Assembly: GCF_013184805.1 (NCBI RefSeq) | Contig: NZ_JAATNG010000001.1 | Coordinates: 1,674,001 to 1,738,000 of the forward strand | Origin: Pseudoruegeria sp. HB172150 | GTDB lineage: Bacteria; Pseudomonadota; Alphaproteobacteria; Rhodobacterales; Rhodobacteraceae | Length of the DNA: 64,000 nucleotides | Reading direction: 5' to 3' | Shown here: piece after piece, positions 1-64,000 of the stretch | Numbering within the stretch: position 1 is the stretch's first letter | Layout: each line of letters starts with the position of its first letter | Notes under the pieces: model-generated | Databases searched by the model: none | Seen by the model: only the letters and a program-made list of their open reading frames with translations | Told to the model about the DNA's origin: nothing | Position numbers and translations under genes: made by a program

Positions 1-486
1 GACGCCTACGGTGCCATCTTCGGGCTGGAGGACAAGGCAGCCGAGCTCGACGCAGCCCTCGACGCCAAGATCGAGGAAGCCAGGGCCGCCGTCTCCGGCA
101 AGGGCAACGGCATGATCGTCCTCACCAACGGCGGTAAGATCTCCGCCTATGGCGATGACAGCCGCTTCGGCTGGATCCATCAGGCGACCGGCCTGCCAGA
201 GGCCTTCCCCGATCTCACCGCCGAAACCCATGGCGAGGCGATTTCGTTCGAGTTCATCGCCGAGGTGAACCCCGACTGGCTCCTCGTCATAGACCGCGGT
301 GCCGCCATCGGTCAGGCGGGCGAGGCGGCGGCAGCCACCCTCGACAATCCGCTCGTCGCCGGCACCACCGCCGGACAGCAGGGCCAGATCGTCTATCTCA
401 GCCCCGGCCCGATCTACATCGCGGGCGGCGGCGTCACCTCGATGACGACCACGCTCGACGAGATCATCGCCGCCTTCAACGGCTGA
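1..486 (+). CDS. Siderophore ABC transporter substrate-binding protein, C-terminal part (5' end outside window)
   Basis: The frame is open from base 1, so only the last 161 residues are visible; the start and signal peptide lie upstream. The product is the C-terminal lobe of a periplasmic ferric-siderophore binding protein of the FatB/CeuE/YclQ class, which delivers iron chelates to an inner-membrane importer. Visible residues 43-53 (NGGKISAYGDD) followed by SRFGWIH are typical of this subfamily, and a closing TLDEIIAAF helix ends the fold. The stop is three bases before the first permease gene, so it belongs to a binding protein-permease-permease-ATPase operon. Which siderophore is carried cannot be read from the sequence. 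Confidence 0.85.
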   Translation, partial: DAYGAIFGLEDKAAELDAALDAKIEEARAAVSGKGNGMIVLTNGGKISAYGDDSRFGWIHQATGLPEAFPDLTAETHGEAISFEFIAEVNPDWLLVIDRGAAIGQAGEAAAATLDNPLVAGTTAGQQGQIVYLSPGPIYIAGGGVTSMTTTLDEIIAAFNG

Positions 487-489
487 CCC

Positions 490-1455
490 TTGACCACGCG
501 CGCCGCGATCTGGCGGGCCACCTGGCCCATCGGCCTTGTGCTGCTGATCGCGGCGAGCCTCTCCATCGGCGCGGCCAGCCTCTGGAACGGTGATTTCAGC
601 GCCGGCTGGCTGATGATGGTCAGCCGGATGCCCCGCACCGCCGCCGCCATGCTGGCGGGGGCAGGGCTGGCTCTGGCGGGCACCGTCATCCAGCTCACCG
701 TCCGCAACCGCTTCGTCGAGCCCGGCCTGACCGGGACACCCGAAGCCGCCATGCTCGGCCTTCTCGCAATCACGCTCCTCGCTCCCGGCGCTGCCATCGG
801 CTGGAAAATGGCCGCCGCTGCCGTCGCGGCGCTGATCGGAACCGCGGGTTTCCTTCTCCTGTCCCGCCACGTGCCACGGCAGGACCCGATGCTGCTGCCG
901 CTGGTCGGCCTGATCTACGGTGGCATCCTCGGTGCTGCGGGGCTCTGGATCGCCTGGACCACCGACCTGGTGCAATATCTCGGCATATGGCGGCTGGGGG
1001 AATTCTCTGGTGTCCTGCAGGGCCGGTACGAGATGCTGTGGCTGATCGCCGCCCTCGCGGCGCTGCTCTATGCCGCCGCCGACCGCATCACTATCCTCGG
1101 ACTGGGAGAGGATTATGCGCGTTCCCTCGGCCTGAACTACGGCCAGACGCTGGCGCTCGGCCTCGGGGTCGTCGCCACGATCTCGGCCGTCGTGGTCGTC
1201 ACGGTCGGTGCGATGCCCTTTGTCGGCCTCGTCGTGCCCAACATCGTGTCGCGCTGGCGCGGCGACAACCTGCGCGCCAATCTGCCCTTCATTGCGCTCT
1301 CCGGCGCGGCGATGGTACTGGCCGCAGATGTGATCGGCCGGGTCATCCGCTTCCCTTACGAGGTGCCCGCCGCCACGGTCTTTTCCGTCGCTGGCGCGGG
1401 CATCTTCCTCTGGCTGCTTTATGCTGCACCGAAACAGGGCAGGGTGCATGGCTGA
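490..1455 (+). CDS. FecCD-family iron-siderophore ABC permease (first subunit)
   Basis: Inner-membrane permease of 321 residues, the usual length of the FecCD/BtuC family, with about nine hydrophobic segments. The family signature around GLGEDYARSLGLN (the cytoplasmic helix contacting the ATPase) and the later PFVGLVVPNIVSR segment are both present. The start is a TTG at 490, directly after the upstream stop, with no in-frame ATG nearby; translational coupling to the binding-protein gene is likely. It pairs with the next gene as a heterodimeric channel, as in FatCD and YclNO. Confidence 0.9.
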   Translation: MTTRAAIWRATWPIGLVLLIAASLSIGAASLWNGDFSAGWLMMVSRMPRTAAAMLAGAGLALAGTVIQLTVRNRFVEPGLTGTPEAAMLGLLAITLLAPGAAIGWKMAAAAVAALIGTAGFLLLSRHVPRQDPMLLPLVGLIYGGILGAAGLWIAWTTDLVQYLGIWRLGEFSGVLQGRYEMLWLIAALAALLYAAADRITILGLGEDYARSLGLNYGQTLALGLGVVATISAVVVVTVGAMPFVGLVVPNIVSRWRGDNLRANLPFIALSGAAMVLAADVIGRVIRFPYEVPAATVFSVAGAGIFLWLLYAAPKQGRVHG

Positions 1456-2392
1456 ACGCCGTCTGCTGCTGCTGGCGGTGGCACTGCTGCTGGCCTGCGC
1501 CGCTTTCCTGCTTTGGAACCTGCGGCAGCCTGTGGGATTCATCCTCGGCCTGCGCACCACCAAGCTCGCCGCGCTGGTGCTCGTCGGCATCGCGACCGGA
1601 GCGGCCACCGTGCTGTTCCAGACCGTCGCGATGAACCGGCTGCTGACGCCCGGCATCGTCGGCTTCGATGCACTCTTCATCTTCCTGCAGACATTGCTGG
1701 TCTTCACGCTCGGTGGCGCCGGCTATACCCAGCTACCCAGGATGCTGACCTTCGGCATCGAGACGGTGATCCTGATGGCCTGCGCCATGCTGCTGTTCGG
1801 CACGCTGCTGCGCAAGGGCGCCACGGATGTCACGCGAATGATCCTGACCGGCGTGATCCTCGGCGTCCTGCTGCGCGGACTGGCCGAGATGATCCAGCGT
1901 CTTCTCGATCCTTCGGAATTCGCGGTCGTCCAGGGCGCCATGTTCGTCAGCTTCGGCGCCGTGAAGAAAGAAGCGCTCTGGATCGCCGCGCCGGTCCTCG
2001 CAGTCGCCGTATTCCTAGCCTGGCGTATGTCCGCGTCGTTGGATGTCGCCGCGCTCGGCCGCACCCGCGCACGGTCGCTGGGCCTCGACCATGACCGCCT
2101 CGTCCTGTCGGCGCTCGCCCTCGTCGCCGCGATGGTGGCGGTTTCCACCGCACTTGTCGGCCCGATCACCTTCCTCGGCCTGCTGGCCGCATCCATCGCC
2201 CACGGCCTGATGAAAAGTCACCGGCACGCCGTGCTGATCCCGGCCGCCGGCCTGATCGGCGCGCTGATCCTTGTGGCGGGCCAGTTCGTCTTCGAGCGTG
2301 TGCTGGGCCTGCAATCGACCCTCGCGGTCCTCGTCGAATTCTTCGGCGGCTTCCTGTTCCTCGCCCTCGTTCTCAAAAGGCGTCCGGCATGA
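1448..2392 (+). CDS. FecCD-family iron-siderophore ABC permease (second subunit)
   Basis: Second FecCD-type permease, 314 residues from the ATG at 1448, which overlaps the end of the previous gene by 8 bases. An upstream in-frame codon at 1421 would add nine residues with no family support, so I prefer 1448. The protein is hydrophobic throughout; the ARSLGLDHDR coupling segment and the GPITFLGLLAA segment match the family. It forms the transmembrane channel with the preceding permease and is followed by an overlapping ATPase gene. Confidence 0.9.
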   Translation: MAERRLLLLAVALLLACAAFLLWNLRQPVGFILGLRTTKLAALVLVGIATGAATVLFQTVAMNRLLTPGIVGFDALFIFLQTLLVFTLGGAGYTQLPRMLTFGIETVILMACAMLLFGTLLRKGATDVTRMILTGVILGVLLRGLAEMIQRLLDPSEFAVVQGAMFVSFGAVKKEALWIAAPVLAVAVFLAWRMSASLDVAALGRTRARSLGLDHDRLVLSALALVAAMVAVSTALVGPITFLGLLAASIAHGLMKSHRHAVLIPAAGLIGALILVAGQFVFERVLGLQSTLAVLVEFFGGFLFLALVLKRRPA

Positions 2393-3150
2393 TCGAGACC
2401 AAAGACCTCCGCGTCAGCATCGCCCAGTCAGAACTCATCCACGGCATCTCGGTGACGATCCCGAAGGGTGGCATCACCGCCGTGATCGGACCGAACGGGG
2501 CAGGGAAGTCCACTCTGCTTCACACCATCGCAGGTCTGCAATCCGCGGCGTCCGGTACCGTCACCATCGACGGGACAGATATCGCGCGCGCCCGCCCGCA
2601 GGACCGGGCCAGGCTTGTCGCCATTCTCACCCAGAACCAGCCGATGCTCGGGCGGCTGACCGTTGAAGACCTCGTCAGTTTCGGCCGCTGGCCGCATCAC
2701 CGTGGCCGACCGCGCCCGGAAGACACGGCCATCGTCGCCGAAGCGCTCGCCGAATTCGCGCTGACCGACCTGTCGGATCGCCTGCTCGACACGCTGTCCG
2801 GCGGGCAGCGGCAGCGCGCCTTTGTCGCCATGGCCTGGGCACAGTCGACACCATGGCTGTTCCTCGACGAGCCGCTGAACGCGCTGGACCCGCGCCATGC
2901 GCGGGACCTTATGACCCGGCTTCGCGACCTGTCCGCGCCCGGCGGCGATGGCCGCTCCGTCGTCGTGGTCCTGCACGACCTGAACACCGCCGCCGGTTTC
3001 GCGGACCACGTCATCGCGCTGAAGTTCGGCCACCTGTTTCTGGCCGGCCCGAAAGCCGAGGTGTTGACCGCCGAAAACCTGTCTTCGCTCTTCGATACCC
3101 CGTTCCAGACAACGGAAGTGAAGGGCCGTCAGCTCGTTTTCCCCGACTGA
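2389..3150 (+). CDS. Iron-siderophore ABC transporter ATP-binding protein
   Basis: ATPase subunit of 253 residues that powers the two permeases. Walker A GPNGAGKST lies at residues 34-42, the ABC signature LSGGQRQR at about residue 138, Walker B WLFLDEP just after, and the H-loop in VVLHDLNTAA. This fits the FepC/FhuC/YclP group. The ATG overlaps the upstream stop as ATGA, confirming one operon of four genes. No clear terminator is visible in the 85 bases after its stop; the next operon begins behind its own palindromic operator. Confidence 0.93.
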   Translation: MIETKDLRVSIAQSELIHGISVTIPKGGITAVIGPNGAGKSTLLHTIAGLQSAASGTVTIDGTDIARARPQDRARLVAILTQNQPMLGRLTVEDLVSFGRWPHHRGRPRPEDTAIVAEALAEFALTDLSDRLLDTLSGGQRQRAFVAMAWAQSTPWLFLDEPLNALDPRHARDLMTRLRDLSAPGGDGRSVVVVLHDLNTAAGFADHVIALKFGHLFLAGPKAEVLTAENLSSLFDTPFQTTEVKGRQLVFPD

Positions 3151-3235
3151 CAGGGCTTCCTTAAAACCTGCTATGCTTGGCTCTGCGGCATCCTGCCGCG
3201 AGAATCTTTCATGCGGCCATCTGGAATTTGCAGAA

Positions 3236-3255
3236 ACATTCCTATATTGGAATGT
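3236..3255. promoter_or_regulatory. Palindromic operator, SqrR/BigR-like
   Basis: Perfect inverted repeat ACATTCC-N6-GGAATGT, 36 bases before the persulfide-dioxygenase-like gene. Its core, 3238-3253, reads ATTC-N8-GAAT, the arrangement I recall being described for the sulfide-responsive ArsR-family repressor SqrR of Rhodobacter. The downstream genes are sulfide and persulfide oxidation genes, the regulon expected for SqrR or BigR. No ArsR-family gene is in the window, so the repressor would be encoded elsewhere. Identification rests on the match to the remembered motif and on context. Confidence 0.65.
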
Positions 3256-3290
3256 GAAACGATAAAACGGCTCCTGAGGAGGACCCCGCA

Positions 3291-4175
3291 ATGACCGACT
3301 ATCCCGTCAACATGGCCGTCAAACCCGAGGTCGACGCCTTCTTCGACGAGGCGACCAACACGATCAGCTACATCGTGAAGGACCCCGACTCCAACGCCTG
3401 CGCCATCGTCGACAGCGTCATGGACATCGACTACGCCGCCGGCCGCATCACCTACGATCACGCCGACACCCTGATCAGGAACGTGCAGGACCGCGGCCTC
3501 AAGCTCGAATGGATCATCGAGACCCACGTCCACGCCGACCACCTCTCCGCCGCGCCCTACATCCAGGACAAGCTGGGCGGCAAGATCGGCATCGGCGCCA
3601 ACATCATGACCGTGCAGAACACCTTCGGGAAGATCTTCAACGAAGGCACGGAATTCCAGCGCGACGGCTCGCAGTTCGACGCGCTGTTCGAGGACGGCGA
3701 CACCTACACCATCGGCAACATGCAGGCCTTCGCGATCTACACGCCGGGCCACACCCCCGCCTGCATGTCCCACGTCATCGGCGACGCCACCTTCGTCGGC
3801 GACACCCTGTTCATGCCCGATGGCGGCTCCGCCCGCGCCGACTTCCCCGGCGGCGATGCAGCGACCCTCTACGACTCGATCCAGAAGCTCCTGCAGCTCC
3901 CCGACGACATGCGCCTGTTCATGTGCCACGACTACGGTCCCAACGGCCGCGACATCCAGTGGGAAACCACCGTGGGCGAGGAAAAGGCCAACAACATCCA
4001 TGTCGGCCAGGGCAAGACCCGCGAGGAATTCGTCAAGTTCCGCACCGAGCGCGACGCGACTCTCGACATGCCCAAGCTGATCATCCCCTCGCTGCAGGTG
4101 AACATGCGCGCGGGCGAAGTGCCGAAGGACCGCGACGGCAACCCGATGCTCAAGGTGCCGGTCAACGGCCTGTAA
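3291..4175 (+). CDS. MBL-fold persulfide dioxygenase-like protein (ETHE1/Blh type)
   Basis: A 294-residue cytoplasmic metallo-beta-lactamase-fold protein of the ETHE1/Blh class, which oxidises glutathione persulfide to sulfite using mononuclear iron. The metal motif is THVHADHL at residues 78-85 (H79, H81, D83, H84). Further ligands are expected in YTPGHTPACMSHVIGD, with the conserved VGDTLFMPDGG and the family's RADFPGGD and CHDYGPNGRD stretches. A strong AGGAGGA at 3277-3283 supports this start. It opens the operon with the DUF442-SQR fusion: SQR makes persulfide from sulfide and this enzyme removes it. Regulation by the palindrome at 3236-3255 is likely. Confidence 0.88.
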   Translation: MTDYPVNMAVKPEVDAFFDEATNTISYIVKDPDSNACAIVDSVMDIDYAAGRITYDHADTLIRNVQDRGLKLEWIIETHVHADHLSAAPYIQDKLGGKIGIGANIMTVQNTFGKIFNEGTEFQRDGSQFDALFEDGDTYTIGNMQAFAIYTPGHTPACMSHVIGDATFVGDTLFMPDGGSARADFPGGDAATLYDSIQKLLQLPDDMRLFMCHDYGPNGRDIQWETTVGEEKANNIHVGQGKTREEFVKFRTERDATLDMPKLIIPSLQVNMRAGEVPKDRDGNPMLKVPVNGL

Positions 4176-4204
4176 CCCGTACTTAGGTTCAAAAGGAAAC
4201 GCGC

Positions 4205-5881
4205 ATGGAAATCAGGCACATATCGCCGGAACTTGCAGTCAGCGGGCAGATCCTGCCCGCTGACGTGGCAGAGCTGAAGGCCAAGGGCTTCCGCTCGCTG
4301 ATCTGCAACCGTCCCGACGGCGAAGGCGCCGACCAGCCCAGCTCGGAAGAGATGCTGCGTGCCGCGGCCGAGAACGGCCTCGAATTCCGCTACATCCCCG
4401 TCACCTCCGGCAAGGTCGAGGACAGCGACGCCGAAACCTTCGGCGCCGCCCTCCGCGAACTCCCCGGACCCACCTTCGCCTATTGCCGCTCCGGCATGCG
4501 CTCCGCCACGCTGTGGTCGCTGTCACAGGCCGGAACGAAAGCCATGCCGGAAATCCTCGCCGCCTCCCAGGCGGCCGGCTACGACATGCACGGCGTCGCC
4601 AGGCGCATCGCAAACGGCGGCAAGACGCCCACCGATACCGGCGATGCGAAATTCGACATCGTCATCGTCGGCGCGGGCGCCGGCGGCATCTCCGTCGCCG
4701 CCAGCCTGCAGTCGCGCACCAACGCCTCCATCGCGCTCATCGACCCCGCCGATATCCATTATTACCAGCCCGGCTGGACAATGGTCGGCGGCGGCGTGTT
4801 CGAGGCGCAGGAAACCGCCCGGACGATGGGCTCGCTCATTCCGCGCGGCGTCCACTGGATCAAGGCCGCAGTCGCCGCCTTCGAGCCAAAGAACAACGCC
4901 ATCATCCTCGACGGCTGCCGTGTCGTGAAATACGACCGCCTCGTCGTCACGCCCGGTCTCAAGCTGAACTGGGAAGGCATCGAAGGGCTCGAGGAAACCC
5001 TTGGCCGCAACGGCGTGACCTCGAATTACCGTTACGATCTCGCGCCTTACACCTGGCAGCTCGTGCAAGACATGAAGCAGGGCCGCGCCATCTTCACGCA
5101 GCCGCCGATGCCGATCAAATGCGCCGGCGCGCCGCAGAAGGCGATGTACCTCTCCGGCGACCACTGGTTCCGGCAGGGCGTGCTCAAGGACATCGACATC
5201 CGGTTCAACAATGCCGGCGGCGTGCTGTTCGGCGTCAAGGACTACGTGCCCGCGCTCGAGAAATACATCGACAAGTACGGCGTCACGCTGAACTTCTTCC
5301 ACAACCTGACCGCCATCGACGGTCCGGGGAAGAAGGCCACCTTCAAGGTCAGCAAACCCGATACCGAGCCGACCACGGTCGAGATGGAATTCGACATGAT
5401 CCATGTCGTTCCGCCACAGACCGCGCCGGACTTCATCCGCGTGTCGCCGCTCGCCGACGCCACGGGCTGGGTCGATGTCGACCAGGCCACGCTGCGCCAC
5501 AAGACCTTCGACAATATCTGGTCGCTGGGCGACGTGATGAACGCGCCGAACGCGAAAACCGCCGCAGCCGCGCGCAAGCAGGCGCCCGTCGTGGCCGAAA
5601 ACATCGCCGCCGACATCGCCTGCAAGGCGCCCGTGGCACAATACGATGGCTACGGCTCCTGTCCGCTGACAGTGGAAAAGGGCAAGATCGTCCTAGCGGA
5701 ATTCGGCTATGGCGGCACGCTGCTGCCAAGTTTCCCGAAATTCCTGATCGACGGCACCAAGCCTACCCGCGCCGCCTGGCTGCTGAAGGAAAAGATGCTG
5801 CCGCCGATCTACTGGAAAGCCATGCTGCGCGGTCACGAATGGCTCGCGCGGCCCGAACCGCTGACTGCCAAGACGCAATAA
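4205..5881 (+). CDS. DUF442 (phosphatase/rhodanese-like) domain fused to sulfide:quinone oxidoreductase
   Basis: A two-domain protein of 558 residues. Residues 1-110 form the DUF442 (TIGR01244) domain, with the reactive loop CRSGMRS at 94-100. From about residue 150 comes an FAD-dependent sulfide:quinone oxidoreductase: dinucleotide-binding VIVGAGAGGISVAASL, then cysteines in PPMPIKCAGAPQK and DGYGSCPL that fit the two redox cysteines of eukaryote-like SQR. SQR oxidises sulfide at the membrane, passing electrons to quinone; the fused domain may take sulfane sulfur. In the Blh proteins of other bacteria DUF442 is instead joined to the MBL enzyme encoded next door. The gene lies 29 bases after its partner, with AAGGAAA before the ATG. 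Confidence 0.88.
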   Translation: MEIRHISPELAVSGQILPADVAELKAKGFRSLICNRPDGEGADQPSSEEMLRAAAENGLEFRYIPVTSGKVEDSDAETFGAALRELPGPTFAYCRSGMRSATLWSLSQAGTKAMPEILAASQAAGYDMHGVARRIANGGKTPTDTGDAKFDIVIVGAGAGGISVAASLQSRTNASIALIDPADIHYYQPGWTMVGGGVFEAQETARTMGSLIPRGVHWIKAAVAAFEPKNNAIILDGCRVVKYDRLVVTPGLKLNWEGIEGLEETLGRNGVTSNYRYDLAPYTWQLVQDMKQGRAIFTQPPMPIKCAGAPQKAMYLSGDHWFRQGVLKDIDIRFNNAGGVLFGVKDYVPALEKYIDKYGVTLNFFHNLTAIDGPGKKATFKVSKPDTEPTTVEMEFDMIHVVPPQTAPDFIRVSPLADATGWVDVDQATLRHKTFDNIWSLGDVMNAPNAKTAAAARKQAPVVAENIAADIACKAPVAQYDGYGSCPLTVEKGKIVLAEFGYGGTLLPSFPKFLIDGTKPTRAAWLLKEKMLPPIYWKAMLRGHEWLARPEPLTAKTQ

Positions 5882-5950
5882 GTGCGCTTCTGTCTCTTCC
5901 CTGTCTCAGGGCGCACTTGGATCGGGCAAGGGTCCCGCTTTGCCCGATCC
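5880..5950 (+). terminator. Two tandem hairpins between the SQR and SulP genes
   Basis: The first hairpin pairs AAGTGCGC (5880-5887) with GCGCACTT (5911-5918). The second pairs GGATCGGGCAA (5919-5929) with TTGCCCGATCC (5940-5950), a perfect 11-bp stem. Neither has a clear U-tract, so a full stop of transcription is doubtful; partial attenuation or mRNA protection of the upstream message is more likely. The second stem covers the upstream in-frame TTG at 5940, which argues for the ATG at 5970 as the SulP start. Confidence 0.55.
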
Positions 5951-5969
5951 GTTATTTGAGAGTACCGAG

Positions 5970-7706
5970 ATGACCCGCCTGTTACGCCAGTACCTGCCGA
6001 TCCTCGACTGGGGCCGGACCTACGACCGCAATGCGCTGTCGAACGACCTGATCGCGGCGGTGATCGTCACAATCATGCTGATCCCGCAATCGCTCGCCTA
6101 CGCGCTGCTGGCAGGCCTGCCGCCAGAGGCCGGTATCTACGCCTCGATCGTGCCGATCATGCTTTATGCGGTCTTCGGCACGTCGCGGGCGCTGGCGGTC
6201 GGCCCGGTGGCGGTGGTCTCGCTGCTGACCGCGTCGGCCGTGGGGCAGGTGGCGGAACAGGGGACGGCGGGCTATGCCGTGGCCGCCCTGACGCTGGCGC
6301 TGATGTCGGGCGGTTTCCTGATGGCGCTTGGCCTGTTCCGGCTCGGCTTTCTGGCGAACTTCCTCAGCCACCCGGTCATCGCCGGTTTCATCACGGCTTC
6401 GGGGATCCTGATCGCCACCAGCCAGCTCAAGCACGTGCTGGGGGTAGAGGCAGAGGGGCACACACTGGTCGAAATGGTCGGCTCCATCCTGTCGCACCTG
6501 AACCAGACCAACTGGATCACCCTGATCATCGGGGCCGCTGCCACCGGCTTCCTGTTCTGGGTCCGCAAGGGGCTGAAACCGCTTCTGCGCCGGGCCGGGC
6601 TTGGCCCACGCATGGCCGACGTGCTGACCAAGGCCGGCCCAGTCGCCGCCGTCGTCGTCACGACCCTCCTGACCTGGGGCTTCGGCCTGGACGGGCAGGG
6701 CGTCAAGATCGTCGGCAGCGTGCCGCAAAGCCTGCCGCCCCTGACCATGCCCGGTCTCGCGCCTGACCTGCTGCGCCAGCTGGCCATCCCGGCAATCCTG
6801 ATCTCGATCATCGGCTTCGTGGAATCCGTCTCGGTCGCGCAGACCCTCGCCGCGAAGAAACGGCAGCGCATAGACCCCGATCAGGAACTGATCGGCCTCG
6901 GCGCCGCCAATATCGGCGCCGCCTTCACTGGCGGCTACCCGGTGACCGGCGGCTTCGCCCGGTCCGTCGTGAACTTCGATGCGGGGGCGGAAACGCCCGC
7001 CGCCGGCGCGTTTACTGCCGTGGGCCTCGCCATCGCCGCCGTCGCGCTGACGCCGCTGGTCTACTTCCTGCCCAAGGCGACACTGGCGGCGACGATCATC
7101 GTCGCCGTGCTGTCGCTGGTCGACTTCTCGATCCTGAAAAAGACCTGGGGCTACTCTAAATCCGACTTCGCCGCCGTCGCGGCCACCATCGTCCTCACGC
7201 TGTGGCAGGGGGTGGAGATCGGCGTCGCTTCCGGCGTGCTTCTGTCCATCGGGCTGCATCTCTACAAGACGTCGCGCCCGCATGTGGCAGAGGTCGGGCT
7301 CGTTCCCGGAACCCACCATTTCCGCAACATCAACCGGCACAAGGTCGAAACCGATCCGTCGCTGCTGTCGATCCGGATCGACGAGAGCCTCTATTTCGTC
7401 AACGCGCGGTTCCTCGAGGATCTGATACAGGACCGCATCGCCGAAGGCTGCGCGGTGAAGAACGTGGTCCTGATGTGCCCGGCCGTGAACGAGGTGGATT
7501 ATTCCGCGCTGGAAAGCCTCGAGGCGATCAACCACCGCCTGAAGGATTTCGGCATCGGCTTCCACCTGTCAGAAGTGAAGGGCCCGGTGATGGACCGGCT
7601 GAAGACCTCACACTTCCTGTCCGAGCTGAACGGCAAGGTCTACCTCTCGCATTACGACGCCTGGCAGGATCTCCTGCCGCAGCCTGTGTCCCGCGCGGCG
7701 GAGTAG
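5970..7706 (+). CDS. SulP-family anion permease with C-terminal STAS domain
   Basis: Inner-membrane transporter of 578 residues from the ATG at 5970; an in-frame TTG at 5940 sits inside a hairpin and is less likely. The N-terminal VIVTIMLIPQSLAYALLAGLPP stretch and the later GGYPVTGGFARS are characteristic of SulP sulfate/bicarbonate transporters, with 10-14 hydrophobic spans. After about residue 440 follows a cytoplasmic STAS domain (SIRIDESLYFVNARF, then VVLMCPAVNEVDYSALE). Beside SQR and the persulfide dioxygenase it could export the sulfite or sulfate they form, or import anions; direction and substrate are inferred. Two hairpins precede it, so its expression may be tuned apart from SQR. 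Confidence 0.85.
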   Translation: MTRLLRQYLPILDWGRTYDRNALSNDLIAAVIVTIMLIPQSLAYALLAGLPPEAGIYASIVPIMLYAVFGTSRALAVGPVAVVSLLTASAVGQVAEQGTAGYAVAALTLALMSGGFLMALGLFRLGFLANFLSHPVIAGFITASGILIATSQLKHVLGVEAEGHTLVEMVGSILSHLNQTNWITLIIGAAATGFLFWVRKGLKPLLRRAGLGPRMADVLTKAGPVAAVVVTTLLTWGFGLDGQGVKIVGSVPQSLPPLTMPGLAPDLLRQLAIPAILISIIGFVESVSVAQTLAAKKRQRIDPDQELIGLGAANIGAAFTGGYPVTGGFARSVVNFDAGAETPAAGAFTAVGLAIAAVALTPLVYFLPKATLAATIIVAVLSLVDFSILKKTWGYSKSDFAAVAATIVLTLWQGVEIGVASGVLLSIGLHLYKTSRPHVAEVGLVPGTHHFRNINRHKVETDPSLLSIRIDESLYFVNARFLEDLIQDRIAEGCAVKNVVLMCPAVNEVDYSALESLEAINHRLKDFGIGFHLSEVKGPVMDRLKTSHFLSELNGKVYLSHYDAWQDLLPQPVSRAAE

Positions 7707-7810
7707 TACGGCAGACCGGCTCGGTGCCTGTTGTCTGAAGTGAGGACGGGTAGGCCTCGGCGTGTCAAAGTGGTGCCGGCCGGTCTCATTGGAAGCGATG
7801 TTTGCGTGAC

Positions 7811-7880
7811 CGTCCCCAAATATAGGTTAGCGCTAACACGCCTGAAATCAATGACTTGACCCCCCGTCCCCATGGGGACG
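7811..7880 (-). repeat. Dispersed 70-bp repeat, copy 1
   Basis: This 70-bp stretch recurs in opposite orientation at 54315-54382. Read on the minus strand it starts with the perfect palindrome CGTCCCCATGGGGACG (7865-7880) and ends with GGGGAC at the far side, so its ends carry the inverted hexamer GTCCCC/GGGGAC. The first 26 bases are identical in both copies, and the rest differs by scattered substitutions and one indel. It begins one base after the stop of the CMD-family gene, read in that gene's direction. No transposase or open frame is associated; a short non-autonomous or 3'-UTR repeat is the best description. Confidence 0.75.
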
Positions 7881-7881
7881 C

Positions 7882-8418
7882 TCAGATCGGGCGGCTCTCC
7901 AGCTCCGCCGCGACCCCCTCATCCACCGGCGTCTCATAGGTCATCAGAAGGTACCCCAGGGTCGAATAGAACCCCACCGTAGCCATCAGGTCGATCACCC
8001 CCAGCCGCCCGATCGCCGCCGCCAGCTCCGCCTCCTCCTCCAGGCTCAGCCGCCGCCGGTCCAGCAGGGCATCCACCGCCCCCGCGATGAGCCCGTCCTC
8101 CCCCTCCGGCTCCCCCGCGATCGCCCGGATCCTCTCGTCCGAAAACCCCAGCGCCCGCGCCCGGCTCACATGATGCGCCCACTCATAGGCCGACCCCATC
8201 CGGTGCCCGACCCGCAGGATCACCACCTCCGACCGCTCAGCCCCCAGCGCGCTGTCCTTCACCACATGCTGCCGCAGCGGCGCCCACGCCCGCACCAGCG
8301 CCGGATGATGCGCCATCGTCCTGTAGACATTCAGCGCCCCGGCAAAGCCCTCCCTCAGGTCTTCGATTTCAACGGGCCAATCGGCATCGGATAGCGGGGG
8401 GCAGGGCGTCTGAACCAT
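7882..8418 (-). CDS. Carboxymuconolactone decarboxylase (AhpD-like) family protein
   Basis: Helical cytoplasmic protein of 178 residues. The family core lies around residues 60-85, SEVVILRVGHRMGSAYEWAHHV, where AhpD-type enzymes carry ExxxCxxC-H; here the cysteines are replaced and the E..H pair remains, as in the many CMD members annotated only as peroxidase-related or gamma-carboxymuconolactone decarboxylase-like. A thiol-peroxidase role is therefore unlikely without those cysteines, and the substrate is unknown. It is convergent with SulP and ends directly at the dispersed repeat; its 5' side faces the ggt gene 275 bases away. Confidence 0.8.
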   Translation of the reverse strand: MVQTPCPPLSDADWPVEIEDLREGFAGALNVYRTMAHHPALVRAWAPLRQHVVKDSALGAERSEVVILRVGHRMGSAYEWAHHVSRARALGFSDERIRAIAGEPEGEDGLIAGAVDALLDRRRLSLEEEAELAAAIGRLGVIDLMATVGFYSTLGYLLMTYETPVDEGVAAELESRPI

Positions 8419-8693
8419 GCCATTCCCTTGCCCTCCGGCAAGGCGGCAGGCAAGTCAAACCTGCCGCCGCCACTGCGGATCTCCCGGAATTCCCCGCCGC
8501 CCAGAGCTTCGCAGCCGCTGCCCAAATTCAAAGCACCGCGCCGCCTGCCGTCGCGTTGCCGGTCGATTTTAGCTTTCGTTCCGTACCCTTGTTGGCTAGC
8601 CCTTGGCGGGCAAAGGCCATTCGCCGCCGGCGTCGATCCGCCCGGCTGTCCGCGATGCGCCAGTCAGATACCAGGCCACAACCGAGGTGCCCC

Positions 8694-10364
8694 ATGCCGA
8701 AATCCGGCCCAGCCGTCCAGTTCACCTGCGACAAGCGCCCCGCCAGCGGCACCGAAGGCGTCGTGGTCACCAACAACCCGAACGGCACCGCGGCCGGCGC
8801 CGAGATCCTCGCGGCGGGCGGAAACGCGGTGGACGCCGCCGTCGCGGCCCTGCTGGCGCTGACCGTGGCGGAACCGATGATGGTCGGCATCGCGGGCGGC
8901 GGCGTATCGCATCTCCGGCTGCCCGATGGCCGGCACGTCGTGGTGGATGCGCTGTCCACCGCACCCGCGGCGACCGGTCCGGAAACCTTCGAGCCCGTTT
9001 CCGACGATCCCGATCACTACATGGATACCCGCGACCGTCGCAACGAGGTCGGGCCCTCCGCGGTGGCGGTTCCGGGTAACCTGGCTGGCTGGTGCCTGAT
9101 GCAGGAGAAATACGGGCGGTTGCCGTTTGCCGACGTCATCGATCCGGCGATCCGCATCGCCGAGCGCGGTTTCACCGTGACGCCCTACCTGTTCGGGACG
9201 ATCCGGGAACATGCGGACGACCTGCGGAAAGATACGGAAATTGCGAGCCTTCTTTTCCAGGATGGAGAACCTGCCGCTGTAGGCAGCCGGATGGTGCGGG
9301 GCGACTACGCCGAGAGCCTACGGCTTTTTCAGAAAGACGGACCGAAAGCCCTTTACGGCGGCGCGCTCGGACAGGCGCTGGTGGATCGCATTGCGACGGG
9401 CGGTAAAGATGCGGGTTTCCTGTCTATTGAGGATCTACAGGGCTATCGAGCTATCGAGCGCGAGGCCATCTTCGGGCCCTATCGTGGCTACACCATTGTC
9501 GGCCCACCGCCGCCGGCCTCGTCTGGCGTGCACGTGACCGAGATGCTGAACATTCTCGAGGGCTACGACATCCGTGGAATGCGTTACGGGACACCGGAGA
9601 CGCTGCATCTACTGTCCGAAGTCATTCGCATTGCCTTCGAAGACCGGAACGCAGCCTCGGGCGATCCGGATTTCATAGACGTTCCGGTGGACCTTTACAC
9701 ATCTAAATCCTACGCCGCCGAAGCGCGGAGCCGGATGCGAGACGTCGGAGGCGCATTGCCGCTGCCGGAACAACTCTACGAAAGCCAGGATACGACCCAT
9801 GTGACGGTGGCCGACCGGGATGGCGGCATCGTCTCTGCCACGCACACGATCAACGGTCTTTTCGGCGCGCGGTTCATGGTGCCGGGGACCGGAATCATCC
9901 CGAATAACTATATGCTGAATTACGATCCCCGGCCGGGTAAGGCGCGGTCTGTCGCTCCGGGCAAACGGGTGCCAACATCGATGGCGCCGATGATTGTCCT
10001 GAAGGACGGGCAGCCTGCTTTTGCGCTTGGACTTCCCGGCGGTGTACGCATCTTCCCATCTGCGATGCAGGCAATCGTAAATTTGATCGATCACGGCATG
10101 TCGCTGCAGGAAGCGGTGGAAGCGCCAAGGCTTTGGACCGGCGGACACCATATCGACCTCGAGCCTGGCTATGCCGAGTTGACCGGGGCTCTGGAGGCGA
10201 TGGGTCATGAAGTGCGCGCCGCGCGCCAGGTCGGTGGCGGGATGAATGCAATCGGCTTCGGCGACGACGGGGTGATGACCGGGGCGGCCTGCTGGCGGGC
10301 CGATGGCACCGTCATGGCCATTGGCGGCGGGCTTGCCCGCAAGGGCGCACGGTTCCAGATCTGA
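8694..10364 (+). CDS. Gamma-glutamyltransferase family protein without signal peptide
   Basis: Ntn-hydrolase of 556 residues that cleaves or transfers gamma-glutamyl groups. Autoprocessing is expected before T367 in DTTHVTV, giving the catalytic N-terminal threonine of the small subunit; GLPGGVRIFPS fits the glycine-rich substrate loop. I start at the ATG at 8694 (GAGG ten bases upstream), which begins MPKSGPAVQF and has no hydrophobic signal; earlier in-frame ATGs at 8655 and 8556 add only Arg-rich sequence. A cytosolic enzyme of the YwrD-like group is therefore likely. It lies 11 bases before a 2-hydroxyacid dehydrogenase and upstream of peptide-importer genes, suggesting it processes an imported gamma-glutamyl or amide compound. 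Confidence 0.87.
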   Translation: MPKSGPAVQFTCDKRPASGTEGVVVTNNPNGTAAGAEILAAGGNAVDAAVAALLALTVAEPMMVGIAGGGVSHLRLPDGRHVVVDALSTAPAATGPETFEPVSDDPDHYMDTRDRRNEVGPSAVAVPGNLAGWCLMQEKYGRLPFADVIDPAIRIAERGFTVTPYLFGTIREHADDLRKDTEIASLLFQDGEPAAVGSRMVRGDYAESLRLFQKDGPKALYGGALGQALVDRIATGGKDAGFLSIEDLQGYRAIEREAIFGPYRGYTIVGPPPPASSGVHVTEMLNILEGYDIRGMRYGTPETLHLLSEVIRIAFEDRNAASGDPDFIDVPVDLYTSKSYAAEARSRMRDVGGALPLPEQLYESQDTTHVTVADRDGGIVSATHTINGLFGARFMVPGTGIIPNNYMLNYDPRPGKARSVAPGKRVPTSMAPMIVLKDGQPAFALGLPGGVRIFPSAMQAIVNLIDHGMSLQEAVEAPRLWTGGHHIDLEPGYAELTGALEAMGHEVRAARQVGGGMNAIGFGDDGVMTGAACWRADGTVMAIGGGLARKGARFQI

Positions 10365-10375
10365 AGGAGAAGACT

Positions 10376-11335
10376 ATGACGCGCGTGGTAATGCTGGACC
10401 CGTTGCGGCCTGAACGGGTGGAGCGCATTCGACCCTTTCTGCCGGACGGATGGGAAATTGGGGTAGCAGCATCGCGCGCGCCAGAGGATCAGCTGGCGGC
10501 TCTCCAGGGAGCGGATTTTGCCGTGACCGGCGATGTGCCCGTGTCGGCCCTGATGATGGCCGTGCCCGGCCTGAAAGCAGTGCACAAATGGGGCGTCGGT
10601 TATGACAACATTGACTGCGTAGCCGCAAAGGCGAATGGGGTCCGCGTGATGCGGACCACCGGATCGAACGCGATCGCCGTAGCGGAAACGACCCTGGGTC
10701 TGATCCTGTCGGTGAGCCGGAACATCGCGCGCGGTCATGCCGGTGTCCTGAATGGCGAATGGCTGAAAGGGACGCTCGGGCAGACGTCGTTCAGGCTGAC
10801 GGGCAAGACTGTGGGCATTATTGGACTCGGCTACATCGGCAAGGCACTGGCCAAGTTGTTGAGCGGATTTGACAGCCCCATCCTCTACACGAAACGCACA
10901 CCCCTTTCGGCAGAAGAAGAAGCGGCGCTGAATGCCCGTTTCGTACCGCTCGAGGAATTACTGGCGAATTCGGACGTGGTGACTCTGAACTGCGAGTTGA
11001 ACGACCAGACGCGCGGTATAATCAACAAACATACACTTGCGCTAATGAAGCCGACAGCTGTGCTGGTGAACGCGTCGCGTGGTGGCGTTGTGATTGAGGA
11101 GGATCTAGCTGCCGCGCTACGTGAAGGACGTCTGCTAGGCGCGGCTGCGGACGTATTCGCGATGGAGCCGATCGCTCGCGACAACCCGCTGCTGGCGTTG
11201 CCCAATATGATCATGACACCGCATATTGCCGCTGTTTCGACAGACGGATTCGCACCTTCGGTGACCCGGATGATGACGAACTTCAAATCCGTGGCTGACG
11301 GTCGCGAACCACCGGAAATGGACGTCGTTGCCTGA
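10376..11335 (+). CDS. D-isomer-specific 2-hydroxyacid dehydrogenase
   Basis: NAD-dependent oxidoreductase of 319 residues that interconverts 2-keto and D-2-hydroxy acids. The nucleotide-binding motif GKTVGIIGLGYIGKALAKLL sits in the centre, followed by NASRGGVVIEEDLAAAL and the catalytic-histidine region TPHIAAVSTDGF. The catalytic arginine fits the NCELNDQTRGII stretch. The start follows AAGGAGA by nine bases. The substrate cannot be told; phosphoglycerate dehydrogenase-like and glyoxylate/hydroxypyruvate reductase-like enzymes share these motifs. It is probably co-transcribed with the gamma-glutamyltransferase gene. Confidence 0.88.
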   Translation: MTRVVMLDPLRPERVERIRPFLPDGWEIGVAASRAPEDQLAALQGADFAVTGDVPVSALMMAVPGLKAVHKWGVGYDNIDCVAAKANGVRVMRTTGSNAIAVAETTLGLILSVSRNIARGHAGVLNGEWLKGTLGQTSFRLTGKTVGIIGLGYIGKALAKLLSGFDSPILYTKRTPLSAEEEAALNARFVPLEELLANSDVVTLNCELNDQTRGIINKHTLALMKPTAVLVNASRGGVVIEEDLAAALREGRLLGAAADVFAMEPIARDNPLLALPNMIMTPHIAAVSTDGFAPSVTRMMTNFKSVADGREPPEMDVVA

Positions 11336-11502
11336 CGCGAGGGCACTGATAATGCCCTTTCGCTCTTCGCCCGGCAATCGGACATGCTGCAGAATATATG
11401 GTGAAAAAACAGGCTTAGCCGCTCGCTTGGCGCTGTTTGCCAGCCGGTCGGATTTACACTACCGTCCCTTAGAATAGCGTAACGATTACAAGATGATACC
11501 GC

Positions 11503-11527
11503 GAGGGCGGGGAAAAGCCCTTGTTTT
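11503..11527 (+). terminator. Possible intrinsic terminator
   Basis: AGGGC (11504-11508) can pair with GCCCT (11517-11521) across an eight-base loop and is followed by TGTTTT. The stem is short and lies 170 bases after the dehydrogenase stop, 43 bases before the permease gene, so it may separate the two units. Support is weak. Confidence 0.35.
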
Positions 11528-11569
11528 ATCGTTCCAACCCACTCTCTCTCTGAGCTTGCCTCGCTCTTC

Positions 11570-12493
11570 ATGCTACGTTTCTGGTCCATTAAGGTGCTGC
11601 GCACCGTTCTGACGTTGTGGTTCGTCGTCACTTTCACCTTCGTCGTTCTCCGCACGTCGGGCGATCCGATGATGGCATTGCTCAGCCCGGATGCACTGCC
11701 CGACGAAATCGAGCAGTTCCGACGGCAGTGGGGGCTCGATCAGCCGCTGTTCGTTCAATACCTGCGCTATGTCGGCCAGATGTTCACCGGGAACTTCGGT
11801 GAGTCGCTGCGAACCCATCAGCCGGTCATCGAGATCATACTCGACCGCCTGCCGGCGACGCTCCTGCTAGGTCTTTTGTCATTCGCTCTGGCGGCCATAA
11901 TCGGGATCCCTGCGGGCGTAGTTGCCGCGGTGCGCCGCGGGGGAGCCGTCGACAGGCTGCTGATGGCGCTTGCGGTGTTTGGTTTCGCTGTGCCGAACTT
12001 CTTTCTCGGGATCTGTCTGATCCTGTTATTTTCGTTGATGCTGCAGGTTCTTCCTTCCTCGGGAACAGGGACCTTCTGGCATCTGATCATGCCGGTATTG
12101 ACGCTCGGGACCGCGACAGCGGGTACGCTTGCCCGGTTCACAAGATCCGCGATGCTGGAGCAACTGGAGAAACCGTATATGCGCGCGGCGATGGCCAAGG
12201 GTGTACCGGCGTGGAAGCGCATCTACCTGCACGCCTTTCCCAACGCTGCCATCCCGATCGTGACGGTGATCGGCCTGAACCTTGGTCAGCTGATCGCCGG
12301 TTCCATCGTGGTGGAGACCGTCTTTGCCTGGCCTGGGATCGGCAGGCTGCTGGTTTCGGCGGTGTCATCAAGGGATCTTGCGGTGGTGCAGGGGCTGGTG
12401 CTGGTCATCGCGTTCACGATGGTCATGGCGAACCTGATCGTCGATCTGGTCTATGGCCTGCTCGACCCGCGCATACGGGGAGGCGCCCGATGA
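11570..12493 (+). CDS. Peptide/opine-type ABC transporter permease (DppB-like)
   Basis: Inner-membrane permease of 307 residues with an N-terminal transmembrane helix (VLRTVLTLWFVVTFTFVVLR) and the binding-protein-dependent permease domain; the EAA-type loop is around the AAMAKGVPAWKRIYLHAFPNA stretch near residue 205. The family motif ETVFAWPGIGRLLV, typical of DppB/OppB, is near residue 245. It overlaps the next permease gene by four bases. No convincing ribosome-binding site precedes the ATG. The substrate is unknown; transporters of this family carry peptides, opines, nickel chelates or glutathione-like compounds. Confidence 0.9.
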   Translation: MLRFWSIKVLRTVLTLWFVVTFTFVVLRTSGDPMMALLSPDALPDEIEQFRRQWGLDQPLFVQYLRYVGQMFTGNFGESLRTHQPVIEIILDRLPATLLLGLLSFALAAIIGIPAGVVAAVRRGGAVDRLLMALAVFGFAVPNFFLGICLILLFSLMLQVLPSSGTGTFWHLIMPVLTLGTATAGTLARFTRSAMLEQLEKPYMRAAMAKGVPAWKRIYLHAFPNAAIPIVTVIGLNLGQLIAGSIVVETVFAWPGIGRLLVSAVSSRDLAVVQGLVLVIAFTMVMANLIVDLVYGLLDPRIRGGAR

Positions 12494-13329
12494 AAAAACG
12501 TCTGCCTGTCAGCGTGATCATCGCGGCCACCGTACTTGGCGTGATCATCTTCATCGCGATCATCGGCAACGTCTTCACGCCCTATGGCGTGACCGAGCAG
12601 AACCTGCTGGCACGGCTGAAACCTCCCGCGTTTCTTGGCGGGCCCGAGGAGTATCCGCTTGGCACGGACAGGATCGGGCGGGACATGGTTGCGCGTCTGG
12701 TCGCGGGGCTGAGGATGTCACTGTTGGTTGCTCTTGCCGGGACGGCTATCGGGGCGATCTTTGGGACCACCATCGGTTTCATCGCGGCGCATTTCCGCGG
12801 CGCTGTGGAAGAGATCCTGATGATGATCGTCGATTTCCAGGCGTCGCTTCCGTTCATCCTGATCGCGCTGACGCTACTGGCCTTCTTCGGCAACTCCATG
12901 ACGCTGTTCATCATCCTGATGGGGCTGTTCGGATGGGAAACCTATGCCCGCTTGGCACGTGGTGTCGTGCTGTCCGCGGCGGCGCAGCCCTATGCCAAGG
13001 CGGTGGTGGCCCTGGGGGCCCGCCCAATACGCCTCTATACGAAGCATATTCTGCCGAACGTGGCTTCGGCTCTGATCGTCCAGCTGACGCTGACCTTTCC
13101 GCAGATCATCCTGCTCGAAACGTCGCTGTCTTTCCTCGGTCTGGGCATTCAGTCGCCAAATACGAGCCTGGGACAGATCCTCGGTAGCGGTCGCGACTAC
13201 CTGTCGACCGCCTGGTGGATCTCGGTCTTTCCCGGGATGCTGATCTTCATCATCACCCTGTCGATGTCGATCCTCGGCGACACCCTGCGCGACCGGCTCG
13301 ATCCCATGCTAAAACAAAGGAATACCTGA
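12490..13329 (+). CDS. Peptide/opine-type ABC transporter permease (DppC-like)
   Basis: Second permease, 279 residues from the ATG at 12490 (overlap ATGA with the first permease). It has an N-terminal transmembrane segment, a periplasmic stretch containing EEYPLGTDRIGRDM (the DppC hallmark LGTDxxGRD), and the permease domain ending with the LETSLSFLGLGIQSP motif. It pairs with the DppB-like subunit to form the pore. A longer in-frame reading from 12211 is only an extension inside the upstream gene. Confidence 0.92.
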   Translation: MKKRLPVSVIIAATVLGVIIFIAIIGNVFTPYGVTEQNLLARLKPPAFLGGPEEYPLGTDRIGRDMVARLVAGLRMSLLVALAGTAIGAIFGTTIGFIAAHFRGAVEEILMMIVDFQASLPFILIALTLLAFFGNSMTLFIILMGLFGWETYARLARGVVLSAAAQPYAKAVVALGARPIRLYTKHILPNVASALIVQLTLTFPQIILLETSLSFLGLGIQSPNTSLGQILGSGRDYLSTAWWISVFPGMLIFIITLSMSILGDTLRDRLDPMLKQRNT

Positions 13330-13388
13330 CGGCTCGACCCAACGGCCGCGACTACGAACGAAACCTGTAACCAACAAGGAGACAGACC

Positions 13389-14975
13389 ATGATTACCAGA
13401 CGCGATTTCGGCAAGTACTCGGCCGGAGCGGGCGCGCTGACGCTGGCCGCCGGGGCGAAGCCGCTTTATGCGCAGGATCGTCCGACCCTGACCATCGCTG
13501 TGGATAACCTTTGGGCCAACATCAACACGATCAACGGGATCTCCACCTCGACAAGGCGGTTCTTCCCGAACATTTACAGCCTGCTGGTCGAACAGGATTA
13601 CATCAACGATCCGAACGGCGTGCAGCTGAAGCCGGGCCTTGCGACCGAGTGGTCGCGTGACGGCAAGGTGTGGACCATCAAGCTGCGTGAAGGCGTGAAG
13701 TTCCACGACGGAACGACCATGACTGCGGAAGACGTCGCATTTACCCTCGGGCCGGAACGGCTGTGGGGCGACGAACCCTTCGAACCGCGCGGCAAGACCT
13801 TTACCGAGGGGTTCGTGCGCGTCGAGGCTGTCGATGACCTGACCGTCGAGATCGAGACTGACAAGGTCGATCCGTACATTCCCGGGAAACTGACCGGTTA
13901 TATCGGCTTTGTCGTGCCGAAGGCGGCTTATCTCGAGATGGGCGTCGATGCTTTTGGTCAGATGCCAATCGGCACCGGCCCCTACAAGGTGACCAAGTTC
14001 GACTCAGGCGAGGTTCTGGAAATCGAAGCCTTCGACGAATACTGGGATGGCCCACCGCCGGCGGCCAAGGTGATCTGGAAGATCGTACCGGAATTCGCCG
14101 CGAGGATGGCGGGCGTCGTCTCGGGCGAGTTCGACTTCATGTACAACATCCCGACCGACCAGATGTCGCAGCTCGAAAGCTACGACAACGTAACGGTGGC
14201 CTATGCGCTGGCAGGCAACTACCCGGCGGTTGGCTTCAACTGCCTGCCCGATCCGGAAGACAACCCGCTTGTCGATGTTCGGCTTCGTAAGGCGCTGGTT
14301 CAGTCCGTCGATATGGATGCGATCGTTACCGCGCTGTTCGGCGAACTGACCTATCACCCGGAAGTGCCGTTCAACTGGACGGAATACGGCCCTTTCTACG
14401 ATCCGGACATGCCGAATCCGCTGCCGTACGACCCGGAAGCGGCCAAGGCACTCATCGCCGAGACCGACTATGACGGAGAAGAGCTTGACTGGCACATCAC
14501 CCGGCAGTTCTACCCGAACTACGAAGCAGCGGCCGAGATCATGGTCGAGATGTGGCGCGAGGTCGGGCTTAACGTGAAGGCAAACGTGCTGGACAACTTC
14601 CAGCTCGTTTACGAGCGCCCTTGGCACATGCAGAACTTCTCCAACTCCACGGCGTTCATTCCGGGCGACCCGTACCGGCCGCTCTGGCTAGACTGGGGTC
14701 CTGCCTCTGGCCGGGCACGGGAAGATTCCCGCACCAGAACGTGGGAGCCGACGCCGGAGTACCTCGCCGCCGGCGAGAAATTCCTGAATGCGGTCGAATT
14801 CGAGGAGCGCAAGGAAGCCTATCTCGAGCTTTCTGCCGCCTGGCAGGAAGTCACGCCGTGCATGTACCTGTGGAAGTCGGTTTACAACTGGGCGCACCGC
14901 GCAGACGTCACCTGGGTCCCGCGCCCGGATGGAGAGATGCGGATGTTCGGCGAATACCTGACTTTGCCGGCGTGA
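13389..14975 (+). CDS. ABC transporter substrate-binding protein (SBP_bac_5), Tat-exported
   Basis: Periplasmic solute-binding protein of 528 residues, the usual size for family 5. The N-terminus reads MITRRDFGKYSAGAGALTLA, a twin-arginine (RRDF) signal, with likely cleavage after AGAKPLYAQ. The family regions LREGVKFHDGTTMTAEDV and IGTGPYKVTKFDSGE are clear. It delivers a peptide-like ligand to the preceding permeases. A GTGA overlap joins its stop to the creatininase-like gene, so transport and metabolism are coupled in one message. Confidence 0.92.
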   Translation: MITRRDFGKYSAGAGALTLAAGAKPLYAQDRPTLTIAVDNLWANINTINGISTSTRRFFPNIYSLLVEQDYINDPNGVQLKPGLATEWSRDGKVWTIKLREGVKFHDGTTMTAEDVAFTLGPERLWGDEPFEPRGKTFTEGFVRVEAVDDLTVEIETDKVDPYIPGKLTGYIGFVVPKAAYLEMGVDAFGQMPIGTGPYKVTKFDSGEVLEIEAFDEYWDGPPPAAKVIWKIVPEFAARMAGVVSGEFDFMYNIPTDQMSQLESYDNVTVAYALAGNYPAVGFNCLPDPEDNPLVDVRLRKALVQSVDMDAIVTALFGELTYHPEVPFNWTEYGPFYDPDMPNPLPYDPEAAKALIAETDYDGEELDWHITRQFYPNYEAAAEIMVEMWREVGLNVKANVLDNFQLVYERPWHMQNFSNSTAFIPGDPYRPLWLDWGPASGRAREDSRTRTWEPTPEYLAAGEKFLNAVEFEERKEAYLELSAAWQEVTPCMYLWKSVYNWAHRADVTWVPRPDGEMRMFGEYLTLPA

Positions 14976-15778
14976 AGCACGCGTTGGCAGACATGACGGT
15001 CGCGGAGTTCCGCGACCGTCTTTCCGAAGAGCCGGTGATCCTATTGCCATTCGGCAGCCAGGAAGAGCAGGGGCCGCATGCGCCGATGGGCGATTATGTC
15101 TTGACCGATGCCATTGCGCTGAAGGCTGCCGAGCTTTCGGGCGCAATCAGCGCGCCTTGCGTTCCATTCGGCTATGCCGAATTTTTTCGGCCATTTCCCG
15201 GCGGTGTCCAGTTTCGAGCTTCAACTTTCTGCGCGGTGGTTGAAGATTTCGTAGGCGCATTCCTTGACCATGGCGTCGAGCGGCTGATCGTCCTGAACGG
15301 CCACTCCACGAATGCTGCACTGATCGATCAGGTACTGCGCAAGATTCGCCGCGAGCGCGGAGTGGCCGTGCCAACGATCAACCTCTGGCGCGCGATCCCT
15401 GACAGCCTTTGGCGAGACCTGCATGGCGAAAATGCTGGCAAGGCGCGTGGTCATGGTGGCGATCCGATTACATCTGTCTATGCCTATTTGAAGCCCGACG
15501 CGATGAGACCCGATCTGGCGAAGCCTTCCGTTCGGGGCAATGCGTTCGGATTGCCGATTGCGGGAACAGCAGGTGTGACTTTCGAAGAGATGCCCGTGCA
15601 ACTGCCCGTCGATGCTGACGAAGTGAACGCCGACGGCATGCTTGGTGGCGACCCGGAGCTGTCTTCGCCCGAAATCGGCATGGCAATCTTCGATCATCTG
15701 ACGACTTACTGCGCGCGGTTTATCGAACACTTCCGCACATGCGATCCGCGCGACATCGACAAGGCCCCGCCGCCATGA
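14972..15778 (+). CDS. Creatininase-family hydrolase with altered metal site
   Basis: Protein of 268 residues in the creatininase/creatinine amidohydrolase fold (PF02633). I choose the GTG at 14972, which overlaps the upstream stop and gives the usual N-terminal spacing to the first motif; an ATG at 14993 is the alternative. The family core GSxEQHGPHLPxGTD appears here as GSQEEQGPHAPMGDY (residues 28-42): the first glutamate is kept, but the metal-binding histidine is Q33 and the aspartate position is shifted. The second motif VLNGHSTN keeps its histidine. Related enzymes open cyclic amides such as creatinine or mycofactocin peptides. In this operon it probably acts on the imported compound, but its catalytic state is uncertain. 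Confidence 0.8.
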   Translation: MKHALADMTVAEFRDRLSEEPVILLPFGSQEEQGPHAPMGDYVLTDAIALKAAELSGAISAPCVPFGYAEFFRPFPGGVQFRASTFCAVVEDFVGAFLDHGVERLIVLNGHSTNAALIDQVLRKIRRERGVAVPTINLWRAIPDSLWRDLHGENAGKARGHGGDPITSVYAYLKPDAMRPDLAKPSVRGNAFGLPIAGTAGVTFEEMPVQLPVDADEVNADGMLGGDPELSSPEIGMAIFDHLTTYCARFIEHFRTCDPRDIDKAPPP

Positions 15779-17397
15779 CAGAGCCATTACTCGCCATCCG
15801 GAATCTGTCTGTCGGGCTGCCCGCAGGCTCTGACCGGCCATTCGCGGTCGAGGATCTGTCGCTGACGCTCGAAAAAGGCGAAATCCTCTGCGTCGTCGGC
15901 GAAACCGGCTCCGGCAAGTCGCTGTCCGCATTCGCGACCATGGGCCTCTTGCCGACAAACCTGCCCAAGCCGACCGGCGAGGTAGTCTTCGAAGGTCGGA
16001 ATCTGCTGGCGCTTCCGCCGTCTGAGCGACGGAAACTGGCGGGCAGCCGGTTAGCAATGATCTTTCAGGAACCGGCGGCCGTGCTGAATCCGGTCTACAG
16101 GATCGGCGAGCAGGTTGGAGAAACCTTCCAGCTCCACACCGGGCTCAGCAAGGCCGAGATCCGGGAAAAGGTCACCGCGCTGTTCCGGGAGGTTCGCCTT
16201 CCGAACCCAGAGGAAATTCTTCGTGCCTACCCGCATCAATTGTCCGGTGGACAATGCCAGCGGGTGATGATCGCAACGGCCCTGGCGCTGGAACCGGCAA
16301 TTCTCATCGCGGACGAGCCGACTACCGCACTGGACGTCACCACACAGGCGCAGATCCTGCGGCTGATGCTGGACCTTCGCGAGAACCGCGATACCGGTAT
16401 CCTGTTCATCACCCATGATTTCGGTGTCGTGGCCGAGATCGCTGACCGGGTCGCGGTGATGCGTCATGGTCGGCTGGTCGAGATCGGGCCGGCAGAGCAG
16501 GTGCTGAACCATCCTCAGGCGGATTACACGCGAGAATTGCTGGCGGCGGTTCCTAAACTGGACCCGCACGCTTCACGTGAAGGCCTGGGTGAACCGGTGC
16601 TGGAAGCGCGCGGAATACGCAAGATTTTCCGGGGGCAGGGTTTCCTTGGCAAAAAGCGGGTGGTCAACGCTGTTGATCAGGTGGATGTCACGCTACGGCG
16701 TGGAGAGACCTTGGGTCTTGTGGGCGAAAGCGGTTCGGGGAAGTCGACCCTTGCCCAGTGCGTGATCCGGTTGATCGATCCGGATGATGGCGCGATAACC
16801 ATCGCCGGCGGCAATTTCGGCGGATTGAAAGGCAATGCGCTGAGAGAAGCGCGCCGGCGCGTGCAGATCGTGTTTCAGGATCCTTACACCGCCCTGGATC
16901 CACGACAATCGGTCGGTGACGCAATCGCGGAAGGCCCAGTAATTCATGGGAAAAAAAAGTCGGAAGCTATGACAACGGCGCGGAACCTTCTGGCCGCCGT
17001 CGGGCTTGAACCGTCCGCGGCGGATCGTTTCCCGCATGAGTTTTCAGGCGGTCAGCGTCAACGGATTTGCATCGCGCGCGCCCTTGCCTTGGAGCCTCAA
17101 CTTCTGATTGCCGACGAGTCCGTTTCGGCTCTGGATGTTTCGGTACAGGCTCAGATCCTCGACCTGCTGGCGGACATGCAAAAACGCCACCAGTTCGGAA
17201 TGCTGTTCATCACACACGATCTTCGTGTCGCCAGCCGGATCTGCGACCGGATCGCGGTGATGCGTCAGGGAAAGATCGTCGAGGAGGGGGAACCTGCGCG
17301 TCTCTTCGTCGATCCGCAGCAGGATTACACGAAGGAATTGCTGGCAGCGGTTCCCGGTCGGGATTGGCAGCATGTCGCCAGGGCGGAAAACGGATAG
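15775..17397 (+). CDS. Fused peptide ABC transporter ATPase (DppD-DppF type, two ATPase domains)
   Basis: A 540-residue protein with two ABC ATPase domains in tandem, as in the GsiA-like fused subunits. Domain 1 has GETGSGKS near residue 45 and the signature [12 protein letters not shown]; domain 2 has GESGSGKST near residue 320 and [15 protein letters not shown]. Both carry Walker B ([24 protein letters not shown]) and the oligopeptide-type C-terminal extension around [13 protein letters not shown] and [13 protein letters not shown]. The ATG at 15775 overlaps the upstream stop as ATGA. It energises the DppBC-like permeases. Confidence 0.93.
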
Positions 17398-17406
17398 GAA
17401 GACATC

Positions 17407-18075
17407 ATGCAGAAGTATCAGATCGGCGAAGAGCCAGAACGGATCGATCCCGCGATTATCGAGGGGTTTACGGGGATCGAGATCGCAACAATCGGGCATT
17501 TTCGTCACCGTGGCTTTGTCAACAAGTCGCTTCGACCCATTGCATCTGTCGAAGGCACGATTGCTGGGACTGCAATCACTGTCGCGATCCCGGGCACGGA
17601 TTCTACTATGCTTCATCATTCGCTTTCCGTGGTTCGGCCCGGCGATGTGGTGGTCATTGACCGGTTAGGCGATGACCGGCATGCCTGTGTTGGGGGTGGA
17701 GTAGCCTTTGCAGCCAAGACCGCCGGCGCGATCGCGGTCGTACTCGACGGGCCGTGCACCGATGCCGAGGAGATTATCGAGGTCGGCCTACCGGTCTTCT
17801 GCCGCGGTATCTCTCCGATCACGTCACGGCTCAACGATCTGGGCGGCGCGCTGAACAAGCCGGTGTCCTGCGGGAATGTGCCTGTCCTTCCCGGCGACCT
17901 CGTATTGCTCGACAATTGCGGAGTGTTGGTTGTGCCGCCCGATGAAATTGATGCGCTGTTGGAGCGCGCGACAACCGTGCAGTCCCGCATGGGACGGAAC
18001 CGGCCCAGGATCGTTGCAGGGGAAAAACTCGGCGACTTGTCTGGCGCGAGCCGGATGGTCGCGTCGGATCAGTAG
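17407..18075 (+). CDS. RraA-like / HMG-CHA aldolase family protein
   Basis: Protein of 222 residues in the RraA fold, which includes 4-hydroxy-4-methyl-2-oxoglutarate aldolases of protocatechuate and gallate pathways and the RNase E inhibitor RraA. The GDVVVIDRLGDDRHACVGGGVAFAA region and the later GLPVFCRG stretch match the family. The aldolase hallmark DGxxRD occurs as DGPCTD (residues 114-119): the metal-binding aspartate D119 is present but the substrate arginine is T118, so classic pyruvate-aldolase chemistry is doubtful. It starts ten bases after the ABC ATPase and closes the operon. Confidence 0.8.
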   Translation: MQKYQIGEEPERIDPAIIEGFTGIEIATIGHFRHRGFVNKSLRPIASVEGTIAGTAITVAIPGTDSTMLHHSLSVVRPGDVVVIDRLGDDRHACVGGGVAFAAKTAGAIAVVLDGPCTDAEEIIEVGLPVFCRGISPITSRLNDLGGALNKPVSCGNVPVLPGDLVLLDNCGVLVVPPDEIDALLERATTVQSRMGRNRPRIVAGEKLGDLSGASRMVASDQ

Positions 18076-18087
18076 CCAATTCGTAGC

Positions 18088-19800
18088 TTAGGTCCGGGCG
18101 TCCGTCCGGGCCTGCTGGTCGGAATAAGCCGTAGCGACATCCAAAACGGCGGGCCGTCGCTCCTCGTCGACGATATTCAACGCCCTTTCCAGGGCCTCCG
18201 GCAGGTCAGCTGAGCGTTCCACGCGTTCTCCATACCCGCCGGACGCCTCGACGATGCGTGCATAATCCGGCGACGGATCGATGTAGGTCAGCGGCGCCCG
18301 ATTGCTGGCTGCCGCTGCTCCATCGGGATACAGGCCCAGTGTAGCCCGTCTGACTGCGGCCCACATCGCGTTGTTCAGTATGATGGTCAGTGTCGGGAGA
18401 TCCATCGCGCGGGCAACCTGGTGCGCGGGCGTGGGATTGCCGAACATGTAGCTGCCGTCGCCAACAACTGCGATTACCCGGCGTGTCTGATCCGCAAGCT
18501 TGACGCCGAGCGACGCTCCAAGTGCCCAGCCGAGCCCGCCCGCGGACGGCGTGGCGAAGAAGCTACCCTGACGGGTGAAATCCATGTGCTGGATGGGAAA
18601 GGGTATCTCTACCACGACCCGGTCATCGGGTCTTTGAACTGAGCGCAGGCAGCGGGCTACCCAGATCGGGTTCGATGGACCGTCGGGGGCAGGGTGGGTG
18701 AAATCGCACAGCGCGCCATCGGCCCTTGAACGTGCATTTTCCAGGCGTTCCCGGCGCCTGACAAGAACGCCGTCGGGGGTGACGGAGCCGGACAGGTCAT
18801 TGAGCGCCACTGCCGGATCCCCCGCAATCGTCTCTTCGGCACGGAAATTGCGCATTGGGTAACGGCCAAAAGTCGGCTCGATTCCAAGGTGGATGATTGA
18901 GGTGTCTTCGGAAACCACATGGTTGGCAGGGATCCAAGGCACATCACATTCGACGGCGAGAACGAGGTCGGCATCTTTCAGGTATGGGCCGACCTCGACT
19001 CCGAGATTGGCGGGATGTGCTGTCGGTAACGCGGCATAACGGGTGCGATAACTAACGACGCCGACCTGCTGGCTTTCAGCGAAGGATTGTAGTGCGTCCC
19101 ATTCCGCCACGGTCCGGCCCAGGCTGGAGCAGACGAGAATCGGGCGCTCCGCCTTGGCAAGCCTTTCTTTGACGCGCTCCATTGCTGCGGTATTCGGCGC
19201 CGCGGGCGCCGCTGCGCTACGAGGGGCACGGCGTGCATCCGGGCGAGCCCCGGCGGCCAGAACTTCGCGCGGAAGCGTCAGGTAAACCGGGCCCTTCGGG
19301 TCCGCCATGGCGACCGTCATCGCCCGATCCACGGCGAGTGCGGCCTGTGCGGGGTGGCGCAGTTCATAGTCCCACTTGACGATTTCGCGCAGCATCCCCG
19401 CCTGGTCGAACATTTCCTGCCCCCAATGGATAAATGCTGTTCGGCTGCCAGGCTCCCCTTCCTCGAGGATCGGTGTGCGCCCGGCGGCGAGCAACACAGG
19501 GATCCGCTCGCGTGACGCATCGATGAGACCGCAGATTGCGTTGGCTGTACCGACATTCACGTGAAGGATGACCGCCTGTGGCCGACCACTTGCCTGGTAG
19601 ACACCCTGCGCCATGCAGATCGCGACGTTCTCATGCGGAACAGTTACAGGCATCGGCACGGTTGCCCCGCTGATCTCGGCCTGGGCGAAGGCCTCGATCA
19701 GCGGCGCGAAGTCAGTGCCGGCATTCCCGAAAACATAGTCAATGCCATTGTCACTGAGTGCCTCAAGAAACGCGCCAGCTGCCAGCGGGTTGTGCGCCAT
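18088..19800 (-). CDS. Thiamine-diphosphate-dependent enzyme (acetolactate synthase-like)
   Basis: A 570-residue three-domain ThDP enzyme. The N-terminal PYR domain contains FGNAGTDFAPLIE and PHENVAICMAQGVYQASG, where the glutamate of HEN is the expected catalytic residue. The C-terminal PP domain has the cofactor motif beginning VVGDGSYMFG and ending ILNNAMW, about 28 residues. Such enzymes decarboxylate 2-keto acids or join them. The full sequence resembles the group annotated thiamine-pyrophosphate-requiring protein rather than true AHAS; no small subunit gene is nearby. It is convergent with the RraA-like gene (12 bases apart) and follows a LysR gene on the same strand. Confidence 0.85.
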   Translation of the reverse strand: MAHNPLAAGAFLEALSDNGIDYVFGNAGTDFAPLIEAFAQAEISGATVPMPVTVPHENVAICMAQGVYQASGRPQAVILHVNVGTANAICGLIDASRERIPVLLAAGRTPILEEGEPGSRTAFIHWGQEMFDQAGMLREIVKWDYELRHPAQAALAVDRAMTVAMADPKGPVYLTLPREVLAAGARPDARRAPRSAAAPAAPNTAAMERVKERLAKAERPILVCSSLGRTVAEWDALQSFAESQQVGVVSYRTRYAALPTAHPANLGVEVGPYLKDADLVLAVECDVPWIPANHVVSEDTSIIHLGIEPTFGRYPMRNFRAEETIAGDPAVALNDLSGSVTPDGVLVRRRERLENARSRADGALCDFTHPAPDGPSNPIWVARCLRSVQRPDDRVVVEIPFPIQHMDFTRQGSFFATPSAGGLGWALGASLGVKLADQTRRVIAVVGDGSYMFGNPTPAHQVARAMDLPTLTIILNNAMWAAVRRATLGLYPDGAAAASNRAPLTYIDPSPDYARIVEASGGYGERVERSADLPEALERALNIVDEERRPAVLDVATAYSDQQARTDART

Positions 19801-19862
19801 GTGTCTATCTCCGGATAGCAGCGGTTTTCAGTATCGTTGCCGCCAGTCCAGCGCGGCTACAC

Positions 19863-20795
19863 TTACTCTGCCGCCAGTTGCGTGCCGTAAAGAAACCTCT
19901 GTGCTTCCTCGAGTACCACTTGCTTGACCAACCCGCATTCCACGGGTGCGCGGTTCCGGCGGATCACGAGGTTTCTGTCGATGGACATTGCAGTTACGGG
20001 TGTGATCCGAAACCCCTCTCGACGGTCGGCAGCGGCCATCGAGGACATCGGTACGATGCCGTAGCCGGTGCCGAGCCGAATGTGCGAAAGGATCGTCGAA
20101 AGCGTGCCGGCCTCGGCTTCGATGCTCGGAATCAGATCTGCGCGGCGAAACGCTGCATCCATCGCAATTCGCGGTCCGTGGCCCGGATAGTAGGTCACGA
20201 TCGGCACCTTCGCGAGGGACGCGATGTCGATACTGCCTTGCGTGTCGTTAGGATCTTCAGCAGGCGAGACCAGACACAGATGGTCTTGGCCGAGAGAGAT
20301 CACGTCGTGATCCGATGTCGCTTTGAAGTCACCCATCAACGCAATGTCCAGGGCGCCGGAATCTACGTGGCGCTTCAGCTGCTCGGTCGTCTGTTCGTGG
20401 AAGCGAACGTCGATACTGGTGCTACCGATTTGTTTGAGGCGCCGGGCAACAACCGGAAACAGGTCCTGGGCAAGTGCGTAGGTCGTGCCAATCGCGATGG
20501 TCACCTGCGGTTCGTAGCCGGTGTCTTCCCGAAAAATGCGCATGTCTCGCTTGACCCGTTCCAGATCTGTAAGAAGCGAGTGTGTTCTGGTCAGCAGGAA
20601 CTGCCCGGCTGGCGTCAGTTCGGCTCCAACCGGGCTGCGCCGAAACAGTGGGACGCCAAGTTCGAATTCAAGTGCCTGGATCTTTCGGCTGAGCGCCGGC
20701 TGACCGATGCACAAATCCTTGGCCGCCTTCCGGAACGTACCGGCATTGGCAACTCCGACGAATCCTTCGAGATGATCAAGCTTCATGCGTCCCAT
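19863..20795 (-). CDS. LysR-family transcriptional regulator
   Basis: Regulator of 310 residues with an N-terminal winged helix: LDHLEGFVGVANAGTFRKAA and GQPALSRKIQALE are the classical LysR helix-turn-helix, then FRRSPVGAELTPAG, and an effector-binding domain from about residue 95. The start could be 20795 or the in-frame ATG at 20786, which matches most family members better. It lies between the ThDP enzyme and the LigB-type dioxygenase, all on the minus strand, and probably senses an intermediate of their pathway. Confidence 0.9.
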   Translation of the reverse strand: MGRMKLDHLEGFVGVANAGTFRKAAKDLCIGQPALSRKIQALEFELGVPLFRRSPVGAELTPAGQFLLTRTHSLLTDLERVKRDMRIFREDTGYEPQVTIAIGTTYALAQDLFPVVARRLKQIGSTSIDVRFHEQTTEQLKRHVDSGALDIALMGDFKATSDHDVISLGQDHLCLVSPAEDPNDTQGSIDIASLAKVPIVTYYPGHGPRIAMDAAFRRADLIPSIEAEAGTLSTILSHIRLGTGYGIVPMSSMAAADRREGFRITPVTAMSIDRNLVIRRNRAPVECGLVKQVVLEEAQRFLYGTQLAAE

Positions 20796-20902
20796 CTTGG
20801 CTTACTGACCGTCCCCGGTCCCGATGGCACCATGATAGCCTAATTGGGCGAAGACAGAGAGCTGCACTTGCCCGCCGCCGCACGGTCGGAACGACACTTG
20901 CA

Positions 20903-21886
20903 TCAGTTCCAGATCGCGAAACCCATGCCGCAGCCCGTTCCCGCCTCCGAGCGGTAGCAGGGAATGTAGTCCTGCCATTCTGTTTCGAGATGCTCGCACG
21001 CGCCGGCGACAACGATCCAGTTACGTATCTCCGACGTTCCGGAGTTGATCAGGTTTGGATCAATAGAACTCAGTGCCGCCGCATCCTTGTTCTTGCAGGC
21101 GTCCATCACCATACGGTCGAGTTGTTCGTCGACGACGAAATGCGTTAGTCCGCCGGAACCCAAAATGCCGACCCTCGCATCGCTGTTCCAAGACCGGACG
21201 GCCTTGGCTATTTCCTGGCCGAGCTTGTAGCATCGGGCTGGGCGCGGCTGGTTCGGAGGGAAATATGTGTTCAGCGCCACCGGTACGATCGGAACGATGC
21301 TTTTGGTCATAAGGCGCTGGTGAACATATCCGAACGCGTGCCCTTCGCCGTGGGGGTCGGACAGACGGTTAGCCTGGGCGATGTCGAACTCCGCATCCAT
21401 CAGAGTGTCGATCATGTGCGCGGCAAGTTCATGCGCGACGGGATACTCGATGGGGCCATCCTTGGTATGGAACTGGGATCTTGCCCGTTTCCAGAACTCC
21501 GGAGCGTCCGGCAGGTTCAGCGGATTGTTCACGATGGTTTCGCCACGATAAATCAGGATCGCCGGCATGTTGTCGTCGCTGTACTGCTCGTTCTGATCGT
21601 CTCCGATGATGATCAGCGCATCGAGCTTTGCCGCATGGATTGCCTCGTCCAGGTACTCGATATCGCGGGTACAAGCCGCGGCGCGTTCCTCCAAGACCTC
21701 GGGAGTGATCTGATCCTTGATCGATGGATCCGCCTTTGTCAGGAGTTCGGCATAGGTGGACTTGTTGCCCTCTTTGTCCAGCAATGGCCGGTCCACATCT
21801 TTTTCGGCATGCTTGGCGTAATCTTCCGCCGGGCTGTTCAGAAGCGGGCTGTGCGACGCACCGATACCCATGACAATTTCAGCCAT
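20903..21886 (-). CDS. Class III extradiol ring-cleavage dioxygenase (LigB-like)
   Basis: A 327-residue member of the LigB/MhpB superfamily, non-haem iron enzymes that open catechol-type rings. The first iron-histidine region is MGIGASHSPLL at the N-terminus, then IIIGDDQNE, DPHGEGHAFGYVH, and the conserved LGSGGLTHFVVDEQLD. The strong Shine-Dalgarno GGGAGGA just before the ATG supports this start. Protocatechuate 4,5-dioxygenase beta chain and gallate dioxygenase are close relatives, but no alpha-chain gene is present. The gene is divergent from the tct operon over a 349-base intergenic region. Confidence 0.85.
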   Translation of the reverse strand: MAEIVMGIGASHSPLLNSPAEDYAKHAEKDVDRPLLDKEGNKSTYAELLTKADPSIKDQITPEVLEERAAACTRDIEYLDEAIHAAKLDALIIIGDDQNEQYSDDNMPAILIYRGETIVNNPLNLPDAPEFWKRARSQFHTKDGPIEYPVAHELAAHMIDTLMDAEFDIAQANRLSDPHGEGHAFGYVHQRLMTKSIVPIVPVALNTYFPPNQPRPARCYKLGQEIAKAVRSWNSDARVGILGSGGLTHFVVDEQLDRMVMDACKNKDAAALSSIDPNLINSGTSEIRNWIVVAGACEHLETEWQDYIPCYRSEAGTGCGMGFAIWN

Positions 21887-22235
21887 TTGAATCCTCCCTA
21901 GCTGTCACCCCGTCCGTAGGGCGGATACCCGAACGACCCGAAGTCATAGCGTCCTTGCCAGCAGGGCGGACGCTTGTTGTTGCGCCAAAGACTTCAACAA
22001 GCACATCGGGGCGGCAAGGAAAAACCGGGACAAAAGCGATACCGTTTCGTCATCACCTGCTTCGCGGAGGCTCTATCGATAAGATGACGGCTGCTAACGA
22101 TGATGCCCAAAAAGCATTAGCTGCAACATCGCTCCATCATTACCGTTCAATCATGCGTCGCGGTGATCCGGCCGGCGCAATTCGTCTGTCAAAATAGCGG
22201 AACCAAAGCGGACGGACGTCAAAAGGGAGGAAATC
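21887..22235. other. Divergent intergenic region between ligB-like and tctC
   Basis: This 349-base non-coding stretch must hold the promoters of two divergent units. The ribosome-binding sites are clear at both ends (GGGAGGA for the dioxygenase; GGGAGGAAA at 22224-22232 for tctC). I see no unambiguous -35/-10 pair and no strong palindrome; a LysR site could be present but is not obvious by eye. Confidence 0.5.
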
Positions 22236-23195
22236 ATGAAACTCGTACGCAGGACTGTTCTTGCGGCGTCCTTGGGGCTTGGCGCATTGGCGGCAATCCC
22301 TGCGGCGGCGCAGGAAGACTATCCGACGAAAGCAATCAACGTGATCGTACCATTCGGGGCCGGCGGTGGCTTTGACCAGATGGTACGTGCTTTGCAACCC
22401 GTTCTGGAAGAGAAGCTCGGGGTACCGCTGGCGATACGCAATACGCCCGGCGCAGGGGGGCGCAGGGGGTCGATAGAACTCATGCGATCCGACAATGATG
22501 GTTATACCATCGGTCTCAGCTACTTCGTTCCATTCCTCACCGATGAATGTGTGCTGAGTAAGGAACCCGCCATCGATATCCACGAGTTCGACGTGATCTA
22601 CCGCACGACGCACGACTCGCACTTTCTTATCGTCAAGGCGGACAGCGATATCGAAACGCTTGAAGGCATGGCCGGTTCGGACGGGCCGGTACGGTTCTCG
22701 ACCACCGGTATCGGGTCATCGGCCTGGGTCGGCGGCAATGTGCTCGGTTCTCTGACCGGCTTCGAGCCGGCCTTTGTTGGCGGATACAAAACGTTGGGCG
22801 AGGCGAACCTGGCCGTGGCTCGTGGCGATGTTGATGCATCCATAGGGGGAATCCCGCACTTCGGCGGAATGCGTGACGATGTCCGCCCCCTGGTCTATCT
22901 CGGCGGCGAGCGGAACCCGGAATACCCGGACGTGCCGACGGCGGCGGAGCTTGGTTATCCAGACACGGCGCTCCTGGGCGGCATCCACATTTTCTCGGCT
23001 CCTCCCGGAACGGACGAAGCCAAACTGGAAACCTTGCGAGAGGCGTTCCGTGCGGCCGTCGAGGATGACGGTTTCAAGGAGTGGGCGAAGGCCAATACCA
23101 CTCAGATCACACCTGGCGAGCCTGCGGATGCCTATGAGCAGGCCGATGCGATCTGTAGCCTTTACAAGGGCTTGGACCTCGACGTCGAGGGGTAG
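22236..23195 (+). CDS. tctC: Tripartite tricarboxylate transporter substrate-binding protein
   Basis: Periplasmic binding protein of 319 residues with a Sec signal, MKLVRRTVLAASLGLGALA, and likely cleavage after AIPAAAQ. The TctC/Bug family pattern is clear: YPTKAINVIVPFGAGGGFDQMVR, then RNTPGAGGRRGSIELM, and the closing region with FRAAVEDDGFKEWA. These receptors bind carboxylates, including aromatic acids such as terephthalate or protocatechuate, and pass them to TctAB. A perfect hairpin follows the stop. The gene leads an operon with tctA, tctB and an amidohydrolase. Confidence 0.92.
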   Translation: MKLVRRTVLAASLGLGALAAIPAAAQEDYPTKAINVIVPFGAGGGFDQMVRALQPVLEEKLGVPLAIRNTPGAGGRRGSIELMRSDNDGYTIGLSYFVPFLTDECVLSKEPAIDIHEFDVIYRTTHDSHFLIVKADSDIETLEGMAGSDGPVRFSTTGIGSSAWVGGNVLGSLTGFEPAFVGGYKTLGEANLAVARGDVDASIGGIPHFGGMRDDVRPLVYLGGERNPEYPDVPTAAELGYPDTALLGGIHIFSAPPGTDEAKLETLREAFRAAVEDDGFKEWAKANTTQITPGEPADAYEQADAICSLYKGLDLDVEG

Positions 23196-23210
23196 GCGCT
23201 CTGACAAGCC

Positions 23211-23242
23211 GATCTGCCGGGTAAGGAATAATCCGGCAGATC
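23211..23242 (+). terminator. Hairpin between tctC and tctA (partial terminator or mRNA stabiliser)
   Basis: GATCTGCCGG (23211-23220) pairs perfectly with CCGGCAGATC (23233-23242) over a 12-base loop, with no U-tract. Placed between a binding-protein gene and its membrane subunits, such stems usually keep the upstream message in excess by blocking 3' exonucleases; this role is inferred from position. Confidence 0.65.
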
Positions 23243-23283
23243 CCGACTGTGCATTCGGGTAGCAAAACGGAAAACAGGCCCAC

Positions 23284-24831
23284 ATGCTGGAAGCAATGAC
23301 GGCCGCCCTGGCGCGGCTTGCGGCTCTTGATGCCGTCAGCACTATCCTCATCGGAACCATGATCGGTGTGACCTTTGGCGCGTTGCCCGGGCTGGGCAGC
23401 GTGATTGCACTGGCACTGGTTCTTCCCTTTACCTTCGGTATGGATCCGATGCTGGCCATGCTGCTCTACGCCGGCATCATGTCGAGCGTCACCTTTGGCG
23501 GCTCGGTTCCCGCCATCCTGCTCAATACGCCGGGGACGCCACCGAATGCCGCTACCTGTTTCGACGGTTACCCGATGGCGCGCCGAGGGGAGGGGGCACG
23601 TGCCCTGGCCATTTCGTCCGCGTCCTGTTTTGCAGGGTCGCTTGGAGGCGTGATTGTTACCCTGGCGCTGCTTCCCGTCGTCAAGCCAATCGTCTACGCC
23701 TTCGGCCCACCCGAGTTCTTCTGGCTGGTCGCTTTCGGTATGGTGATGATCGCATTTGCGGCGCGGGGCAACATGATCAAGGGGCTCGCCGGCGGTGGCA
23801 TCGGCATAATGATCTCGCTGGTCGGATATGACGATATGACCGGTAGCTTCCGGTTCACCTATGGCAGCGACTACCTGTGGGATGGGCTGCCGCTGGTGAC
23901 ATTCGTCACCGGTCTCTTCGCCATCAGCGAACTGATCGCCTATGCCAGCCGCGGCGGTTCGACCGTAGCCGACAGCGTGGATATGGCCGGTGTGAAGTGG
24001 ACGCGGCAGGTCGCCCAGGGGGTCCGCGATGTGGCCATACGCCCGGCACAAACGATGCGGGCCGCTGCCATTGGCGCTGGCGTCGGAATCATTCCCGGTC
24101 TGGGCGGCGGTGTCGCATCTTTCATGTCATACATCATCGGGATGCAGCGAAGTCGGGACGAGAGCTACGGCAAGGGCAGCCCGGAAGGAATAATCGCCAG
24201 TGAAACCGCGAACGATGCCAAGGATGGCGGCGCACTGCTGCCGACCGTCGCGTTCGGCATCCCGGGTAGCCCAGATACCGCGATCCTGCTGGGTGCATTC
24301 ATCCTGCATGGCTTACAGCCGGGGCCGACCCTGCTGCGCGAGCACATGGACATTGTCTGCCTTCTTCTGTTCGGCATCTTCGTCAGCCAGATAGCCACAA
24401 GCGCATTTGGTCTCGTGTCTTCGCCGTTGCTGGCGCGTATCAGCGTGATCCGCAGCCGTTGGCTGGCACCGTTCGTCCTGAGCCTTGTGGTGGTCGGGAC
24501 ATTCATGCTGAACCAGAACATACTGGATTCCGGCGCGGCCGTTCTCGTGGGCATTATGGGTTACGTTCTGCGGCGGTTCGGCTTTCCGCTCATCACGATT
24601 GCGATCGGTTTCATACTGGGTCCGCTGCTTGAGACATCCTTTCTTCAGTCGATGCTGATCTCGCAGAGCGGGTTCGGCGTATTCTGGTCTTCGCCAATCG
24701 CGTTGGTGCTGATGGTCTGCACTCTGAGTGCGCTTTTCGGTCCGTTCATTGCGGATGCTGTACGTCGAACGCGTCGTGGCGATCCATCCAAAAAGGCCCA
24801 GAACAACACGGCAGGGAGGGTCGGCAGATGA
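23284..24831 (+). CDS. tctA: Tripartite tricarboxylate transporter large membrane subunit
   Basis: A 515-residue membrane protein, typical length for TctA, with 11-12 hydrophobic segments. Characteristic motifs are GALPGLGSVIALALVLPFTF near residue 35, the PAILLNTPGTPPNAATCFDGYP stretch near residue 80, and the C-terminal-half IPGLGGGVASFMSY with KDGGALLPTVAFGIPGSPD. It moves the carboxylate across the inner membrane with tctB and a sodium or proton gradient. Its end overlaps tctB by four bases. Confidence 0.93.
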   Translation: MLEAMTAALARLAALDAVSTILIGTMIGVTFGALPGLGSVIALALVLPFTFGMDPMLAMLLYAGIMSSVTFGGSVPAILLNTPGTPPNAATCFDGYPMARRGEGARALAISSASCFAGSLGGVIVTLALLPVVKPIVYAFGPPEFFWLVAFGMVMIAFAARGNMIKGLAGGGIGIMISLVGYDDMTGSFRFTYGSDYLWDGLPLVTFVTGLFAISELIAYASRGGSTVADSVDMAGVKWTRQVAQGVRDVAIRPAQTMRAAAIGAGVGIIPGLGGGVASFMSYIIGMQRSRDESYGKGSPEGIIASETANDAKDGGALLPTVAFGIPGSPDTAILLGAFILHGLQPGPTLLREHMDIVCLLLFGIFVSQIATSAFGLVSSPLLARISVIRSRWLAPFVLSLVVVGTFMLNQNILDSGAAVLVGIMGYVLRRFGFPLITIAIGFILGPLLETSFLQSMLISQSGFGVFWSSPIALVLMVCTLSALFGPFIADAVRRTRRGDPSKKAQNNTAGRVGR

Positions 24832-25355
24832 CAGAGCAGCGACCTGAAATCGGCAAGGTGATCGTCGACGCCGTTCTGGCTGTCATAATTCTGGTAGCAG
24901 TTGTCGACGCGCAGGGTTTGCCTCAACAAGCACGAATGATGCCAACGGTCGTCGGCATCGCGACGCTTGTGTTTCTGACTTTGGGCATCGCCGCAGAACT
25001 GTTTCCCAAGCATGCAGAGTTTCTTAAGCCGCGTACCCCACGGTCGGACGACCGAAATCAGATGCAGGCAGAACAGCCAGCGGAGTGGGGGGCGGCACTG
25101 CGGGTCATCAGCTACGTCCTGCTGTTCTGGGTGCTGATCTTTTTCTTCGGCTTCTACGTAGTGCCGCCGGTTCTGGTCGCACTTTATCTGGGGTTCGAGG
25201 GCGGCGTTCGCTGGCGCTTCGCGATTCCGCTCGCGATCCTGGCGACTTTGCTGACTTTGGCAGGATTGGCAGTGCTTCGCGTACAACCATGGATCGGCGC
25301 CGGACCAGAGCTCATCGACGGGTATGTCGGCGGTGCCGTTATGCCGTTGTTCTGA
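24828..25355 (+). CDS. tctB: Tripartite tricarboxylate transporter small membrane subunit
   Basis: A 175-residue protein with about four transmembrane segments: around residues 10-25, 30-50, 90-110 and 120-145. It is the poorly conserved TctB partner, identified mainly by size, topology and position after tctA. The charged central stretch (HAEFLKPRTPRSDDRNQ) is the usual cytoplasmic loop. The order here is C-A-B rather than C-B-A. Confidence 0.87.
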   Translation: MTEQRPEIGKVIVDAVLAVIILVAVVDAQGLPQQARMMPTVVGIATLVFLTLGIAAELFPKHAEFLKPRTPRSDDRNQMQAEQPAEWGAALRVISYVLLFWVLIFFFGFYVVPPVLVALYLGFEGGVRWRFAIPLAILATLLTLAGLAVLRVQPWIGAGPELIDGYVGGAVMPLF

Positions 25356-25377
25356 CCTTTGACTGGAGATCAGACTG

Positions 25378-26403
25378 ATGCTGAAAGTCGATGCCTTCAC
25401 TCATATCTGGCCGGCACGCTATCATCGGGCGCTTGCAGATGTGACGGGTGCGATGACCGACATCACACGGCGATCCGAGGCGCAGCCGATGATGGTCGAC
25501 CTCGACGAACGGTTCCGGGTGATGGACCTTTATGACGAGTATCGGCAGATCCTGTCGCTGGGTTCGCCGCCGCTGGAACTTGTCGCAAGATCAGATCAGG
25601 CGTTGGAACTCGCCCGGGTCGGAACTGAGGCAATGGCGGAGCTTTGCACAAAGTATCCAGACCGGTTCCCGGGATTTATCCCGACGCTGCCAATGGGGGC
25701 CGGTATCGAGGCGATATTAGATGCGGCACGCCATGCCATACAGGATGCAGGCGCTCTCGGAGTTCAGCTTTACACCCATGTTTCGGGCCGTCCTCTAGAC
25801 GACCCGGAATTTGTACCGCTTTTCGACTATATGGCCGAGGTCGATCGCCCCATTTGGTTGCATCCCGCGCGCAGCGCGAAAATGACGGACTACGCCACCG
25901 AGGACAGATCCAAGTACGAGATATGGTGGACTTTCGGGTGGCCATACGAAACCTCTGCTGCAATGGCGCGGCTGGTCTATTCGAGAATTTTCGACCGACA
26001 TCCTGGCCTCAAGATAATCACGCATCACGCTGGAGGAATGGTTCCGTTCTTTGAAGGGCGTGTTGGGCCGGGCAACGATGTTCTCGGCGCGCGGACATCC
26101 GACGAGGATTATGCGGCCTTACGCGCGGAGCTTCAGCACCGACCACTGGACTATTTCCGCATGTTTTATGCCGATACGGCCACCTTCGGTGCAGCAGGTT
26201 CCATCAGACTGGCAGCGGAGTTTTTCGGATACGACAAGATGGTTTTTGCGTCCGACGCACCGTTCGACCCGGAGGGCGGCCGAATGTTCATCCGGGAAAC
26301 CATCCGCGCCATCGAAGAAATGGACATATCGGATGATGTCCGGGCATCTTTGTACCATGGAAACCTGGCGCGGATGACAGGCAGAGATTTCCTGAAAGTC
26401 TGA
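25378..26403 (+). CDS. Amidohydrolase_2 (ACMSD-like) decarboxylase/hydrolase
   Basis: A TIM-barrel protein of 341 residues from the amidohydrolase-2 family, which contains ACMSD, gamma-resorcylate decarboxylase, LigI and LigJ. The first metal motif, usually DxHxH, reads D5-A-F-T-H9, so the first histidine is F7, a variant seen in part of this family. Later ligands fit IWLHPARS, IITHHAGGM (near residue 222) and FASDAPFD (near residue 293). It ends the tct operon, 22 bases after tctB, and probably acts on the imported acid or its ring-cleavage product. Whether it decarboxylates, hydrates or hydrolyses is not decidable here. Confidence 0.85.
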   Translation: MLKVDAFTHIWPARYHRALADVTGAMTDITRRSEAQPMMVDLDERFRVMDLYDEYRQILSLGSPPLELVARSDQALELARVGTEAMAELCTKYPDRFPGFIPTLPMGAGIEAILDAARHAIQDAGALGVQLYTHVSGRPLDDPEFVPLFDYMAEVDRPIWLHPARSAKMTDYATEDRSKYEIWWTFGWPYETSAAMARLVYSRIFDRHPGLKIITHHAGGMVPFFEGRVGPGNDVLGARTSDEDYAALRAELQHRPLDYFRMFYADTATFGAAGSIRLAAEFFGYDKMVFASDAPFDPEGGRMFIRETIRAIEEMDISDDVRASLYHGNLARMTGRDFLKV

Positions 26404-26685
26404 TCCTGGCCTGAATGATCGCTTCAGCGACGCGAGGGGACAACCGGTCGCGTCTACCCCGCGGACAATTCAATCGACATAACGCGTCACCGCCGGGCCG
26501 TGCGAGTTTTCCCGATCTTGCCCCCGCCAACGGCACGGCCTAGCCTCATCCGAGTCTGGTGAGCATACACCGAACCGAAACTTGAGAGGGCAAAGGGCTT
26601 TGGCGCTCTAGTTTCACTCATGAACATCCGCAGTGGGGTTCTAAAAGGATCCGCCATTCAATCCGAACCCAGTTAGGAGCACCAA

Positions 26686-27354
26686 ATGGCGCTCGCAGCG
26701 ACCCAAGTGAGTGACACCAAATCAGAAAGCGCCGTGGCCAAGACCGCAAGCTCAGAGCTGATTGCCTGTCCGAACTGCGACTGGCTTTACCAGGCGCGCA
26801 TTCCCGAAGAAGGCGGACGCGCCGTATGCAAACGGTGTCATACGGTGCTTATCACAACGCGCCAGGAGGCCGGAATTAGGATTCTGGCGCTCGGCCTCGC
26901 GATCACGATCCTGGTTGCTGCAGCCGTTTTCTTTCCGTTCCTGCAGATCAGCGCGGCTGGTATAGGAAACCGGGCATCGCTACTGGATATCGCCACAAGC
27001 TTCCGGTCCGGCGCGCTGGTGTTGGTTTCGGCAGCGACGGTCATGCTTATTGTCCTTGTTCCTTTAGTACGGACGCTATTGCTCTGCTACGTGCTTGGCC
27101 CCATCGTTTTCGGCCGGAGGCCCGCACCCCACGCTCGGATCGCCTTTCGCACGGCCCAGGAATTGAAGCCATGGGCGATGACGGAGGTATTCGCAATCGG
27201 CTGCGCCGTGGCGCTCGCAAAGGTGACGGATCTGGCGCGACTGGAATTCGGACCGGCCTTCTGGATGTTCGCGCTTCTGTCGGTGTTCGTGGTCATTCAC
27301 GACGCTTACGTCTGTTCCTGGTCAATCTGGAAGTCGCTGGAGGACGCAGAATGA
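26686..27354 (+). CDS. pqiA: PqiA-like membrane protein, first half
   Basis: Membrane protein of 222 residues equal to one of the two repeated modules of PqiA. A zinc-ribbon-like pair, CPNCD (residues 28-32) and CKRCH (46-50), precedes four transmembrane segments with the family's PFLQIS and LRSGAL-like regions. In Escherichia coli PqiA is a single protein of roughly 420 residues with two such modules; here the second module is a separate gene overlapping by four bases. The operon exports or shuttles lipids across the envelope with PqiB and PqiC. Confidence 0.87.
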   Translation: MALAATQVSDTKSESAVAKTASSELIACPNCDWLYQARIPEEGGRAVCKRCHTVLITTRQEAGIRILALGLAITILVAAAVFFPFLQISAAGIGNRASLLDIATSFRSGALVLVSAATVMLIVLVPLVRTLLLCYVLGPIVFGRRPAPHARIAFRTAQELKPWAMTEVFAIGCAVALAKVTDLARLEFGPAFWMFALLSVFVVIHDAYVCSWSIWKSLEDAE

Positions 27355-27977
27355 CTACGGCGAAGGAAGCTGGGCTTGTCGCATGCCGAAGTTGTGCAAG
27401 TGTCTGGCCCGTCGCCCAGGAACACTGCGACCGCTGCGGTGCGCGGCTTGTCTCGCGCCATGAGACATCCCTGCAGCAAGTCATGGCTTGGTGGGCGGCG
27501 GGCCTGATCTGCTACATCCCCGCAAACATGTACCCGATGCTTGTTACAGAAACGCTGACCTCGACCCAGCGCAATACCATTGTCGGCGGTGCGTTCGAAA
27601 TCGCACATCACGGCGAATACGGGATCGCAGCCATCGTTCTGATCGCGAGCGTGCTGATCCCTATCAGCAAGTTCATGGCCATCGCCTACCTTTGCCTGTC
27701 GGTGCATCGGCATTCCGCGCAAAGTGCACTTGGTCGGCAACGACTGTACGAAGTCATCGAGTTTGTCGGGCGATGGTCAATGATCGATGTTTTCGTGGTG
27801 GCCATCCTCAGTTCATTGGTGCAATTGTCGGTGGTCGCGTCGATCCATCCGGGACCGGCATCGCTGACCTTTGCCCTGTCGGTCATATTCACGATGCTGT
27901 CGGCGAGGTCGTTCGACACGCGCCTGATCTGGGATAGATCTGATTGCAACAACAATGAACTGACCGAAGCAGCATGA
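27351..27977 (+). CDS. pqiA: PqiA-like membrane protein, second half
   Basis: Second PqiA module, 208 residues, starting at the ATG at 27351 that overlaps the upstream stop as ATGA. It has a cysteine-rich N-terminus (CRSC at 12-15 and CDRCG at 27-31) and four transmembrane segments, with the diagnostic ICYIPANMYPMLV stretch and the EFVGRWSMIDVFVV segment. With the preceding gene it rebuilds a complete two-module PqiA. The overlap chain continues into pqiB. Confidence 0.9.
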   Translation: MTTAKEAGLVACRSCASVWPVAQEHCDRCGARLVSRHETSLQQVMAWWAAGLICYIPANMYPMLVTETLTSTQRNTIVGGAFEIAHHGEYGIAAIVLIASVLIPISKFMAIAYLCLSVHRHSAQSALGRQRLYEVIEFVGRWSMIDVFVVAILSSLVQLSVVASIHPGPASLTFALSVIFTMLSARSFDTRLIWDRSDCNNNELTEAA

Positions 27978-30073
27978 GCAATACGCCAGACCACGATACG
28001 GCCCCGGAAGAGGTGCCGATCGAGACAAAACGACACCGGCGACTGCCAAGGTTCTCGCTCGTCTGGCTCGTGCCACTGCTCGCGTTGGCGGTAGCGCTCG
28101 GTGTTGCATGGCAAAACTATGCGGATAGGGGACCCTTGATCGAGGTTTCTTTCCGGAATGCAGAGGGCGTCCTGTCCGGAGAGACAGAGCTACGCCACCG
28201 CGATATTGCCGTGGGATATGTCGAGGATGTCGGGTTTGGCGAAAACCTTGAAACGGTCATTGTCTCGATCCGTGTCGACAAGGAAATGGCACGGTTCGTC
28301 GACGCAGATGCGAGTTTCTGGGTCGTACGGCCAAGGGTCAGTGCGCAAGGGGTCTCCGGCCTGGATACGGTTTTGTCCGGCGTATACATCGAAGGCGCTT
28401 GGGACGGGACTCCGGGTGAACCACAATCGAAATTCGATGGCCTCGCGGACGCACCATTGCTCGAGGTTGGGCAGGGCGGCACGGTATTTCACTTGTTCTC
28501 GGATACTAGCCTGCCAACCGGCAATCCACCTATCATCTTTCGGGGTGTTGAAATCGGGCGCATTGGCGCTGCCGAGGTATCGGAAGACGGACTGACCGTC
28601 GAAGCCGAGGCAGTGATATTCGAACCCTTCGAGCGGCTGGTTACCTCATCTACCCGCTTCTGGGATATCTCAGGCTTCAGTTTTTCACTCGACGCGGCTG
28701 GCGCGCGGCTGGATATCACCTCGCTGGCATCCCTCATCACCGGAGGCGTGACCTTCGAAACCATGGCGTCCGGTGGCGAGCCTTTGAATAAGGATTCCGT
28801 TTTCGAGCTTCACCGCGACGAGAAGACTGCCCGAGAGGATTATTTCATCGAGGGCGACGGCACCGCTGTCGACTTCATGATGGTATTCGATGAAAACCTT
28901 TCCGGCCTTTCGGCGGGCGCCCCGGTACAAATCGGCGGTCTCCGCGTTGGTGAGGTTGCGACAATTTCGGGGATCGTCGATGAGGACAGGTTTGGCGACG
29001 GCGACGTCCGGCTGCTAGCGACGCTAAGGCTGAACCCGGGACGTATTGGCCTCGACGCAGATGCTGGAGAGGAAGGGTTGCTCGACTACCTTGATGAAAG
29101 GGTCGCCAATGGTTTGCGCGGGCAATTGCGAAACGCGTCACTTCTGACAGGTGGCCTTCGGATCGACTTGGTTGAGGTACCCGACGCGGCGCCTGCAAGC
29201 ATTGACCGAAACGCCGATCCGTTTCCCCAGATCCCGACCGCGCCGGCCGAAGTCAGGAACGTTGCCGCCAGTGCGCAGGGTTTACTGCAAAGGGTAGATG
29301 ACCTTCCGGTGGAGGAACTGCTGGAGTCCGCCATAGCGTTCCTTGACGAGTCACGCAGTCTTGTTGGTAGCGAAGCGCTTCAGGCAGCACCGGACGAGTT
29401 GCGCGCCACGCTCGAAGCTGTACGGGCGGTGGCGGAAAGTGACGAGATCAGTGCCATCCCCGGCCAGATTTCAACCCTTGCAGAAGGGCTGCAAAGCGCC
29501 GCGGACAGGTTGAACTCGCTACTTGAAGACTTCCAGGAGCAGGCGATCATCGCCTCGGTGTCCGAACTGATCGACAGCGTGGATTCGGCCGTCGGTACAT
29601 TTCCTGGCCTGGCAGCGCAGGCGAGCGCGATCCTGAGCGATGCCGAGAAAGTTTCCCTAGAAACGCTTGCCGACCGCGCGAACGAGCTTCTGGCGAGTGT
29701 TGAAGCGGTGATCGATCAGGACAGCACGCGCGATCTGCCAGAACAGGTGAGTGCTGCATTGGTCGAGCTAAAGGGCACTCTGAGCGATCTGCGTGAGGGC
29801 AACCTGATCTCAAACGCAAATGCGACTTTCGCTTCGGCCCGGGATGCGGCGGACGCCCTCGCAGAAGCGAGCGCGTCGCTGCCTGACCTGGCCGAACGCC
29901 TGAGCGGTGTTGCCAGTCAGGCGGGTTCGGCCTTTGCATCCTACGACCGCGACAGTGAATTCAATCGTGACCTTCGCGCCGCAATCCGACAAATCGAGTC
30001 GGCCGCCGGCGCTATCGACCGGCTTGCGCGGCAATTGCAGCGCGACCCAAGTTCCCTGATCACCGGAAGATGA
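27974..30073 (+). CDS. pqiB: PqiB-like MCE-domain lipid transport protein with long C-terminal extension
   Basis: Periplasm-spanning protein of 699 residues anchored by a transmembrane helix at about 30-50 (LVWLVPLLALAVALGVAW). Three MCE domains follow (starting near residues 55, 170 and 295), recognised by GPLIEVSFRNAEGV, IIFRGVEIGRIGAAEV and GAPVQIGGLRVGEVATI. From about residue 430 the rest is predicted helical and coiled-coil, rich in Ala, Glu, Leu and Asp, ending in ARQLQRDPSSLITGR. PqiB forms a hexameric needle conducting lipids to the outer membrane; Escherichia coli PqiB is about 546 residues, so this helical tail is notably longer. Confidence 0.9.
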   Translation: MSNTPDHDTAPEEVPIETKRHRRLPRFSLVWLVPLLALAVALGVAWQNYADRGPLIEVSFRNAEGVLSGETELRHRDIAVGYVEDVGFGENLETVIVSIRVDKEMARFVDADASFWVVRPRVSAQGVSGLDTVLSGVYIEGAWDGTPGEPQSKFDGLADAPLLEVGQGGTVFHLFSDTSLPTGNPPIIFRGVEIGRIGAAEVSEDGLTVEAEAVIFEPFERLVTSSTRFWDISGFSFSLDAAGARLDITSLASLITGGVTFETMASGGEPLNKDSVFELHRDEKTAREDYFIEGDGTAVDFMMVFDENLSGLSAGAPVQIGGLRVGEVATISGIVDEDRFGDGDVRLLATLRLNPGRIGLDADAGEEGLLDYLDERVANGLRGQLRNASLLTGGLRIDLVEVPDAAPASIDRNADPFPQIPTAPAEVRNVAASAQGLLQRVDDLPVEELLESAIAFLDESRSLVGSEALQAAPDELRATLEAVRAVAESDEISAIPGQISTLAEGLQSAADRLNSLLEDFQEQAIIASVSELIDSVDSAVGTFPGLAAQASAILSDAEKVSLETLADRANELLASVEAVIDQDSTRDLPEQVSAALVELKGTLSDLREGNLISNANATFASARDAADALAEASASLPDLAERLSGVASQAGSAFASYDRDSEFNRDLRAAIRQIESAAGAIDRLARQLQRDPSSLITGR

Positions 30074-30074
30074 T

Positions 30075-30665
30075 ATGACCCTCGCAGCCTTAGTTCGTCA
30101 CCTCCCTACAATGTTCGTCCTGCTGTTCGTTGCCGGATGTGGCGGAGAGGTGGAGAGCCGGTATGGAGAACCAGTCAGACCAGGATCTGCCAGCGCCCCT
30201 GGCGAGAGAGTCTACACAGCCTACCACAGCATAGAAGTCGTGGCGGTGACGATGCCGAGCTATGCCGCGAACGAGGAAATCTATGTAAAATCCACCAGTG
30301 GCGCGATATCACCGCTCGGGCCGCTCTGGACCGATCTTCCGGAACGGGCGGTCACGCTTCAACTGGCCCGTGACCTCCGCACGGTGACTGGGGCTCTGGC
30401 AGCTCCTGAACCGTGGCCATTCGTCGAGCCGGCGGACGCAAGGGTCGATGTTCGTATAGAGGAGTTCCTTGCAGTTCCGACAGGCAGCTTTCGGATGTCG
30501 GGGCAGTTCTTCGTAGCGCCCGAAGTTGAGGGCAGGAACAGGTCCGGGCAGTTCAGCATAGACGCGCCCCTTACCGGTGACGGTGGTCCGGCCGAAATCG
30601 CCCGCGCACGCAGCCGCGCCGTGAGCAAGCTGGCCGTCGAGATCGCTCGGAATGGCTTGCGGTGA
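30075..30665 (+). CDS. pqiC: PqiC-like outer-membrane lipoprotein
   Basis: Lipoprotein of 196 residues: a hydrophobic signal ends in the lipobox LFVAGC, so lipidation at C22 is expected. The rest fits the PqiC/YmbA (ABC-type transport auxiliary lipoprotein) family: VAVTMPSYAANEEIYVK, PLWTDLPERAVTLQLARDL and VDVRIEEFLAVPTG. It would sit at the outer membrane and receive the tip of the PqiB needle. It begins one base after the pqiB stop and ends the operon, facing the DUF808 gene. Confidence 0.85.
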   Translation: MTLAALVRHLPTMFVLLFVAGCGGEVESRYGEPVRPGSASAPGERVYTAYHSIEVVAVTMPSYAANEEIYVKSTSGAISPLGPLWTDLPERAVTLQLARDLRTVTGALAAPEPWPFVEPADARVDVRIEEFLAVPTGSFRMSGQFFVAPEVEGRNRSGQFSIDAPLTGDGGPAEIARARSRAVSKLAVEIARNGLR

Positions 30666-30737
30666 GCCCGAAGGCCGGTGCCAATCCCTGAGGTAGCGAT
30701 GGTCAATATGCAGAGGGCTTAAGCGTGTGCGGCAGGG

Positions 30738-31703
30738 TCAGCCTTGGCTTTCACCTTTGAACAGCGCGATCACCGGGTTCACAACGGAACTAACAGCCAA
30801 CATCAGAACTAGGCCGAGGCAGAACCCCAGGACGCCACTGATTGTGGCTGAGACGATCCACTCCACTGTACCCTCCAAAGACGGGATAGTATGGCCTGCT
30901 GCAAGCGCGATTTCGTGGACCGTATGCCCGGGTTCCGCGACACCCATCTCCTCCAGCCCATGGATGATGATCGACCCGCCAACCCATAGCATTGCCGCCG
31001 TTCCGACAATTACCAGAAGTCGCATGAACGTCGGCATCCCACGAACAATACCTCGCCCGAGCGAGCGGCCGAAACTAGTGCGCCCTTCCGCAGCGAGGTG
31101 TAGTCCCAGATCGTCAGCCTTCACGATCAGTGCCACCGCTCCGTAGACGGCAACCGTGATGATGATCCCGGCCACTGCGAGCGCGCCGGCCGTCATGGCA
31201 AAACTCAGCTCCGGCAGGGCCGATAGTGTGATTGTCATGATCTCGGCCGAAAGGATGAAGTCGGTCTTTATCGCACCGGAGACCTTCTTTTCCTCCAGAT
31301 GCGCGTCCGAGAGTTTCTCTTGGTAAAGCTCTTCAGTGTGATGATCCGAAGGGTTGAGCCAGTGCCAGACCTTTTCGGCGCCCTCGAAGCACAGGTACGC
31401 GCCCCCCAGCATCAGAAGGGGAGCTATCGCCCAAGGAGCAAAAACCGACAGCAGCAACGCGGCCGGCAGAAGGATGACCAGTTTGTTGAATATGGAGCCG
31501 CGCGCGATCTTCCAGACAATGGGAAGCTCTCGGTCGGCGGAAAAGCCGTGGACATATTTGGGCGCGACTGCGGCGTCGTCGATAACGGCGCCGGCCGCTT
31601 TGGAAGATGCCTTGACCGCCTGGGCGACCACGTCGTCGACGGAGGCGGCAGCCACCTTTGCGATGGCTGCTACGTCGTCGAGAAGTGCGAGAAGTCCGCT
31701 CAT
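30738..31703 (-). CDS. DUF808 (YedI-type) inner-membrane protein
   Basis: Protein of 321 residues starting MSGLLALLDDVAAIAKVAAAS, the hallmark N-terminus of the DUF808/YedI family, followed by DDVVAQAVKASSKAAGAVIDDAAV and about six to seven transmembrane segments. The middle contains LGGAYLCFEGAEKVWHWL, strongly conserved in this family. No biochemical function is established. It is convergent with pqiC and transcribed in the same direction as the RbbA-type operon, 98 bases beyond its end, so a common message is possible but not evident. Confidence 0.87.
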   Translation of the reverse strand: MSGLLALLDDVAAIAKVAAASVDDVVAQAVKASSKAAGAVIDDAAVAPKYVHGFSADRELPIVWKIARGSIFNKLVILLPAALLLSVFAPWAIAPLLMLGGAYLCFEGAEKVWHWLNPSDHHTEELYQEKLSDAHLEEKKVSGAIKTDFILSAEIMTITLSALPELSFAMTAGALAVAGIIITVAVYGAVALIVKADDLGLHLAAEGRTSFGRSLGRGIVRGMPTFMRLLVIVGTAAMLWVGGSIIIHGLEEMGVAEPGHTVHEIALAAGHTIPSLEGTVEWIVSATISGVLGFCLGLVLMLAVSSVVNPVIALFKGESQG

Positions 31704-31801
31704 ATCCGGTCCCTGAAATGTATGGTTGACAGTAGACTAGTTCATCGGTCGCACCTGGCAACGACCACACAGGTGGGGAACGACAATTAGGTCGTGGCCT
31801 C

Positions 31802-32926
31802 TCACCCGCTGGCGCTGAGCGACCTTCGGAACAGAGTAAGACTGATCACGAGATAGGCCGATCCCAGGCCCAGCAATCTCAACAAGTCCCCGCAGACAAG
31901 GGTCAGATCAGCTCCACGGAAAACGATTGCGTGCGAGAAGGACAGGAAATGCCGCGAAGGGAACAACCAGGTGAACTGGCGTACGCCGTTGGGCTGGCTC
32001 TCTACAGGCGACATGCCGCCGGACAGCATCATCATCGGCAATACGACCAGCAGCATCAGCAATGCGAACTGCGCCATACTGCGCGCCACAATGCCAAGCA
32101 GAATGCCGATAGACGCCTGGGCGAACAGGAATGCGGCGGCACCGAACATGAGCAGTCCGCGTGAGCCGGCGACGGGCACGCCAAGGAGCCCTTCGACCAC
32201 CAAGGTAAGGGATCCCGAAAATGCGACCAGGATGATCAGGCCATTGGCCCAAATTTTCGCAAGCGCAACCTCGGTCGCGGTTAGCGGCATCACCAGAAGA
32301 TGCTCAATGGTACCGTGCTCGCGTTCACGGATCAGAGCTGCGCCGACCAGGATGATCGTGACCAAAGACAGGAAATCCAGGACGGCGGAAATTGCCTGGA
32401 ACCAGCGCTGCGTGCCATTTGGATTGAAGGCTCTACGAGTTTGTAAGGCGACCGGTGAATCGGAAGATGCTCCGTCGCTCTGAAGGAAGTCCGTAATTTC
32501 CGCGGCGACAATACTTTGGATGTAACCATCGCCAAGCCCGGCCTGCATCATGGCCGTGGCATCAACATCGAGATAAAGGGTCGGTTGCCATCCTCGCCGG
32601 AGATCACGCTCGAAGTTCGGTGGGAATGACAGGACGAAAAGATATCGTCCGTCTGCCATCGCACCAGTCACGTCATCGGCTTCTATGTAATCCGGCCGCT
32701 GGAAATTTGGCGGGAAAAAGGCGTTGGCGATCCGCCTGCTTACAAGGCTGTTATCTTCGTCGACTATGGCGAGGGACGCATTGTTGACGTTCTCGGTGAC
32801 GGCGCTGGCCTGAAGATAGACCATCCCGGAAAACATGAAGAGGATCAGGAACACCATCATCGGGTCCGTCAGCACCGCCCGAAGTTCCTTTGTGCCCAGC
32901 CAGAATATGTGCCTGACCCACTTCAT
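31802..32926 (-). CDS. yhhJ: ABC-2 type permease (YhhJ-like)
   Basis: Membrane protein of 374 residues: one N-terminal helix (residues 22-40), a large periplasmic domain to about residue 170, then five to six helices in the ABC-2 permease domain including ALIREREHGTIEHLLVMPL, the coupling region of this family. It is one base from the end of the RbbA-like gene. In Escherichia coli the equivalent rbbA-yhhJ-yhiI genes are adjacent in the same arrangement. It probably forms an exporter with that gene's product. Confidence 0.88.
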   Translation of the reverse strand: MKWVRHIFWLGTKELRAVLTDPMMVFLILFMFSGMVYLQASAVTENVNNASLAIVDEDNSLVSRRIANAFFPPNFQRPDYIEADDVTGAMADGRYLFVLSFPPNFERDLRRGWQPTLYLDVDATAMMQAGLGDGYIQSIVAAEITDFLQSDGASSDSPVALQTRRAFNPNGTQRWFQAISAVLDFLSLVTIILVGAALIREREHGTIEHLLVMPLTATEVALAKIWANGLIILVAFSGSLTLVVEGLLGVPVAGSRGLLMFGAAAFLFAQASIGILLGIVARSMAQFALLMLLVVLPMMMLSGGMSPVESQPNGVRQFTWLFPSRHFLSFSHAIVFRGADLTLVCGDLLRLLGLGSAYLVISLTLFRRSLSASG

Positions 32927-32927
32927 C

Positions 32928-35681
32928 TCAGGCGGCCTGCTTGCGCAACAACAGATAGGCCGGCAGCATGAACGCCGGAACGAAAGCGACCAGTGCCAGA
33001 AGACTTGGCAACATCTCTTCCCAGCCGAGCCCCTTTGTAAAGGCTCCGGTGCTCAGGTGGACAAAGTAGGAGGCCGGCCAGAACGTCCCGATCGCCTGGC
33101 CCGCATCCGATAAGGTCGAGATCGGCTGGATCAGGCCGGAAAACTGTACCGACGGCATCATCGACAGGATCGAGGCGGCGAAGACGGCGGCGACCTGCGT
33201 CTTTACCGCTGCGGAAATCATCAGCCCGTATGCCGTCGCGACGATGGCATAGAACAAGGCACCGATCGCAAATGGCAGGAAATCCCCGGTCATCGGCACA
33301 CCCAGAACAAGCACCACCACGAGCATGAGCAGTGCGAAGTTCACCATTGTGACGGCAATGTAGGGCAACTGCTTGCCCAGCAGGAATTCCAGCTTCGTGG
33401 TCGGTGTGACGTAGAAGTTTGTGATCGTGCCGATCTCCCTCTCGCGCGCGACGCTCAGTGCCATCAGGATCGCCGGGATCAGCAACAACATGATCGGAGG
33501 AACTGCCGGTCCAATCGCATTCAGGCTCTCGAAAGTCGGATTGTAGCGATAGCGGCTCTCGAAGCCGTAGGTGCTCAGTTCATCCGGATCGAATCCCTGG
33601 CCGCGCAGAAGGTCCTGCAGGTACTGTGCATGTGCCCCGGTCACGTAGGACTCAACGGTACCAGCGCGTTGCGTGTTTGCGCCGTCGATGTTTGCGGCGA
33701 CATCGACGGTCCTGTCGTCACGAACATCCCGCCCAAACCCGCGTGGAATCTCTACTCCTACGCTGATGTTGCCGCTACGCAACCTGCTCATGAGATCGTC
33801 ATGCGAGGCAAGCTGCGCCGACTCCGTGAAATAGGAAGACGCAAAGAACGCATCCATGTAAGCCCGGCTTTCCGGCGTCTGATCCTCATCCAATACGGCT
33901 GTGGTGATATTATCGACGTCCATCGAGATACCCATGGCAATCACGAGCAGCAGAAAGACGGATCCCAGCGAAGCGAAAGCGACCCTGATCGGATCCCGAC
34001 TAAGGTCTTTCATCTCCCGATATGAGATCGCCAGGAGCCGGCCGATCGAGAAACCACTGGCTTTTGATCCGGCGTGTTGCGCAGCATTGCCGAGCAGTAA
34101 ATCCGCGCTCTCGGGCTGTTCGGACCCGCCCTGTTTCGCAATTGCATCCTCGATGTAGTGAATAAAGGTCTCTTCTAGCCGGCCGCTTTCGCTTTGGTCC
34201 GCAAGGCGCTTCGGCTCATCATAGACCAGCACTTGGCCGGCATGCATCAGGGAGATCCGATCGCAGCGCAGGGCTTCGTTCATGAAATGTGTGGAGATGA
34301 ATATCGTTACCTTCTTCTCGCGCGAAAGATGGACCAGCAGATCCCAGAACTGGTCCCGCGCGACCGGGTCGACACCGGATGTGGGTTCGTCGAGGATCAG
34401 CACTTCGGGCTCGTGCAGGACCGCCACGGCCAGGGACAGGCGCTGCCGCATACCGAGCGGAAGGTCTCCGGATTTTTCGTTTCGGATCGGCGCGAGGTCG
34501 AACAACTCGACCACCTCCTCGATCCGCCGCTTGGCGTGGTCTCGAGGCAGGTCGAACAAACGGGCGTGCAGCGCGAGGTTCTGTTGCACCGTCAGTTCAC
34601 CGTAGAGCGAGAATGCCTGACTCATGAAGCCCACACGTTTGCGGGTCGCGATGTCCGAAGCATCGACAGGCCGACCCATCAATTCCGCTTCGCCTTCGGT
34701 GATCGGCAACAATCCGGTGAGCATCTTCATGGTTGTCGTCTTGCCGCAGCCGTTGGAGCCAAGAAAACCGAAAATCTCGCCGGGTCTGATCTCGAAACTG
34801 ACATCCCGCAAGGCGGTGAAATCGCCGAAACGCTTCGTCAGACCTCGTGCAACGATCGCCGGCGCTTCTCCGTCAGCGACGAGCGGCGGGATATCCAGTT
34901 CGACACCACTACCGCGCCGATTTTCCGGTAACAAACGTACGAACGCGGTCTCCAGGTCAGCGGCGTCCGTCTTGTGGCGCAATTCTTCGGGCGTACCGGT
35001 ATCGAGGATCCGGCCATCTGCCATTGCCACGAGCCAATCGAAGCCATCTGCCTCGTCCATGTAGGCCGTCGAGACCAGTACAGACATGTTCGGCCGGCCC
35101 TTTCGGATATCGGCAATCAGATCCCAGAACTGCCCGCGAGAAAGCGGATCGACGCCGGTCGTCGGCTCATCGAGGATAAGCAGATCCGGGTCGTGCAGAA
35201 GTGAGCAGCACAGGCCCAGCTTCTGTTTCATACCACCGGAAAGCTTACCCGCCGGTCGGTCAAGAAAGGGAAGAAGTCCAGTCGCTCGGGTCAGCCGCTC
35301 GATTTGCGCTGCGCGATCCGCAGTGTCGAGCGCGAAGAGGCGGCCGAAGAAGTCGAGATTCTCGCGCACGCTCAGCGAGTGGTAAAGGTTCTTGCCCAGC
35401 CCCTGCGGCATGTAGGCCAACCGCGGTCCCAGGACCCGGCGGTGAGATGCGCTGCGGATGTCTCCGCCCAACACTTCCAGCTCGCCGCTCTGCAGCTTCC
35501 GAGCGCCGGCGATCAAGTCGAGCAGTGTCGATTTTCCCACTCCGTCCGGACCCAGTATGCCTACCATCAGGCCTGCCGGTACGTCGAGCGTCACACCCTG
35601 CAGCGCGACCGTCGTACCGTAGTGCTGGCTGACGCCCGATGCGCGGACGATGCTGTCGCGCACGGCGGAGACGTCACTCAT
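32928..35681 (-). CDS. rbbA: RbbA-like fusion: two ABC ATPases plus ABC-2 permease
   Basis: A 917-residue protein, near the 911 of Escherichia coli RbbA. ATPase 1 has GPDGVGKST near residue 45 and KLSGGMKQKLGL; ATPase 2 has GSNGCGKTT near residue 313 and LPLGMRQRLSLAVA, a signature lacking the usual SGG. From about residue 550 an ABC-2 permease half follows, with a periplasmic domain and five helices and the coupling motif VAREREIGTITNFYVTP. RbbA was first described as a ribosome-associated ATPase; the fused permease and the neighbouring HlyD and YhhJ genes argue for an export system. Note the first Walker A has D in place of N/S. Confidence 0.88.
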   Translation of the reverse strand: MSDVSAVRDSIVRASGVSQHYGTTVALQGVTLDVPAGLMVGILGPDGVGKSTLLDLIAGARKLQSGELEVLGGDIRSASHRRVLGPRLAYMPQGLGKNLYHSLSVRENLDFFGRLFALDTADRAAQIERLTRATGLLPFLDRPAGKLSGGMKQKLGLCCSLLHDPDLLILDEPTTGVDPLSRGQFWDLIADIRKGRPNMSVLVSTAYMDEADGFDWLVAMADGRILDTGTPEELRHKTDAADLETAFVRLLPENRRGSGVELDIPPLVADGEAPAIVARGLTKRFGDFTALRDVSFEIRPGEIFGFLGSNGCGKTTTMKMLTGLLPITEGEAELMGRPVDASDIATRKRVGFMSQAFSLYGELTVQQNLALHARLFDLPRDHAKRRIEEVVELFDLAPIRNEKSGDLPLGMRQRLSLAVAVLHEPEVLILDEPTSGVDPVARDQFWDLLVHLSREKKVTIFISTHFMNEALRCDRISLMHAGQVLVYDEPKRLADQSESGRLEETFIHYIEDAIAKQGGSEQPESADLLLGNAAQHAGSKASGFSIGRLLAISYREMKDLSRDPIRVAFASLGSVFLLLVIAMGISMDVDNITTAVLDEDQTPESRAYMDAFFASSYFTESAQLASHDDLMSRLRSGNISVGVEIPRGFGRDVRDDRTVDVAANIDGANTQRAGTVESYVTGAHAQYLQDLLRGQGFDPDELSTYGFESRYRYNPTFESLNAIGPAVPPIMLLLIPAILMALSVAREREIGTITNFYVTPTTKLEFLLGKQLPYIAVTMVNFALLMLVVVLVLGVPMTGDFLPFAIGALFYAIVATAYGLMISAAVKTQVAAVFAASILSMMPSVQFSGLIQPISTLSDAGQAIGTFWPASYFVHLSTGAFTKGLGWEEMLPSLLALVAFVPAFMLPAYLLLRKQAA

Positions 35682-36681
35682 CCAGGCTTTCCGTCAGGGC
35701 GTCGAAATCGGGCACCTGCAAATCGTCGGGCCAGGGCGAGGGGGCGCCGCTGGTTGCCAGCCGCACATATGCTACGCCGCGAATGCCGGTTCGCACGATA
35801 TCTATGAACCGTTCGACAAGTTCCTGCGGCACCCGGACACGGACACGGAAAACAAGGTTCTCTCGCTCTTCAGCTGTCTCCACGGTCTTGGGCGTGAATT
35901 GGGACACGGGCGAAACAAAGGTCACAGTTGCAGGAATGGCGGCGTCCGGCAGTAGGTCCAGCCGTATCCGCGCCTCGGCACCGACAGCGACGCGATGCGC
36001 CTGTGTCGCCGGAAGAAAGAACTCCAGAAACACTTGCGACATGTCCACCAGGGTCAGAACTCGGGACCCGGCGGAAACCACCTCGCCGGGCTCGGCCAGA
36101 CGATACAGGACGCGACCGTAAACGGGTGAGAGAAGCTCGGTATCGTCCAGGTTGGAGCGGATCTGGTCGACGACCGCTCGGGAGGCATCGACCGCACTTT
36201 CGTTCGCCCGCATCGTTGCCTCCGCTGCCGCGAGATTAGCCGTCGCCACTTCTACATCGGTGCGCCTTGTGTCGAGAGTCTGCAGAGTGGCGGTGCCACG
36301 GTCGGTCAGGGTCTCGGTGCGGGTCAGTTCCTCACGTGCCAACGCCAGTTGAGCTTCCGCCTGCTTGATCGACGCCTGCGCAGCCGCCACCTGTGCAAGC
36401 CCGGCATCGACTTCGGCCTCTGCCTGGGCCAGCTGTGCCGCCAATGTGTCGGCATTGATGGTGACGAGTAGATCGTCGACATCCACCAAGTCACCTTCAA
36501 GCACCTCTATCGAGGCAACTCGGCCCGCGATCAGTGAAGAGACGTCAACCTGCACGGCTTCGACCCGCCCATTGCCCGATGCGATGTCTTCCGGAAGGGT
36601 TGACGCTTGGCTTTGGCGGTATGCCAAATAGCCCACGGCAATGACAGCGATGGCCACCAGTACGAGGATCGATTTCTTCAT
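35674..36681 (-). CDS. HlyD-family periplasmic adaptor (YhiI-like)
   Basis: Membrane-fusion protein of 335 residues from the ATG at 36681 (MKKSILVLVAIAVIAVGYLA, one N-terminal helix). It contains a lipoyl-like half VDVSSLIAGRVASIEVLEGD, a long coiled coil (LAQAEAEVDAGLAQVAAAQA and following), the second half LSPVYGRVLYRLAEPGEVV, and the beta-barrel domain. It overlaps the RbbA-like gene by eight bases and is the first gene of the three-gene exporter. A longer frame up to 36792 has no supported start. Confidence 0.9.
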   Translation of the reverse strand: MKKSILVLVAIAVIAVGYLAYRQSQASTLPEDIASGNGRVEAVQVDVSSLIAGRVASIEVLEGDLVDVDDLLVTINADTLAAQLAQAEAEVDAGLAQVAAAQASIKQAEAQLALAREELTRTETLTDRGTATLQTLDTRRTDVEVATANLAAAEATMRANESAVDASRAVVDQIRSNLDDTELLSPVYGRVLYRLAEPGEVVSAGSRVLTLVDMSQVFLEFFLPATQAHRVAVGAEARIRLDLLPDAAIPATVTFVSPVSQFTPKTVETAEERENLVFRVRVRVPQELVERFIDIVRTGIRGVAYVRLATSGAPSPWPDDLQVPDFDALTESLDE

Positions 36682-36880
36682 CCAAATACCCACCAAGCTC
36701 TTGAATGTCCTGATAGGTGAGCCGTGATGGTGTTTCAACCTGGATCGGGTGCGAGAAACGGGCAGCAACCAATATTCGCCGATTTCAGCCAATCGACCGA
36801 AACTGGCACACGAGCCTTACGGCGTGGCGGATACCTGAGAAAACCGGAACGCAGCTGGCGATTGACAGTATTACTGATGG

Positions 36881-36926
36881 TTGGCTCCGGCGGTAGGGAT
36901 CGAACCTACGACCAATTGATTAACAG
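36881..36926. repeat. attL: 46-bp copy of the tRNA-Asn 3' end
   Basis: Identical over 46 bases to 51902-51947. It covers the T-arm, variable region and anticodon-arm 3' part of tRNA-Asn plus the encoded CCA, read on the minus strand. After it the sequence diverges, apart from a CAA..TG similarity, so no functional tRNA exists here; it is the displaced 3' fragment. Confidence 0.93.
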
Positions 36927-36992
36927 GCAATTGTGTCACATGGACTTTTTTTGTTAATAGGCAGTGCATTAGAACGAATATCAAGTTGAAAA

Positions 36993-37026
36993 GATTCACC
37001 CCTTATTCACCCCTTCACCCCCTTGT
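36993..37026. promoter_or_regulatory. Left arm-type integrase sites
   Basis: Three tandem boxes of the form (AT)TCACCCC occur about 67 bases inside attL: ATTCACCCC at 36994-37002, again at 37005-37013, then TTCACCCCC. The same paired boxes recur at the right end of the element at 51769-51791 in the same orientation. Paired short repeats at both termini next to the integrase gene are typical arm-type binding sites of tyrosine integrases. Confidence 0.75.
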
Positions 37027-37067
37027 CAAAAGCCCAAAAACCTGTCTTCGGACCTGCATGTGACATT

Positions 37068-38261
37068 TTATAGGGTCATCCTTTCCATAAGTTCCTGCCC
37101 GTCATCTTCGAAGAGATGCCCGTAAACGTCCAAGGTAAAGGATGCCTTGGTGTGGCCCATGTACTTCTGAAGCTGCTTTAGGTTTGCGCCACGGCGCACC
37201 AGCCATGACGCGAAGTGATGTCGGAAAGCGTGAAACTGGCGGTCGCGGTGGACTTTCACATAGCGCGCATTCGAACCAGACGCAGCCAGCAAGTCGGCTT
37301 GGTCTTTGAGTGGATCAAGAAGCCTCGGATAGAGCGTCGGTAGGCTAATCGGGTGGTCGGTCTTGGTCCCGAAAAGAAGCTCACGGTTGTGCGTTTGAAT
37401 GTAGGCTTCCAGCGTGTCGCGTAGGGCAGGGTGGAGGGGCACCCATCTATAACTGGCGGTAGCCTTGACGTTGTTACTTCCCTTACCCTCTGGCGCGCTC
37501 TGGCGGATGTATATGCGCCCCTCCTGAGGCGCGTAATCCTGTCGGCGAAATGCACGAGCTTCGCTGATACGAGCGCCACTATAGACCAGAAGGTGAAGCA
37601 TCGGTCGATATCGCGCCCATGTGCGCCGCGTCTGCTTGTTATCGTCCTGTGCCAGTGCATCCGCTGCCGCCAGCATCGTAAAGACTTCATCCGGGGAGTA
37701 ATATTTCCTTTCGGACGCCTCTTTCTCCGCCTGTTTCTCGGCGCGGGAGCGAGACTCCATTAATGGCTTATCTGGCACGTGTTCGATGTATCCGTTTGCT
37801 TGGGCATACGACAGGACGGCCCGGAACAGCCGCAGTGCCTCATCGCGAGTACGGGGCGACATGCCCGTTTCCTTGCAGCCGAGAAAGATAAGCTTGTAGT
37901 CGTCGCTTGTGATGTTGCGGACCAATTTCCGACCAACCCGCAGAATGACGTGCTCTTCTAGGATCGAACGGTACGCGCGCAGTGTGACTGGTTCCTTTGG
38001 TTCAATACCCGGCTCTGGAAACTCTAGGTGGTGCAGATAGGCTGCGGCGGCTTCCCTGAATGCAATCTTGTTGTCGAGAAAGATTGGATTCACCTTTCGG
38101 CGCTTACGTGGTGCGGCCACTTCCCGCTCAGCCCGGAAATTCTGTGCCTCCCATCGGTTCGCAAAACTGCGCTGCCGCATCTTTCCGGTTTCGTCTTTCC
38201 ATCGAACGCCATAGCGAGCTTCGCCTTTCGGCGTCGGTTTTAGTGAGATCAGCTTGGCCAC
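37068..38261 (-). CDS. Tyrosine recombinase (phage-type integrase)
   Basis: A 397-residue integrase that would recombine the att sites. The catalytic residues are visible: R231 (SGARISEAR), H344 and R347 (HAFRHHF), H370 (YMGHTKAS) and the nucleophile Y380 (TLDVYGHLF). The N-terminal part has an arm-binding-like segment (GEARYGVRWKDETGK) and a core-binding domain around residues 65-165. It lies 140 bases inside attL and reads towards it, the common arrangement for tRNA-targeting elements. Its promoter must lie in 38262-38606, divergent from the early gene chain. Confidence 0.95.
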   Translation of the reverse strand: MAKLISLKPTPKGEARYGVRWKDETGKMRQRSFANRWEAQNFRAEREVAAPRKRRKVNPIFLDNKIAFREAAAAYLHHLEFPEPGIEPKEPVTLRAYRSILEEHVILRVGRKLVRNITSDDYKLIFLGCKETGMSPRTRDEALRLFRAVLSYAQANGYIEHVPDKPLMESRSRAEKQAEKEASERKYYSPDEVFTMLAAADALAQDDNKQTRRTWARYRPMLHLLVYSGARISEARAFRRQDYAPQEGRIYIRQSAPEGKGSNNVKATASYRWVPLHPALRDTLEAYIQTHNRELLFGTKTDHPISLPTLYPRLLDPLKDQADLLAASGSNARYVKVHRDRQFHAFRHHFASWLVRRGANLKQLQKYMGHTKASFTLDVYGHLFEDDGQELMERMTL

Positions 38262-38429
38262 AAGTCACCCCAGAATCAATTGGTCGGGGGCAGCCTAGAG
38301 CGGGTGTCTGGCGATGTGAAGGCGCGCGTCATGCGGCACCTTGAAGCGATGTCCTGTGTTTCCTAGTTTACCATTGGCCGCGAATCGCGCCCCTTATCCG
38401 ATTTCTGATCCGTTTGCAACCACTATGTA

Positions 38430-38458
38430 TTGACAGTACACGCTGGGTACGATACTGT
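38430..38458 (+). promoter_or_regulatory. Predicted sigma-70 promoter of the early operon
   Basis: TTGACA at 38430-38435, a 17-base spacer and TACTGT at 38453-38458 make a near-consensus promoter reading into the gene chain that begins at 38607. The -10 region shares the octamer-like ATACTGTA with the palindrome at 45623-45635, raising the possibility of one regulator for both. Confidence 0.6.
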
Positions 38459-38520
38459 ACCGCTTAAATAGTGGTACGTCCGAAGGGCGGCGCTATAAAT
38501 TGTGGGCAAACGAATGAGAG

Positions 38521-38536
38521 GGGCGGGAGCCCGCCC
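38521..38536. repeat. GC-rich hairpin, element repeat family
   Basis: GGGCGG pairs with CCGCCC over a four-base loop, with further pairing outside. It is followed by a CATTCCCCAATCA stretch that also follows the hairpin at 45408-45425, so a longer unit seems to be repeated. No U-tract on either side. Confidence 0.55.
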
Positions 38537-38578
38537 TTCTCAATATCATTCCCCAATCAACATGAAATCTTAGAGGCG

Positions 38579-38592
38579 CCCGCGTTAGCGGG
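38579..38592. repeat. GC-rich hairpin, element repeat family
   Basis: CCCGC-GTTA-GCGGG, the same sequence in inverted reading as the CCCGC-TAAC-GCGGG hairpins at 44104 and 45408. It ends 14 bases before the first gene of the chain and could affect its translation. Confidence 0.55.
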
Positions 38593-38606
38593 TCGAGTAA
38601 GACACT

Positions 38607-39134
38607 ATGACCGATGATGAACTACTAGCCGTTCCGGCTTACGCGGCAAACTTCAAAAACATTAGTGATCGAATAGTAAAGGCATCCGTGGAAAAATACG
38701 GGGTCACGCTTGACCCTCGCTCTCTGTTGAAGATCAACGGCGTTCGCCTGTTTGTCCAAACGGGCGAAGAGTTTGGACCGGATTTTCTGGAGCAAGCTGT
38801 GAATACTTTGCCCGAGTTTGAAGGCATTCGAGTCGCGGCTGGACGACAACAGGCAATCGACAGCGTCAACGCAGAAGAGGCGGACGCCGCAGAGGCAGAG
38901 CTAATGGCGCTGAAGCCAGCGGATCGAATTGCTGAAGCTCGCCGGATGCAACGAGTCCGCGCTGCCGCAGGTGATCCACCCGCGCCCGAAAAGACGCCCG
39001 AAAAGCGCCTTGCCGAAATCGACAAATCGTTGAAAACGACCCGCGACCCCGGAACGCGCATGGCGCTAGGTCGCGAGCGCGAGCGCCTGACCGATGCACT
39101 AAAGGCCAAGACGGCACAGGAGGGCGGCCAATGA
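38607..39134 (+). CDS. Hypothetical protein, first gene of the element's overlapping chain
   Basis: A 175-residue soluble protein that I do not recognise. Residues 1-80 look globular (NISDRIVKASVEKYGVTLDP, then FGPDFLEQAVNTLPEFEGI); the rest is charged and helical, with a coiled-coil-like run from residue 90 (ADAAEAELMALKPADRIAEA) and a Lys/Glu-rich tail. It is the first gene behind the predicted promoter, and its stop overlaps the next start. The high charge suggests a structural or nucleic-acid-associated role, which is only an inference. Confidence 0.7.
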   Translation: MTDDELLAVPAYAANFKNISDRIVKASVEKYGVTLDPRSLLKINGVRLFVQTGEEFGPDFLEQAVNTLPEFEGIRVAAGRQQAIDSVNAEEADAAEAELMALKPADRIAEARRMQRVRAAAGDPPAPEKTPEKRLAEIDKSLKTTRDPGTRMALGRERERLTDALKAKTAQEGGQ

Positions 39135-39412
39135 CCCGCCCACTTTATACTTCGGTGCCCTTGATCGCGCGCGCCTTCCAAGTCAACGAATCTGTCGTTC
39201 GGCACCATTTCGCACTAGTGGGATTCCCCCGCGTCGATACCGCGCGGGTGACGACAGACAAGATCACGAAGAGCGGTAAACCCTCAACTCAAAAAGGTTT
39301 TTTGCTTGAATCGATAATTGAACACTTCCGCATGTTTCGCACTTTTCGACCGGAAATCGAGGAACGGCTTCGGGCCAGTGCGAAGCCTTCGCACAAAGAG
39401 GTGGCGGTATGA
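39131..39412 (+). CDS. Small putative DNA-binding protein
   Basis: A 93-residue protein starting at an ATG that overlaps the upstream stop. Residues 9-28 (VPLIARAFQVNESVVRHHFA) have the pattern of a helix-turn-helix, as in small phage regulators or excisionases. The remainder is basic (KITKSGKPSTQKG). No family is recognised with certainty. A role as regulator or excision factor for the element is plausible. Confidence 0.6.
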   Translation: MTRPLYTSVPLIARAFQVNESVVRHHFALVGFPRVDTARVTTDKITKSGKPSTQKGFLLESIIEHFRMFRTFRPEIEERLRASAKPSHKEVAV

Positions 39413-39663
39413 GCCCGGATGACCTTTACGTGCGCCGTGATGACGTCGCGCGGGCGTTGAACGTCCGGGGCGCGAACGTCGGTTTCGTGGCCAAGGTACT
39501 TGCCCTGTGTAACTGCCGTTTCGTGGTCGGGAAACAGGGCCGCAAATACTTCTATCTGTCCGACGCGCAACGGACCATGGATCGCGTGTTCCCCGAATGG
39601 GACTCTGACAATCAAGCGGCGCTGATCGCAATGGCGGCGCCCATCCCCGAGGCAGACCGATGA
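39409..39663 (+). CDS. Small putative winged-helix protein
   Basis: An 84-residue protein in the overlap chain (ATGA with the upstream gene). YVRRDDVARALNVRGANVG near the N-terminus is helix-turn-helix-like, followed by a hydrophobic beta-like stretch CRFVVGKQGRKYFYL that could be the wing. It resembles the small DNA-binding proteins found just before terminase genes, but I cannot assign a family. Immediately followed by the terminase-small-subunit-like gene. Confidence 0.6.
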   Translation: MSPDDLYVRRDDVARALNVRGANVGFVAKVLALCNCRFVVGKQGRKYFYLSDAQRTMDRVFPEWDSDNQAALIAMAAPIPEADR

Positions 39664-40151
39664 GCGATACGCCCTTGAAAAATGCGCGACATGAAGCGTT
39701 CGCGCAGGGGCTGGCGGAGGGGCTGGGGCAAGCCGAAAGCTATTGCCGGGCTTTTTCAAAGCCGTTGCCCGCAGAAGGCGAAGGCTTCCCCGATGCTGTG
39801 CGGGCCGCTGCAACCAAGCTTTCAAAAAAGGTTCATGTTGCGGACCGCGTGGCCTTCCTCAAAAAGCAAAACGCCAAGTTCGCGAGCGATGCGGCGCGCC
39901 TGACCGCACAAAGTATCAATAGCATTTTCGCGGAGACCACTTCTGCCGTACTAGAAGCCGCAAAACTCGCCGATTTTCACGGAGAGACGGCGATTGCGAC
40001 CAGTTTGCGGAAACTTTTGACCGTGATGGCCGGGCGCAGCCAGCGAGCGCAAGACAAGATTGATGCGCCAGAACGACCCCAGAGTGACGGCGGCATCCTA
40101 CAAGACTTCACCACCAAAATGACGTTCTGGCCCGGTGCGTATCCACAATGA
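39660..40151 (+). CDS. Terminase small subunit-like protein
   Basis: A 163-residue protein. The N-terminal half follows the pattern of phage terminase small subunits: NARHEAFAQGLAEG, then QAESYCRAF, a conserved AA-x-KL-x-KK segment (RAAATKLSKKVHVADRVAFL) and a helical C-terminal part ending in a basic and aromatic tail. TerS binds the packaging site and brings DNA to the large terminase, which is not encoded in this element. In phage-inducible islands a lone TerS redirects helper packaging; the same role is inferred here. The assignment is by sequence pattern, not by a strong motif. Confidence 0.6.
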   Translation: MSDTPLKNARHEAFAQGLAEGLGQAESYCRAFSKPLPAEGEGFPDAVRAAATKLSKKVHVADRVAFLKKQNAKFASDAARLTAQSINSIFAETTSAVLEAAKLADFHGETAIATSLRKLLTVMAGRSQRAQDKIDAPERPQSDGGILQDFTTKMTFWPGAYPQ

Positions 40152-40561
40152 CCTCCGATGTAACGATTCAGTCGCTTCTGTACGTATGCGAGAGCGAGGC
40201 GGCCCGCCTTGGCGATACGGTTGCCGCGATCAAGGTGGCACAACCTCGCGACCTGCGCCAACTTTTCCAGCGCATCCACCAAACCGCCGATGTACTTTCT
40301 GGGGCGCTTACCAAGCTCTCTCATTTCAGCGCACACCTTCCAGATGACGACGCGGCAGGACCCGGAACGGTGCCGCCGCCTGTAAGCAGTCACCTGCTGT
40401 TCGCATTCCGCCGTTTTCACATGCTGTGTGCAAATGGCGTGGATAGCGAAGGCCGCATCAACACGGCGAAAAATGCGCGCGCAATTTTTACCGACACCCC
40501 CGACCAACAATCAAAAGAGGCCCTACAGGCCCAACTAGCGAGCAACGAAAATGAAACTTAA
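40148..40561 (+). CDS. Hypothetical protein
   Basis: A 137-residue predicted helical protein that I do not recognise. The N-terminal half (LYVCESEAARLGDTVAAIKV and AQPRDLRQLFQRIHQ) looks like an antiparallel helical pair; the C-terminal tail is polar. It overlaps the terminase-like gene by four bases and the next gene by eleven, so it is translated as part of the chain. No transmembrane segment or signal. Confidence 0.6.
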   Translation: MTSDVTIQSLLYVCESEAARLGDTVAAIKVAQPRDLRQLFQRIHQTADVLSGALTKLSHFSAHLPDDDAAGPGTVPPPVSSHLLFAFRRFHMLCANGVDSEGRINTAKNARAIFTDTPDQQSKEALQAQLASNENET

Positions 40562-40979
40562 TGAGACCACCATGAACCTTACACGAGGCGAGCGCAGCGC
40601 CCTACACTGCGCGATGTTGTCAGCCCTAGGCGCTTCGCCGGGCGAACCCAAATCGCCGGAAGAGTCTGCACGACAAGCCTATGCCGAAGCTGTAGCGCTT
40701 CACGACGACCCGGCGCAGATATTGAACATGGCAGATGCTATTGCGGACCATGTTTTCGCGGCGGTTTACGACAGCGATTGTAACTTCGCCTTGGTTGACC
40801 CGTCGCCTTTGCTGGAAAGCTGGCCCGATGAGATCGTTGATTGCGCTATCCGTATCGCAGGCTATCGGCGGACACTGGACGGACGGCAACCGGGCAAGCA
40901 GCGGTACACAGACGCCCCGGCTGGCGAACCGTGCGCGAAGGTGACCTTGCCGCGCGACCTCTTCGAGGGTGGCGAGTAA
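40551..40979 (+). CDS. Hypothetical protein
   Basis: A 142-residue acidic protein without recognised family. It may start at 40551 or at the in-frame ATG at 40572; both are in line with the compact gene chain. The centre is helical (PEESARQAYAEAVALHDDPA) and the C-terminal part ends in a basic-then-acidic tail. Its stop TAA overlaps the next ATG as TAATG. Confidence 0.6.
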   Translation: MKLNETTMNLTRGERSALHCAMLSALGASPGEPKSPEESARQAYAEAVALHDDPAQILNMADAIADHVFAAVYDSDCNFALVDPSPLLESWPDEIVDCAIRIAGYRRTLDGRQPGKQRYTDAPAGEPCAKVTLPRDLFEGGE

Positions 40980-41353
40980 TGGGCAAGCCGATGCAGACAA
41001 TTTTGATCGCCGATAATGGACGGGCACTGGCTACAGGGACGGGCGGCGTAATGAAAGGCCTCCGATTTCCCTGCGAGGTGCTGAGTTACGCGGGTGACGG
41101 ATTCTGCCTAGTCGCCAAGACAGAATCTGACTTGAAGGACTATATCCAGCGCCACCGCGAAAAGCTGTTTCTTTCTTGGCGGCGGGGCACGGCAGCGGCC
41201 ATGACGGAAGAATCCATCAATGCGATGGTCAAACGGGCGATGGAACCTGCCCCGAAACGCGCGCAGCCCGAAGCGGGGGGCGCGCGGGTGTATGACTGGA
41301 TGGACCACGTAACGACAGGAAAACAAGAACGGGCGCGCGGTGGAGCGTATTGA
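40979..41353 (+). CDS. Hypothetical protein, last gene of the overlap chain
   Basis: A 124-residue basic protein from the ATG at 40979. Residues 1-70 look like a small alpha/beta domain (MQTILIADNGRALATGTGG, then FPCEVLSYAGDGFCLVAKT); the C-terminal part is rich in Ala, Lys and Arg. Function unknown. A longer frame to 40841 lies inside the upstream gene and is a shadow. Its stop is followed by three copies of AATAGGT in the leader of the primase gene. Confidence 0.6.
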   Translation: MGKPMQTILIADNGRALATGTGGVMKGLRFPCEVLSYAGDGFCLVAKTESDLKDYIQRHREKLFLSWRRGTAAAMTEESINAMVKRAMEPAPKRAQPEAGGARVYDWMDHVTTGKQERARGGAY

Positions 41354-41403
41354 ATAGGTCACACATGCTGACTCAAATAATAGGTCATGACCCGTTACCT
41401 ATT
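41353..41403. promoter_or_regulatory. Repeated AATAGGT boxes before the primase gene
   Basis: AATAGGTCA occurs at 41353-41361 and again at 41379-41387; the inverted form TTACCTATT lies at 41395-41403. Three 9-bp boxes in 51 bases, 150 bases before the primase start, suggest a regulator-binding site or an additional replication-initiator site. Confidence 0.5.
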
Positions 41404-41552
41404 TGGGAATGCCCGGAACGGGTGTAGACCCTTAAAAAAATGCCCGCCTTGCCGAAGGAAAAAGCAAAGCGGGCAATCATGAACCGCGTCCCTTATACCA
41501 GAGAGCCATTAGAAAAGGCAATAGAGGAAGGGTCAAATAGAAGGATTATGTT

Positions 41553-44084
41553 ATGGCTGTAGCCATCGAAAAACAACCGGGCTCGGACGTGTTCCAGAAG
41601 CTTCGGGACCGAAAGAATCCATATCTGAAACCGGCTGCTGATGCAGCTAAAGACGATGTACGCGAGCGCCTACCCATCGAGTATGCCCGCACCGCCGCTG
41701 CCGCCGTTGGTAACCACGCGCTTCAGCACAACATGCTGACGCTGGCATGCGCACTAGCCTACGCGGATGCGGGCCTGTACGTCATCGACGCGCACGCGTT
41801 GGACGGTAGTGGCAAGCCCACCGGTCCGGGCGGACAGTCGAAAGTGCCGCGCGGCGCACGCTGGGAACAGCGCGCCAGTAATGACCTAGATGAGATTCTG
41901 ACCTTCTGGACTGGCGACGGCGAATATCCGGAGGACAAGAGCGGGAACGTTTACCCGTATGCGCCTGTCTCGGCACCGCGTAACGTCGCGATTACCTTCC
42001 CGGAAGGTTGCGGGCTGTTTGTGCTCGATATCGACGGCGAAGCCGGAATGCAGGCGCTGGAGGCGCTGGAAGACGCGCACGGCAACCTACCAGTTACATG
42101 GGAGTCCATTACCGGTTCCGGCGGGTTGCATCTGATCTTCAAGGCGGACGGGCTGGACATCCGCAACACCGCTTCCGAGATCGCGCCCGGCGTCGATATT
42201 CGCGGCAAGAATGGGCAGATTATCGCGCCGCCGTCCATCCATCCAAATGGCAGCTTTTATCGTTGGCAGGATGGCTGCGCGCCGTGGGAATGCGACGTAG
42301 CAGATGCGCCGGAATGGTTGCGAAAATTGGCGTTCGAGGCGACGAAACACCGGCAAACCGACAAGCCAAAGGCTAAGCAAGAAAAGAAGCGGAAGACTTC
42401 CACTAAACGCACTAGCCGCCGTCAGGCGGAGGGCGTCAAGGGGCTGGACGCGCACCTTGCCGATATCGGCGATGGTGACGGTCAACGCGGTTTTGACGCT
42501 CCTATCTACGCGGCGGCGTGCGCCTACTTTGCCCGTCATAGTGCCGATGCTGACAGCGCACCGCTGAAAACGGCATTGCTTGACGCGATCCTGTCGTCTG
42601 AATGTAAAGACGACCGTGCGGAGTCTCGCTATGCAACCGACGATTACCTAGACACGCGCATTCAACAGGCCCGCGATTACATCGCAGAACAGCGCGAAAT
42701 CGAGGACGCGGAGCCTTTCGACATAACCGCGTCGCTAGGTGACACGCTCGGCGAAGCATTGGACTCGCTGTCGCGTGGGTTTCGGTTCGTCAACATTGGT
42801 GGCGAAGGCAAGTTTGTTCGGCAACTTGCACGAGGCGAACCGCCCAAATTGGACGTGTGGAACACAACGGCGCTCGCGCGTTGGTACTCGAACCAAGAGT
42901 ACGAATCCGCAGACGGCGGCGATATCAACCCCGTCGCGGTGCACTCTAAGCAGGCCACCCGCTGGGGCGGTACCGCGTTCGCCCCGCCGCCTGCCACGAT
43001 CAGCGATTCCACCTATAACCTTTTTCGCGGATTCGCTGTTGAGCCCGAACCGGGCGACTGCACGATGCTGGAAGATTTTATCCGGGACATCATCTGCGAC
43101 GGTGATGAAGAGGCGTTCCGGTGGTTGTGGCACTGGATGGCGCATCTGGTGCAACGCCCCGGTGAAAAGCCGAAGACCGCCGTGGTTATCTGGGGCGACG
43201 GCGGAATCGGTAAGGGGCATTTCGGGCGCATCCTTCGGGCGTTGGTCCATCCATACGGCACCACGCTGGGGGACGCGGACTCCGTAATCGGGCGGTGGGC
43301 TGGCGAAACACACGCGCTCAACCTTGTCTGCGTATCAGAGGAAGCCGTTTTCAGTGGTGACCGGCGCGTGGCCAATGCTTTGAAGCACAAAGTTGACCAC
43401 GAAAAGGTGCGCGTGGAGGTGAAGAATATTCAGCCCTTCGAAATGGACTCGTACACGCGGTATGTGTTCGACTCCAACCACCCCGACGCAATCAGCATCG
43501 AAGGTAACGGCAGCGAACGGCGTTATTTCGTTCAACGCGTCTCGGATGCCAAGCGCGGGGATATCGACTATTTCCGTCGTCTGCGTGAGCAGATAGACGG
43601 CGACGGTATTAAGGCGCTGTTCTATGAACTGGCAACTTATGATCCTGCCAGCGTTGGTATGGAGTGGAGCGATGTTTTTATGGCACCGGAAACCAGTGAT
43701 CGCGCGGCCATGGAACAGGAGACGATGCGCCCGGTTTATCGCGCCTTCGCTAACATGATCGAGGATGGTGAATTCCATTTTGAGGACGGCATGGAAAAGT
43801 ACCGGTTTGTCTTCGCCAAAGGACATACACGCATTCCAACGCAATGGCTGCGGGCCTTCGCGGAACGATATGGTGACGTTCGACAGGCCGCAGAGCGCGA
43901 CCCGGCGCGGGTGTTCGAACGTGTATCGGGTCAGCCGCTCACTGCGGTGCGGTCGCGTGGGAAATGCTACTACCGGCGGTCTGGTGAGCATGATGCGGAA
44001 GAATGGTCGGAAATCGAACTGAACCGGAACTGCTACGTCCTGCCGCTGAATATGCTTCCACCGCCGTCAGAGGCTGCGGCGTAG
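41553..44084 (+). CDS. Bifunctional prim-pol / D5-type helicase (satellite replication protein)
   Basis: An 843-residue replication protein. The N-terminal prim-pol domain (residues about 60-265) has the catalytic LDIDG (D159, D161), SGGLHLIF and the GVDIRGKNGQIIAPPSIHP stretch. The C-terminal half is an SF3/D5-like helicase of the DUF5906 type: Walker A GDGGIGKG with K554, then VSEEAVFSGDRR, DSNHPDAISIEGNGSERRYF and a C-terminal winged-helix-like part. Such proteins both prime and unwind satellite DNA, recognising iterons close to their own gene; two clusters of TGGAACA iterons follow 80 bases downstream. A hairpin with U-tract ends the transcript. Confidence 0.9.
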   Translation: MAVAIEKQPGSDVFQKLRDRKNPYLKPAADAAKDDVRERLPIEYARTAAAAVGNHALQHNMLTLACALAYADAGLYVIDAHALDGSGKPTGPGGQSKVPRGARWEQRASNDLDEILTFWTGDGEYPEDKSGNVYPYAPVSAPRNVAITFPEGCGLFVLDIDGEAGMQALEALEDAHGNLPVTWESITGSGGLHLIFKADGLDIRNTASEIAPGVDIRGKNGQIIAPPSIHPNGSFYRWQDGCAPWECDVADAPEWLRKLAFEATKHRQTDKPKAKQEKKRKTSTKRTSRRQAEGVKGLDAHLADIGDGDGQRGFDAPIYAAACAYFARHSADADSAPLKTALLDAILSSECKDDRAESRYATDDYLDTRIQQARDYIAEQREIEDAEPFDITASLGDTLGEALDSLSRGFRFVNIGGEGKFVRQLARGEPPKLDVWNTTALARWYSNQEYESADGGDINPVAVHSKQATRWGGTAFAPPPATISDSTYNLFRGFAVEPEPGDCTMLEDFIRDIICDGDEEAFRWLWHWMAHLVQRPGEKPKTAVVIWGDGGIGKGHFGRILRALVHPYGTTLGDADSVIGRWAGETHALNLVCVSEEAVFSGDRRVANALKHKVDHEKVRVEVKNIQPFEMDSYTRYVFDSNHPDAISIEGNGSERRYFVQRVSDAKRGDIDYFRRLREQIDGDGIKALFYELATYDPASVGMEWSDVFMAPETSDRAAMEQETMRPVYRAFANMIEDGEFHFEDGMEKYRFVFAKGHTRIPTQWLRAFAERYGDVRQAAERDPARVFERVSGQPLTAVRSRGKCYYRRSGEHDAEEWSEIELNRNCYVLPLNMLPPPSEAAA

Positions 44085-44103
44085 CAGTGTTTTGATTGAA
44101 AGA

Positions 44104-44125
44104 GGCCCGCTAACGCGGGCCTTTT
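44104..44125 (+). terminator. Intrinsic terminator after the primase gene
   Basis: GGCCCGC-TAAC-GCGGGCC (44104-44121) followed by TTTT is a good rho-independent terminator 20 bases after the primase stop. The same hairpin sequence, without the U-tract, occurs at 45408-45425. Confidence 0.8.
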
Positions 44126-44163
44126 CGTCAATTGGGGTCTCGTAAGTGGTTGATTTTGAACAA

Positions 44164-44440
44164 TGTTCCAATTGTTCCAAGCATGCTCCAATCACAATTC
44201 CATCTAACCCTATGTTTTCATTACATTTGTTCCAATGTTCCAATTGTTCCAAGGAAAAAGAAGATAGGAGAGTTTGAGGACCACACACCACTGTCGCACC
44301 TTCGACGGCGCACGCCGCGCGCTGCCGTGTGCTTCTTTTTTCTGGAACATTGGAACATTGGAACAAAGACCTAGGAAATCAATGGCTTAGACCGGAACAC
44401 GACTGGAACATGGTTGGAACAAGCCGGAACATTTGGAACA
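44164..44440. repeat. Two inverted iteron clusters, probable replication origin
   Basis: The heptamer TGTTCCA occurs at 44164, 44173, 44228, 44236 and 44245 (and as TGCTCCA at 44184); its complement TGGAACA occurs at 44343, 44351, 44359, 44404, 44415 and 44434, with CGGAACA at 44393 and 44425. The left set is in one orientation and the right set in the other, around a 91-base centre. An AT-rich tract follows at 44461-44530. Iterons of this kind just downstream of a prim-pol/helicase gene mark the origin of P4- and PICI-type satellites. Spacing of 8-11 bases within pairs puts neighbouring boxes near one helix turn. Confidence 0.75.
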
Positions 44441-44671
44441 AAACCCCCTCCACAGCCGCCGCGCGCATTAATTGGAAATATTTTCTCCTTCGTAAGCAAT
44501 AATATTACGTGTTCAGTTTCGACCAGATTCGACCCAAAAGATGAGAATCATTCGCAACTAGAGGCCTGAATCTCGATTGTTTCCGTGACTCCGTCCTCGA
44601 TTTAATGTAATTTATCTCAAGATTGATTACGCCAGATTAGGCTAACCTACTGCGCAAGAAAGGGGTTTCGA

Positions 44672-45364
44672 GTGAAGAAAATACCGGCATTCGCCTATAT
44701 GAGGACGTCCAGCGCCGCAAACGTTGGTGCCGACAAGGACTCGGACACTCGGCAGCGTGCGGCAATCGAAGGATACGCAAAGGCAAACGGTTTCGAAATC
44801 GTCGGGGAATTCTATGACGCGGCTGTAAGCGGCACCGATCCGATTGATACGCGGCCCGGCATGCTCGCCCTTCTGGACGCTGTGCTGTCGAATGGGACGC
44901 GCACCATACTGGTGGAGTCGCCCGACCGTTTCGCCCGTGATGCAGTGGTTCAAGAGCTTGGCCACAGACTGCTTAAAGAGCGCGGCGTTGAACTGATACC
45001 AACCACAGCGCCGGACTATTTCACGCAAGACAGCCCGACCGCAGAGCTTGTCCGTTCGATCCTTGGCGCTGTCTCTGCCTTTGACCGTCGCATGACAACC
45101 GACAAGTTGCGGCATGCACGGGACCGCAAGTCTGCGGCGCTGGGGCGACGCGTAGAAGGCCGCAAGCCTGTGCCTGATACGACCATAGCCGAAGCCAAGC
45201 GGCTGTATCGCAAGAGCCCCAAAACAGGCGCGCGTCGTAGCCTTCGCAAGATCGCTGAGGAACTGGAACAGCTTGGACATACGGCACCTAGTGGCAGCGC
45301 ATACGCAGCGCACAGCATCAAACAGATGTTGCAACGTGCTGGCGTGTATCAGGGTGCCCGCTGA
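44672..45364 (+). CDS. Serine recombinase (resolvase/invertase family)
   Basis: A 230-residue serine recombinase. The catalytic serine lies in AYMRTSSAANVGADKD near residue 13, with arginines in ESPDRFARDAV near residue 88 and the long helix SILGAVSAFDRRMTTDKLR. The C-terminal part (RSLRKIAEELEQLGHTA) is a helix-turn-helix DNA-binding domain. It starts at GTG with AAAGGGG upstream. Its role in an element that already has a tyrosine integrase may be multimer resolution after replication, inversion or separate transfer. Its stop codon lies in the loop of a hairpin. Confidence 0.9.
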   Translation: MKKIPAFAYMRTSSAANVGADKDSDTRQRAAIEGYAKANGFEIVGEFYDAAVSGTDPIDTRPGMLALLDAVLSNGTRTILVESPDRFARDAVVQELGHRLLKERGVELIPTTAPDYFTQDSPTAELVRSILGAVSAFDRRMTTDKLRHARDRKSAALGRRVEGRKPVPDTTIAEAKRLYRKSPKTGARRSLRKIAEELEQLGHTAPSGSAYAAHSIKQMLQRAGVYQGAR

Positions 45365-45372
45365 CGCGGGCA
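45355..45372. repeat. Hairpin with the stop codon in its loop, element repeat family
   Basis: TGCCCGC-TGAC-GCGGGCA, an 18-base perfect hairpin. The TGA stop of the serine recombinase (45362-45364) forms part of the loop. It is the third of six related hairpins in the element. Confidence 0.65.
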
Positions 45373-45407
45373 ACCATTACCTCAGACTCGGAATGCTGTG
45401 GCACTCA

Positions 45408-45425
45408 GGCCCGCTAACGCGGGCC
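45408..45425. repeat. GC-rich hairpin, element repeat family
   Basis: GGCCCGC-TAAC-GCGGGCC, identical to the stem-loop of the primase terminator at 44104-44121 but followed by ACCATTCCCCCAATCA instead of a U-tract; a very similar tail follows the hairpin at 38521. Confidence 0.65.
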
Positions 45426-45507
45426 ACCATTCCCCCAATCACCATTGAACCGCATAGCCTGCCAGCCGCGCAGCCCTGATAGGCTGTAATACTATTGGTT
45501 GATATGA

Positions 45508-45523
45508 GCCCGCGTCAGCGGGC
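45508..45523. repeat. GC-rich hairpin, element repeat family
   Basis: GCCCGC-GTCA-GCGGGC, the inverted-loop form of the hairpin at 45355-45372, followed by AAGTCGC and no U-tract. Confidence 0.6.
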
Positions 45524-45622
45524 AAGTCGCTCAACTCTCAACAGATGACTTTGACTCTCTTCATTGTCCTGACAATCGCCCCAAACATTGTTTCCAAATA
45601 ATAAACCGAGGGTCCCTTTCGG

Positions 45623-45635
45623 GTATACTGTATAC
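45623..45635. promoter_or_regulatory. Palindromic operator-like site
   Basis: GTATAC-T-GTATAC is a 13-bp palindrome containing a -10-like TATACT. No good -35 lies at the right distance, which would suit an activated or repressed promoter for the tape-measure gene. It shares ATACTGTA with the promoter at 38430-38458. Confidence 0.45.
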
Positions 45636-46071
45636 GGGGTGGCAACCGGCTCAGTAGGCGACAGTAAGTATTGGAGTATCGTTTGGGTAAGTTAGCACCG
45701 GGGGACCCGCCCACATTCAAAATATTCGTCCAACTCGCAATATGCCCCTTAGAAAATTTACCTCATTTTCGGCCTAGTAAACATGCCAAAATGACCCGTT
45801 CGCATTTGGCGAAACACCGGATTCAATGGTATAATTCCACATGTCAGGCGCATTACTCTTTTCGTTTTTAATCTCGGGCGAAAAGCGCAAACAGGACTTA
45901 TCACCTAGCGCCTGACGATTCATTCTAATTTGCGTGGTCTAGTCCTCCCGCAAATATGCGCGGCGGGCATGCCTTCTCCCCATCGCCGCGCGCTCCCAGC
46001 GCGTCGCTTCCGTTTCTTGGTTCTGGTTGGGCGGAAGCGACGCGCATCAATCCAGAACAGGCCCCTATCTA

Positions 46072-49000
46072 ATGGAAACCCACGAACTCCGTCTAAAAAT
46101 CAATGCGGCAGCCGCAAAGAGTGGCGCGCGCGAATTTGTCGGTGCAATCAACGCAATCAAAGCCGCCGTACAGACCGCCGACAAGGCTACAGACGGAGCC
46201 TTTCAGCGCATCGATGCATCCAAGGCCACGACAGCCGCAAAGACGACAGAAAAGGCGCTGACACAGACCGACGCGGCAGTGAAACGCCTTGCCGCTTCGA
46301 TGATGAATGCCACGACCACAGCGAGCAATCGCTTTGCACGTTCTATGGAACGGATGAACTTCGCCGGGAACACGGCAGGGATTGTGAAGCTGGAAAAGGC
46401 CTATGCGCAATTCAATCAGACGGTACGAAACGCAGCCAGCCCTGCCGACATCACGCTTGCGACCGCCGAATTCAACAGCGCAGCCAGCGCCGCGAACCGC
46501 GCGAACCGTCAGCTAGAAGAAATTAATACGACCATTCGTGCGAACCAGCGCGCCAGCGATGAGGCCAGCGCCGCACTGGAACGCCTCAAGGGCCAGTACA
46601 ACCCGCTTTATGCCGCATCCAAACAATACGAGACGGCACTAGAAGAAATTGCACTTGCAGAACGCGAAGGCGCGCTATCGGCGCAGGTAGCAAGCGCAGC
46701 CCGCGAGCGCGCCGCAGCGCAGCTTTCCGCGTCCTCTGTCGCAGCCGGTCAATACGGCGCAGCAATGAAAGCGAGCGGGCACCAGACGGCATACATGACC
46801 GCACAGCTAAACGACATTGGCGTTATGCTCGCGAGCGGTCAAAGCCCGCTCATCCTCGCGATTCAACAAGGTACACAGCTAAACCAGCTTTGGGCCATGA
46901 TGGGCACGCGGGCTCAAATCTTTTCCACCATGAAGGCCGGTTTCCTTTCCATGGTCAGCCCAATGAGCTTGCTGACCATAGGCGTTATCGCGGGCGGCGC
47001 GGCCCTTGCACAGTGGGCAATCAACGCATGGTCCGCTGAGGATGCTGGCAAGTCGCTCGAAGACCAGTTGAGTAGCCTAAAAACCCTTTCCTCCGACCTG
47101 TCGAGCACGTTGGACGTGCTCCAAATGACGTCTGACGAACTATCCGCCAAGTTTGGCAAGGCCGCAGAACGCGCCCGCGAAATGGCAATGATTCAAACGC
47201 AGTTGAAGATAGGCGAAATCCGCGACGCGCTCGCCGACAATGCCGCCGAAATCGAAAAATCGGCCCGCGCATTCTCGACGGCGGCAACTGGTGGTCACGA
47301 ACTGAAAACTACGCTGGACAACCTGTCCAACACGTTCGGTATCACGACGCCGCAGGCCCGCGAGCTTAACGACCTTTTGCATGACTACAGCAAGGCCGAT
47401 GGGCTCGACGCACAAGTTGCGGCGCTCCAAAAGTTGCGCGACTACGCGGAGTCAACAGGAATCGAACTCGCCGATTTCCCGAAAGCGCTTCGGAAGGCGC
47501 TTGCGGCAACCGCCGAGTTGAGCAACGAGTCCGACGCCGTTCGCGCGATCATGGCTAAGGCAAAGAAAGAGCTTGAAGGCGGCGCAGATGCTGCCCGTGT
47601 TATCGCCAACGTAAACATGGCGGGGAACATAGGCGCGGCGGCCCAACAGGCTGGGGTACTCGCAAGTCAACTCCGGGCAGCCGCAGCCGCAAGCCAAATG
47701 ATTGGCGCACAGAGCGGGACGCTAGACCCTGTCAGCGGCCTGCCGGTCCCAGACAAGACCGGGCTTAGCTTCGGTCTATCGAATGACAAATACGGAGGAA
47801 CAGTTGGTGGTGATACCATCCTAGGGTTCGGGGACACCTCCAAACCGCTACCTCGCAATGTCGTGGACCTCGTAGACGTCTTTAATCCCAAGACAAAAAA
47901 GGGTGGCGGCGGGGGCGGTTCCGCATCTGACGTCAAGACCTTCGCGGAAGCGCTGAAAGAAATGAATGAAGCGCTGGATTCCAGCCTTGAAAGCATTCAG
48001 GCAGAGAATAACGCATTGCAGCTTCTGGCCATGGGCTACACCGACTCCGAAGCCGCAGCGAAGGTATTGGGCGAGGCGATGCTTAGCGGCGTCAACCCGC
48101 TGGATGAGTCCACGCTTGCTATGGTTCGCCAGATCGAGGCAGCCGAACGCCTTCAAAAAGAACTAACCGAACTGGCGCGAAACCCGGCGAAAGAATTTGT
48201 GGATTCCGTTCCGTCGTGGACGGAAGCCGGAAACCAGATCGAGGAAGGTGTAATTGGCAACCTTCGCGATGGAATCCGCGATCTAATGACCGGGGATTTT
48301 AGCCTTGAGTCCTTGGGCGATGCCATACTCGGGACGTTTGCCGACGTGATCGCCGATCAAGCGACCAAAGAGATTTTGCAGCTATTCGGCTGGGACGAAA
48401 ACGGCATGGGCATTGGCAAGACTATCGCCAAGCTCGGCGGGGAAGAAACCACAGATGCTGCCAGCCTCAGCGAAGGTGCTTCCATGTCCAATGCGATTGT
48501 GAACGGTTCCACGCAGGGCGCGGAGATTATGCGCAACGCCATTGTATCGGCATCCACGCAGGCGGGACAAACCACCGGAAGCACTATCGCATCGCAAATG
48601 AACACTGCCGCAACATCGTCCGGCGCTGTCATGAACACACAGATAAACAGCGGCGGGCAGACGGCAGCAATGCAGATGCAAAACGGCATCGTGTCTGGTG
48701 GTAACACCGCAGCAGCAAGCATGCGAAGCGCATCCAGTGGCGGCGGAGGTGGCGGCCTCTTTAGCGGCGGCGGTATGACAGGTCTTCTTGTAGGCGCGGG
48801 CGTATCGCTGCTTGGATCGCTATTCAGTGGCAGCGATGACGAGGCAGAAGAGGACGACCCGAAAGACCCGGTTGGCATCCGACAGTATGCGGAAGGTACG
48901 CACAACACGTCCGGCATCCCTGCGGTGCTCCATCCGAATGAAGCAGTTATCCCGCTGAGCAAAGGCCGCAAGGTTCCGGTCGAGATGGATGATGGAAACG

Positions 49001-49155
49001 GCGCGGGCAACGGCAAGGGCGGTCGCGGCGGCGTCACCAATAACTACACTTGGCACATTCAAACACCGGATGCGGACTCGTTTCGGAAGTCTCAAACGCA
49101 AATCGCGCAACAGGCCGCCATGGCTGGACAGAAGGCGCAGGCTAAGAATGGGTAA
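46072..49155 (+). CDS. Phage tail tape-measure protein
   Basis: A 1027-residue protein from the ATG at 46072; a TTG at 46027 would add 15 unrelated residues. The N-terminus (LRLKINAAAAKSGAREFVGAI) is the usual tape-measure opening, followed by long Ala/Lys/Glu-rich coiled coil to about residue 225, a hydrophobic membrane-active segment around 305-330, and a Gly/Ser-rich region. The end has the tape-measure pattern GIPAVLHPNEAVIPL and TPDADSFRKSQTQIA, seen widely in Rhodobacterales phages. The protein sets tail length; at about 0.15 nm per residue it would specify roughly 150 nm. No other tail gene is in the element, so it would have to work with proteins of a helper phage. Confidence 0.92.
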   Translation: METHELRLKINAAAAKSGAREFVGAINAIKAAVQTADKATDGAFQRIDASKATTAAKTTEKALTQTDAAVKRLAASMMNATTTASNRFARSMERMNFAGNTAGIVKLEKAYAQFNQTVRNAASPADITLATAEFNSAASAANRANRQLEEINTTIRANQRASDEASAALERLKGQYNPLYAASKQYETALEEIALAEREGALSAQVASAARERAAAQLSASSVAAGQYGAAMKASGHQTAYMTAQLNDIGVMLASGQSPLILAIQQGTQLNQLWAMMGTRAQIFSTMKAGFLSMVSPMSLLTIGVIAGGAALAQWAINAWSAEDAGKSLEDQLSSLKTLSSDLSSTLDVLQMTSDELSAKFGKAAERAREMAMIQTQLKIGEIRDALADNAAEIEKSARAFSTAATGGHELKTTLDNLSNTFGITTPQARELNDLLHDYSKADGLDAQVAALQKLRDYAESTGIELADFPKALRKALAATAELSNESDAVRAIMAKAKKELEGGADAARVIANVNMAGNIGAAAQQAGVLASQLRAAAAASQMIGAQSGTLDPVSGLPVPDKTGLSFGLSNDKYGGTVGGDTILGFGDTSKPLPRNVVDLVDVFNPKTKKGGGGGGSASDVKTFAEALKEMNEALDSSLESIQAENNALQLLAMGYTDSEAAAKVLGEAMLSGVNPLDESTLAMVRQIEAAERLQKELTELARNPAKEFVDSVPSWTEAGNQIEEGVIGNLRDGIRDLMTGDFSLESLGDAILGTFADVIADQATKEILQLFGWDENGMGIGKTIAKLGGEETTDAASLSEGASMSNAIVNGSTQGAEIMRNAIVSASTQAGQTTGSTIASQMNTAATSSGAVMNTQINSGGQTAAMQMQNGIVSGGNTAAASMRSASSGGGGGGLFSGGGMTGLLVGAGVSLLGSLFSGSDDEAEEDDPKDPVGIRQYAEGTHNTSGIPAVLHPNEAVIPLSKGRKVPVEMDDGNGAGNGKGGRGGVTNNYTWHIQTPDADSFRKSQTQIAQQAAMAGQKAQAKNG

Positions 49156-49525
49156 GTGGGCGCCCGTCTATCTCTTTACCGTGCCCGGAACCGATTACGT
49201 CGGATACGCTTCGAACCTGAAAGCCCGGCAGGACCACCGGCACGGCGGGCTAATCCACCGCCCCGGCGCGTTGGGGGACGCCGTACGCGAACTGCGGACG
49301 CGTGATCGCTTTTCACCGACCGTTTTGCAGCCAATCCCAGCGGATGAGGTGAAAGCACTTGTCGAGATATGCCCGGACCCGGACGTGAAGGCGTGGGCTG
49401 CGAACGAGCGCGCCCACTTCAAGCACGACCCTCGCGCATGGTTTCCAGACCACAACCCCGGCGACGCGGTTTCGCGTTTTGTTGCGAAGGCAATTATTCG
49501 CCATCCACCGGGACTATCGCGTTGA
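49148..49525 (+). CDS. GIY-YIG-like putative nuclease
   Basis: A 125-residue protein whose start overlaps the end of the tape-measure gene by eight bases. The N-terminus VYLFTVPGTDYVGYASNLKARQ has the GIY-YIG arrangement (VYLF for GIY, YVG for YIG, then the conserved Arg of LKAR); a glutamate in NERAHF near residue 92 could be the metal ligand. GIY-YIG nucleases include phage homing enzymes and UvrC-type enzymes. The match is divergent and the assignment is an inference from motif spacing. Confidence 0.55.
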   Translation: MGKWAPVYLFTVPGTDYVGYASNLKARQDHRHGGLIHRPGALGDAVRELRTRDRFSPTVLQPIPADEVKALVEICPDPDVKAWAANERAHFKHDPRAWFPDHNPGDAVSRFVAKAIIRHPPGLSR

Positions 49526-49628
49526 CGTTGCGAAAACACAACGTAAACGTTGCCACCGCAGGGCGTGGATAGCCGTGACAGCCTACGCTCCGCAAAGGGC
49601 GGGCCTGCCTCTGGCCTGTCTAAATTGA

Positions 49629-49660
49629 GCGAGGGAGCTAGGTGAGTGAGGCTCCCTCGC
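49629..49660 (+). terminator. Hairpin after the GIY-YIG-like gene
   Basis: GCGAGGGAGC (49629-49638) pairs with GCTCCCTCGC (49651-49660) over 12 bases. It has no U-tract but lies 100 bases after a stop and 70 before the next start, so it may be a terminator or processing stem. Confidence 0.45.
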
Positions 49661-49730
49661 CTCCACCTTCATAAATCCAGCAGTCTTTCGTACCTTGTCT
49701 GACAGTGACATTGCAACCGAGGGGCTGGCG

Positions 49731-49964
49731 ATGGAAAGATTTGCGTGGATACTACCAGTTTTGATTGCAGCGTACGTCTTCCTGACAATTTCGGAGCGAA
49801 TGAACCGCAGGGCGGCGATCGACCAACACAAGGTCAATCTCCGGAAGGGTGGCCTTATCCCACGCGCGCCGCAGGACATACACAAACGTGCCTTACGAGA
49901 AATTGGCGAGGAAACTCCAAACGTCCAATTGCCACGGGTTCGCTATTACGACCCAAATGGATAG
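49731..49964 (+). CDS. Small single-pass membrane protein
   Basis: A 77-residue protein from the ATG at 49731, preceded by GAGGGG. One transmembrane helix at residues 3-20 (FAWILPVLIAAYVFLTIS) is followed by a basic cytoplasmic tail. An in-frame TTG at 49695 adds 12 residues with no ribosome-binding site. Function unknown; candidates include a superinfection-exclusion or holin-like protein, but nothing in the sequence decides this. Confidence 0.55.
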   Translation: MERFAWILPVLIAAYVFLTISERMNRRAAIDQHKVNLRKGGLIPRAPQDIHKRALREIGEETPNVQLPRVRYYDPNG

Positions 49965-50132
49965 GTTCTTAGGAAGCGCATCGCTATCAAACCAGCATAC
50001 CGCCTTCAGAAATTGTGATTCAAAACAAGGGCATATGAAAAGTCCGCAGACACGGCAGACATTGTCCTTGAAGTTTTCAGCCCCCAAGGCTATATACTCG
50101 GGCATTTCCCGGGTGGCCGATGGGAGCGCGTT

Positions 50133-50987
50133 ATGGAAGAGCAAGACGTCAAACCACAAGTGAACGAACCCGCAGACAGTGACGGGGTGGCCCGAAGGCA
50201 GCGGTCGACAATCGACTTTCCGTACATGGACCTTTCTGCGGCGATTGAGGTTGCGGCAGCCGCCTTCGAACGTAATGGCGGCGGCACCGTCCAGCCGGAT
50301 GAGTTGGCTGCGCAGTTGAGCCTTAGTACCAAAAGCTCAGGCTTTCGTACGAGAGTGTCTACGGCGAAGCAATTCGGGCTGATCAACGCGCCTCGTGGGG
50401 CTGATACCGTTGAACTGACGGATCTTGGGCTAAAGATAATCGACCCTGAATGGGAGCGTACGGCGAAAGCCGACGCATTTCTTCGTGTGGATTTGTTCCG
50501 AACAATCTACGATAGTTTCAGGGCGGGCCATTTGCCACCAGCGGCTGCATTGGAACGCAGACTCGTTGGCTTCGGAGTGGCGGAAAAGCAGTCAGAGCGA
50601 GCTAGGCAGGTATTTGAGCGTTCGGCAGAGACAGCAGGGTACTTTGAAAGCGGAAGAGATAAACTTGTTCGCCCTGCGAAACTTCGCGAAGCGGGCGAAG
50701 GATCGAGCCATGGCGAAGGGAAGGCAGAAGGAAATGGCGGTAGCCATGATCAGAGGGGAGGCGAAGCGGGGGGCGCTGGTGACGGCGGAAGCGGGGGAGA
50801 GTTTGATAATGTGGACCCACTGATCAGAGCACTTCTTGCGCATTTGCCCTCTCCGAAGTCCGTTTGGCCAAGAGCCGACCGAGACGCTTGGCTCAAGCTC
50901 GTAGAAGGTAGCCTTGCGTTCATTTACAAAGACGAGAGCGATGCGAGCGGTACAGCGGGTGGACAAAAACAACCCTATTCAGCCTGA
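50133..50987 (+). CDS. Hypothetical protein with winged-helix-like N-terminal half
   Basis: A 284-residue protein I cannot assign. Residues 30-105 look like a winged helix: SAAIEVAAAAFERNGGGTV, then PDELAAQLSLSTKSSGFRTR and ELTDLGLKIIDP. Residues 110-185 are helical and the following 50 residues are a Gly/Glu/His-rich flexible linker, followed by a C-terminal helical piece (VWPRADRDAWLKLVEGSLAF). It overlaps or directly precedes the next gene, an arrangement frequent in toxin-antitoxin and defence pairs. It sits in the cargo zone near attR. Confidence 0.6.
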   Translation: MEEQDVKPQVNEPADSDGVARRQRSTIDFPYMDLSAAIEVAAAAFERNGGGTVQPDELAAQLSLSTKSSGFRTRVSTAKQFGLINAPRGADTVELTDLGLKIIDPEWERTAKADAFLRVDLFRTIYDSFRAGHLPPAAALERRLVGFGVAEKQSERARQVFERSAETAGYFESGRDKLVRPAKLREAGEGSSHGEGKAEGNGGSHDQRGGEAGGAGDGGSGGEFDNVDPLIRALLAHLPSPKSVWPRADRDAWLKLVEGSLAFIYKDESDASGTAGGQKQPYSA

Positions 50988-51402
50988 GTTTCGGTCAGTG
51001 ATGGCACCTAACGGTGCCATGCATGTGGGCGTAATTGATGAGGCTATGGCCTTAAAACTTGGTAGAGCCGAGGGGCTTGTTCGCCTCTTGAATGGTTTCG
51101 ACAATGGTAGACACGCAGGCTTCGGCCTTGCACACATCGAAAGCCATCAAACGCGAAAGAATTATTCTACCGATAAGCTTGGCTTTCGAACGCTGGTACA
51201 TATGGTTGCGTTTTGTTGCGTTGATCCTGACAAAATATCGATTGGAAACAACGGTCGACCAATCCTTTGGAGAAAGAAGGGCCATGTTTGGATCAAATGC
51301 GTGTTGGATTGGTCGGTTGAGAGAGACTGTTGGCACGTCATCACTGCGATCCCAACCGCAAGTTCGCGTGATGCACCGATTTGGGAAAAAGAAGCGGACT
51401 GA
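50941..51402 (+). CDS. Hypothetical protein, possibly BECR-fold nuclease/toxin-like
   Basis: A 153-residue protein if started at the ATG at 50941 (47-base overlap with the upstream gene) or 133 residues from the ATG at 51001. The sequence has the order GLAHIESH, a basic polar stretch, HVWIKCVLDW and WHVITAIPTA; an HIxxH near the N-terminal part and a W.VITAxP strand near the end recall phage-type BECR/barnase-EndoU-like nuclease domains. The similarity is by eye and weak. Paired with the upstream DNA-binding-like gene it could form a two-gene toxin or defence module. Confidence 0.45.
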   Translation: MRAVQRVDKNNPIQPEFRSVMAPNGAMHVGVIDEAMALKLGRAEGLVRLLNGFDNGRHAGFGLAHIESHQTRKNYSTDKLGFRTLVHMVAFCCVDPDKISIGNNGRPILWRKKGHVWIKCVLDWSVERDCWHVITAIPTASSRDAPIWEKEAD

Positions 51403-51901
51403 CCGGCGCGTACCCGATCTGGCTTTACCGGAAGCCCCCGCTGCGTGACGTCATCCCAACTTGCCGGCTAAGGACGGTCCCAACGCTCGCGGAGTCCGCT
51501 CATGCAAACCAAATAGAAGCCTTAAGCGTCAATTTCAAGGCTTGAGTCACAATCGTCTATTTTGCCGCAGGAGTCCTTTTCCGGTTTTTGGGCTTGTGAG
51601 TCAGACGTATGGCTCAAACCTTGAGCCCGCTACAATCGATTGTAAGGAGCCATCCAATCACTACTATTAGGGAGATTAAGCGTTTCCGAGTTGGATGCTC
51701 CGGCTATGTGACGATTCGTATCGTCTTCTAGTCTCACCCCGGAAAAGCGATCCGATTCACCCCAAAATGATTCACCCCTTATTCACCCCTTTATGTGACA
51801 AAAGGTCAAAAACAGCGGGGTGAATCACCGTATTTCGCTGTCAAGCGAACAATCTCACGTTGCTAAATTTCACTGCAACAAACTGAATTATAAGGGGTTT
51901 T
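51403..51901. other. Right terminal non-coding region of the element
   Basis: No supported gene in this 499-base stretch. It is AT-richer than its surroundings and contains the right arm-type boxes at 51754-51826. A short GGCTTGAGTC-type sequence appears twice (51540 and 51618 areas), which I could not interpret. Confidence 0.6.
51754..51826. promoter_or_regulatory. Right arm-type integrase sites
   Basis: GATTCACCCC occurs at 51754-51763 and 51769-51778, ATTCACCCC again at 51781-51789, and the inverted GGGGTGAATC at 51817-51826. The pair 51769-51791 repeats the boxes at 36993-37015 without change. Together with the left set they bracket the element and are the expected arm sites of the integrase. 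Confidence 0.75.
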
Positions 51902-51947
51902 TTGGCTCCGGCGGTAGGGATCGAACCTACGACCAATTGATTAACAG
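51902..51947. repeat. attR: 46-bp repeat inside the intact tRNA-Asn gene
   Basis: Identical to 36881-36926. It comprises the 3' part of the intact tRNA gene, so the integrating element restored the tRNA by bringing its own copy of this sequence. Confidence 0.93.
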
Positions 51948-51977
51948 TCAACTGCTCTACCGCTGAGCTACGCCGGA
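51903..51977 (-). tRNA. tRNA-Asn (GTT anticodon)
   Basis: Read on the minus strand, the acceptor stem TCCGGCG pairs with CGCCGGA, the D-arm GCTCAGCGGTAGAGC follows, the anticodon GTT lies in ACTGTTAATC, and the T-arm holds GGTTCGATCC. The discriminator base is G and CCA is encoded. It is the integration target of the 15-kb element; the integrated copy is complete and should be functional. Confidence 0.95.
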
Positions 51978-52046
51978 ACACCGGCTGTCCGTATAACAAC
52001 ACCGATTCACCGCGTCCAGAGGGAAAACGGTTGATTTTGCGATCTG

Positions 52047-52955
52047 TCACACGCGGTGGAACCGCGCTGAAATCGATAGGCTCGGATGGGCGTGGGCCTG
52101 CTTTCTCTCCACGAGATCAATAAGGTGAGCGAAGACGTTCCGCTCTGCAGCGGGAAGCAGAGCTGGCGGCGTGTCAACGTAGATGGCAGCAGTCAGAGCC
52201 GCCACGGTTGCAGAGCCATTGCTCAGTTCCAACAAGATCTCCTCCTCACGCTGGCGGCGATGTGCAAGCAACCACTCGCAGCGTGCATTGGTCTCCGTGA
52301 TAGGGGAGCCGTGCCCGGGATAGAAGACACGAGAATCTAGCGCTTTGATCCGTTCAACGGAGCGCATGAACGCGCTCAAGTCTCCGTCCGGCGGTGAAAC
52401 GAGCGTGCTGGCCCAGCCCATGACCGTGTCGCCGGTGAAGACCGTGTCGCCCCAACGGAAGGAAACATGGTTTGCCGCATGCCCGGGTGTGTGAAGTACC
52501 TGCAACGTCCAGTCATTACCGCCGACTATCTCACCATCTGCCAGCAATACGTCAGCGCGGAACCCGTTATCCAGACCCTCACCGCCACCGCTCAACCCCT
52601 GGCGAGCAAGCGCCCGCATTGTTTCGCTGCGACCAGCGAAAGCATTGCCGCGGGCAAGAACAGGTGCGCCGGTCTGTTCCGCCAGGAGTGGGGCGAGGCC
52701 GGAATGATCAAGATGCGCGTGTGTGACAAGGATATGTGTGAACCGTTCACCCTTGTTCAGCGCGTGCTGGATCGCACCAAGATGTTCCGGCATCGCCGGG
52801 CCGGGATCAATGATGGCGACATCACCTTCCCCTAGAAAGTAAGTGTTTGTCCCGTGAAGGGCCATCGGGGACGGGTTGGGCGCAAGGATGCGCCGGAGCC
52901 CTGGCTCGAGCACCAAGGGCTCGCCAGCAACGGGGCTCTGCTCGGCCATGTTCAT
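52047..52955 (-). CDS. MBL-fold metallo-hydrolase (LACTB2-like)
   Basis: A 302-residue metallo-beta-lactamase-fold protein starting at the ATG at 52955, with AAGGAAG upstream. The metal motif THAHLDHSG is at about residues 88-96; further ligands fit LHTPGHAANHVSF, VFTGDTVMG and FYPGHG. The C-terminal winged helix (ILLELSNGSATVAALTAAIY) is typical of LACTB2-like enzymes, which cleave RNA or thioesters. It is divergent from the histidine kinase, 44 bases apart. The longer frame up to 53024 overlaps the kinase gene and is not supported. Confidence 0.85.
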   Translation of the reverse strand: MNMAEQSPVAGEPLVLEPGLRRILAPNPSPMALHGTNTYFLGEGDVAIIDPGPAMPEHLGAIQHALNKGERFTHILVTHAHLDHSGLAPLLAEQTGAPVLARGNAFAGRSETMRALARQGLSGGGEGLDNGFRADVLLADGEIVGGNDWTLQVLHTPGHAANHVSFRWGDTVFTGDTVMGWASTLVSPPDGDLSAFMRSVERIKALDSRVFYPGHGSPITETNARCEWLLAHRRQREEEILLELSNGSATVAALTAAIYVDTPPALLPAAERNVFAHLIDLVERKQAHAHPSLSISARFHRV

Positions 52956-52999
52956 GGAAACGCTTCCTTGCCCGGTACCAACGAGGCTATTGCTATCCC

Positions 53000-54310
53000 A
53001 TGAACTTCGCCTGGGCCAAAACATATATGCCGCGGTCGCTGTACGGGCGTGCGGCGCTGATCCTTCTGGTTCCAGTGGTGACGTTGCAGCTGGTGGTGTC
53101 GGTCGTGTTCATCCAGCGCCATTTCGAAGGCGTAACGGAACAGATGACCCGAAACATCGCTCTGGAGCTGCGCTTCCTGCGGGACGCGATAAACTCCGCC
53201 GATAGTGTGGCTGCCGCAGGGCAGGCTTTGGCGACAATTGCTGGGCCGCTGAATTACGTCACTGAGCTGCCCGTTGAGCCGCCGGGAGAGTCGTCCCTCT
53301 GGTTCTACGATTTCTCCGGAAAGCAGATGATCGAGACTCTGCGGGACGAAATGGAAGGCGTGATTGCTGCCGATCTGGCCCGTTCGTCGAGGGAGGTGAC
53401 GCTCTGGCTGGCATCGGACAAGGGCGTGCTGGAGGCGACATTCGATCGCCGCCGTGTCTCAGCGTCTAACCCGCATCAGCTGTTGGTGCTGATGATCTTC
53501 ACCGGCATCCTGCTGACGGTCATCGCGTTTGTCTTCCTGCGCAATCAGTTGAGGCCGATCAATCGACTGGCCGAAGCGGCGACGGAGTTCGGGCGAGGGC
53601 GGATCGTGCCATACCGGCCGTCCGGTGCGAACGAGGTACGGGCGGCGGGGAATGCCTTTCTCGACATGCGGGCAAGGATCGAGCGGCAGATGGAGCAGCG
53701 GACGATGATGCTGTCGGGGGTCAGTCACGACATGCGGACGCCGCTGACGCGGATGAAGCTGGAGCTGTCGATGCTGGAGCCGGGCGATGAGGTGGCGGCG
53801 CTGAAGCGGGACGTCGACGACATGGAGCGGCTGCTGGACGAATTCCTGGCCTTCGCGCGGGAGGAGTCGCTGGACGATCCGGTCGAGTGCGATCCGGTGG
53901 CGCTGGTGAAGGAAGTGATCGGACGGTTCGGCGATGGCGCAGGGCTGGCGCAGGTGACGGGCGAGGGCAGGGCGAAGCTGCGGCCGATGGCGGTGGGGCG
54001 GGCGCTGGAGAACCTGATCGGGAATGCCCTTCGGTATGGCAGCCGCTGCGAGGTGCGGGTGGCGGTATCGGAGCGGGCGGTCCGGATCTCGGTGGAGGAT
54101 GACGGGCCGGGGATACCGGAGGACCGGCGGGAGGAGGCCCTGAAGCCCTTCGCCCGGCTGGACGAGGCGAGGAACCAGGACAAGGGGACCGGGGTCGGGC
54201 TGGGGCTGGCCATCGCGAGGGATATCGCGCGGCGGCATGGCGGGACGCTGGTGCTGGGGGAGAGTGATGGAATGGGGGGGCTGAAAGCGGACCTGGTGCT
54301 GGCCCGCTAG
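53000..54310 (+). CDS. EnvZ-like sensor histidine kinase
   Basis: A 436-residue membrane kinase from the ATG at 53000. Transmembrane helices at about 18-38 (ALILLVPVVTLQLVVSVVF) and 160-180 flank a periplasmic domain; a HAMP domain follows (QLRPINRLAEAATEFGRG), then the H-box SGVSHDMRTPLTRMKLEL, and the ATPase boxes ENLIGNALRYG, DDGPGIPEDRRE and GVGLGLAIARDIARRHGG. It resembles EnvZ. No response-regulator gene is adjacent, so its partner is encoded elsewhere. Copy 2 of the dispersed repeat begins four bases after its stop. Confidence 0.92.
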   Translation: MNFAWAKTYMPRSLYGRAALILLVPVVTLQLVVSVVFIQRHFEGVTEQMTRNIALELRFLRDAINSADSVAAAGQALATIAGPLNYVTELPVEPPGESSLWFYDFSGKQMIETLRDEMEGVIAADLARSSREVTLWLASDKGVLEATFDRRRVSASNPHQLLVLMIFTGILLTVIAFVFLRNQLRPINRLAEAATEFGRGRIVPYRPSGANEVRAAGNAFLDMRARIERQMEQRTMMLSGVSHDMRTPLTRMKLELSMLEPGDEVAALKRDVDDMERLLDEFLAFAREESLDDPVECDPVALVKEVIGRFGDGAGLAQVTGEGRAKLRPMAVGRALENLIGNALRYGSRCEVRVAVSERAVRISVEDDGPGIPEDRREEALKPFARLDEARNQDKGTGVGLGLAIARDIARRHGGTLVLGESDGMGGLKADLVLAR

Positions 54311-54314
54311 GGGG

Positions 54315-54382
54315 CGTCCCCATGGGGACGGGGGGTCAAGCCATTGATTTCAGGCATGTTGGCGCAAACCTATGGTGGGGAC
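54315..54382 (+). repeat. Dispersed repeat, copy 2
   Basis: Same repeat as 7811-7880, here on the plus strand and again just downstream of a gene that reads into it (the kinase stop ends at 54310). The palindrome CGTCCCCATGGGGACG opens it, and GGGGAC closes it. The first 26 bases match copy 1 exactly. The stretch to 54650 that follows has no supported gene. Confidence 0.75.
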
Positions 54383-54653
54383 ATGGAGCGGGCCACAGGT
54401 TTGAGGTGGTTGGTCCGCAAAAGTGGCCCCCCGGAGCATTGGATAACGCTTGGGAGGGCGCATTCGGGACGAGAAGAAGGGGTGGGAAATGGATACCGGA
54501 CGACGAAGACGGGGGCAGAGCGAGCTTTTCCTGCGCCTGCGCCAAGGTCGGAGTCAAACTACTAGTCAGAAACGGTGGTTTCGCCGGAGCCAGAACCGTA
54601 TGAGTTTTGGCGCGCTTCGCCCGTCCTTCCTGGATTGCCGAGCAGCCTCAATA

Positions 54654-54673
54654 TAGTATACCCCCCTATACTA
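54654..54673. promoter_or_regulatory. DmeR-type operator with C6 tract
   Basis: TAGTATA, six C, TATACTA: a perfect 7-bp inverted repeat around a C6 tract, 14 bases before the dmeR start. The CsoR/RcnR family recognises exactly such G/C-tract sites (for example in RcnR, FrmR and InrS). It should be the autoregulatory operator of dmeRF. Confidence 0.85.
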
Positions 54674-54687
54674 ATTTGGAGCGCAAC

Positions 54688-54960
54688 ATGTCCCACCTCA
54701 ACCGCGACAATTCCAGACTGATTGCCCGTCTTCGCAGGATCAAAGGACAGGTTGAAGGAGTCGAGCGCGCGTTAGAAGCGGATGTCGATTGTACGGAAGT
54801 GCTTCGGCAGATTGCCTCCATTCGCGGGGCCATGAACGGTCTAACGAATGAAGTCTTCGAAGAGCATCTGCGTAGTCACGTGGTCGATGCAGCCGATACC
54901 GCCGCCCGAGAGAAGGGTGCGGAAGAAATGATCCAGATTCTGAGGTCGTACCTGAAATGA
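54688..54960 (+). CDS. dmeR: CsoR/RcnR-family metal-sensing repressor
   Basis: A 90-residue all-helical repressor (PF02583) that leaves the DNA upon binding nickel or cobalt. The N-terminus SHLNRDNSRLIARLRRIKGQ and the VDCTEVLRQIASIRGA segment are family hallmarks; in RcnR-type proteins His at position 3, Cys35 and histidines in the C-terminal helix bind metal, and here H3, the cysteine in VDCTEV and the histidines of EEHLRSHVV are present. The start at 54688 fits the family length. The stop overlaps dmeF, and the operator at 54654-54673 precedes it. Confidence 0.9.
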   Translation: MSHLNRDNSRLIARLRRIKGQVEGVERALEADVDCTEVLRQIASIRGAMNGLTNEVFEEHLRSHVVDAADTAAREKGAEEMIQILRSYLK

Positions 54961-55943
54961 CGAGAGAGATGGTCCAGAGGAGAGATGCCATGGGTCACAC
55001 AGATGTCGCGACTCTCGCTCATGAGCACATCTTTCTCGGCGCGAACCAGGAACGCAACGAGCAGAAGATCTGGCTGGTCATTGCGCTAACCGCCACGATG
55101 ATGATCGTTGAGATCACGGCTGGTCATTGGTTCGGGTCCATGGCGCTCATCGCGGACGGGTGGCACATGTCCACTCACGCAGGGGCTATGCTGATCGCCG
55201 TTCTGGCCTACAGGTTCGCGCGGAAGAACGCCAACAACCGCCAGTTCAGTTTCGGCACCGGCAAAGTCGGCGATCTTGCCGGCTTTGCAAGTGCGGTGGT
55301 GTTGGCTTTGATTGCGCTCTTGATCGGTTGGGAAAGTCTGCTGCGGCTGGTGGAACCTGTATCGATCAGCTTCAGTCAGGCCATATTGGTGGCGGTCGTC
55401 GGCCTGATCGTCAACTTAGTGAGTGCGTGGCTTCTTCGAGACGACCACCACCATAATCATAGCCATGGGCACCATGATCACCGGCACGATCACAACCATC
55501 ACGAGCATGCTCGGGACAACAATCTGCGAGCGGCATACCTACATGTGCTGGCAGATGCCCTAACCTCGGTCCTTGCTATTGTTGCCCTGTTTCTGGGGCG
55601 CACCTACGGGTGGTTCTGGGCTGACCCAGTGATGGGAATCATTGGTGCGATTGTAATCTCGCGTTGGTCGTGGGGGCTGATCCGAGACACCGGCGGCGTA
55701 TTGCTGGATCGCGTGCCGGATGGCGGGGAAATTGAGACGAAAGTGCGTGAAGCCGTCGAGACCGACGCGGATACGCTTACTGACCTGCATGTCTGGCAGA
55801 TCGGTCCCGGACACTATTCGGTCATCGCCTCCGTCGCTTCAGAAGCTCCGAAGGCTGCTTCCGAGTACAAGGGAAAGCTTCAACAGATCGATCACGTGTC
55901 ACACACCACAGTGGAGGTACACCAAGTGGGGCAAAACGCGTAA
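54957..55943 (+). CDS. dmeF: CDF-family Co2+/Ni2+ efflux protein DmeF
   Basis: A 328-residue cation-diffusion facilitator. Six transmembrane segments surround the metal site: LIADGWHMSTHAGAM (the D/H pair of TM2) and HVLADALTSVLAI (TM5). Between TM4 and TM5 is the histidine-rich loop (DDHHHNHSHGHHDHRHDHN and on), typical of DmeF. It exports cobalt and nickel from the cytoplasm in exchange for protons. The ATG at 54957 overlaps the dmeR stop; an in-frame ATG at 54990 is possible. Regulation by DmeR is expected. Confidence 0.92.
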   Translation: MTREMVQRRDAMGHTDVATLAHEHIFLGANQERNEQKIWLVIALTATMMIVEITAGHWFGSMALIADGWHMSTHAGAMLIAVLAYRFARKNANNRQFSFGTGKVGDLAGFASAVVLALIALLIGWESLLRLVEPVSISFSQAILVAVVGLIVNLVSAWLLRDDHHHNHSHGHHDHRHDHNHHEHARDNNLRAAYLHVLADALTSVLAIVALFLGRTYGWFWADPVMGIIGAIVISRWSWGLIRDTGGVLLDRVPDGGEIETKVREAVETDADTLTDLHVWQIGPGHYSVIASVASEAPKAASEYKGKLQQIDHVSHTTVEVHQVGQNA

Positions 55944-56198
55944 CGAAAGCCTGGCCAGCGAGCTGCCATCGGCTTCATGCTTGTTCCACATCGCCCGGTG
56001 TTCTTACGCATCGCGGCTTTGTCGAGGCGATTGCGGCACGTATGGCGCTGGACGCTTCCAAAACGGTGTCTCGGGCCGGTATGCGGGCTGACGTCTTCCG
56101 TGGTCGCCAGAAGGCGTGTCATGGCTTGAAAACCGTCAAGAAACCGCAACTTCGCGCGGCTGGGACGTACCGCTTCAGGGTTGGTGGGGAAGTGACGT
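55944..56198. other. Non-coding stretch after dmeF
   Basis: Nothing clear is encoded here. One forward frame (around 55990-56150) is open with Ala-rich coding-like composition, so it may be residual coding sequence, but I could not match it to a family. The hisI remnant begins directly after it. Confidence 0.4.
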
Positions 56199-56375
56199 AT
56201 GGTGCGGCACAATTCTCAGAATACCGTTGGCATCCTTCCTGTATCCAAAGCTCTTGTCGATCCGGATGGCCTTTTGCCCTGCATCACCAGCGATGCGCGG
56301 ACGGGCGAGGTGTTAATGCTGGGCTGGATGGATGCGGATGCGTTACGTCTGACGATCGAGACCGGTGCCGAGCAT
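56199..56375 (+). pseudogene. hisI: hisI remnant (phosphoribosyl-AMP cyclohydrolase N-terminus)
   Basis: The first 59 codons contain DGLLPCITSDARTGEVLML and GWMDADALRLTIETG, the conserved N-terminal part of HisI (compare DGLIPAIxQDxxTGEVLM.A.MN..AL..TLETG). After GAEH the family sequence, which should continue with YWSRSR and the metal-binding cysteines, is lost and the frame runs on into unrelated sequence and a terminator. A full gene is about 120-140 residues. It is a truncated relic and not functional. Confidence 0.75.
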
Positions 56376-56426
56376 TCACCAGCGGACGATGCCATTCACA
56401 CTCATCTTGAATGGGCTCCACCATCG

Positions 56427-56451
56427 AAAAGGAGCCGGCTTAGCCGGCTCC
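56427..56451 (-). terminator. Intrinsic terminator of the small exported-protein gene
   Basis: GGAGCCGGC-TTA-GCCGGCTCC is a perfect 9-bp stem; on the minus strand it is followed by TTTT (AAAA at 56427-56430 on the plus strand). It lies 22 bases after the stop of the minus-strand gene at 56474. Confidence 0.85.
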
Positions 56452-56473
56452 TTCAGGATCATTCAGCGTTTGA

Positions 56474-56719
56474 TCATTCGTCTTCGTCGGAGTCGTTCTC
56501 TGCCTTGGTGGCAACGACCTGGCTCAGCGTCATCGAGCCACACTGGCTTTCCGCGATCCCTGCGGACCGCTCCAGTTGCGTACAGGGGCGGTAGATCGGG
56601 GTAGGCACAGCCACCGCGCGTGCGACCGTCGGATAGCTCGAACCTGCGTGCGCAGCTGCGGACAGAACCAGGATCGGAGCGAGAGATGCCGAGAAAACGA
56701 CTGTTTGCATCAGTTTCAT
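56474..56719 (-). CDS. Small exported protein, unknown
   Basis: An 81-residue protein starting at the ATG at 56719, preceded by GGAAGGAAG. The N-terminus is a Sec signal, MKLMQTVVFSASLAPILVL with cleavage probably after AAAHA, leaving a mature peptide of about 55 residues with two cysteines (CTQLE and QCGSM), which could form one disulfide, and an acidic tail ending NDSDEDE. No family is recognised. It is divergent from the SARP-type regulator and may be a substrate or inhibitor of the proteases encoded there. Confidence 0.7.
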   Translation of the reverse strand: MKLMQTVVFSASLAPILVLSAAAHAGSSYPTVARAVAVPTPIYRPCTQLERSAGIAESQCGSMTLSQVVATKAENDSDEDE

Positions 56720-57053
56720 AATAACTTCCTTCCAATTGACCGGTCGATCCGTCCCGCGTTTCGTCCGGTCTGGATCATGTATTGCGGGACCGCCGCCATC
56801 CTGTACGCAGCCCATGAATGCACCGCGATGCCAGCAAGAAAGATGCGCGAATTTCGCGCGAATTCTGCAATTTGGTGCCAATCGGAGGTGAATTTTCCCG
56901 GATCAGGCATACAAAACAAATGCATGCATGGCTGAAATGATGGAAAGGATGACGCGGAATCGTTAAGCTTGCGTTAATTGTGAATGCCTCAACGTAAGAC
57001 CTGTTGAGCACCGTTTCTTATCTGTGGTCCGCTCGTGTCAGGAGGGCACGCAG
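56720..57053. other. Divergent intergenic region with palindrome
   Basis: This 334-base region must drive the small exported protein leftwards and the regulator rightwards. It contains the 15-bp palindrome GCGCGAA-T-TTCGCGC at 56845-56859 in its centre. No consensus sigma-70 promoter is evident. Confidence 0.55.
56845..56859. promoter_or_regulatory. Palindromic operator candidate
   Basis: GCGCGAA-T-TTCGCGC, a perfect 15-bp inverted repeat midway between the divergent genes. Its position suits a regulator that acts on both, possibly the SARP-type protein, although SARPs usually bind direct repeats. Confidence 0.45.
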
Positions 57054-58676
57054 TTGTCACACGGAAGCAACATTAGGATCAAGCTTGCCGGAAATTTTCG
57101 GCTCGAAGCCGACGGGGTCGAGATCAGGATCACCGGCGCGCGTCATCGTGCGTTGCTCGCAATCCTGGCGGCGTCGGATCAGCAGAAGAAAACGCGGGAC
57201 TATCTGAAAGCCACGCTCTGGCCGCGCAGCGACGAAGCCCAGGCGGCCGGAAGCCTGCGGGCGACACTGGCCGCGCTGCGACGCGATCTGGGCGACGTGG
57301 GAGACTTCTTACGCGCGGATCGTACTTATGTCTGGCTTGAAGACATGGTGGACTCCGTCGAGATGCCGGTCGGGGGGATGGAGTTCTTCGAGGATGCGCC
57401 GACCACGATCGGATCGCATTTCGATGACTGGCTGCAGACGGAGAGGGCCGGACGGAGGCAACTTACCTCGAACCTGTCCGGGATGGTTCCGGAAGTGGTA
57501 CGCCAACTTTCGATCGGCATCGTGCCCGTTCGTTCGCAGGTAGACGATCCGCACTGTGCGTTGCTTGCTTCCCGGATACTCGACTATGTGGCCGAAGGTC
57601 TGCGCGCCTACGATGTCGTCGACCTTTACGATTTCAGGCACTCGGAGCCGGCCGACAGAGACGGGGGCATAGCCACCATCCCGGACCCGAAGATGCTGGT
57701 CGAGCTGCAAGTCATCAAGGTGGGCACCATGGCCCAGATGAGCGTGTCGGTCTACGCGGCACCCAGCCGACAGCTTTTGTGGAACCGGTCGCTTGCTGCT
57801 GATCAGGCGGGGCCATTCCTGTTCACACCGCAGGAAGCGATCGATTTTGCCAACCACACTGTGGATGCGATCCTGATCGCCTGTTTCCGGAATCAGGAAT
57901 TGAGGAACGATCAGCGATCCAACTCGCCCGCGTCGATGATTGGCGTGTTGCACAGGCTCCTTGGAATGTCGCGGGCCGGGCAGCGTCAAGTGCGGAACTA
58001 CCTGTCGACGCGGGCTGATTTGCAGGGTTCCGCGATGTCCAGCGCCTGCTATGCCCTGTCCATCGTGAATACGATGGGCGAAGATGCCGTGCGATCCGCC
58101 GACATAGAAGAAGCGGAGGAGCATGCCATCAGGGCCCGCGCCCTCGATCCTCAGAACCCCATAGTGCTGGCGCTGGTTGGCCATGTTTATGGTTTCGGAC
58201 TGCGGGAATTCACGCTCGGGGCGGAAATGCTGACACTTGCGCGCAAGTCGGCGCCGAACCTTGCCATCTGCTGGGACTTTTCGGCGATGAATGCGGTCTA
58301 CCGCGAAGATGTCGAGACCGCCCTGAAATATAGTCAGATTGCCAGCAGATTGGGGCAGTTCAGCCCTTATCGCCCGCTTTTCCAATCGTCACTGGCGATC
58401 ACGTCGACCCTAAGCGGCGACCATGAAACGGCCGTTCGCGTGTCGCAATCGGTCCTGTCGCGCATGCCGGATTTTCTGGCCGTCATGCGCCATTGCAGCG
58501 CCAGCCTGTCCAGTCTGGGCCGGCACGACGATGCGCTGCGCATGATCGGCCGTGTCCGCGAGATCGATCAGGGCTTCGGCCCCGAAGGCATTTTAGATCC
58601 GACCTATCCTTTGCCCAGCACGGTAAGCCGCGAGGCCATCGGCCAGACGTTCCGCGTGCTGGGCCTTAATCGCTGA
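57054..58676 (+). CDS. SARP-type transcriptional regulator with TPR-like region
   Basis: A 540-residue regulator. The start is TTG at 57054, decided by AGGAGGG seven bases upstream; a GTG at 57024 lacks such a site. The N-terminal 90 residues are an OmpR-like winged helix (IKLAGNFRLEADGVEI, GARHRALLAILAAS, then SLRATLAALRRDLGD). A middle domain begins near residue 155 (IGIVPVRSQVDDPHCALL), resembling the sensor-like region found in CadC- and cyclase-associated regulators, followed by helical TPR-like repeats to the end. SARP proteins activate neighbouring gene clusters; the two exported hydrolases directly downstream are the obvious targets. Confidence 0.85.
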   Translation: MSHGSNIRIKLAGNFRLEADGVEIRITGARHRALLAILAASDQQKKTRDYLKATLWPRSDEAQAAGSLRATLAALRRDLGDVGDFLRADRTYVWLEDMVDSVEMPVGGMEFFEDAPTTIGSHFDDWLQTERAGRRQLTSNLSGMVPEVVRQLSIGIVPVRSQVDDPHCALLASRILDYVAEGLRAYDVVDLYDFRHSEPADRDGGIATIPDPKMLVELQVIKVGTMAQMSVSVYAAPSRQLLWNRSLAADQAGPFLFTPQEAIDFANHTVDAILIACFRNQELRNDQRSNSPASMIGVLHRLLGMSRAGQRQVRNYLSTRADLQGSAMSSACYALSIVNTMGEDAVRSADIEEAEEHAIRARALDPQNPIVLALVGHVYGFGLREFTLGAEMLTLARKSAPNLAICWDFSAMNAVYREDVETALKYSQIASRLGQFSPYRPLFQSSLAITSTLSGDHETAVRVSQSVLSRMPDFLAVMRHCSASLSSLGRHDDALRMIGRVREIDQGFGPEGILDPTYPLPSTVSREAIGQTFRVLGLNR

Positions 58677-58716
58677 TCCTGACTGACCTTTTCGGAATTA
58701 TTTTTGGGAGGCTCAA

Positions 58717-61413
58717 ATGATACTTAACAGACGTTCCTTCGTGGCCGGCGCGTCGAGCGCCACCTTCCTCGCCAATGCTGTTCCCGGTCTTGCGCAACCG
58801 ACGGATTGCCTTACGTTTCCGGAGACGAACGATCTGGCGTCATTGCTGCGCGGCATCATCAATCGCGCACAGGACCGGTTCGTTCCGGGAATCACCGGTG
58901 GATGCTACCAGACCCAAGATGGCGAGACGCTGGACCTGGCCGGTCTCTATTTCAGCCGTACGTCGACCTACCTTGTTTCGACCTCGGTCGATGCCATTTC
59001 AACCGTGCTGGTCACCGGCGATGCGGTGCCGCCCGATGCGATTTTTCCCGAGCGGCTTACCGTCTGCGAGAGCGACCCAGGGACGTTCCCGGCTGGTGTC
59101 TTCGCTGCGGAAAGCGTGCGCGGCGTCGGACGCGGGCGGGGGCGTGGCAGGGGCCGGGGACGCGGACGCGGCAGGGGGCGTGGCCGGGGACGGGGCCGGT
59201 CGACCAACCGCGAAGGCGGTCAACAGGCCGTGCTGGATTTCCTGTTCGAGGAGGAGATCGCTTATTATCGGCAGCGTATCAGCGAGGTGGTCCCGGCGAT
59301 TGTCGAACTTCTGCGGGCACCCGGCGCCCGCCCGCCCTATTACCTGTCCGACCCCGATTACGTTGGCACCATTGCGAATAACGAAATCGAGCTGCTGCTT
59401 CAGATGCAGAAAAGCAAAGAGCGCCGCCGCCGCCAACGCGAGATCAATGTCGAGATCGGGGATATCGCAACACCATTCCTGAACGCGATCTCGGATTTCG
59501 CCGGGCCGCCGGGCGCTGTGCTTCGCCTGATCAACGTGATGGACATGGCCGGCTACGTCATCGCCTATCATTTCAAGCGCCGGTTCGGCCGGTTGCGTCC
59601 GAACGTATTCGACCCGCGGATTGAACCGGCCATCGAGGTGCCGACGCATTCCTCGTACCCCAGCGCCCACGCGACGCAGACCCACCTGATCGCCCATGGC
59701 CTGGCAGAGGTCTACGAAGACTCCGCCCTTGTCGGACGGCTCTTCGATATCGCGGAACGGATCAGCGTGAACCGGGAATATGCCGGCGTCCACTATGCCT
59801 CCGACACAGAAGCCGGCGTGCTGATCGCGCGGGCGGCCTTCCCGATAGTGCGGCTGGTCGCCGACGAGATCATTACCGACGCCGTCACGGAACTGAACGC
59901 GGATGCCGAGGCCAACTGCCATCTCCTCGGCCGGCTGTCCGGTATCGCCGCAGCGCCGGTCATGGGGGACCCGACCAGCGGGGCCTTTGCCTGGAACCTC
60001 GTCGCGCTGGGGGCAGATACGCTGCCGCCCGAGGTTAAGGGTGCGGGCACGGTTGTCGGGATAATCGACACCGCCGTGGATACCGAGCACCCGGCAATTG
60101 CGGCTGCGATCGAGGGCGAGTTCGTGAACCTTGACTACCCGATGCCGCAGGACGATCCGTGGTGCATGTCCTCGAAGGGGATCGGCCACGGAACGGCGAT
60201 GGCCGGCCTGATCGCCGGGCGGATGGATGGCAGGACGTTCGGCGTGGCGCCGGAGGCCAAGGTCTTGCCCGTGCGCGCGGCGAACCTTGCGCGGGACGAT
60301 CACGAGGACCGGTTCGAACTGGGTGTACAGGTGCTGGCGCTGGCGCTGGATGGCCACCGCAAGGACACCTCCGGCAATTGCGCACCGGAAACCTCGGTTG
60401 CCGCAAAGGTTGCGGCGGTCCTGTTGTCGCTCGATTTTCCGCGACCTGACAAGGAAGACGCCGGCTATCTGACTGCCGCAAGACTGGAAGCCGCACGTGC
60501 GGCGGAGGCGGCCGGCAACACACGCCGCCCCGGTCCCGGCGCCATCGTCGACGCCTTCATAGAAGAGGGGCTTCCTGTCTGCGACCCGTTCATCGTCGCG
60601 ATCCTTGTGGCACAGATTTTCGTTCCGGTGGTCATTCCTTCCGGCAACCGTGGCGGCAATCGCCTGGCCTACCCGGCGTCGTTCGAGGACTACCTCCCGG
60701 TCCTGGAGCTTATGGCCGATCCCGACGGCCGGCGCGCCGTCCTGGATCAATTGCGCCGCATGGCGCGCCAGTTCAACATGATCGTCAACGAAAGTGAGCT
60801 TGAGGCTCGTTTCAATGCCTTCGCCGACGGGCCCATGGCCGCGCTGCTCGCCACCGGGCTTGCAGCAACCGGCGAGGCGGAGAACACGGCGGAAGAGCCC
60901 GACCTGTCCGATGCCGAGCGGCGCGATGCCTTTCGCAACACCGGGATCATCGTGATCGGAAGCGCGAATTACGAAGGTGCGCCGGACACGATTGACCGGA
61001 CGATGTTCAGCCGGCCGGTCTACAGCCAATTCGGACCCGGCCTTTGTGCTGTTGCACCGTCGGACCGGGCCGACAATCCTCCGTTCCGCTGCGACTGGTA
61101 CGGCGAAAAGCTACCGGAGCACGCGTTCGGGCAGGATACGCTGCCGGTAGCGACAGCGGATATCGCTGGCCCCGGCGGGTTCGCGGCCGATCCGCTGGCG
61201 CTGTTCAGCCATCCGGGCCAGCCCTTCGGATTCGGCGGAACTTCCGCTGCGGCGGCGCAGGTCGCGGGCGTGCTGGCCCTTCTTTCAGGGCGCGCCAGCG
61301 GCTTTCCCGGTTCCGCCGACCTGCGCAGGCAGCTGATCGCCCTGTGCAATCCCAAAGGTCCGGAATACTCGGTCGAAACCGGCTACGGCGCCGTCGATCT
61401 TACAAAGCTCTGA
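58717..61413 (+). CDS. Exported PAP2/haloperoxidase-like domain fused to a subtilisin-like protease
   Basis: An 898-residue protein with an unusual architecture. The N-terminus MILNRRSFVAGASSATFLA is a twin-arginine-like signal (cleavage near GLAQ). Residues 138-161 are a run of twelve Gly-Arg pairs. From about 165 to 385 lies a PAP2/vanadium-haloperoxidase-type domain with all three motifs: K287-x6-R294-P295, P315-S-A-H318 and R353-x5-H359-x3-D363. From about 440 comes an S8 protease: D451 (IIDTAVD), H491 (GIGHGTAMAG), oxyanion N644 (IPSGNRGGN) and nucleophile S843 (GGTSAAAAQ). Both active sites look complete. Long inserts lie between the S8 motifs. It is 40 bases after the regulator and 10 before the trypsin-like gene. 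Substrate and partner are unknown. Confidence 0.9.
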   Translation: MILNRRSFVAGASSATFLANAVPGLAQPTDCLTFPETNDLASLLRGIINRAQDRFVPGITGGCYQTQDGETLDLAGLYFSRTSTYLVSTSVDAISTVLVTGDAVPPDAIFPERLTVCESDPGTFPAGVFAAESVRGVGRGRGRGRGRGRGRGRGRGRGRGRSTNREGGQQAVLDFLFEEEIAYYRQRISEVVPAIVELLRAPGARPPYYLSDPDYVGTIANNEIELLLQMQKSKERRRRQREINVEIGDIATPFLNAISDFAGPPGAVLRLINVMDMAGYVIAYHFKRRFGRLRPNVFDPRIEPAIEVPTHSSYPSAHATQTHLIAHGLAEVYEDSALVGRLFDIAERISVNREYAGVHYASDTEAGVLIARAAFPIVRLVADEIITDAVTELNADAEANCHLLGRLSGIAAAPVMGDPTSGAFAWNLVALGADTLPPEVKGAGTVVGIIDTAVDTEHPAIAAAIEGEFVNLDYPMPQDDPWCMSSKGIGHGTAMAGLIAGRMDGRTFGVAPEAKVLPVRAANLARDDHEDRFELGVQVLALALDGHRKDTSGNCAPETSVAAKVAAVLLSLDFPRPDKEDAGYLTAARLEAARAAEAAGNTRRPGPGAIVDAFIEEGLPVCDPFIVAILVAQIFVPVVIPSGNRGGNRLAYPASFEDYLPVLELMADPDGRRAVLDQLRRMARQFNMIVNESELEARFNAFADGPMAALLATGLAATGEAENTAEEPDLSDAERRDAFRNTGIIVIGSANYEGAPDTIDRTMFSRPVYSQFGPGLCAVAPSDRADNPPFRCDWYGEKLPEHAFGQDTLPVATADIAGPGGFAADPLALFSHPGQPFGFGGTSAAAAQVAGVLALLSGRASGFPGSADLRRQLIALCNPKGPEYSVETGYGAVDLTKL
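59128..59199 (+). repeat. Gly-Arg repeat region within the PAP2-subtilase gene
   Basis: Twelve consecutive Gly-Arg codon pairs. The arginine codons vary (CGC, CGG, CGT, AGG) and so do the glycine codons, so the tract is not a simple recent slippage product; the protein repeat has been kept while the DNA has drifted. Confidence 0.9.
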
Positions 61414-61423
61414 GGGGGCAGAG

Positions 61424-62974
61424 ATGCAAAAGACGTTACACATTTTGTGCGGCTTCCTGGTGCTGGTCGCGATCGCACCGTCCGCATCCGCGCAATCCGG
61501 GCCGAAGGTCCTGTACCTGACGCCCTATGCAAACACCGACAGCCAGATTTCCGAGGCGCTAGCAGGCAACGCCAAGACGTTGCAGCTGGACAAGCTGGGC
61601 ACGCTGGAATGGGTCGAATCCTTCAACCTGGCAGAGCCGGACCGGCCCGTATTGCCGGTAGAGCAGTCCGAGCGGATCACGGGCAGGCTCGCCACCCTGC
61701 GGGAACAGGACTGGGTGGCGGTCGAGGACCTTGCCGTTTCGAATGGCGCACCCGTCCGGATCCTGTTCCGTGACGGAGCCGCGTTTACCGCGCGCGTGGA
61801 ACAGGGCGAACTGGTGGTCACGCAAAGCATATCGGAAATCGGGCTTCCACAGGACACGTCGCGGTTCCGCGATCTCTTTGGCGACCAGTCCGCCGTGGGA
61901 ATCCTGGAACTGCCGGGCAACTTTCGCGACGAGGCGTCGAACACCGGTGACATCATCATCGTGCGGAACCTGGGAGTGGAAATTGGCCCGGACGAGCCCA
62001 CGGAGCGCCGGTTGGAAGTGGCGGCATCACCCGTCCCGGTCGATTGCGGCGCTGCGAACGGGGATGAGACGACGCATTGCGCTCTCTACGCCGCCCGCCT
62101 GATGTCGACGCACCGGGGAACGATCTGCACCGGCACCCTGATCTCGGACAACCATCTTTTGACGGCGGCGCATTGCGTCTGCGACGAGGTCGCCAATGGC
62201 ATATTGTCTGACGAGATCACCGCATCAATCGGAATTCCAGGGTATTGGGCAGGAATATCCCTCGATCCGGAAGGGGTGCATTTCTTCAATCACTCCGGAT
62301 CGGATATCTGCGCTGACAGCGGGCTTCCGCTGGAGTACCGCCAGTCCAACGGGGATCTGGCGATCCTTACGCTGGAAGATGGAAGCCTCTTATCGGCGGT
62401 CCAGCGGCTGCGGGACCTGGGCGTCGAGTATGAAACGGCAGGGCGCGCGCGGGCCGCGCTTGCTTCGGAGGAAACCGGGCCGAGTATCTGGCAGACCGAC
62501 GCGGGGATCGCAGGGAATGTCTTCGTCACCTTCGGTTTCGGTGTCGGACTCGACGGGCTGGCAGGAAACAAGCGGGCCATGAAATACACGTTCCGCCGCC
62601 TCACTGAGTGCCTGTATGGCTCTGAAACCTCGGACATCGGATGCGACGGCTTACAGGAAGGGATTTTCCACGACGAGTCTCTGGGCCTGTGCGCAGGGGA
62701 CAGCGGCAGCGGCATGTTCAAATGGGCCGACGGAAGCCGGGACGGGTTCGGAAAATGGGTGCTCATGGGGGTTGTGTCCGGCAGTCTCAACCCGCTCAAT
62801 TGCCATGAGGTGTATACGGATACGCCCCTGGAGAACCAGTACGAACGCAACATCGTCCGCGTCGATACCGATCTTGTCCTAGACTGGATCGAAGGAATTG
62901 CCGGACCCGATCAGATCTGGCGAACAGCGGGCCTGATGACGCCTCCATTCAGTGTTGCCGGTGACGGAAACTGA
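61424..62974 (+). CDS. Exported trypsin-like serine protease (S1 family)
   Basis: A 516-residue secreted protease. A Sec signal, MQKTLHILCGFLVLVAIAP with cleavage after ASAQ, is followed by an uncharacterised N-terminal domain of about 185 residues and then an S1 chymotrypsin fold: H250 (LLTAAHCV), D311 (SNGDLAIL) and S427 (CAGDSGSG). Cysteines around CTGTL, AAHCVC and LNCHE suggest disulfides. The N-terminal region could be an inhibitory or substrate-binding part. It is 10 bases from the fusion protease gene; the two proteases may act on each other or on the same target. Confidence 0.9.
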   Translation: MQKTLHILCGFLVLVAIAPSASAQSGPKVLYLTPYANTDSQISEALAGNAKTLQLDKLGTLEWVESFNLAEPDRPVLPVEQSERITGRLATLREQDWVAVEDLAVSNGAPVRILFRDGAAFTARVEQGELVVTQSISEIGLPQDTSRFRDLFGDQSAVGILELPGNFRDEASNTGDIIIVRNLGVEIGPDEPTERRLEVAASPVPVDCGAANGDETTHCALYAARLMSTHRGTICTGTLISDNHLLTAAHCVCDEVANGILSDEITASIGIPGYWAGISLDPEGVHFFNHSGSDICADSGLPLEYRQSNGDLAILTLEDGSLLSAVQRLRDLGVEYETAGRARAALASEETGPSIWQTDAGIAGNVFVTFGFGVGLDGLAGNKRAMKYTFRRLTECLYGSETSDIGCDGLQEGIFHDESLGLCAGDSGSGMFKWADGSRDGFGKWVLMGVVSGSLNPLNCHEVYTDTPLENQYERNIVRVDTDLVLDWIEGIAGPDQIWRTAGLMTPPFSVAGDGN

Positions 62975-63139
62975 TCGCGGAGGTCCGGGAAGCCAACACC
63001 CGTTAGATTGGTCGGGGGAGTTTGCGAACGAGGGCGAGCCCTGAATCCTGGGATTATCCTGTTCGTTCAGTGGTTTTGAGTATGGGCTACTTCAGGGGCC
63101 GGGACCGTTGCGCGGCCGCGTCGCCGCAGTCTGCGCAGG

Positions 63140-63997
63140 CTATCCCGCCGTCTCGCCCTCGGGCCTGTAGACCCTTGCGCGCTGGCGGTTGTCGGGGTCG
63201 AGCGACGGGATCGCCGACAGCAGGCACTTGGTGTACTCGTGCTGCGGATCGGCGAAAAGCTGGCGGGTCGGGGCCTGTTCCATGATCTTGCCGTGGTAGA
63301 GTACGGTGACGAAGTCGCAGACATGGGCGACGACCGACAGGTCGTGGCTGATGAACAGGAATGTCAGGTCAAGATCGCGCTGCAGGGTCTTGAGAAGGTT
63401 CAGGATATCGGCCTGGATCGAGACGTCCAGCGCGGCCACGGATTCGTCGGCGACGACGAATTTCGGGCCCGTCACCAGCGCCCGCGCGATGGAGATCCGC
63501 TGTCTCTGACCGCCGGAGAAGGCGTGCGGGTAGCGGCGCAGGTGTTCGAGGTTCAGGCGGCACTTGGCGGCGATCTCGCGGACGCGGGCGTCGGTCTCGG
63601 CGCGCGTTTTCGTCAGGCCCATGACTTCCAGCGGTTCGGCGATGATGTCGCGGACGGTCATCCGCGGGCTGAGCGCGGCATAGGGGTCCTGAAAGATGAG
63701 CTGCGCGCGCCTGCGGTAGTCGCGCAGTTCCGCCTTGCCGATGCTGCCGATGTCGTAATCGACCTCGCCATCATTGTAGCGGATCGTGCCCTCGGTGATC
63801 GGCGCGGCGCGCAGCATGGCGCGGCCCAGCGTGGTCTTGCCGGAGCCGGATTCGCCGACGAGGCCGTAGAAGGAGCCCTTGGGGATCTCCAGCGAGACGT
63901 GGTCGATGGCGCGCAGCATCGGCGGCTGGCCGATCAGCCGGCGGCCGAGCGGGAACAGGATCGAGACGTCGTCGACCTTGATCAGCGGTTCGGCCAT
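63140..63997 (-). CDS. Peptide ABC transporter ATP-binding protein (DppF/OppF-like)
   Basis: ATPase of 285 residues from the ATG at 63997; a GTG three bases earlier, at the very edge of the window, is also possible. Walker A is GESGSGKTT near residue 49, the signature [15 protein letters not shown] near residue 161, Walker B FVVADESVAALD, and the H-loop ISHDLSVVAHVCD. The oligopeptide-type C-terminal region QHEYTKCLLSAIPSLDPDNR is complete. The rest of the transporter lies beyond the right edge. It is convergent with the trypsin-like protease gene. Confidence 0.92.
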   Translation of the reverse strand: MAEPLIKVDDVSILFPLGRRLIGQPPMLRAIDHVSLEIPKGSFYGLVGESGSGKTTLGRAMLRAAPITEGTIRYNDGEVDYDIGSIGKAELRDYRRRAQLIFQDPYAALSPRMTVRDIIAEPLEVMGLTKTRAETDARVREIAAKCRLNLEHLRRYPHAFSGGQRQRISIARALVTGPKFVVADESVAALDVSIQADILNLLKTLQRDLDLTFLFISHDLSVVAHVCDFVTVLYHGKIMEQAPTRQLFADPQHEYTKCLLSAIPSLDPDNRQRARVYRPEGETAG

Positions 63998-64000
63998 CAC

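Follow-up and report, generated by a model that had tools for sequence, protein, structure and literature searches.

The fused gene and its neighbours

We analysed a window of 64,000 nucleotides (the whole stretch of DNA under study) from Pseudoruegeria sp. HB172150, in which three neighbouring genes encode a putative TPR regulator, a fused PAP2-S8 protein and a trypsin-like protein (Table 1). The fusion is a single open reading frame with an ATG start that combines a (Gly-Arg)12 tract, a PAP2 domain and an S8 peptidase. A scan for promoters and terminators between 56,900 and 63,200 gave only chance numbers.

Table 1. Positions of the genes and protein features in the window
Feature	Positions	Strand	Extent and evidence
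Regulator: N-terminal winged helix, TolB-like middle, C-terminal TPR solenoid	57024..58676	+	550 aa from GTG
Fused array-PAP2-S8 protein	58717..61413	+	898 aa; ORF analysis, Pfam, residue check
Signal-like N-terminal stretch with twin Arg	58717..58797	+	Residues 1-27; read by eye; similar start in L070
(Gly-Arg)12 array	59128..59199	+	Residues 138-161; 6 different hexamers among 12 units; pLDDT about 30, no predicted fold
PAP2 domain	59548..59850	+	Pfam match residues 278-378, E 1.1e-7; modelled helical domain about 178-395
S8 peptidase domain	60040..61410	+	Residues 442-898; D451, H491, N644, S843; Pfam Peptidase_S8 best stretch 442-523, E 5.2e-17
Trypsin-like protein	61424..62974	+	516 aa; 10 bp behind the fusion gene; Pfam Trypsin E 5.4e-7, short stretch

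The earlier note, made from the letters of this DNA, had placed a PAP2-type enzyme and a subtilase in one chain, which this reading frame bears out. The phosphatase residues it listed (K287, R294, P295, P315-S316-A317-H318, R353, H359 and D363) and its four S8 residues were all found where it had put them; the protein has the active-site motifs of the PAP2 superfamily, a phosphatase fold, and the Asp, His, Asn and Ser of the S8 family in family context. In its own genome one match to the fusion protein reached E 0.001 or better, and a first scan of genome contigs with the window protein as query returned no relative. The same single-ORF PAP2-S8 architecture, each time with its own tract, was present in three other genomes: L069 (860 aa, GR, 56% identity to the window protein), L070 (926 aa, TH, 32%) and L071 (699 aa, TK, 37%). 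An artificial join of two genes is therefore ruled out, and the relatives whose absence had been named beforehand as telling against a true fusion do exist.

In the AF2 model the PAP2 part had pLDDT values, taken by tens, mostly of 71-93, with two blocks at 56 and 59. Its closest solved fold by Foldseek was the bacterial acid phosphatase 7f17, about 23% identical to the window protein. The PAP2 family profile, compared with the PDB, also placed 7f17 first (E 5.3e-26), with bromoperoxidase 1qi9 (E 1.4e-11) and PhoN 2akc (E 6.7e-10) further down, the bromoperoxidase ranking ahead of PhoN in this list. Among the fold matches haloperoxidases ranked low, with iodoperoxidase 4usz in 44th place (E 8.8e-3). 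A vanadium haloperoxidase is thus not favoured by profile and model, and the label "haloperoxidase-like" used earlier gives way to acid phosphatase 7f17/7f18. A regular expression found all three active-site motifs in 97 of 101 PAP2 relatives.

The S8 model was patchy (stretches such as 452-492 and 783-839 were under pLDDT 50) and on it Foldseek matched Tk-subtilisin (E 4.6e-4), MycP1, Kex2 and PatA; the score against the T7SS_mycosin model, 79.5, was far below the cut-off of 278.75. Crude motif patterns were seen in most of 70 S8 partners (GTS in 60, HG[T/S] in 59, the Asp pattern in 46), so that some partners may be atypical or the patterns too strict.

The regulator matched Pfam TPR_19 (E 1.5e-5) and, below the cut-off, Trans_reg_C (E 0.027). 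Its AF2 model had a mean pLDDT of 86, with the TPR part mostly at 90-98, and matched consensus TPR, CadC and OGT TPR structures in Foldseek.

A conserved cassette

Among 394 sampled genomes of the window's family, 133 gave a match to a PAP2 relative (E <=1e-10), nine of these matches being weaker than 1e-30 and possibly generic PAP2 proteins. Part of these matches entered the set of relatives examined, in which rows with identical C-terminal 150 residues were merged and those below 40 bits dropped. PAP2 and protease were usually neighbouring genes. In 73 non-redundant loci of at least 8 kb, scanned with profiles built from some of the same loci, 69 had the array, 71 had the regulator no more than 2.5 kb from the PAP2 gene, and 69 had a peptidase (63 S8, 6 C1-like) at most that far away or in the same ORF. 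A second scan, which partly overlaps this set, gave for the best 80 of 491 loci an array in 79, the regulator in 78 and S8 in 78; 24 of its arrays were already in the first set and 55 were new, and the one array-less locus, L230, starts at a contig edge. The earlier statement that the two activities have no known joint reaction was fair, yet the two are operon-linked in most loci, as the peptidase counts show.

We regard it as nearly certain, in one judgement for both, that the cassette consists of adjacent genes for a sensor-regulator of TPR type, for a PAP2 enzyme that bears the array in its N-terminal part and for a peptidase, mostly S8 but in some loci C1-like, and that the window ORF is a natural fusion of its two enzyme genes. 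What was first noticed as a fusion is explained as joined operon neighbours; in the window the two enzymes of the cassette form one chain, which may be exported.

The output domain of the regulator and the class of the peptidase are exchanged in some loci. In three plasmid loci (L184, L187 and L188) the TolB/TPR half is kept behind a cyclase-like front: they match positions 162-559 of the regulator profile (E 6e-77 to 3e-79), and the front was recognised by Pfam Guanylate_cyc in L184 and L188 and by eye in L187. A C1-like gene takes the place of S8 in L109, L113, L116 and L123 (units GGLN, DGAV, NGGM and NGGL), with Pfam Peptidase_C1 above the cut-off in L116 and L123 and just below it in L109 and L113. 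The C1-like loci keep a catalytic PAP2 protein, whose role a cleavage model would leave unexplained.

Homologues of the trypsin-like gene lie directly behind the fusions L069 and L070 by Pfam. With a profile made of these two and the window protein, the gene was found within 2.5 kb in the same 3 of 73 loci, and L033 gave one weak match at a distance of about 3 kb (E 3e-4). Copies were also found on plasmids (105 records). Plasmids of Rhizobium and Phaeobacter that are amenable to laboratory work carry the cassette, and its genes are separate in Phaeobacter inhibens (unit NSF) and Rhizobium johnstonii 3841 (unit NK). In Rhizobium the cassette extends to genes for a peptide beta-hydroxylase (TIGR04267, E 2e-20) and a ThiF-like protein, which could be modifying enzymes of a RiPP pathway; none was seen among the three window genes scanned. 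Our literature search found no description of the cassette or the array.

The peptide array

Of 101 PAP2 relatives, 94 carry an array in which a unit of 2-6 residues is repeated in tandem, perfectly or nearly so. Over both scans 149 tracts showed 85 different units, e.g., GR, NK, GNQ, GWE, NSF and PQG. The Gly-Arg tract of the earlier note is real, but it is the form taken here by an array that occurs across the family with a varying unit, and not a property of this protein alone. Array-bearing separate PAP2 proteins were about 270-530 aa long. The same repeat detector, applied to the 73 loci, found arrays in 69/73 PAP2 ORFs, 0/68 S8, 1/78 regulator and 4/363 other ORFs. Among the seven exceptions in the relatives, L015 and L029 have low scores (46 and 82) and are probably not members; the L114 ORF starts at a contig end; L128 is a 165-aa ORF whose search match held a stop; L118 and L121 carry imperfect LHKx repeats; and L111, with a score of 125, is a true exception.

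Scans of the class and phylum ruled out the array as a generic PAP2 property: all 27 members scoring at least 141 bits (9 of them already in the first set) carry it, and for 26 of them the short flank includes a regulator ORF. Of 25 PAP2 proteins with lower scores (50-95 bits), by contrast, L174 alone carries an array, and two more have Ala runs.

The first 94 tracts were composed of 28% Gly, 14% Asn and 9% Gln, with almost no Leu, no Cys and 0.3% Pro, as against 6.8% Pro elsewhere. The unit changes through all copies together between congeners (GVE, GVQ and GAQ in Puniceibacterium), and Salipiger is another genus with several units, while it was stable in the sampled Mameliella (4 loci) and Roseivivax (3 loci). 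Copy number also varies (NSF x6 versus x5 in Phaeobacter; GGH x8 versus x17 in two Cohaesibacter assemblies). Some Gly-x-y arrays fit collagen (that of L028 matches the collagen family, E 4.9e-9), but many units lack Gly or have a period of 2, 4, 5 or 6, which rules out collagen as the general nature of the array; the window unit, a dipeptide, is not a Gly-x-y triplet.

Selection on the peptide and on the DNA

Adjacent copies within the 94 tracts differed by 1548 synonymous and 5 nonsynonymous changes, the latter count being biased low by a detector that requires amino-acid identity. Shuffles of synonymous codons are independent of that bias: identical codons between adjacent copies were rarer than chance (690/2265 versus 884.6 +- 19.5 expected; 0/1000 shuffles), with the same result in replication (370/1459 versus 538.7 +- 15.6; 0/1000), whereas the rest of the genes showed no deficit (969/2300 versus 947.4 +- 22.3). 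Given this deficit of shared codons, it is the peptide that stays repetitive, whereas repetition of the DNA is avoided. The view that varied codons (in the window tract, the hexamers of Table 1) reveal a maintained tract therefore holds for the whole family.

As a rule, a repeat in a protein is accompanied by one in its DNA, and the copies diverge. The array is the reverse of this: a near-perfect peptide repeat, an avoided DNA repeat and a unit exchanged between species. Such a pattern needs strong selection for identical copies with little care for their content. Such copies could spell a code in peptide form, provide homotypic adhesion or form a periodic ligand for docking.

Array unit and partner proteins

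Similarity clusters of the S8 partners broadly follow the chemistry of the unit. At one threshold a 17-member cluster had only units with Q, E or D, and at another one cluster was mostly aromatic/aliphatic and one was [N/S]-[R/K]; NSQ/NAE and GQ fell outside the Q/E/D cluster. By parsimony the unit class changed 11 times on the S8 tree, 11 on the PAP2 tree and 12 on the regulator tree, counts made without a shuffled control, and with such equal counts the match between S8 and unit may be plain co-inheritance. In partial Mantel correlations S8 led in the full set (0.300), the regulator within period 3 (0.233, p 0.001) and PAP2 within period 2 (0.323); after column matching the values were weak (S8 0.244, PAP2 0.184, regulator N-terminus 0.136, TPR -0.018). 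A pattern in the S8 specificity (S1) pocket that follows the unit was not found among the 30 of 70 S8 proteins covered by this reading. Given the equal parsimony counts and the shrinkage on column matching, coevolution of peptidase and unit beyond co-inheritance is not established.

Interpretation

We tentatively propose, as the best of the mechanisms considered, that the partner peptidase has its built-in substrate in the array and that the TPR sensor reads the array as a signal; self-assembly and TPR docking are its chief competitors. The active peptidase would cut between units and shed many copies of one short peptide (Gly-Arg in the window protein), and the cut would free or relocate the PAP2 enzyme. 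The TPR domain would sense the array while it is intact, or the peptide once released, and would respond through transcription or cyclic-nucleotide output. Identical copies would be needed because the unit itself would be the message or a fitted ligand, and its difference between species would be a private code. In the fusion, array, phosphatase and protease would act on one chain, possibly exported, and the adjoining trypsin-like protein could cut after Arg, if the specificity of trypsin holds for it.

This proposal is consistent with the near-constant cassette, the change of peptidase class, the change of output with a kept sensor half, the near-identical copies and the S8 clusters that follow unit classes. 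Proline, which blocks many proteases, is scarce in the arrays, and the peptide beta-hydroxylase and ThiF-like neighbours in Rhizobium would fit an array that is a peptide substrate. Against cleavage stand the PQG arrays, which contain proline, GGGA-like arrays without an obvious cleavage site, the possible co-inheritance of S8 and unit, the cluster exceptions, the lack of a pocket pattern in the S8 proteins read and the PAP2 enzyme kept in C1-like loci. We put forward as possible, not as probable, a new class of signalling cassette with an enzyme-borne private repeated peptide code. A dedicated peptidase would read the unit or set it free, and the response would come from a TPR sensor whose output, DNA binding or the synthesis of cyclic nucleotides, can be exchanged. 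As part of the same tentative reading, the code would be rewritten through all copies during speciation and codon scrambling would guard against DNA slippage.

Homotypic self-assembly, in which periodic strands stick PAP2 copies into a fibre or condensate where phosphatase and protease act, is somewhat unlikely. Any periodic sequence would serve, which would explain the free choice of unit, and near-perfect periodicity with many units, a Gly/Asn/Gln-rich composition and the collagen-family matches of some Gly-x-y arrays all suit it. Mutual repulsion, however, is expected of dipeptide arrays charged at every second residue (NR, NK, SR, GR), collagen fails as a general answer because some arrays have no Gly, and the nearly constant peptidase neighbour is left unexplained. 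The low pLDDT of the window tract also speaks against it, although AF2 is no test of assembly.

An intact array might instead lie along the periodic groove of the TPR domain and hold the regulator off, with no short peptide released. The regulator accompanies the PAP2 gene more often than S8 does (71 against 63 of 73 loci), the TPR half is retained when the output domain is swapped, and within period-3 units it is the regulator distance that tracks the unit best. The TPR part, however, gave no correlation after column matching in the full set, and within period 3 (0.102) it was not ahead of the regulator N-terminus (0.152); in the window the signal-like N-terminus could place the protein across the membrane from a soluble regulator. 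We consider such docking unlikely.

That the array is a hypervariable bait in a conflict system, an exposed PAP2 tail targeted by parasites or rivals, with quickly replaced units and the peptidase as executioner, seems to us improbable. Unit turnover between congeners and the copies on plasmids agree with it, and PADLOC matched the window S8 part to a generic subtilase model (E 3.9e-14), the L025 S8 weakly to IetS (E 1.4e-4), the trypsin-like protein weakly to Avs1b (E 1.2e-3) and the Rhizobium ThiF-like protein to E1-E2 models (best E 2.8e-11). The unit was nevertheless stable in Mameliella and Roseivivax; viral contigs searched with the alignment of one subfamily held no relative, and one PAP2 query gave one weak phage match; neither of the two regulators scanned had a hit among the PADLOC models, and the one separate PAP2 protein scanned reached only E 0.024. 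No complete known anti-phage system was seen among the cassette proteins scanned with PADLOC.

Binding of polyanions (nucleic acid, polyphosphate, lipid A) by a basic tract next to the phosphatase site, as the earlier note had suggested for (GR)12, is very improbable and is rejected as the family function on charge counts: 30 of 94 tracts are net positive, but 52 are uncharged, 8 net negative and 4 zwitterionic, in proteins with like domains and neighbours. A flexible linker grown by replication slippage, its repeat unneeded, would fit the differing copy numbers in Phaeobacter and Cohaesibacter but is scarcely credible, as slippage yields identical DNA copies and adjacent copies here avoid identical codons.

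Comparison with known systems

The PAP2 domain shares the K-x6-RP, PSxH and R-x5-H-x3-D motifs with bacterial acid phosphatases (7f17/7f18, the Escherichia blattae acid phosphatase, PhoC and PhoN); to our knowledge, the known members of this group are stand-alone proteins without array, TPR regulator or peptidase partner. The peptidase has the Asp/His/Asn/Ser set of S8 subtilases and fold matches among them (Kex2, PatA, MycP mycosins, a lanthipeptide protease), but differs from known ones, several of which mature peptides, in being fused to, or lying beside, an array-bearing PAP2 enzyme. With collagen-like bacterial proteins the likeness is limited to some Gly-x-y arrays, e.g., GNQ and PQG.

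The putative receptor role of the TPR protein recalls RRNPPA systems (Rap-Phr, PlcR, NprR), in which a TPR gene likewise adjoins a gene with peptide units. Rap-Phr, a TPR receptor with a protease-matured multi-copy propeptide, is offered as an analogy, and PMC11343458 reports protease maturation and tandem pheromone copies for RRNPPA systems. Here, in contrast, the units of 2-6 residues lie in a catalytic PAP2 protein of Proteobacteria (898 aa in the window) and not in a small exported propeptide gene, and peptide release is a proposal of ours. SARP/CadC-like regulators likewise have a winged helix in front of a TolB/TPR-like sensory part. A plasmid record labels one regulator relative as a SARP family regulator; the window regulator has no Pfam BTAD match, and the L028 homologue matches the AfsR N-terminus far below the cut-off (E 2.8e-7). 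What sets the present regulators apart from this group is the cyclase-like front of three plasmid loci and their tie to a PAP2-array gene.

Tandem arrays in PAP2 proteins

The discovery of this analysis is an amino acid array located N-terminal of the PAP2 domain. The first set of loci comprised 101 non-redundant PAP2 ORFs, gathered from several searches and the window, and in 94 of their 101 proteins a unit of 2-6 residues was repeated in tandem, perfectly or nearly so, with 67 distinct units among these tracts. A second, partly overlapping scan of 80 loci (the best 80 of 491) showed an array in 79 of them, including loci from Salipiger, Roseivivax, Mameliella, Sagittula and Bradyrhizobium; 55 of these arrays were new relative to the first set, and both sets together held 149 tracts and 85 units. 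Outside the Alphaproteobacteria, Paraburkholderia phymatum (Betaproteobacteria) presented an array-PAP2 ORF with unit GGA behind a cyclase-type regulator. The identical detector, applied to the other ORFs of the same loci, found repeats in 0 of 68 S8 peptidases, 1 of 78 regulators and 4 of 363 remaining ORFs. Among weaker PAP2 relatives (50-95 bits) an array was present in 1 of 25 (locus L174, which also has the regulator) and Ala runs in two. Another ORF of locus L107 (7251-9001) had about 17 Asp-Pro-Val copies.

First-set tracts were composed of 28% Gly, 14% Asn, 9% Gln and no Cys, with Pro at 0.3% versus 6.8% elsewhere; the second set brought the proline-bearing arrays PQG and GGPG. One PQT interruption occurred within each (Pro-Gln-Gly) array of three loci (L222, L223 and L226). 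Mean copy number was alike across periods 2, 3 and 4 (10.7, 9.5 and 8.2, respectively).

Adjacent copies differed by 1548 synonymous versus 5 nonsynonymous codon differences in the 94 tracts, and by 1089 versus 14 in the 55 new ones, the nonsynonymous count being biased low because the detector demands amino acid identity. Codons often alternate along a tract, e.g., CAG CAA CAG CAA. In the first set, adjacent copies had a common codon at 690 of 2265 positions, compared with 1017 expected from locus codon use (z = -14.5) and 884.6 ± 19.5 from within-tract codon shuffles, none of which reached 690 (0/1000). The new tracts gave 370 of 1459 versus 538.7 ± 15.6 expected (0/1000 shuffles), and the remainder of the array genes had no such deficit (969/2300 versus 947.4 ± 22.3). 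DNA repeats seem to have been removed, through instability or selection, with the peptide repeat held, and this codon pattern argues that selection acts on the array protein, not on the array DNA.

Identical units occurred in 6/6 pairs of first-set PAP2 domains with ≥80% identity, 16/40 at 70-79%, 13/86 at 60-69%, 16/272 at 50-59%, 7/1084 at 40-49% and 0/2883 below 40%. Within genera, units change in concert, across the copies: GVE, GVQ and GAQ in Puniceibacterium, GHE, GGQ and GAQ in Salipiger, SGD (one SAD copy) and SSD in Bradyrhizobium. Copy number drifts under a constant unit, as in Phaeobacter (NSF, six or five) and Salipiger bermudensis (GHE, about 8 or 9). Two Cohaesibacter assemblies (L237 and L238) both had GGH, in 8 and 17 copies.

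A cassette of regulator, array-PAP2 and peptidase

In the 73 loci of at least 8 kb, neighbor profiles made in this analysis, partly from those same loci, placed a regulator within 2.5 kb of the PAP2 gene in 71 loci; array and peptidase each occurred within that distance in 69, the peptidase being S8 in 63 and C1-like in 6. Pfam bore out the S8 assignment in five of five partner or fused proteins scanned. A papain-like C1 gene took the S8 position behind array-PAP2 at L109, L113, L116 and L123 (units GGLN, DGAV, NGGM and NGGL, respectively); the Pfam C1 match was above cut-off in L116 and L123 and just below it in L109 and L113. In three other loci, L184, L187 (from 3022) and L188 (3047-4828), a cyclase-like front replaced the winged helix of the regulator and the TolB/TPR half was retained (E 6e-77 to 3e-79), with Pfam Guanylate_cyc matched in L184 and L188. 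From these counts and swaps, what stays constant is a TPR sensor and an array-bearing PAP2 enzyme, usually together with a peptidase. Behind the array-PAP2 gene of L125 (unit SNA) was a histone-deacetylase-like gene (4464-5531), and after the cassette of a Palleronia plasmid (L021, 7326-10444) were heme peroxidase and C1 peptidase genes.

The S8 clusters broadly follow the chemical classes of the array unit, a suggestive match. Since the trees of PAP2, the regulator and S8 needed similar numbers of unit-class changes (11, 12 and 11) and column-matched partial correlations of the unit with the partner proteins were weak, we claim co-inheritance, with coevolution not proven.

The fusion in the window

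All the residues cited by the earlier note for the window protein were found in their places in the 898-aa ORF, together with the PAP2 and S8 domains. A search of its own genome gave a single match.

Features of the window protein and its neighboring genes
Feature	Position	Strand	Remarks
Regulator gene	57024-58676	+	ends 40 bp before the fusion ORF start
Fusion ORF	58717-61413	+	898 aa, intact
(Gly-Arg)12 array	residues 138-161		in the window protein
Trypsin-like gene	61424-62974	+	begins 10 bp past the fusion ORF end

The AlphaFold2 model (17 sequences; mean pLDDT 60.5, pTM 0.50) was fairly confident for the PAP2 part, which Foldseek grouped with acid phosphatases (7f17, E 1.1e-6), and predicted no fold for residues 22-177, including the array. 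The S8 part was patchy, with good helices and strands and stretches below 50 pLDDT, e.g., 452-492 and 783-839, which adjoin active-site residues; this patchy part matched Tk-subtilisin (E 4.6e-4), and also MycP1, Kex2 and PatA. Elsewhere in the window, GC content drops near 10 kb, from ~65% (1-10000) to ~60% (10001-60000); close to this drop, at 11289-11386, a tRNA-Asp was called whose anticodon, atc, is odd.

The fusion has relatives, whose absence the earlier note had named as refuting it: four of the 101 ORFs hold PAP2 and S8 in a single frame, namely the window, L069 (GR), L070 (TH) and L071 (TK). A trypsin-like gene directly follows the fusion in L069 and L070, as in the window; at the threshold used it was absent from L071 and every other of the 73 long loci, with a weak match ~3 kb away in L033. 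When 394 genomes from the window's family were searched by profile, 133 gave a PAP2 relative, nine of them with matches weaker than 1e-30, and a tblastn plasmid search gave 105 records, where many among the matches listed were two adjacent genes, a PAP2 family phosphatase and an S8 family serine peptidase, under a single match. The two genes overlap by 4 bases in Palleronia, and the order in Rhizobium is SARP-type regulator, PAP2, S8, HEXXH peptide-modification protein and ThiF. By eye, fused S8 domains start W-[N/H/S]-L, matching the L-W-H-L start of separate S8 proteins. The window fusion is a pair of operon neighbors joined into one ORF. None of the 80 second-scan loci (the best 80 of 491) was fused, which makes the fusion a rarity and the cassette the usual arrangement.

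Possible role of the array

As the best explanation we tentatively propose that the array serves the cassette as both substrate and signal: the partner peptidase would cut it and the TPR sensor would read it as a signal. This proposal would explain why the copies are identical, why the unit can be freely chosen and why it changes in concert. It would also explain why a peptidase is usually present although its class can be swapped, why the TPR half stays constant as its output varies, and why genes for peptide modification stand next to the cassette in Rhizobium. These genes, in Rhizobium ruizarguesonis plasmid pRlX4 (L019, 8375-11111), lie behind array-PAP2 and S8 and encode an aKG-HExxH peptide beta-hydroxylase (TIGR04267), a ThiF-like adenylyltransferase and a 65-aa product; the (Asn-Lys) array of this locus may be a hydroxylation substrate. 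Self-assembly through the array is a less probable explanation, and docking of the array on the TPR protein with no release of peptide is slightly less probable still. That the array is bait in a conflict system seems improbable.

The component families are already known, and their combination and the array behavior match no kind of system that we can name. No description of such a cassette or array was found in the openly licensed full-text literature, as judged by titles and abstract openings, which is weak evidence of absence. The known parallel to the proposed mechanism is RRNPPA signaling, in which, according to PMC11343458, extracellular proteases mature the peptides that a TPR receptor then binds, and the propeptides sometimes hold several peptide copies. 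Unlike RRNPPA systems, the cassette is without a small propeptide gene, so we regard the likeness as a parallel and not as membership.
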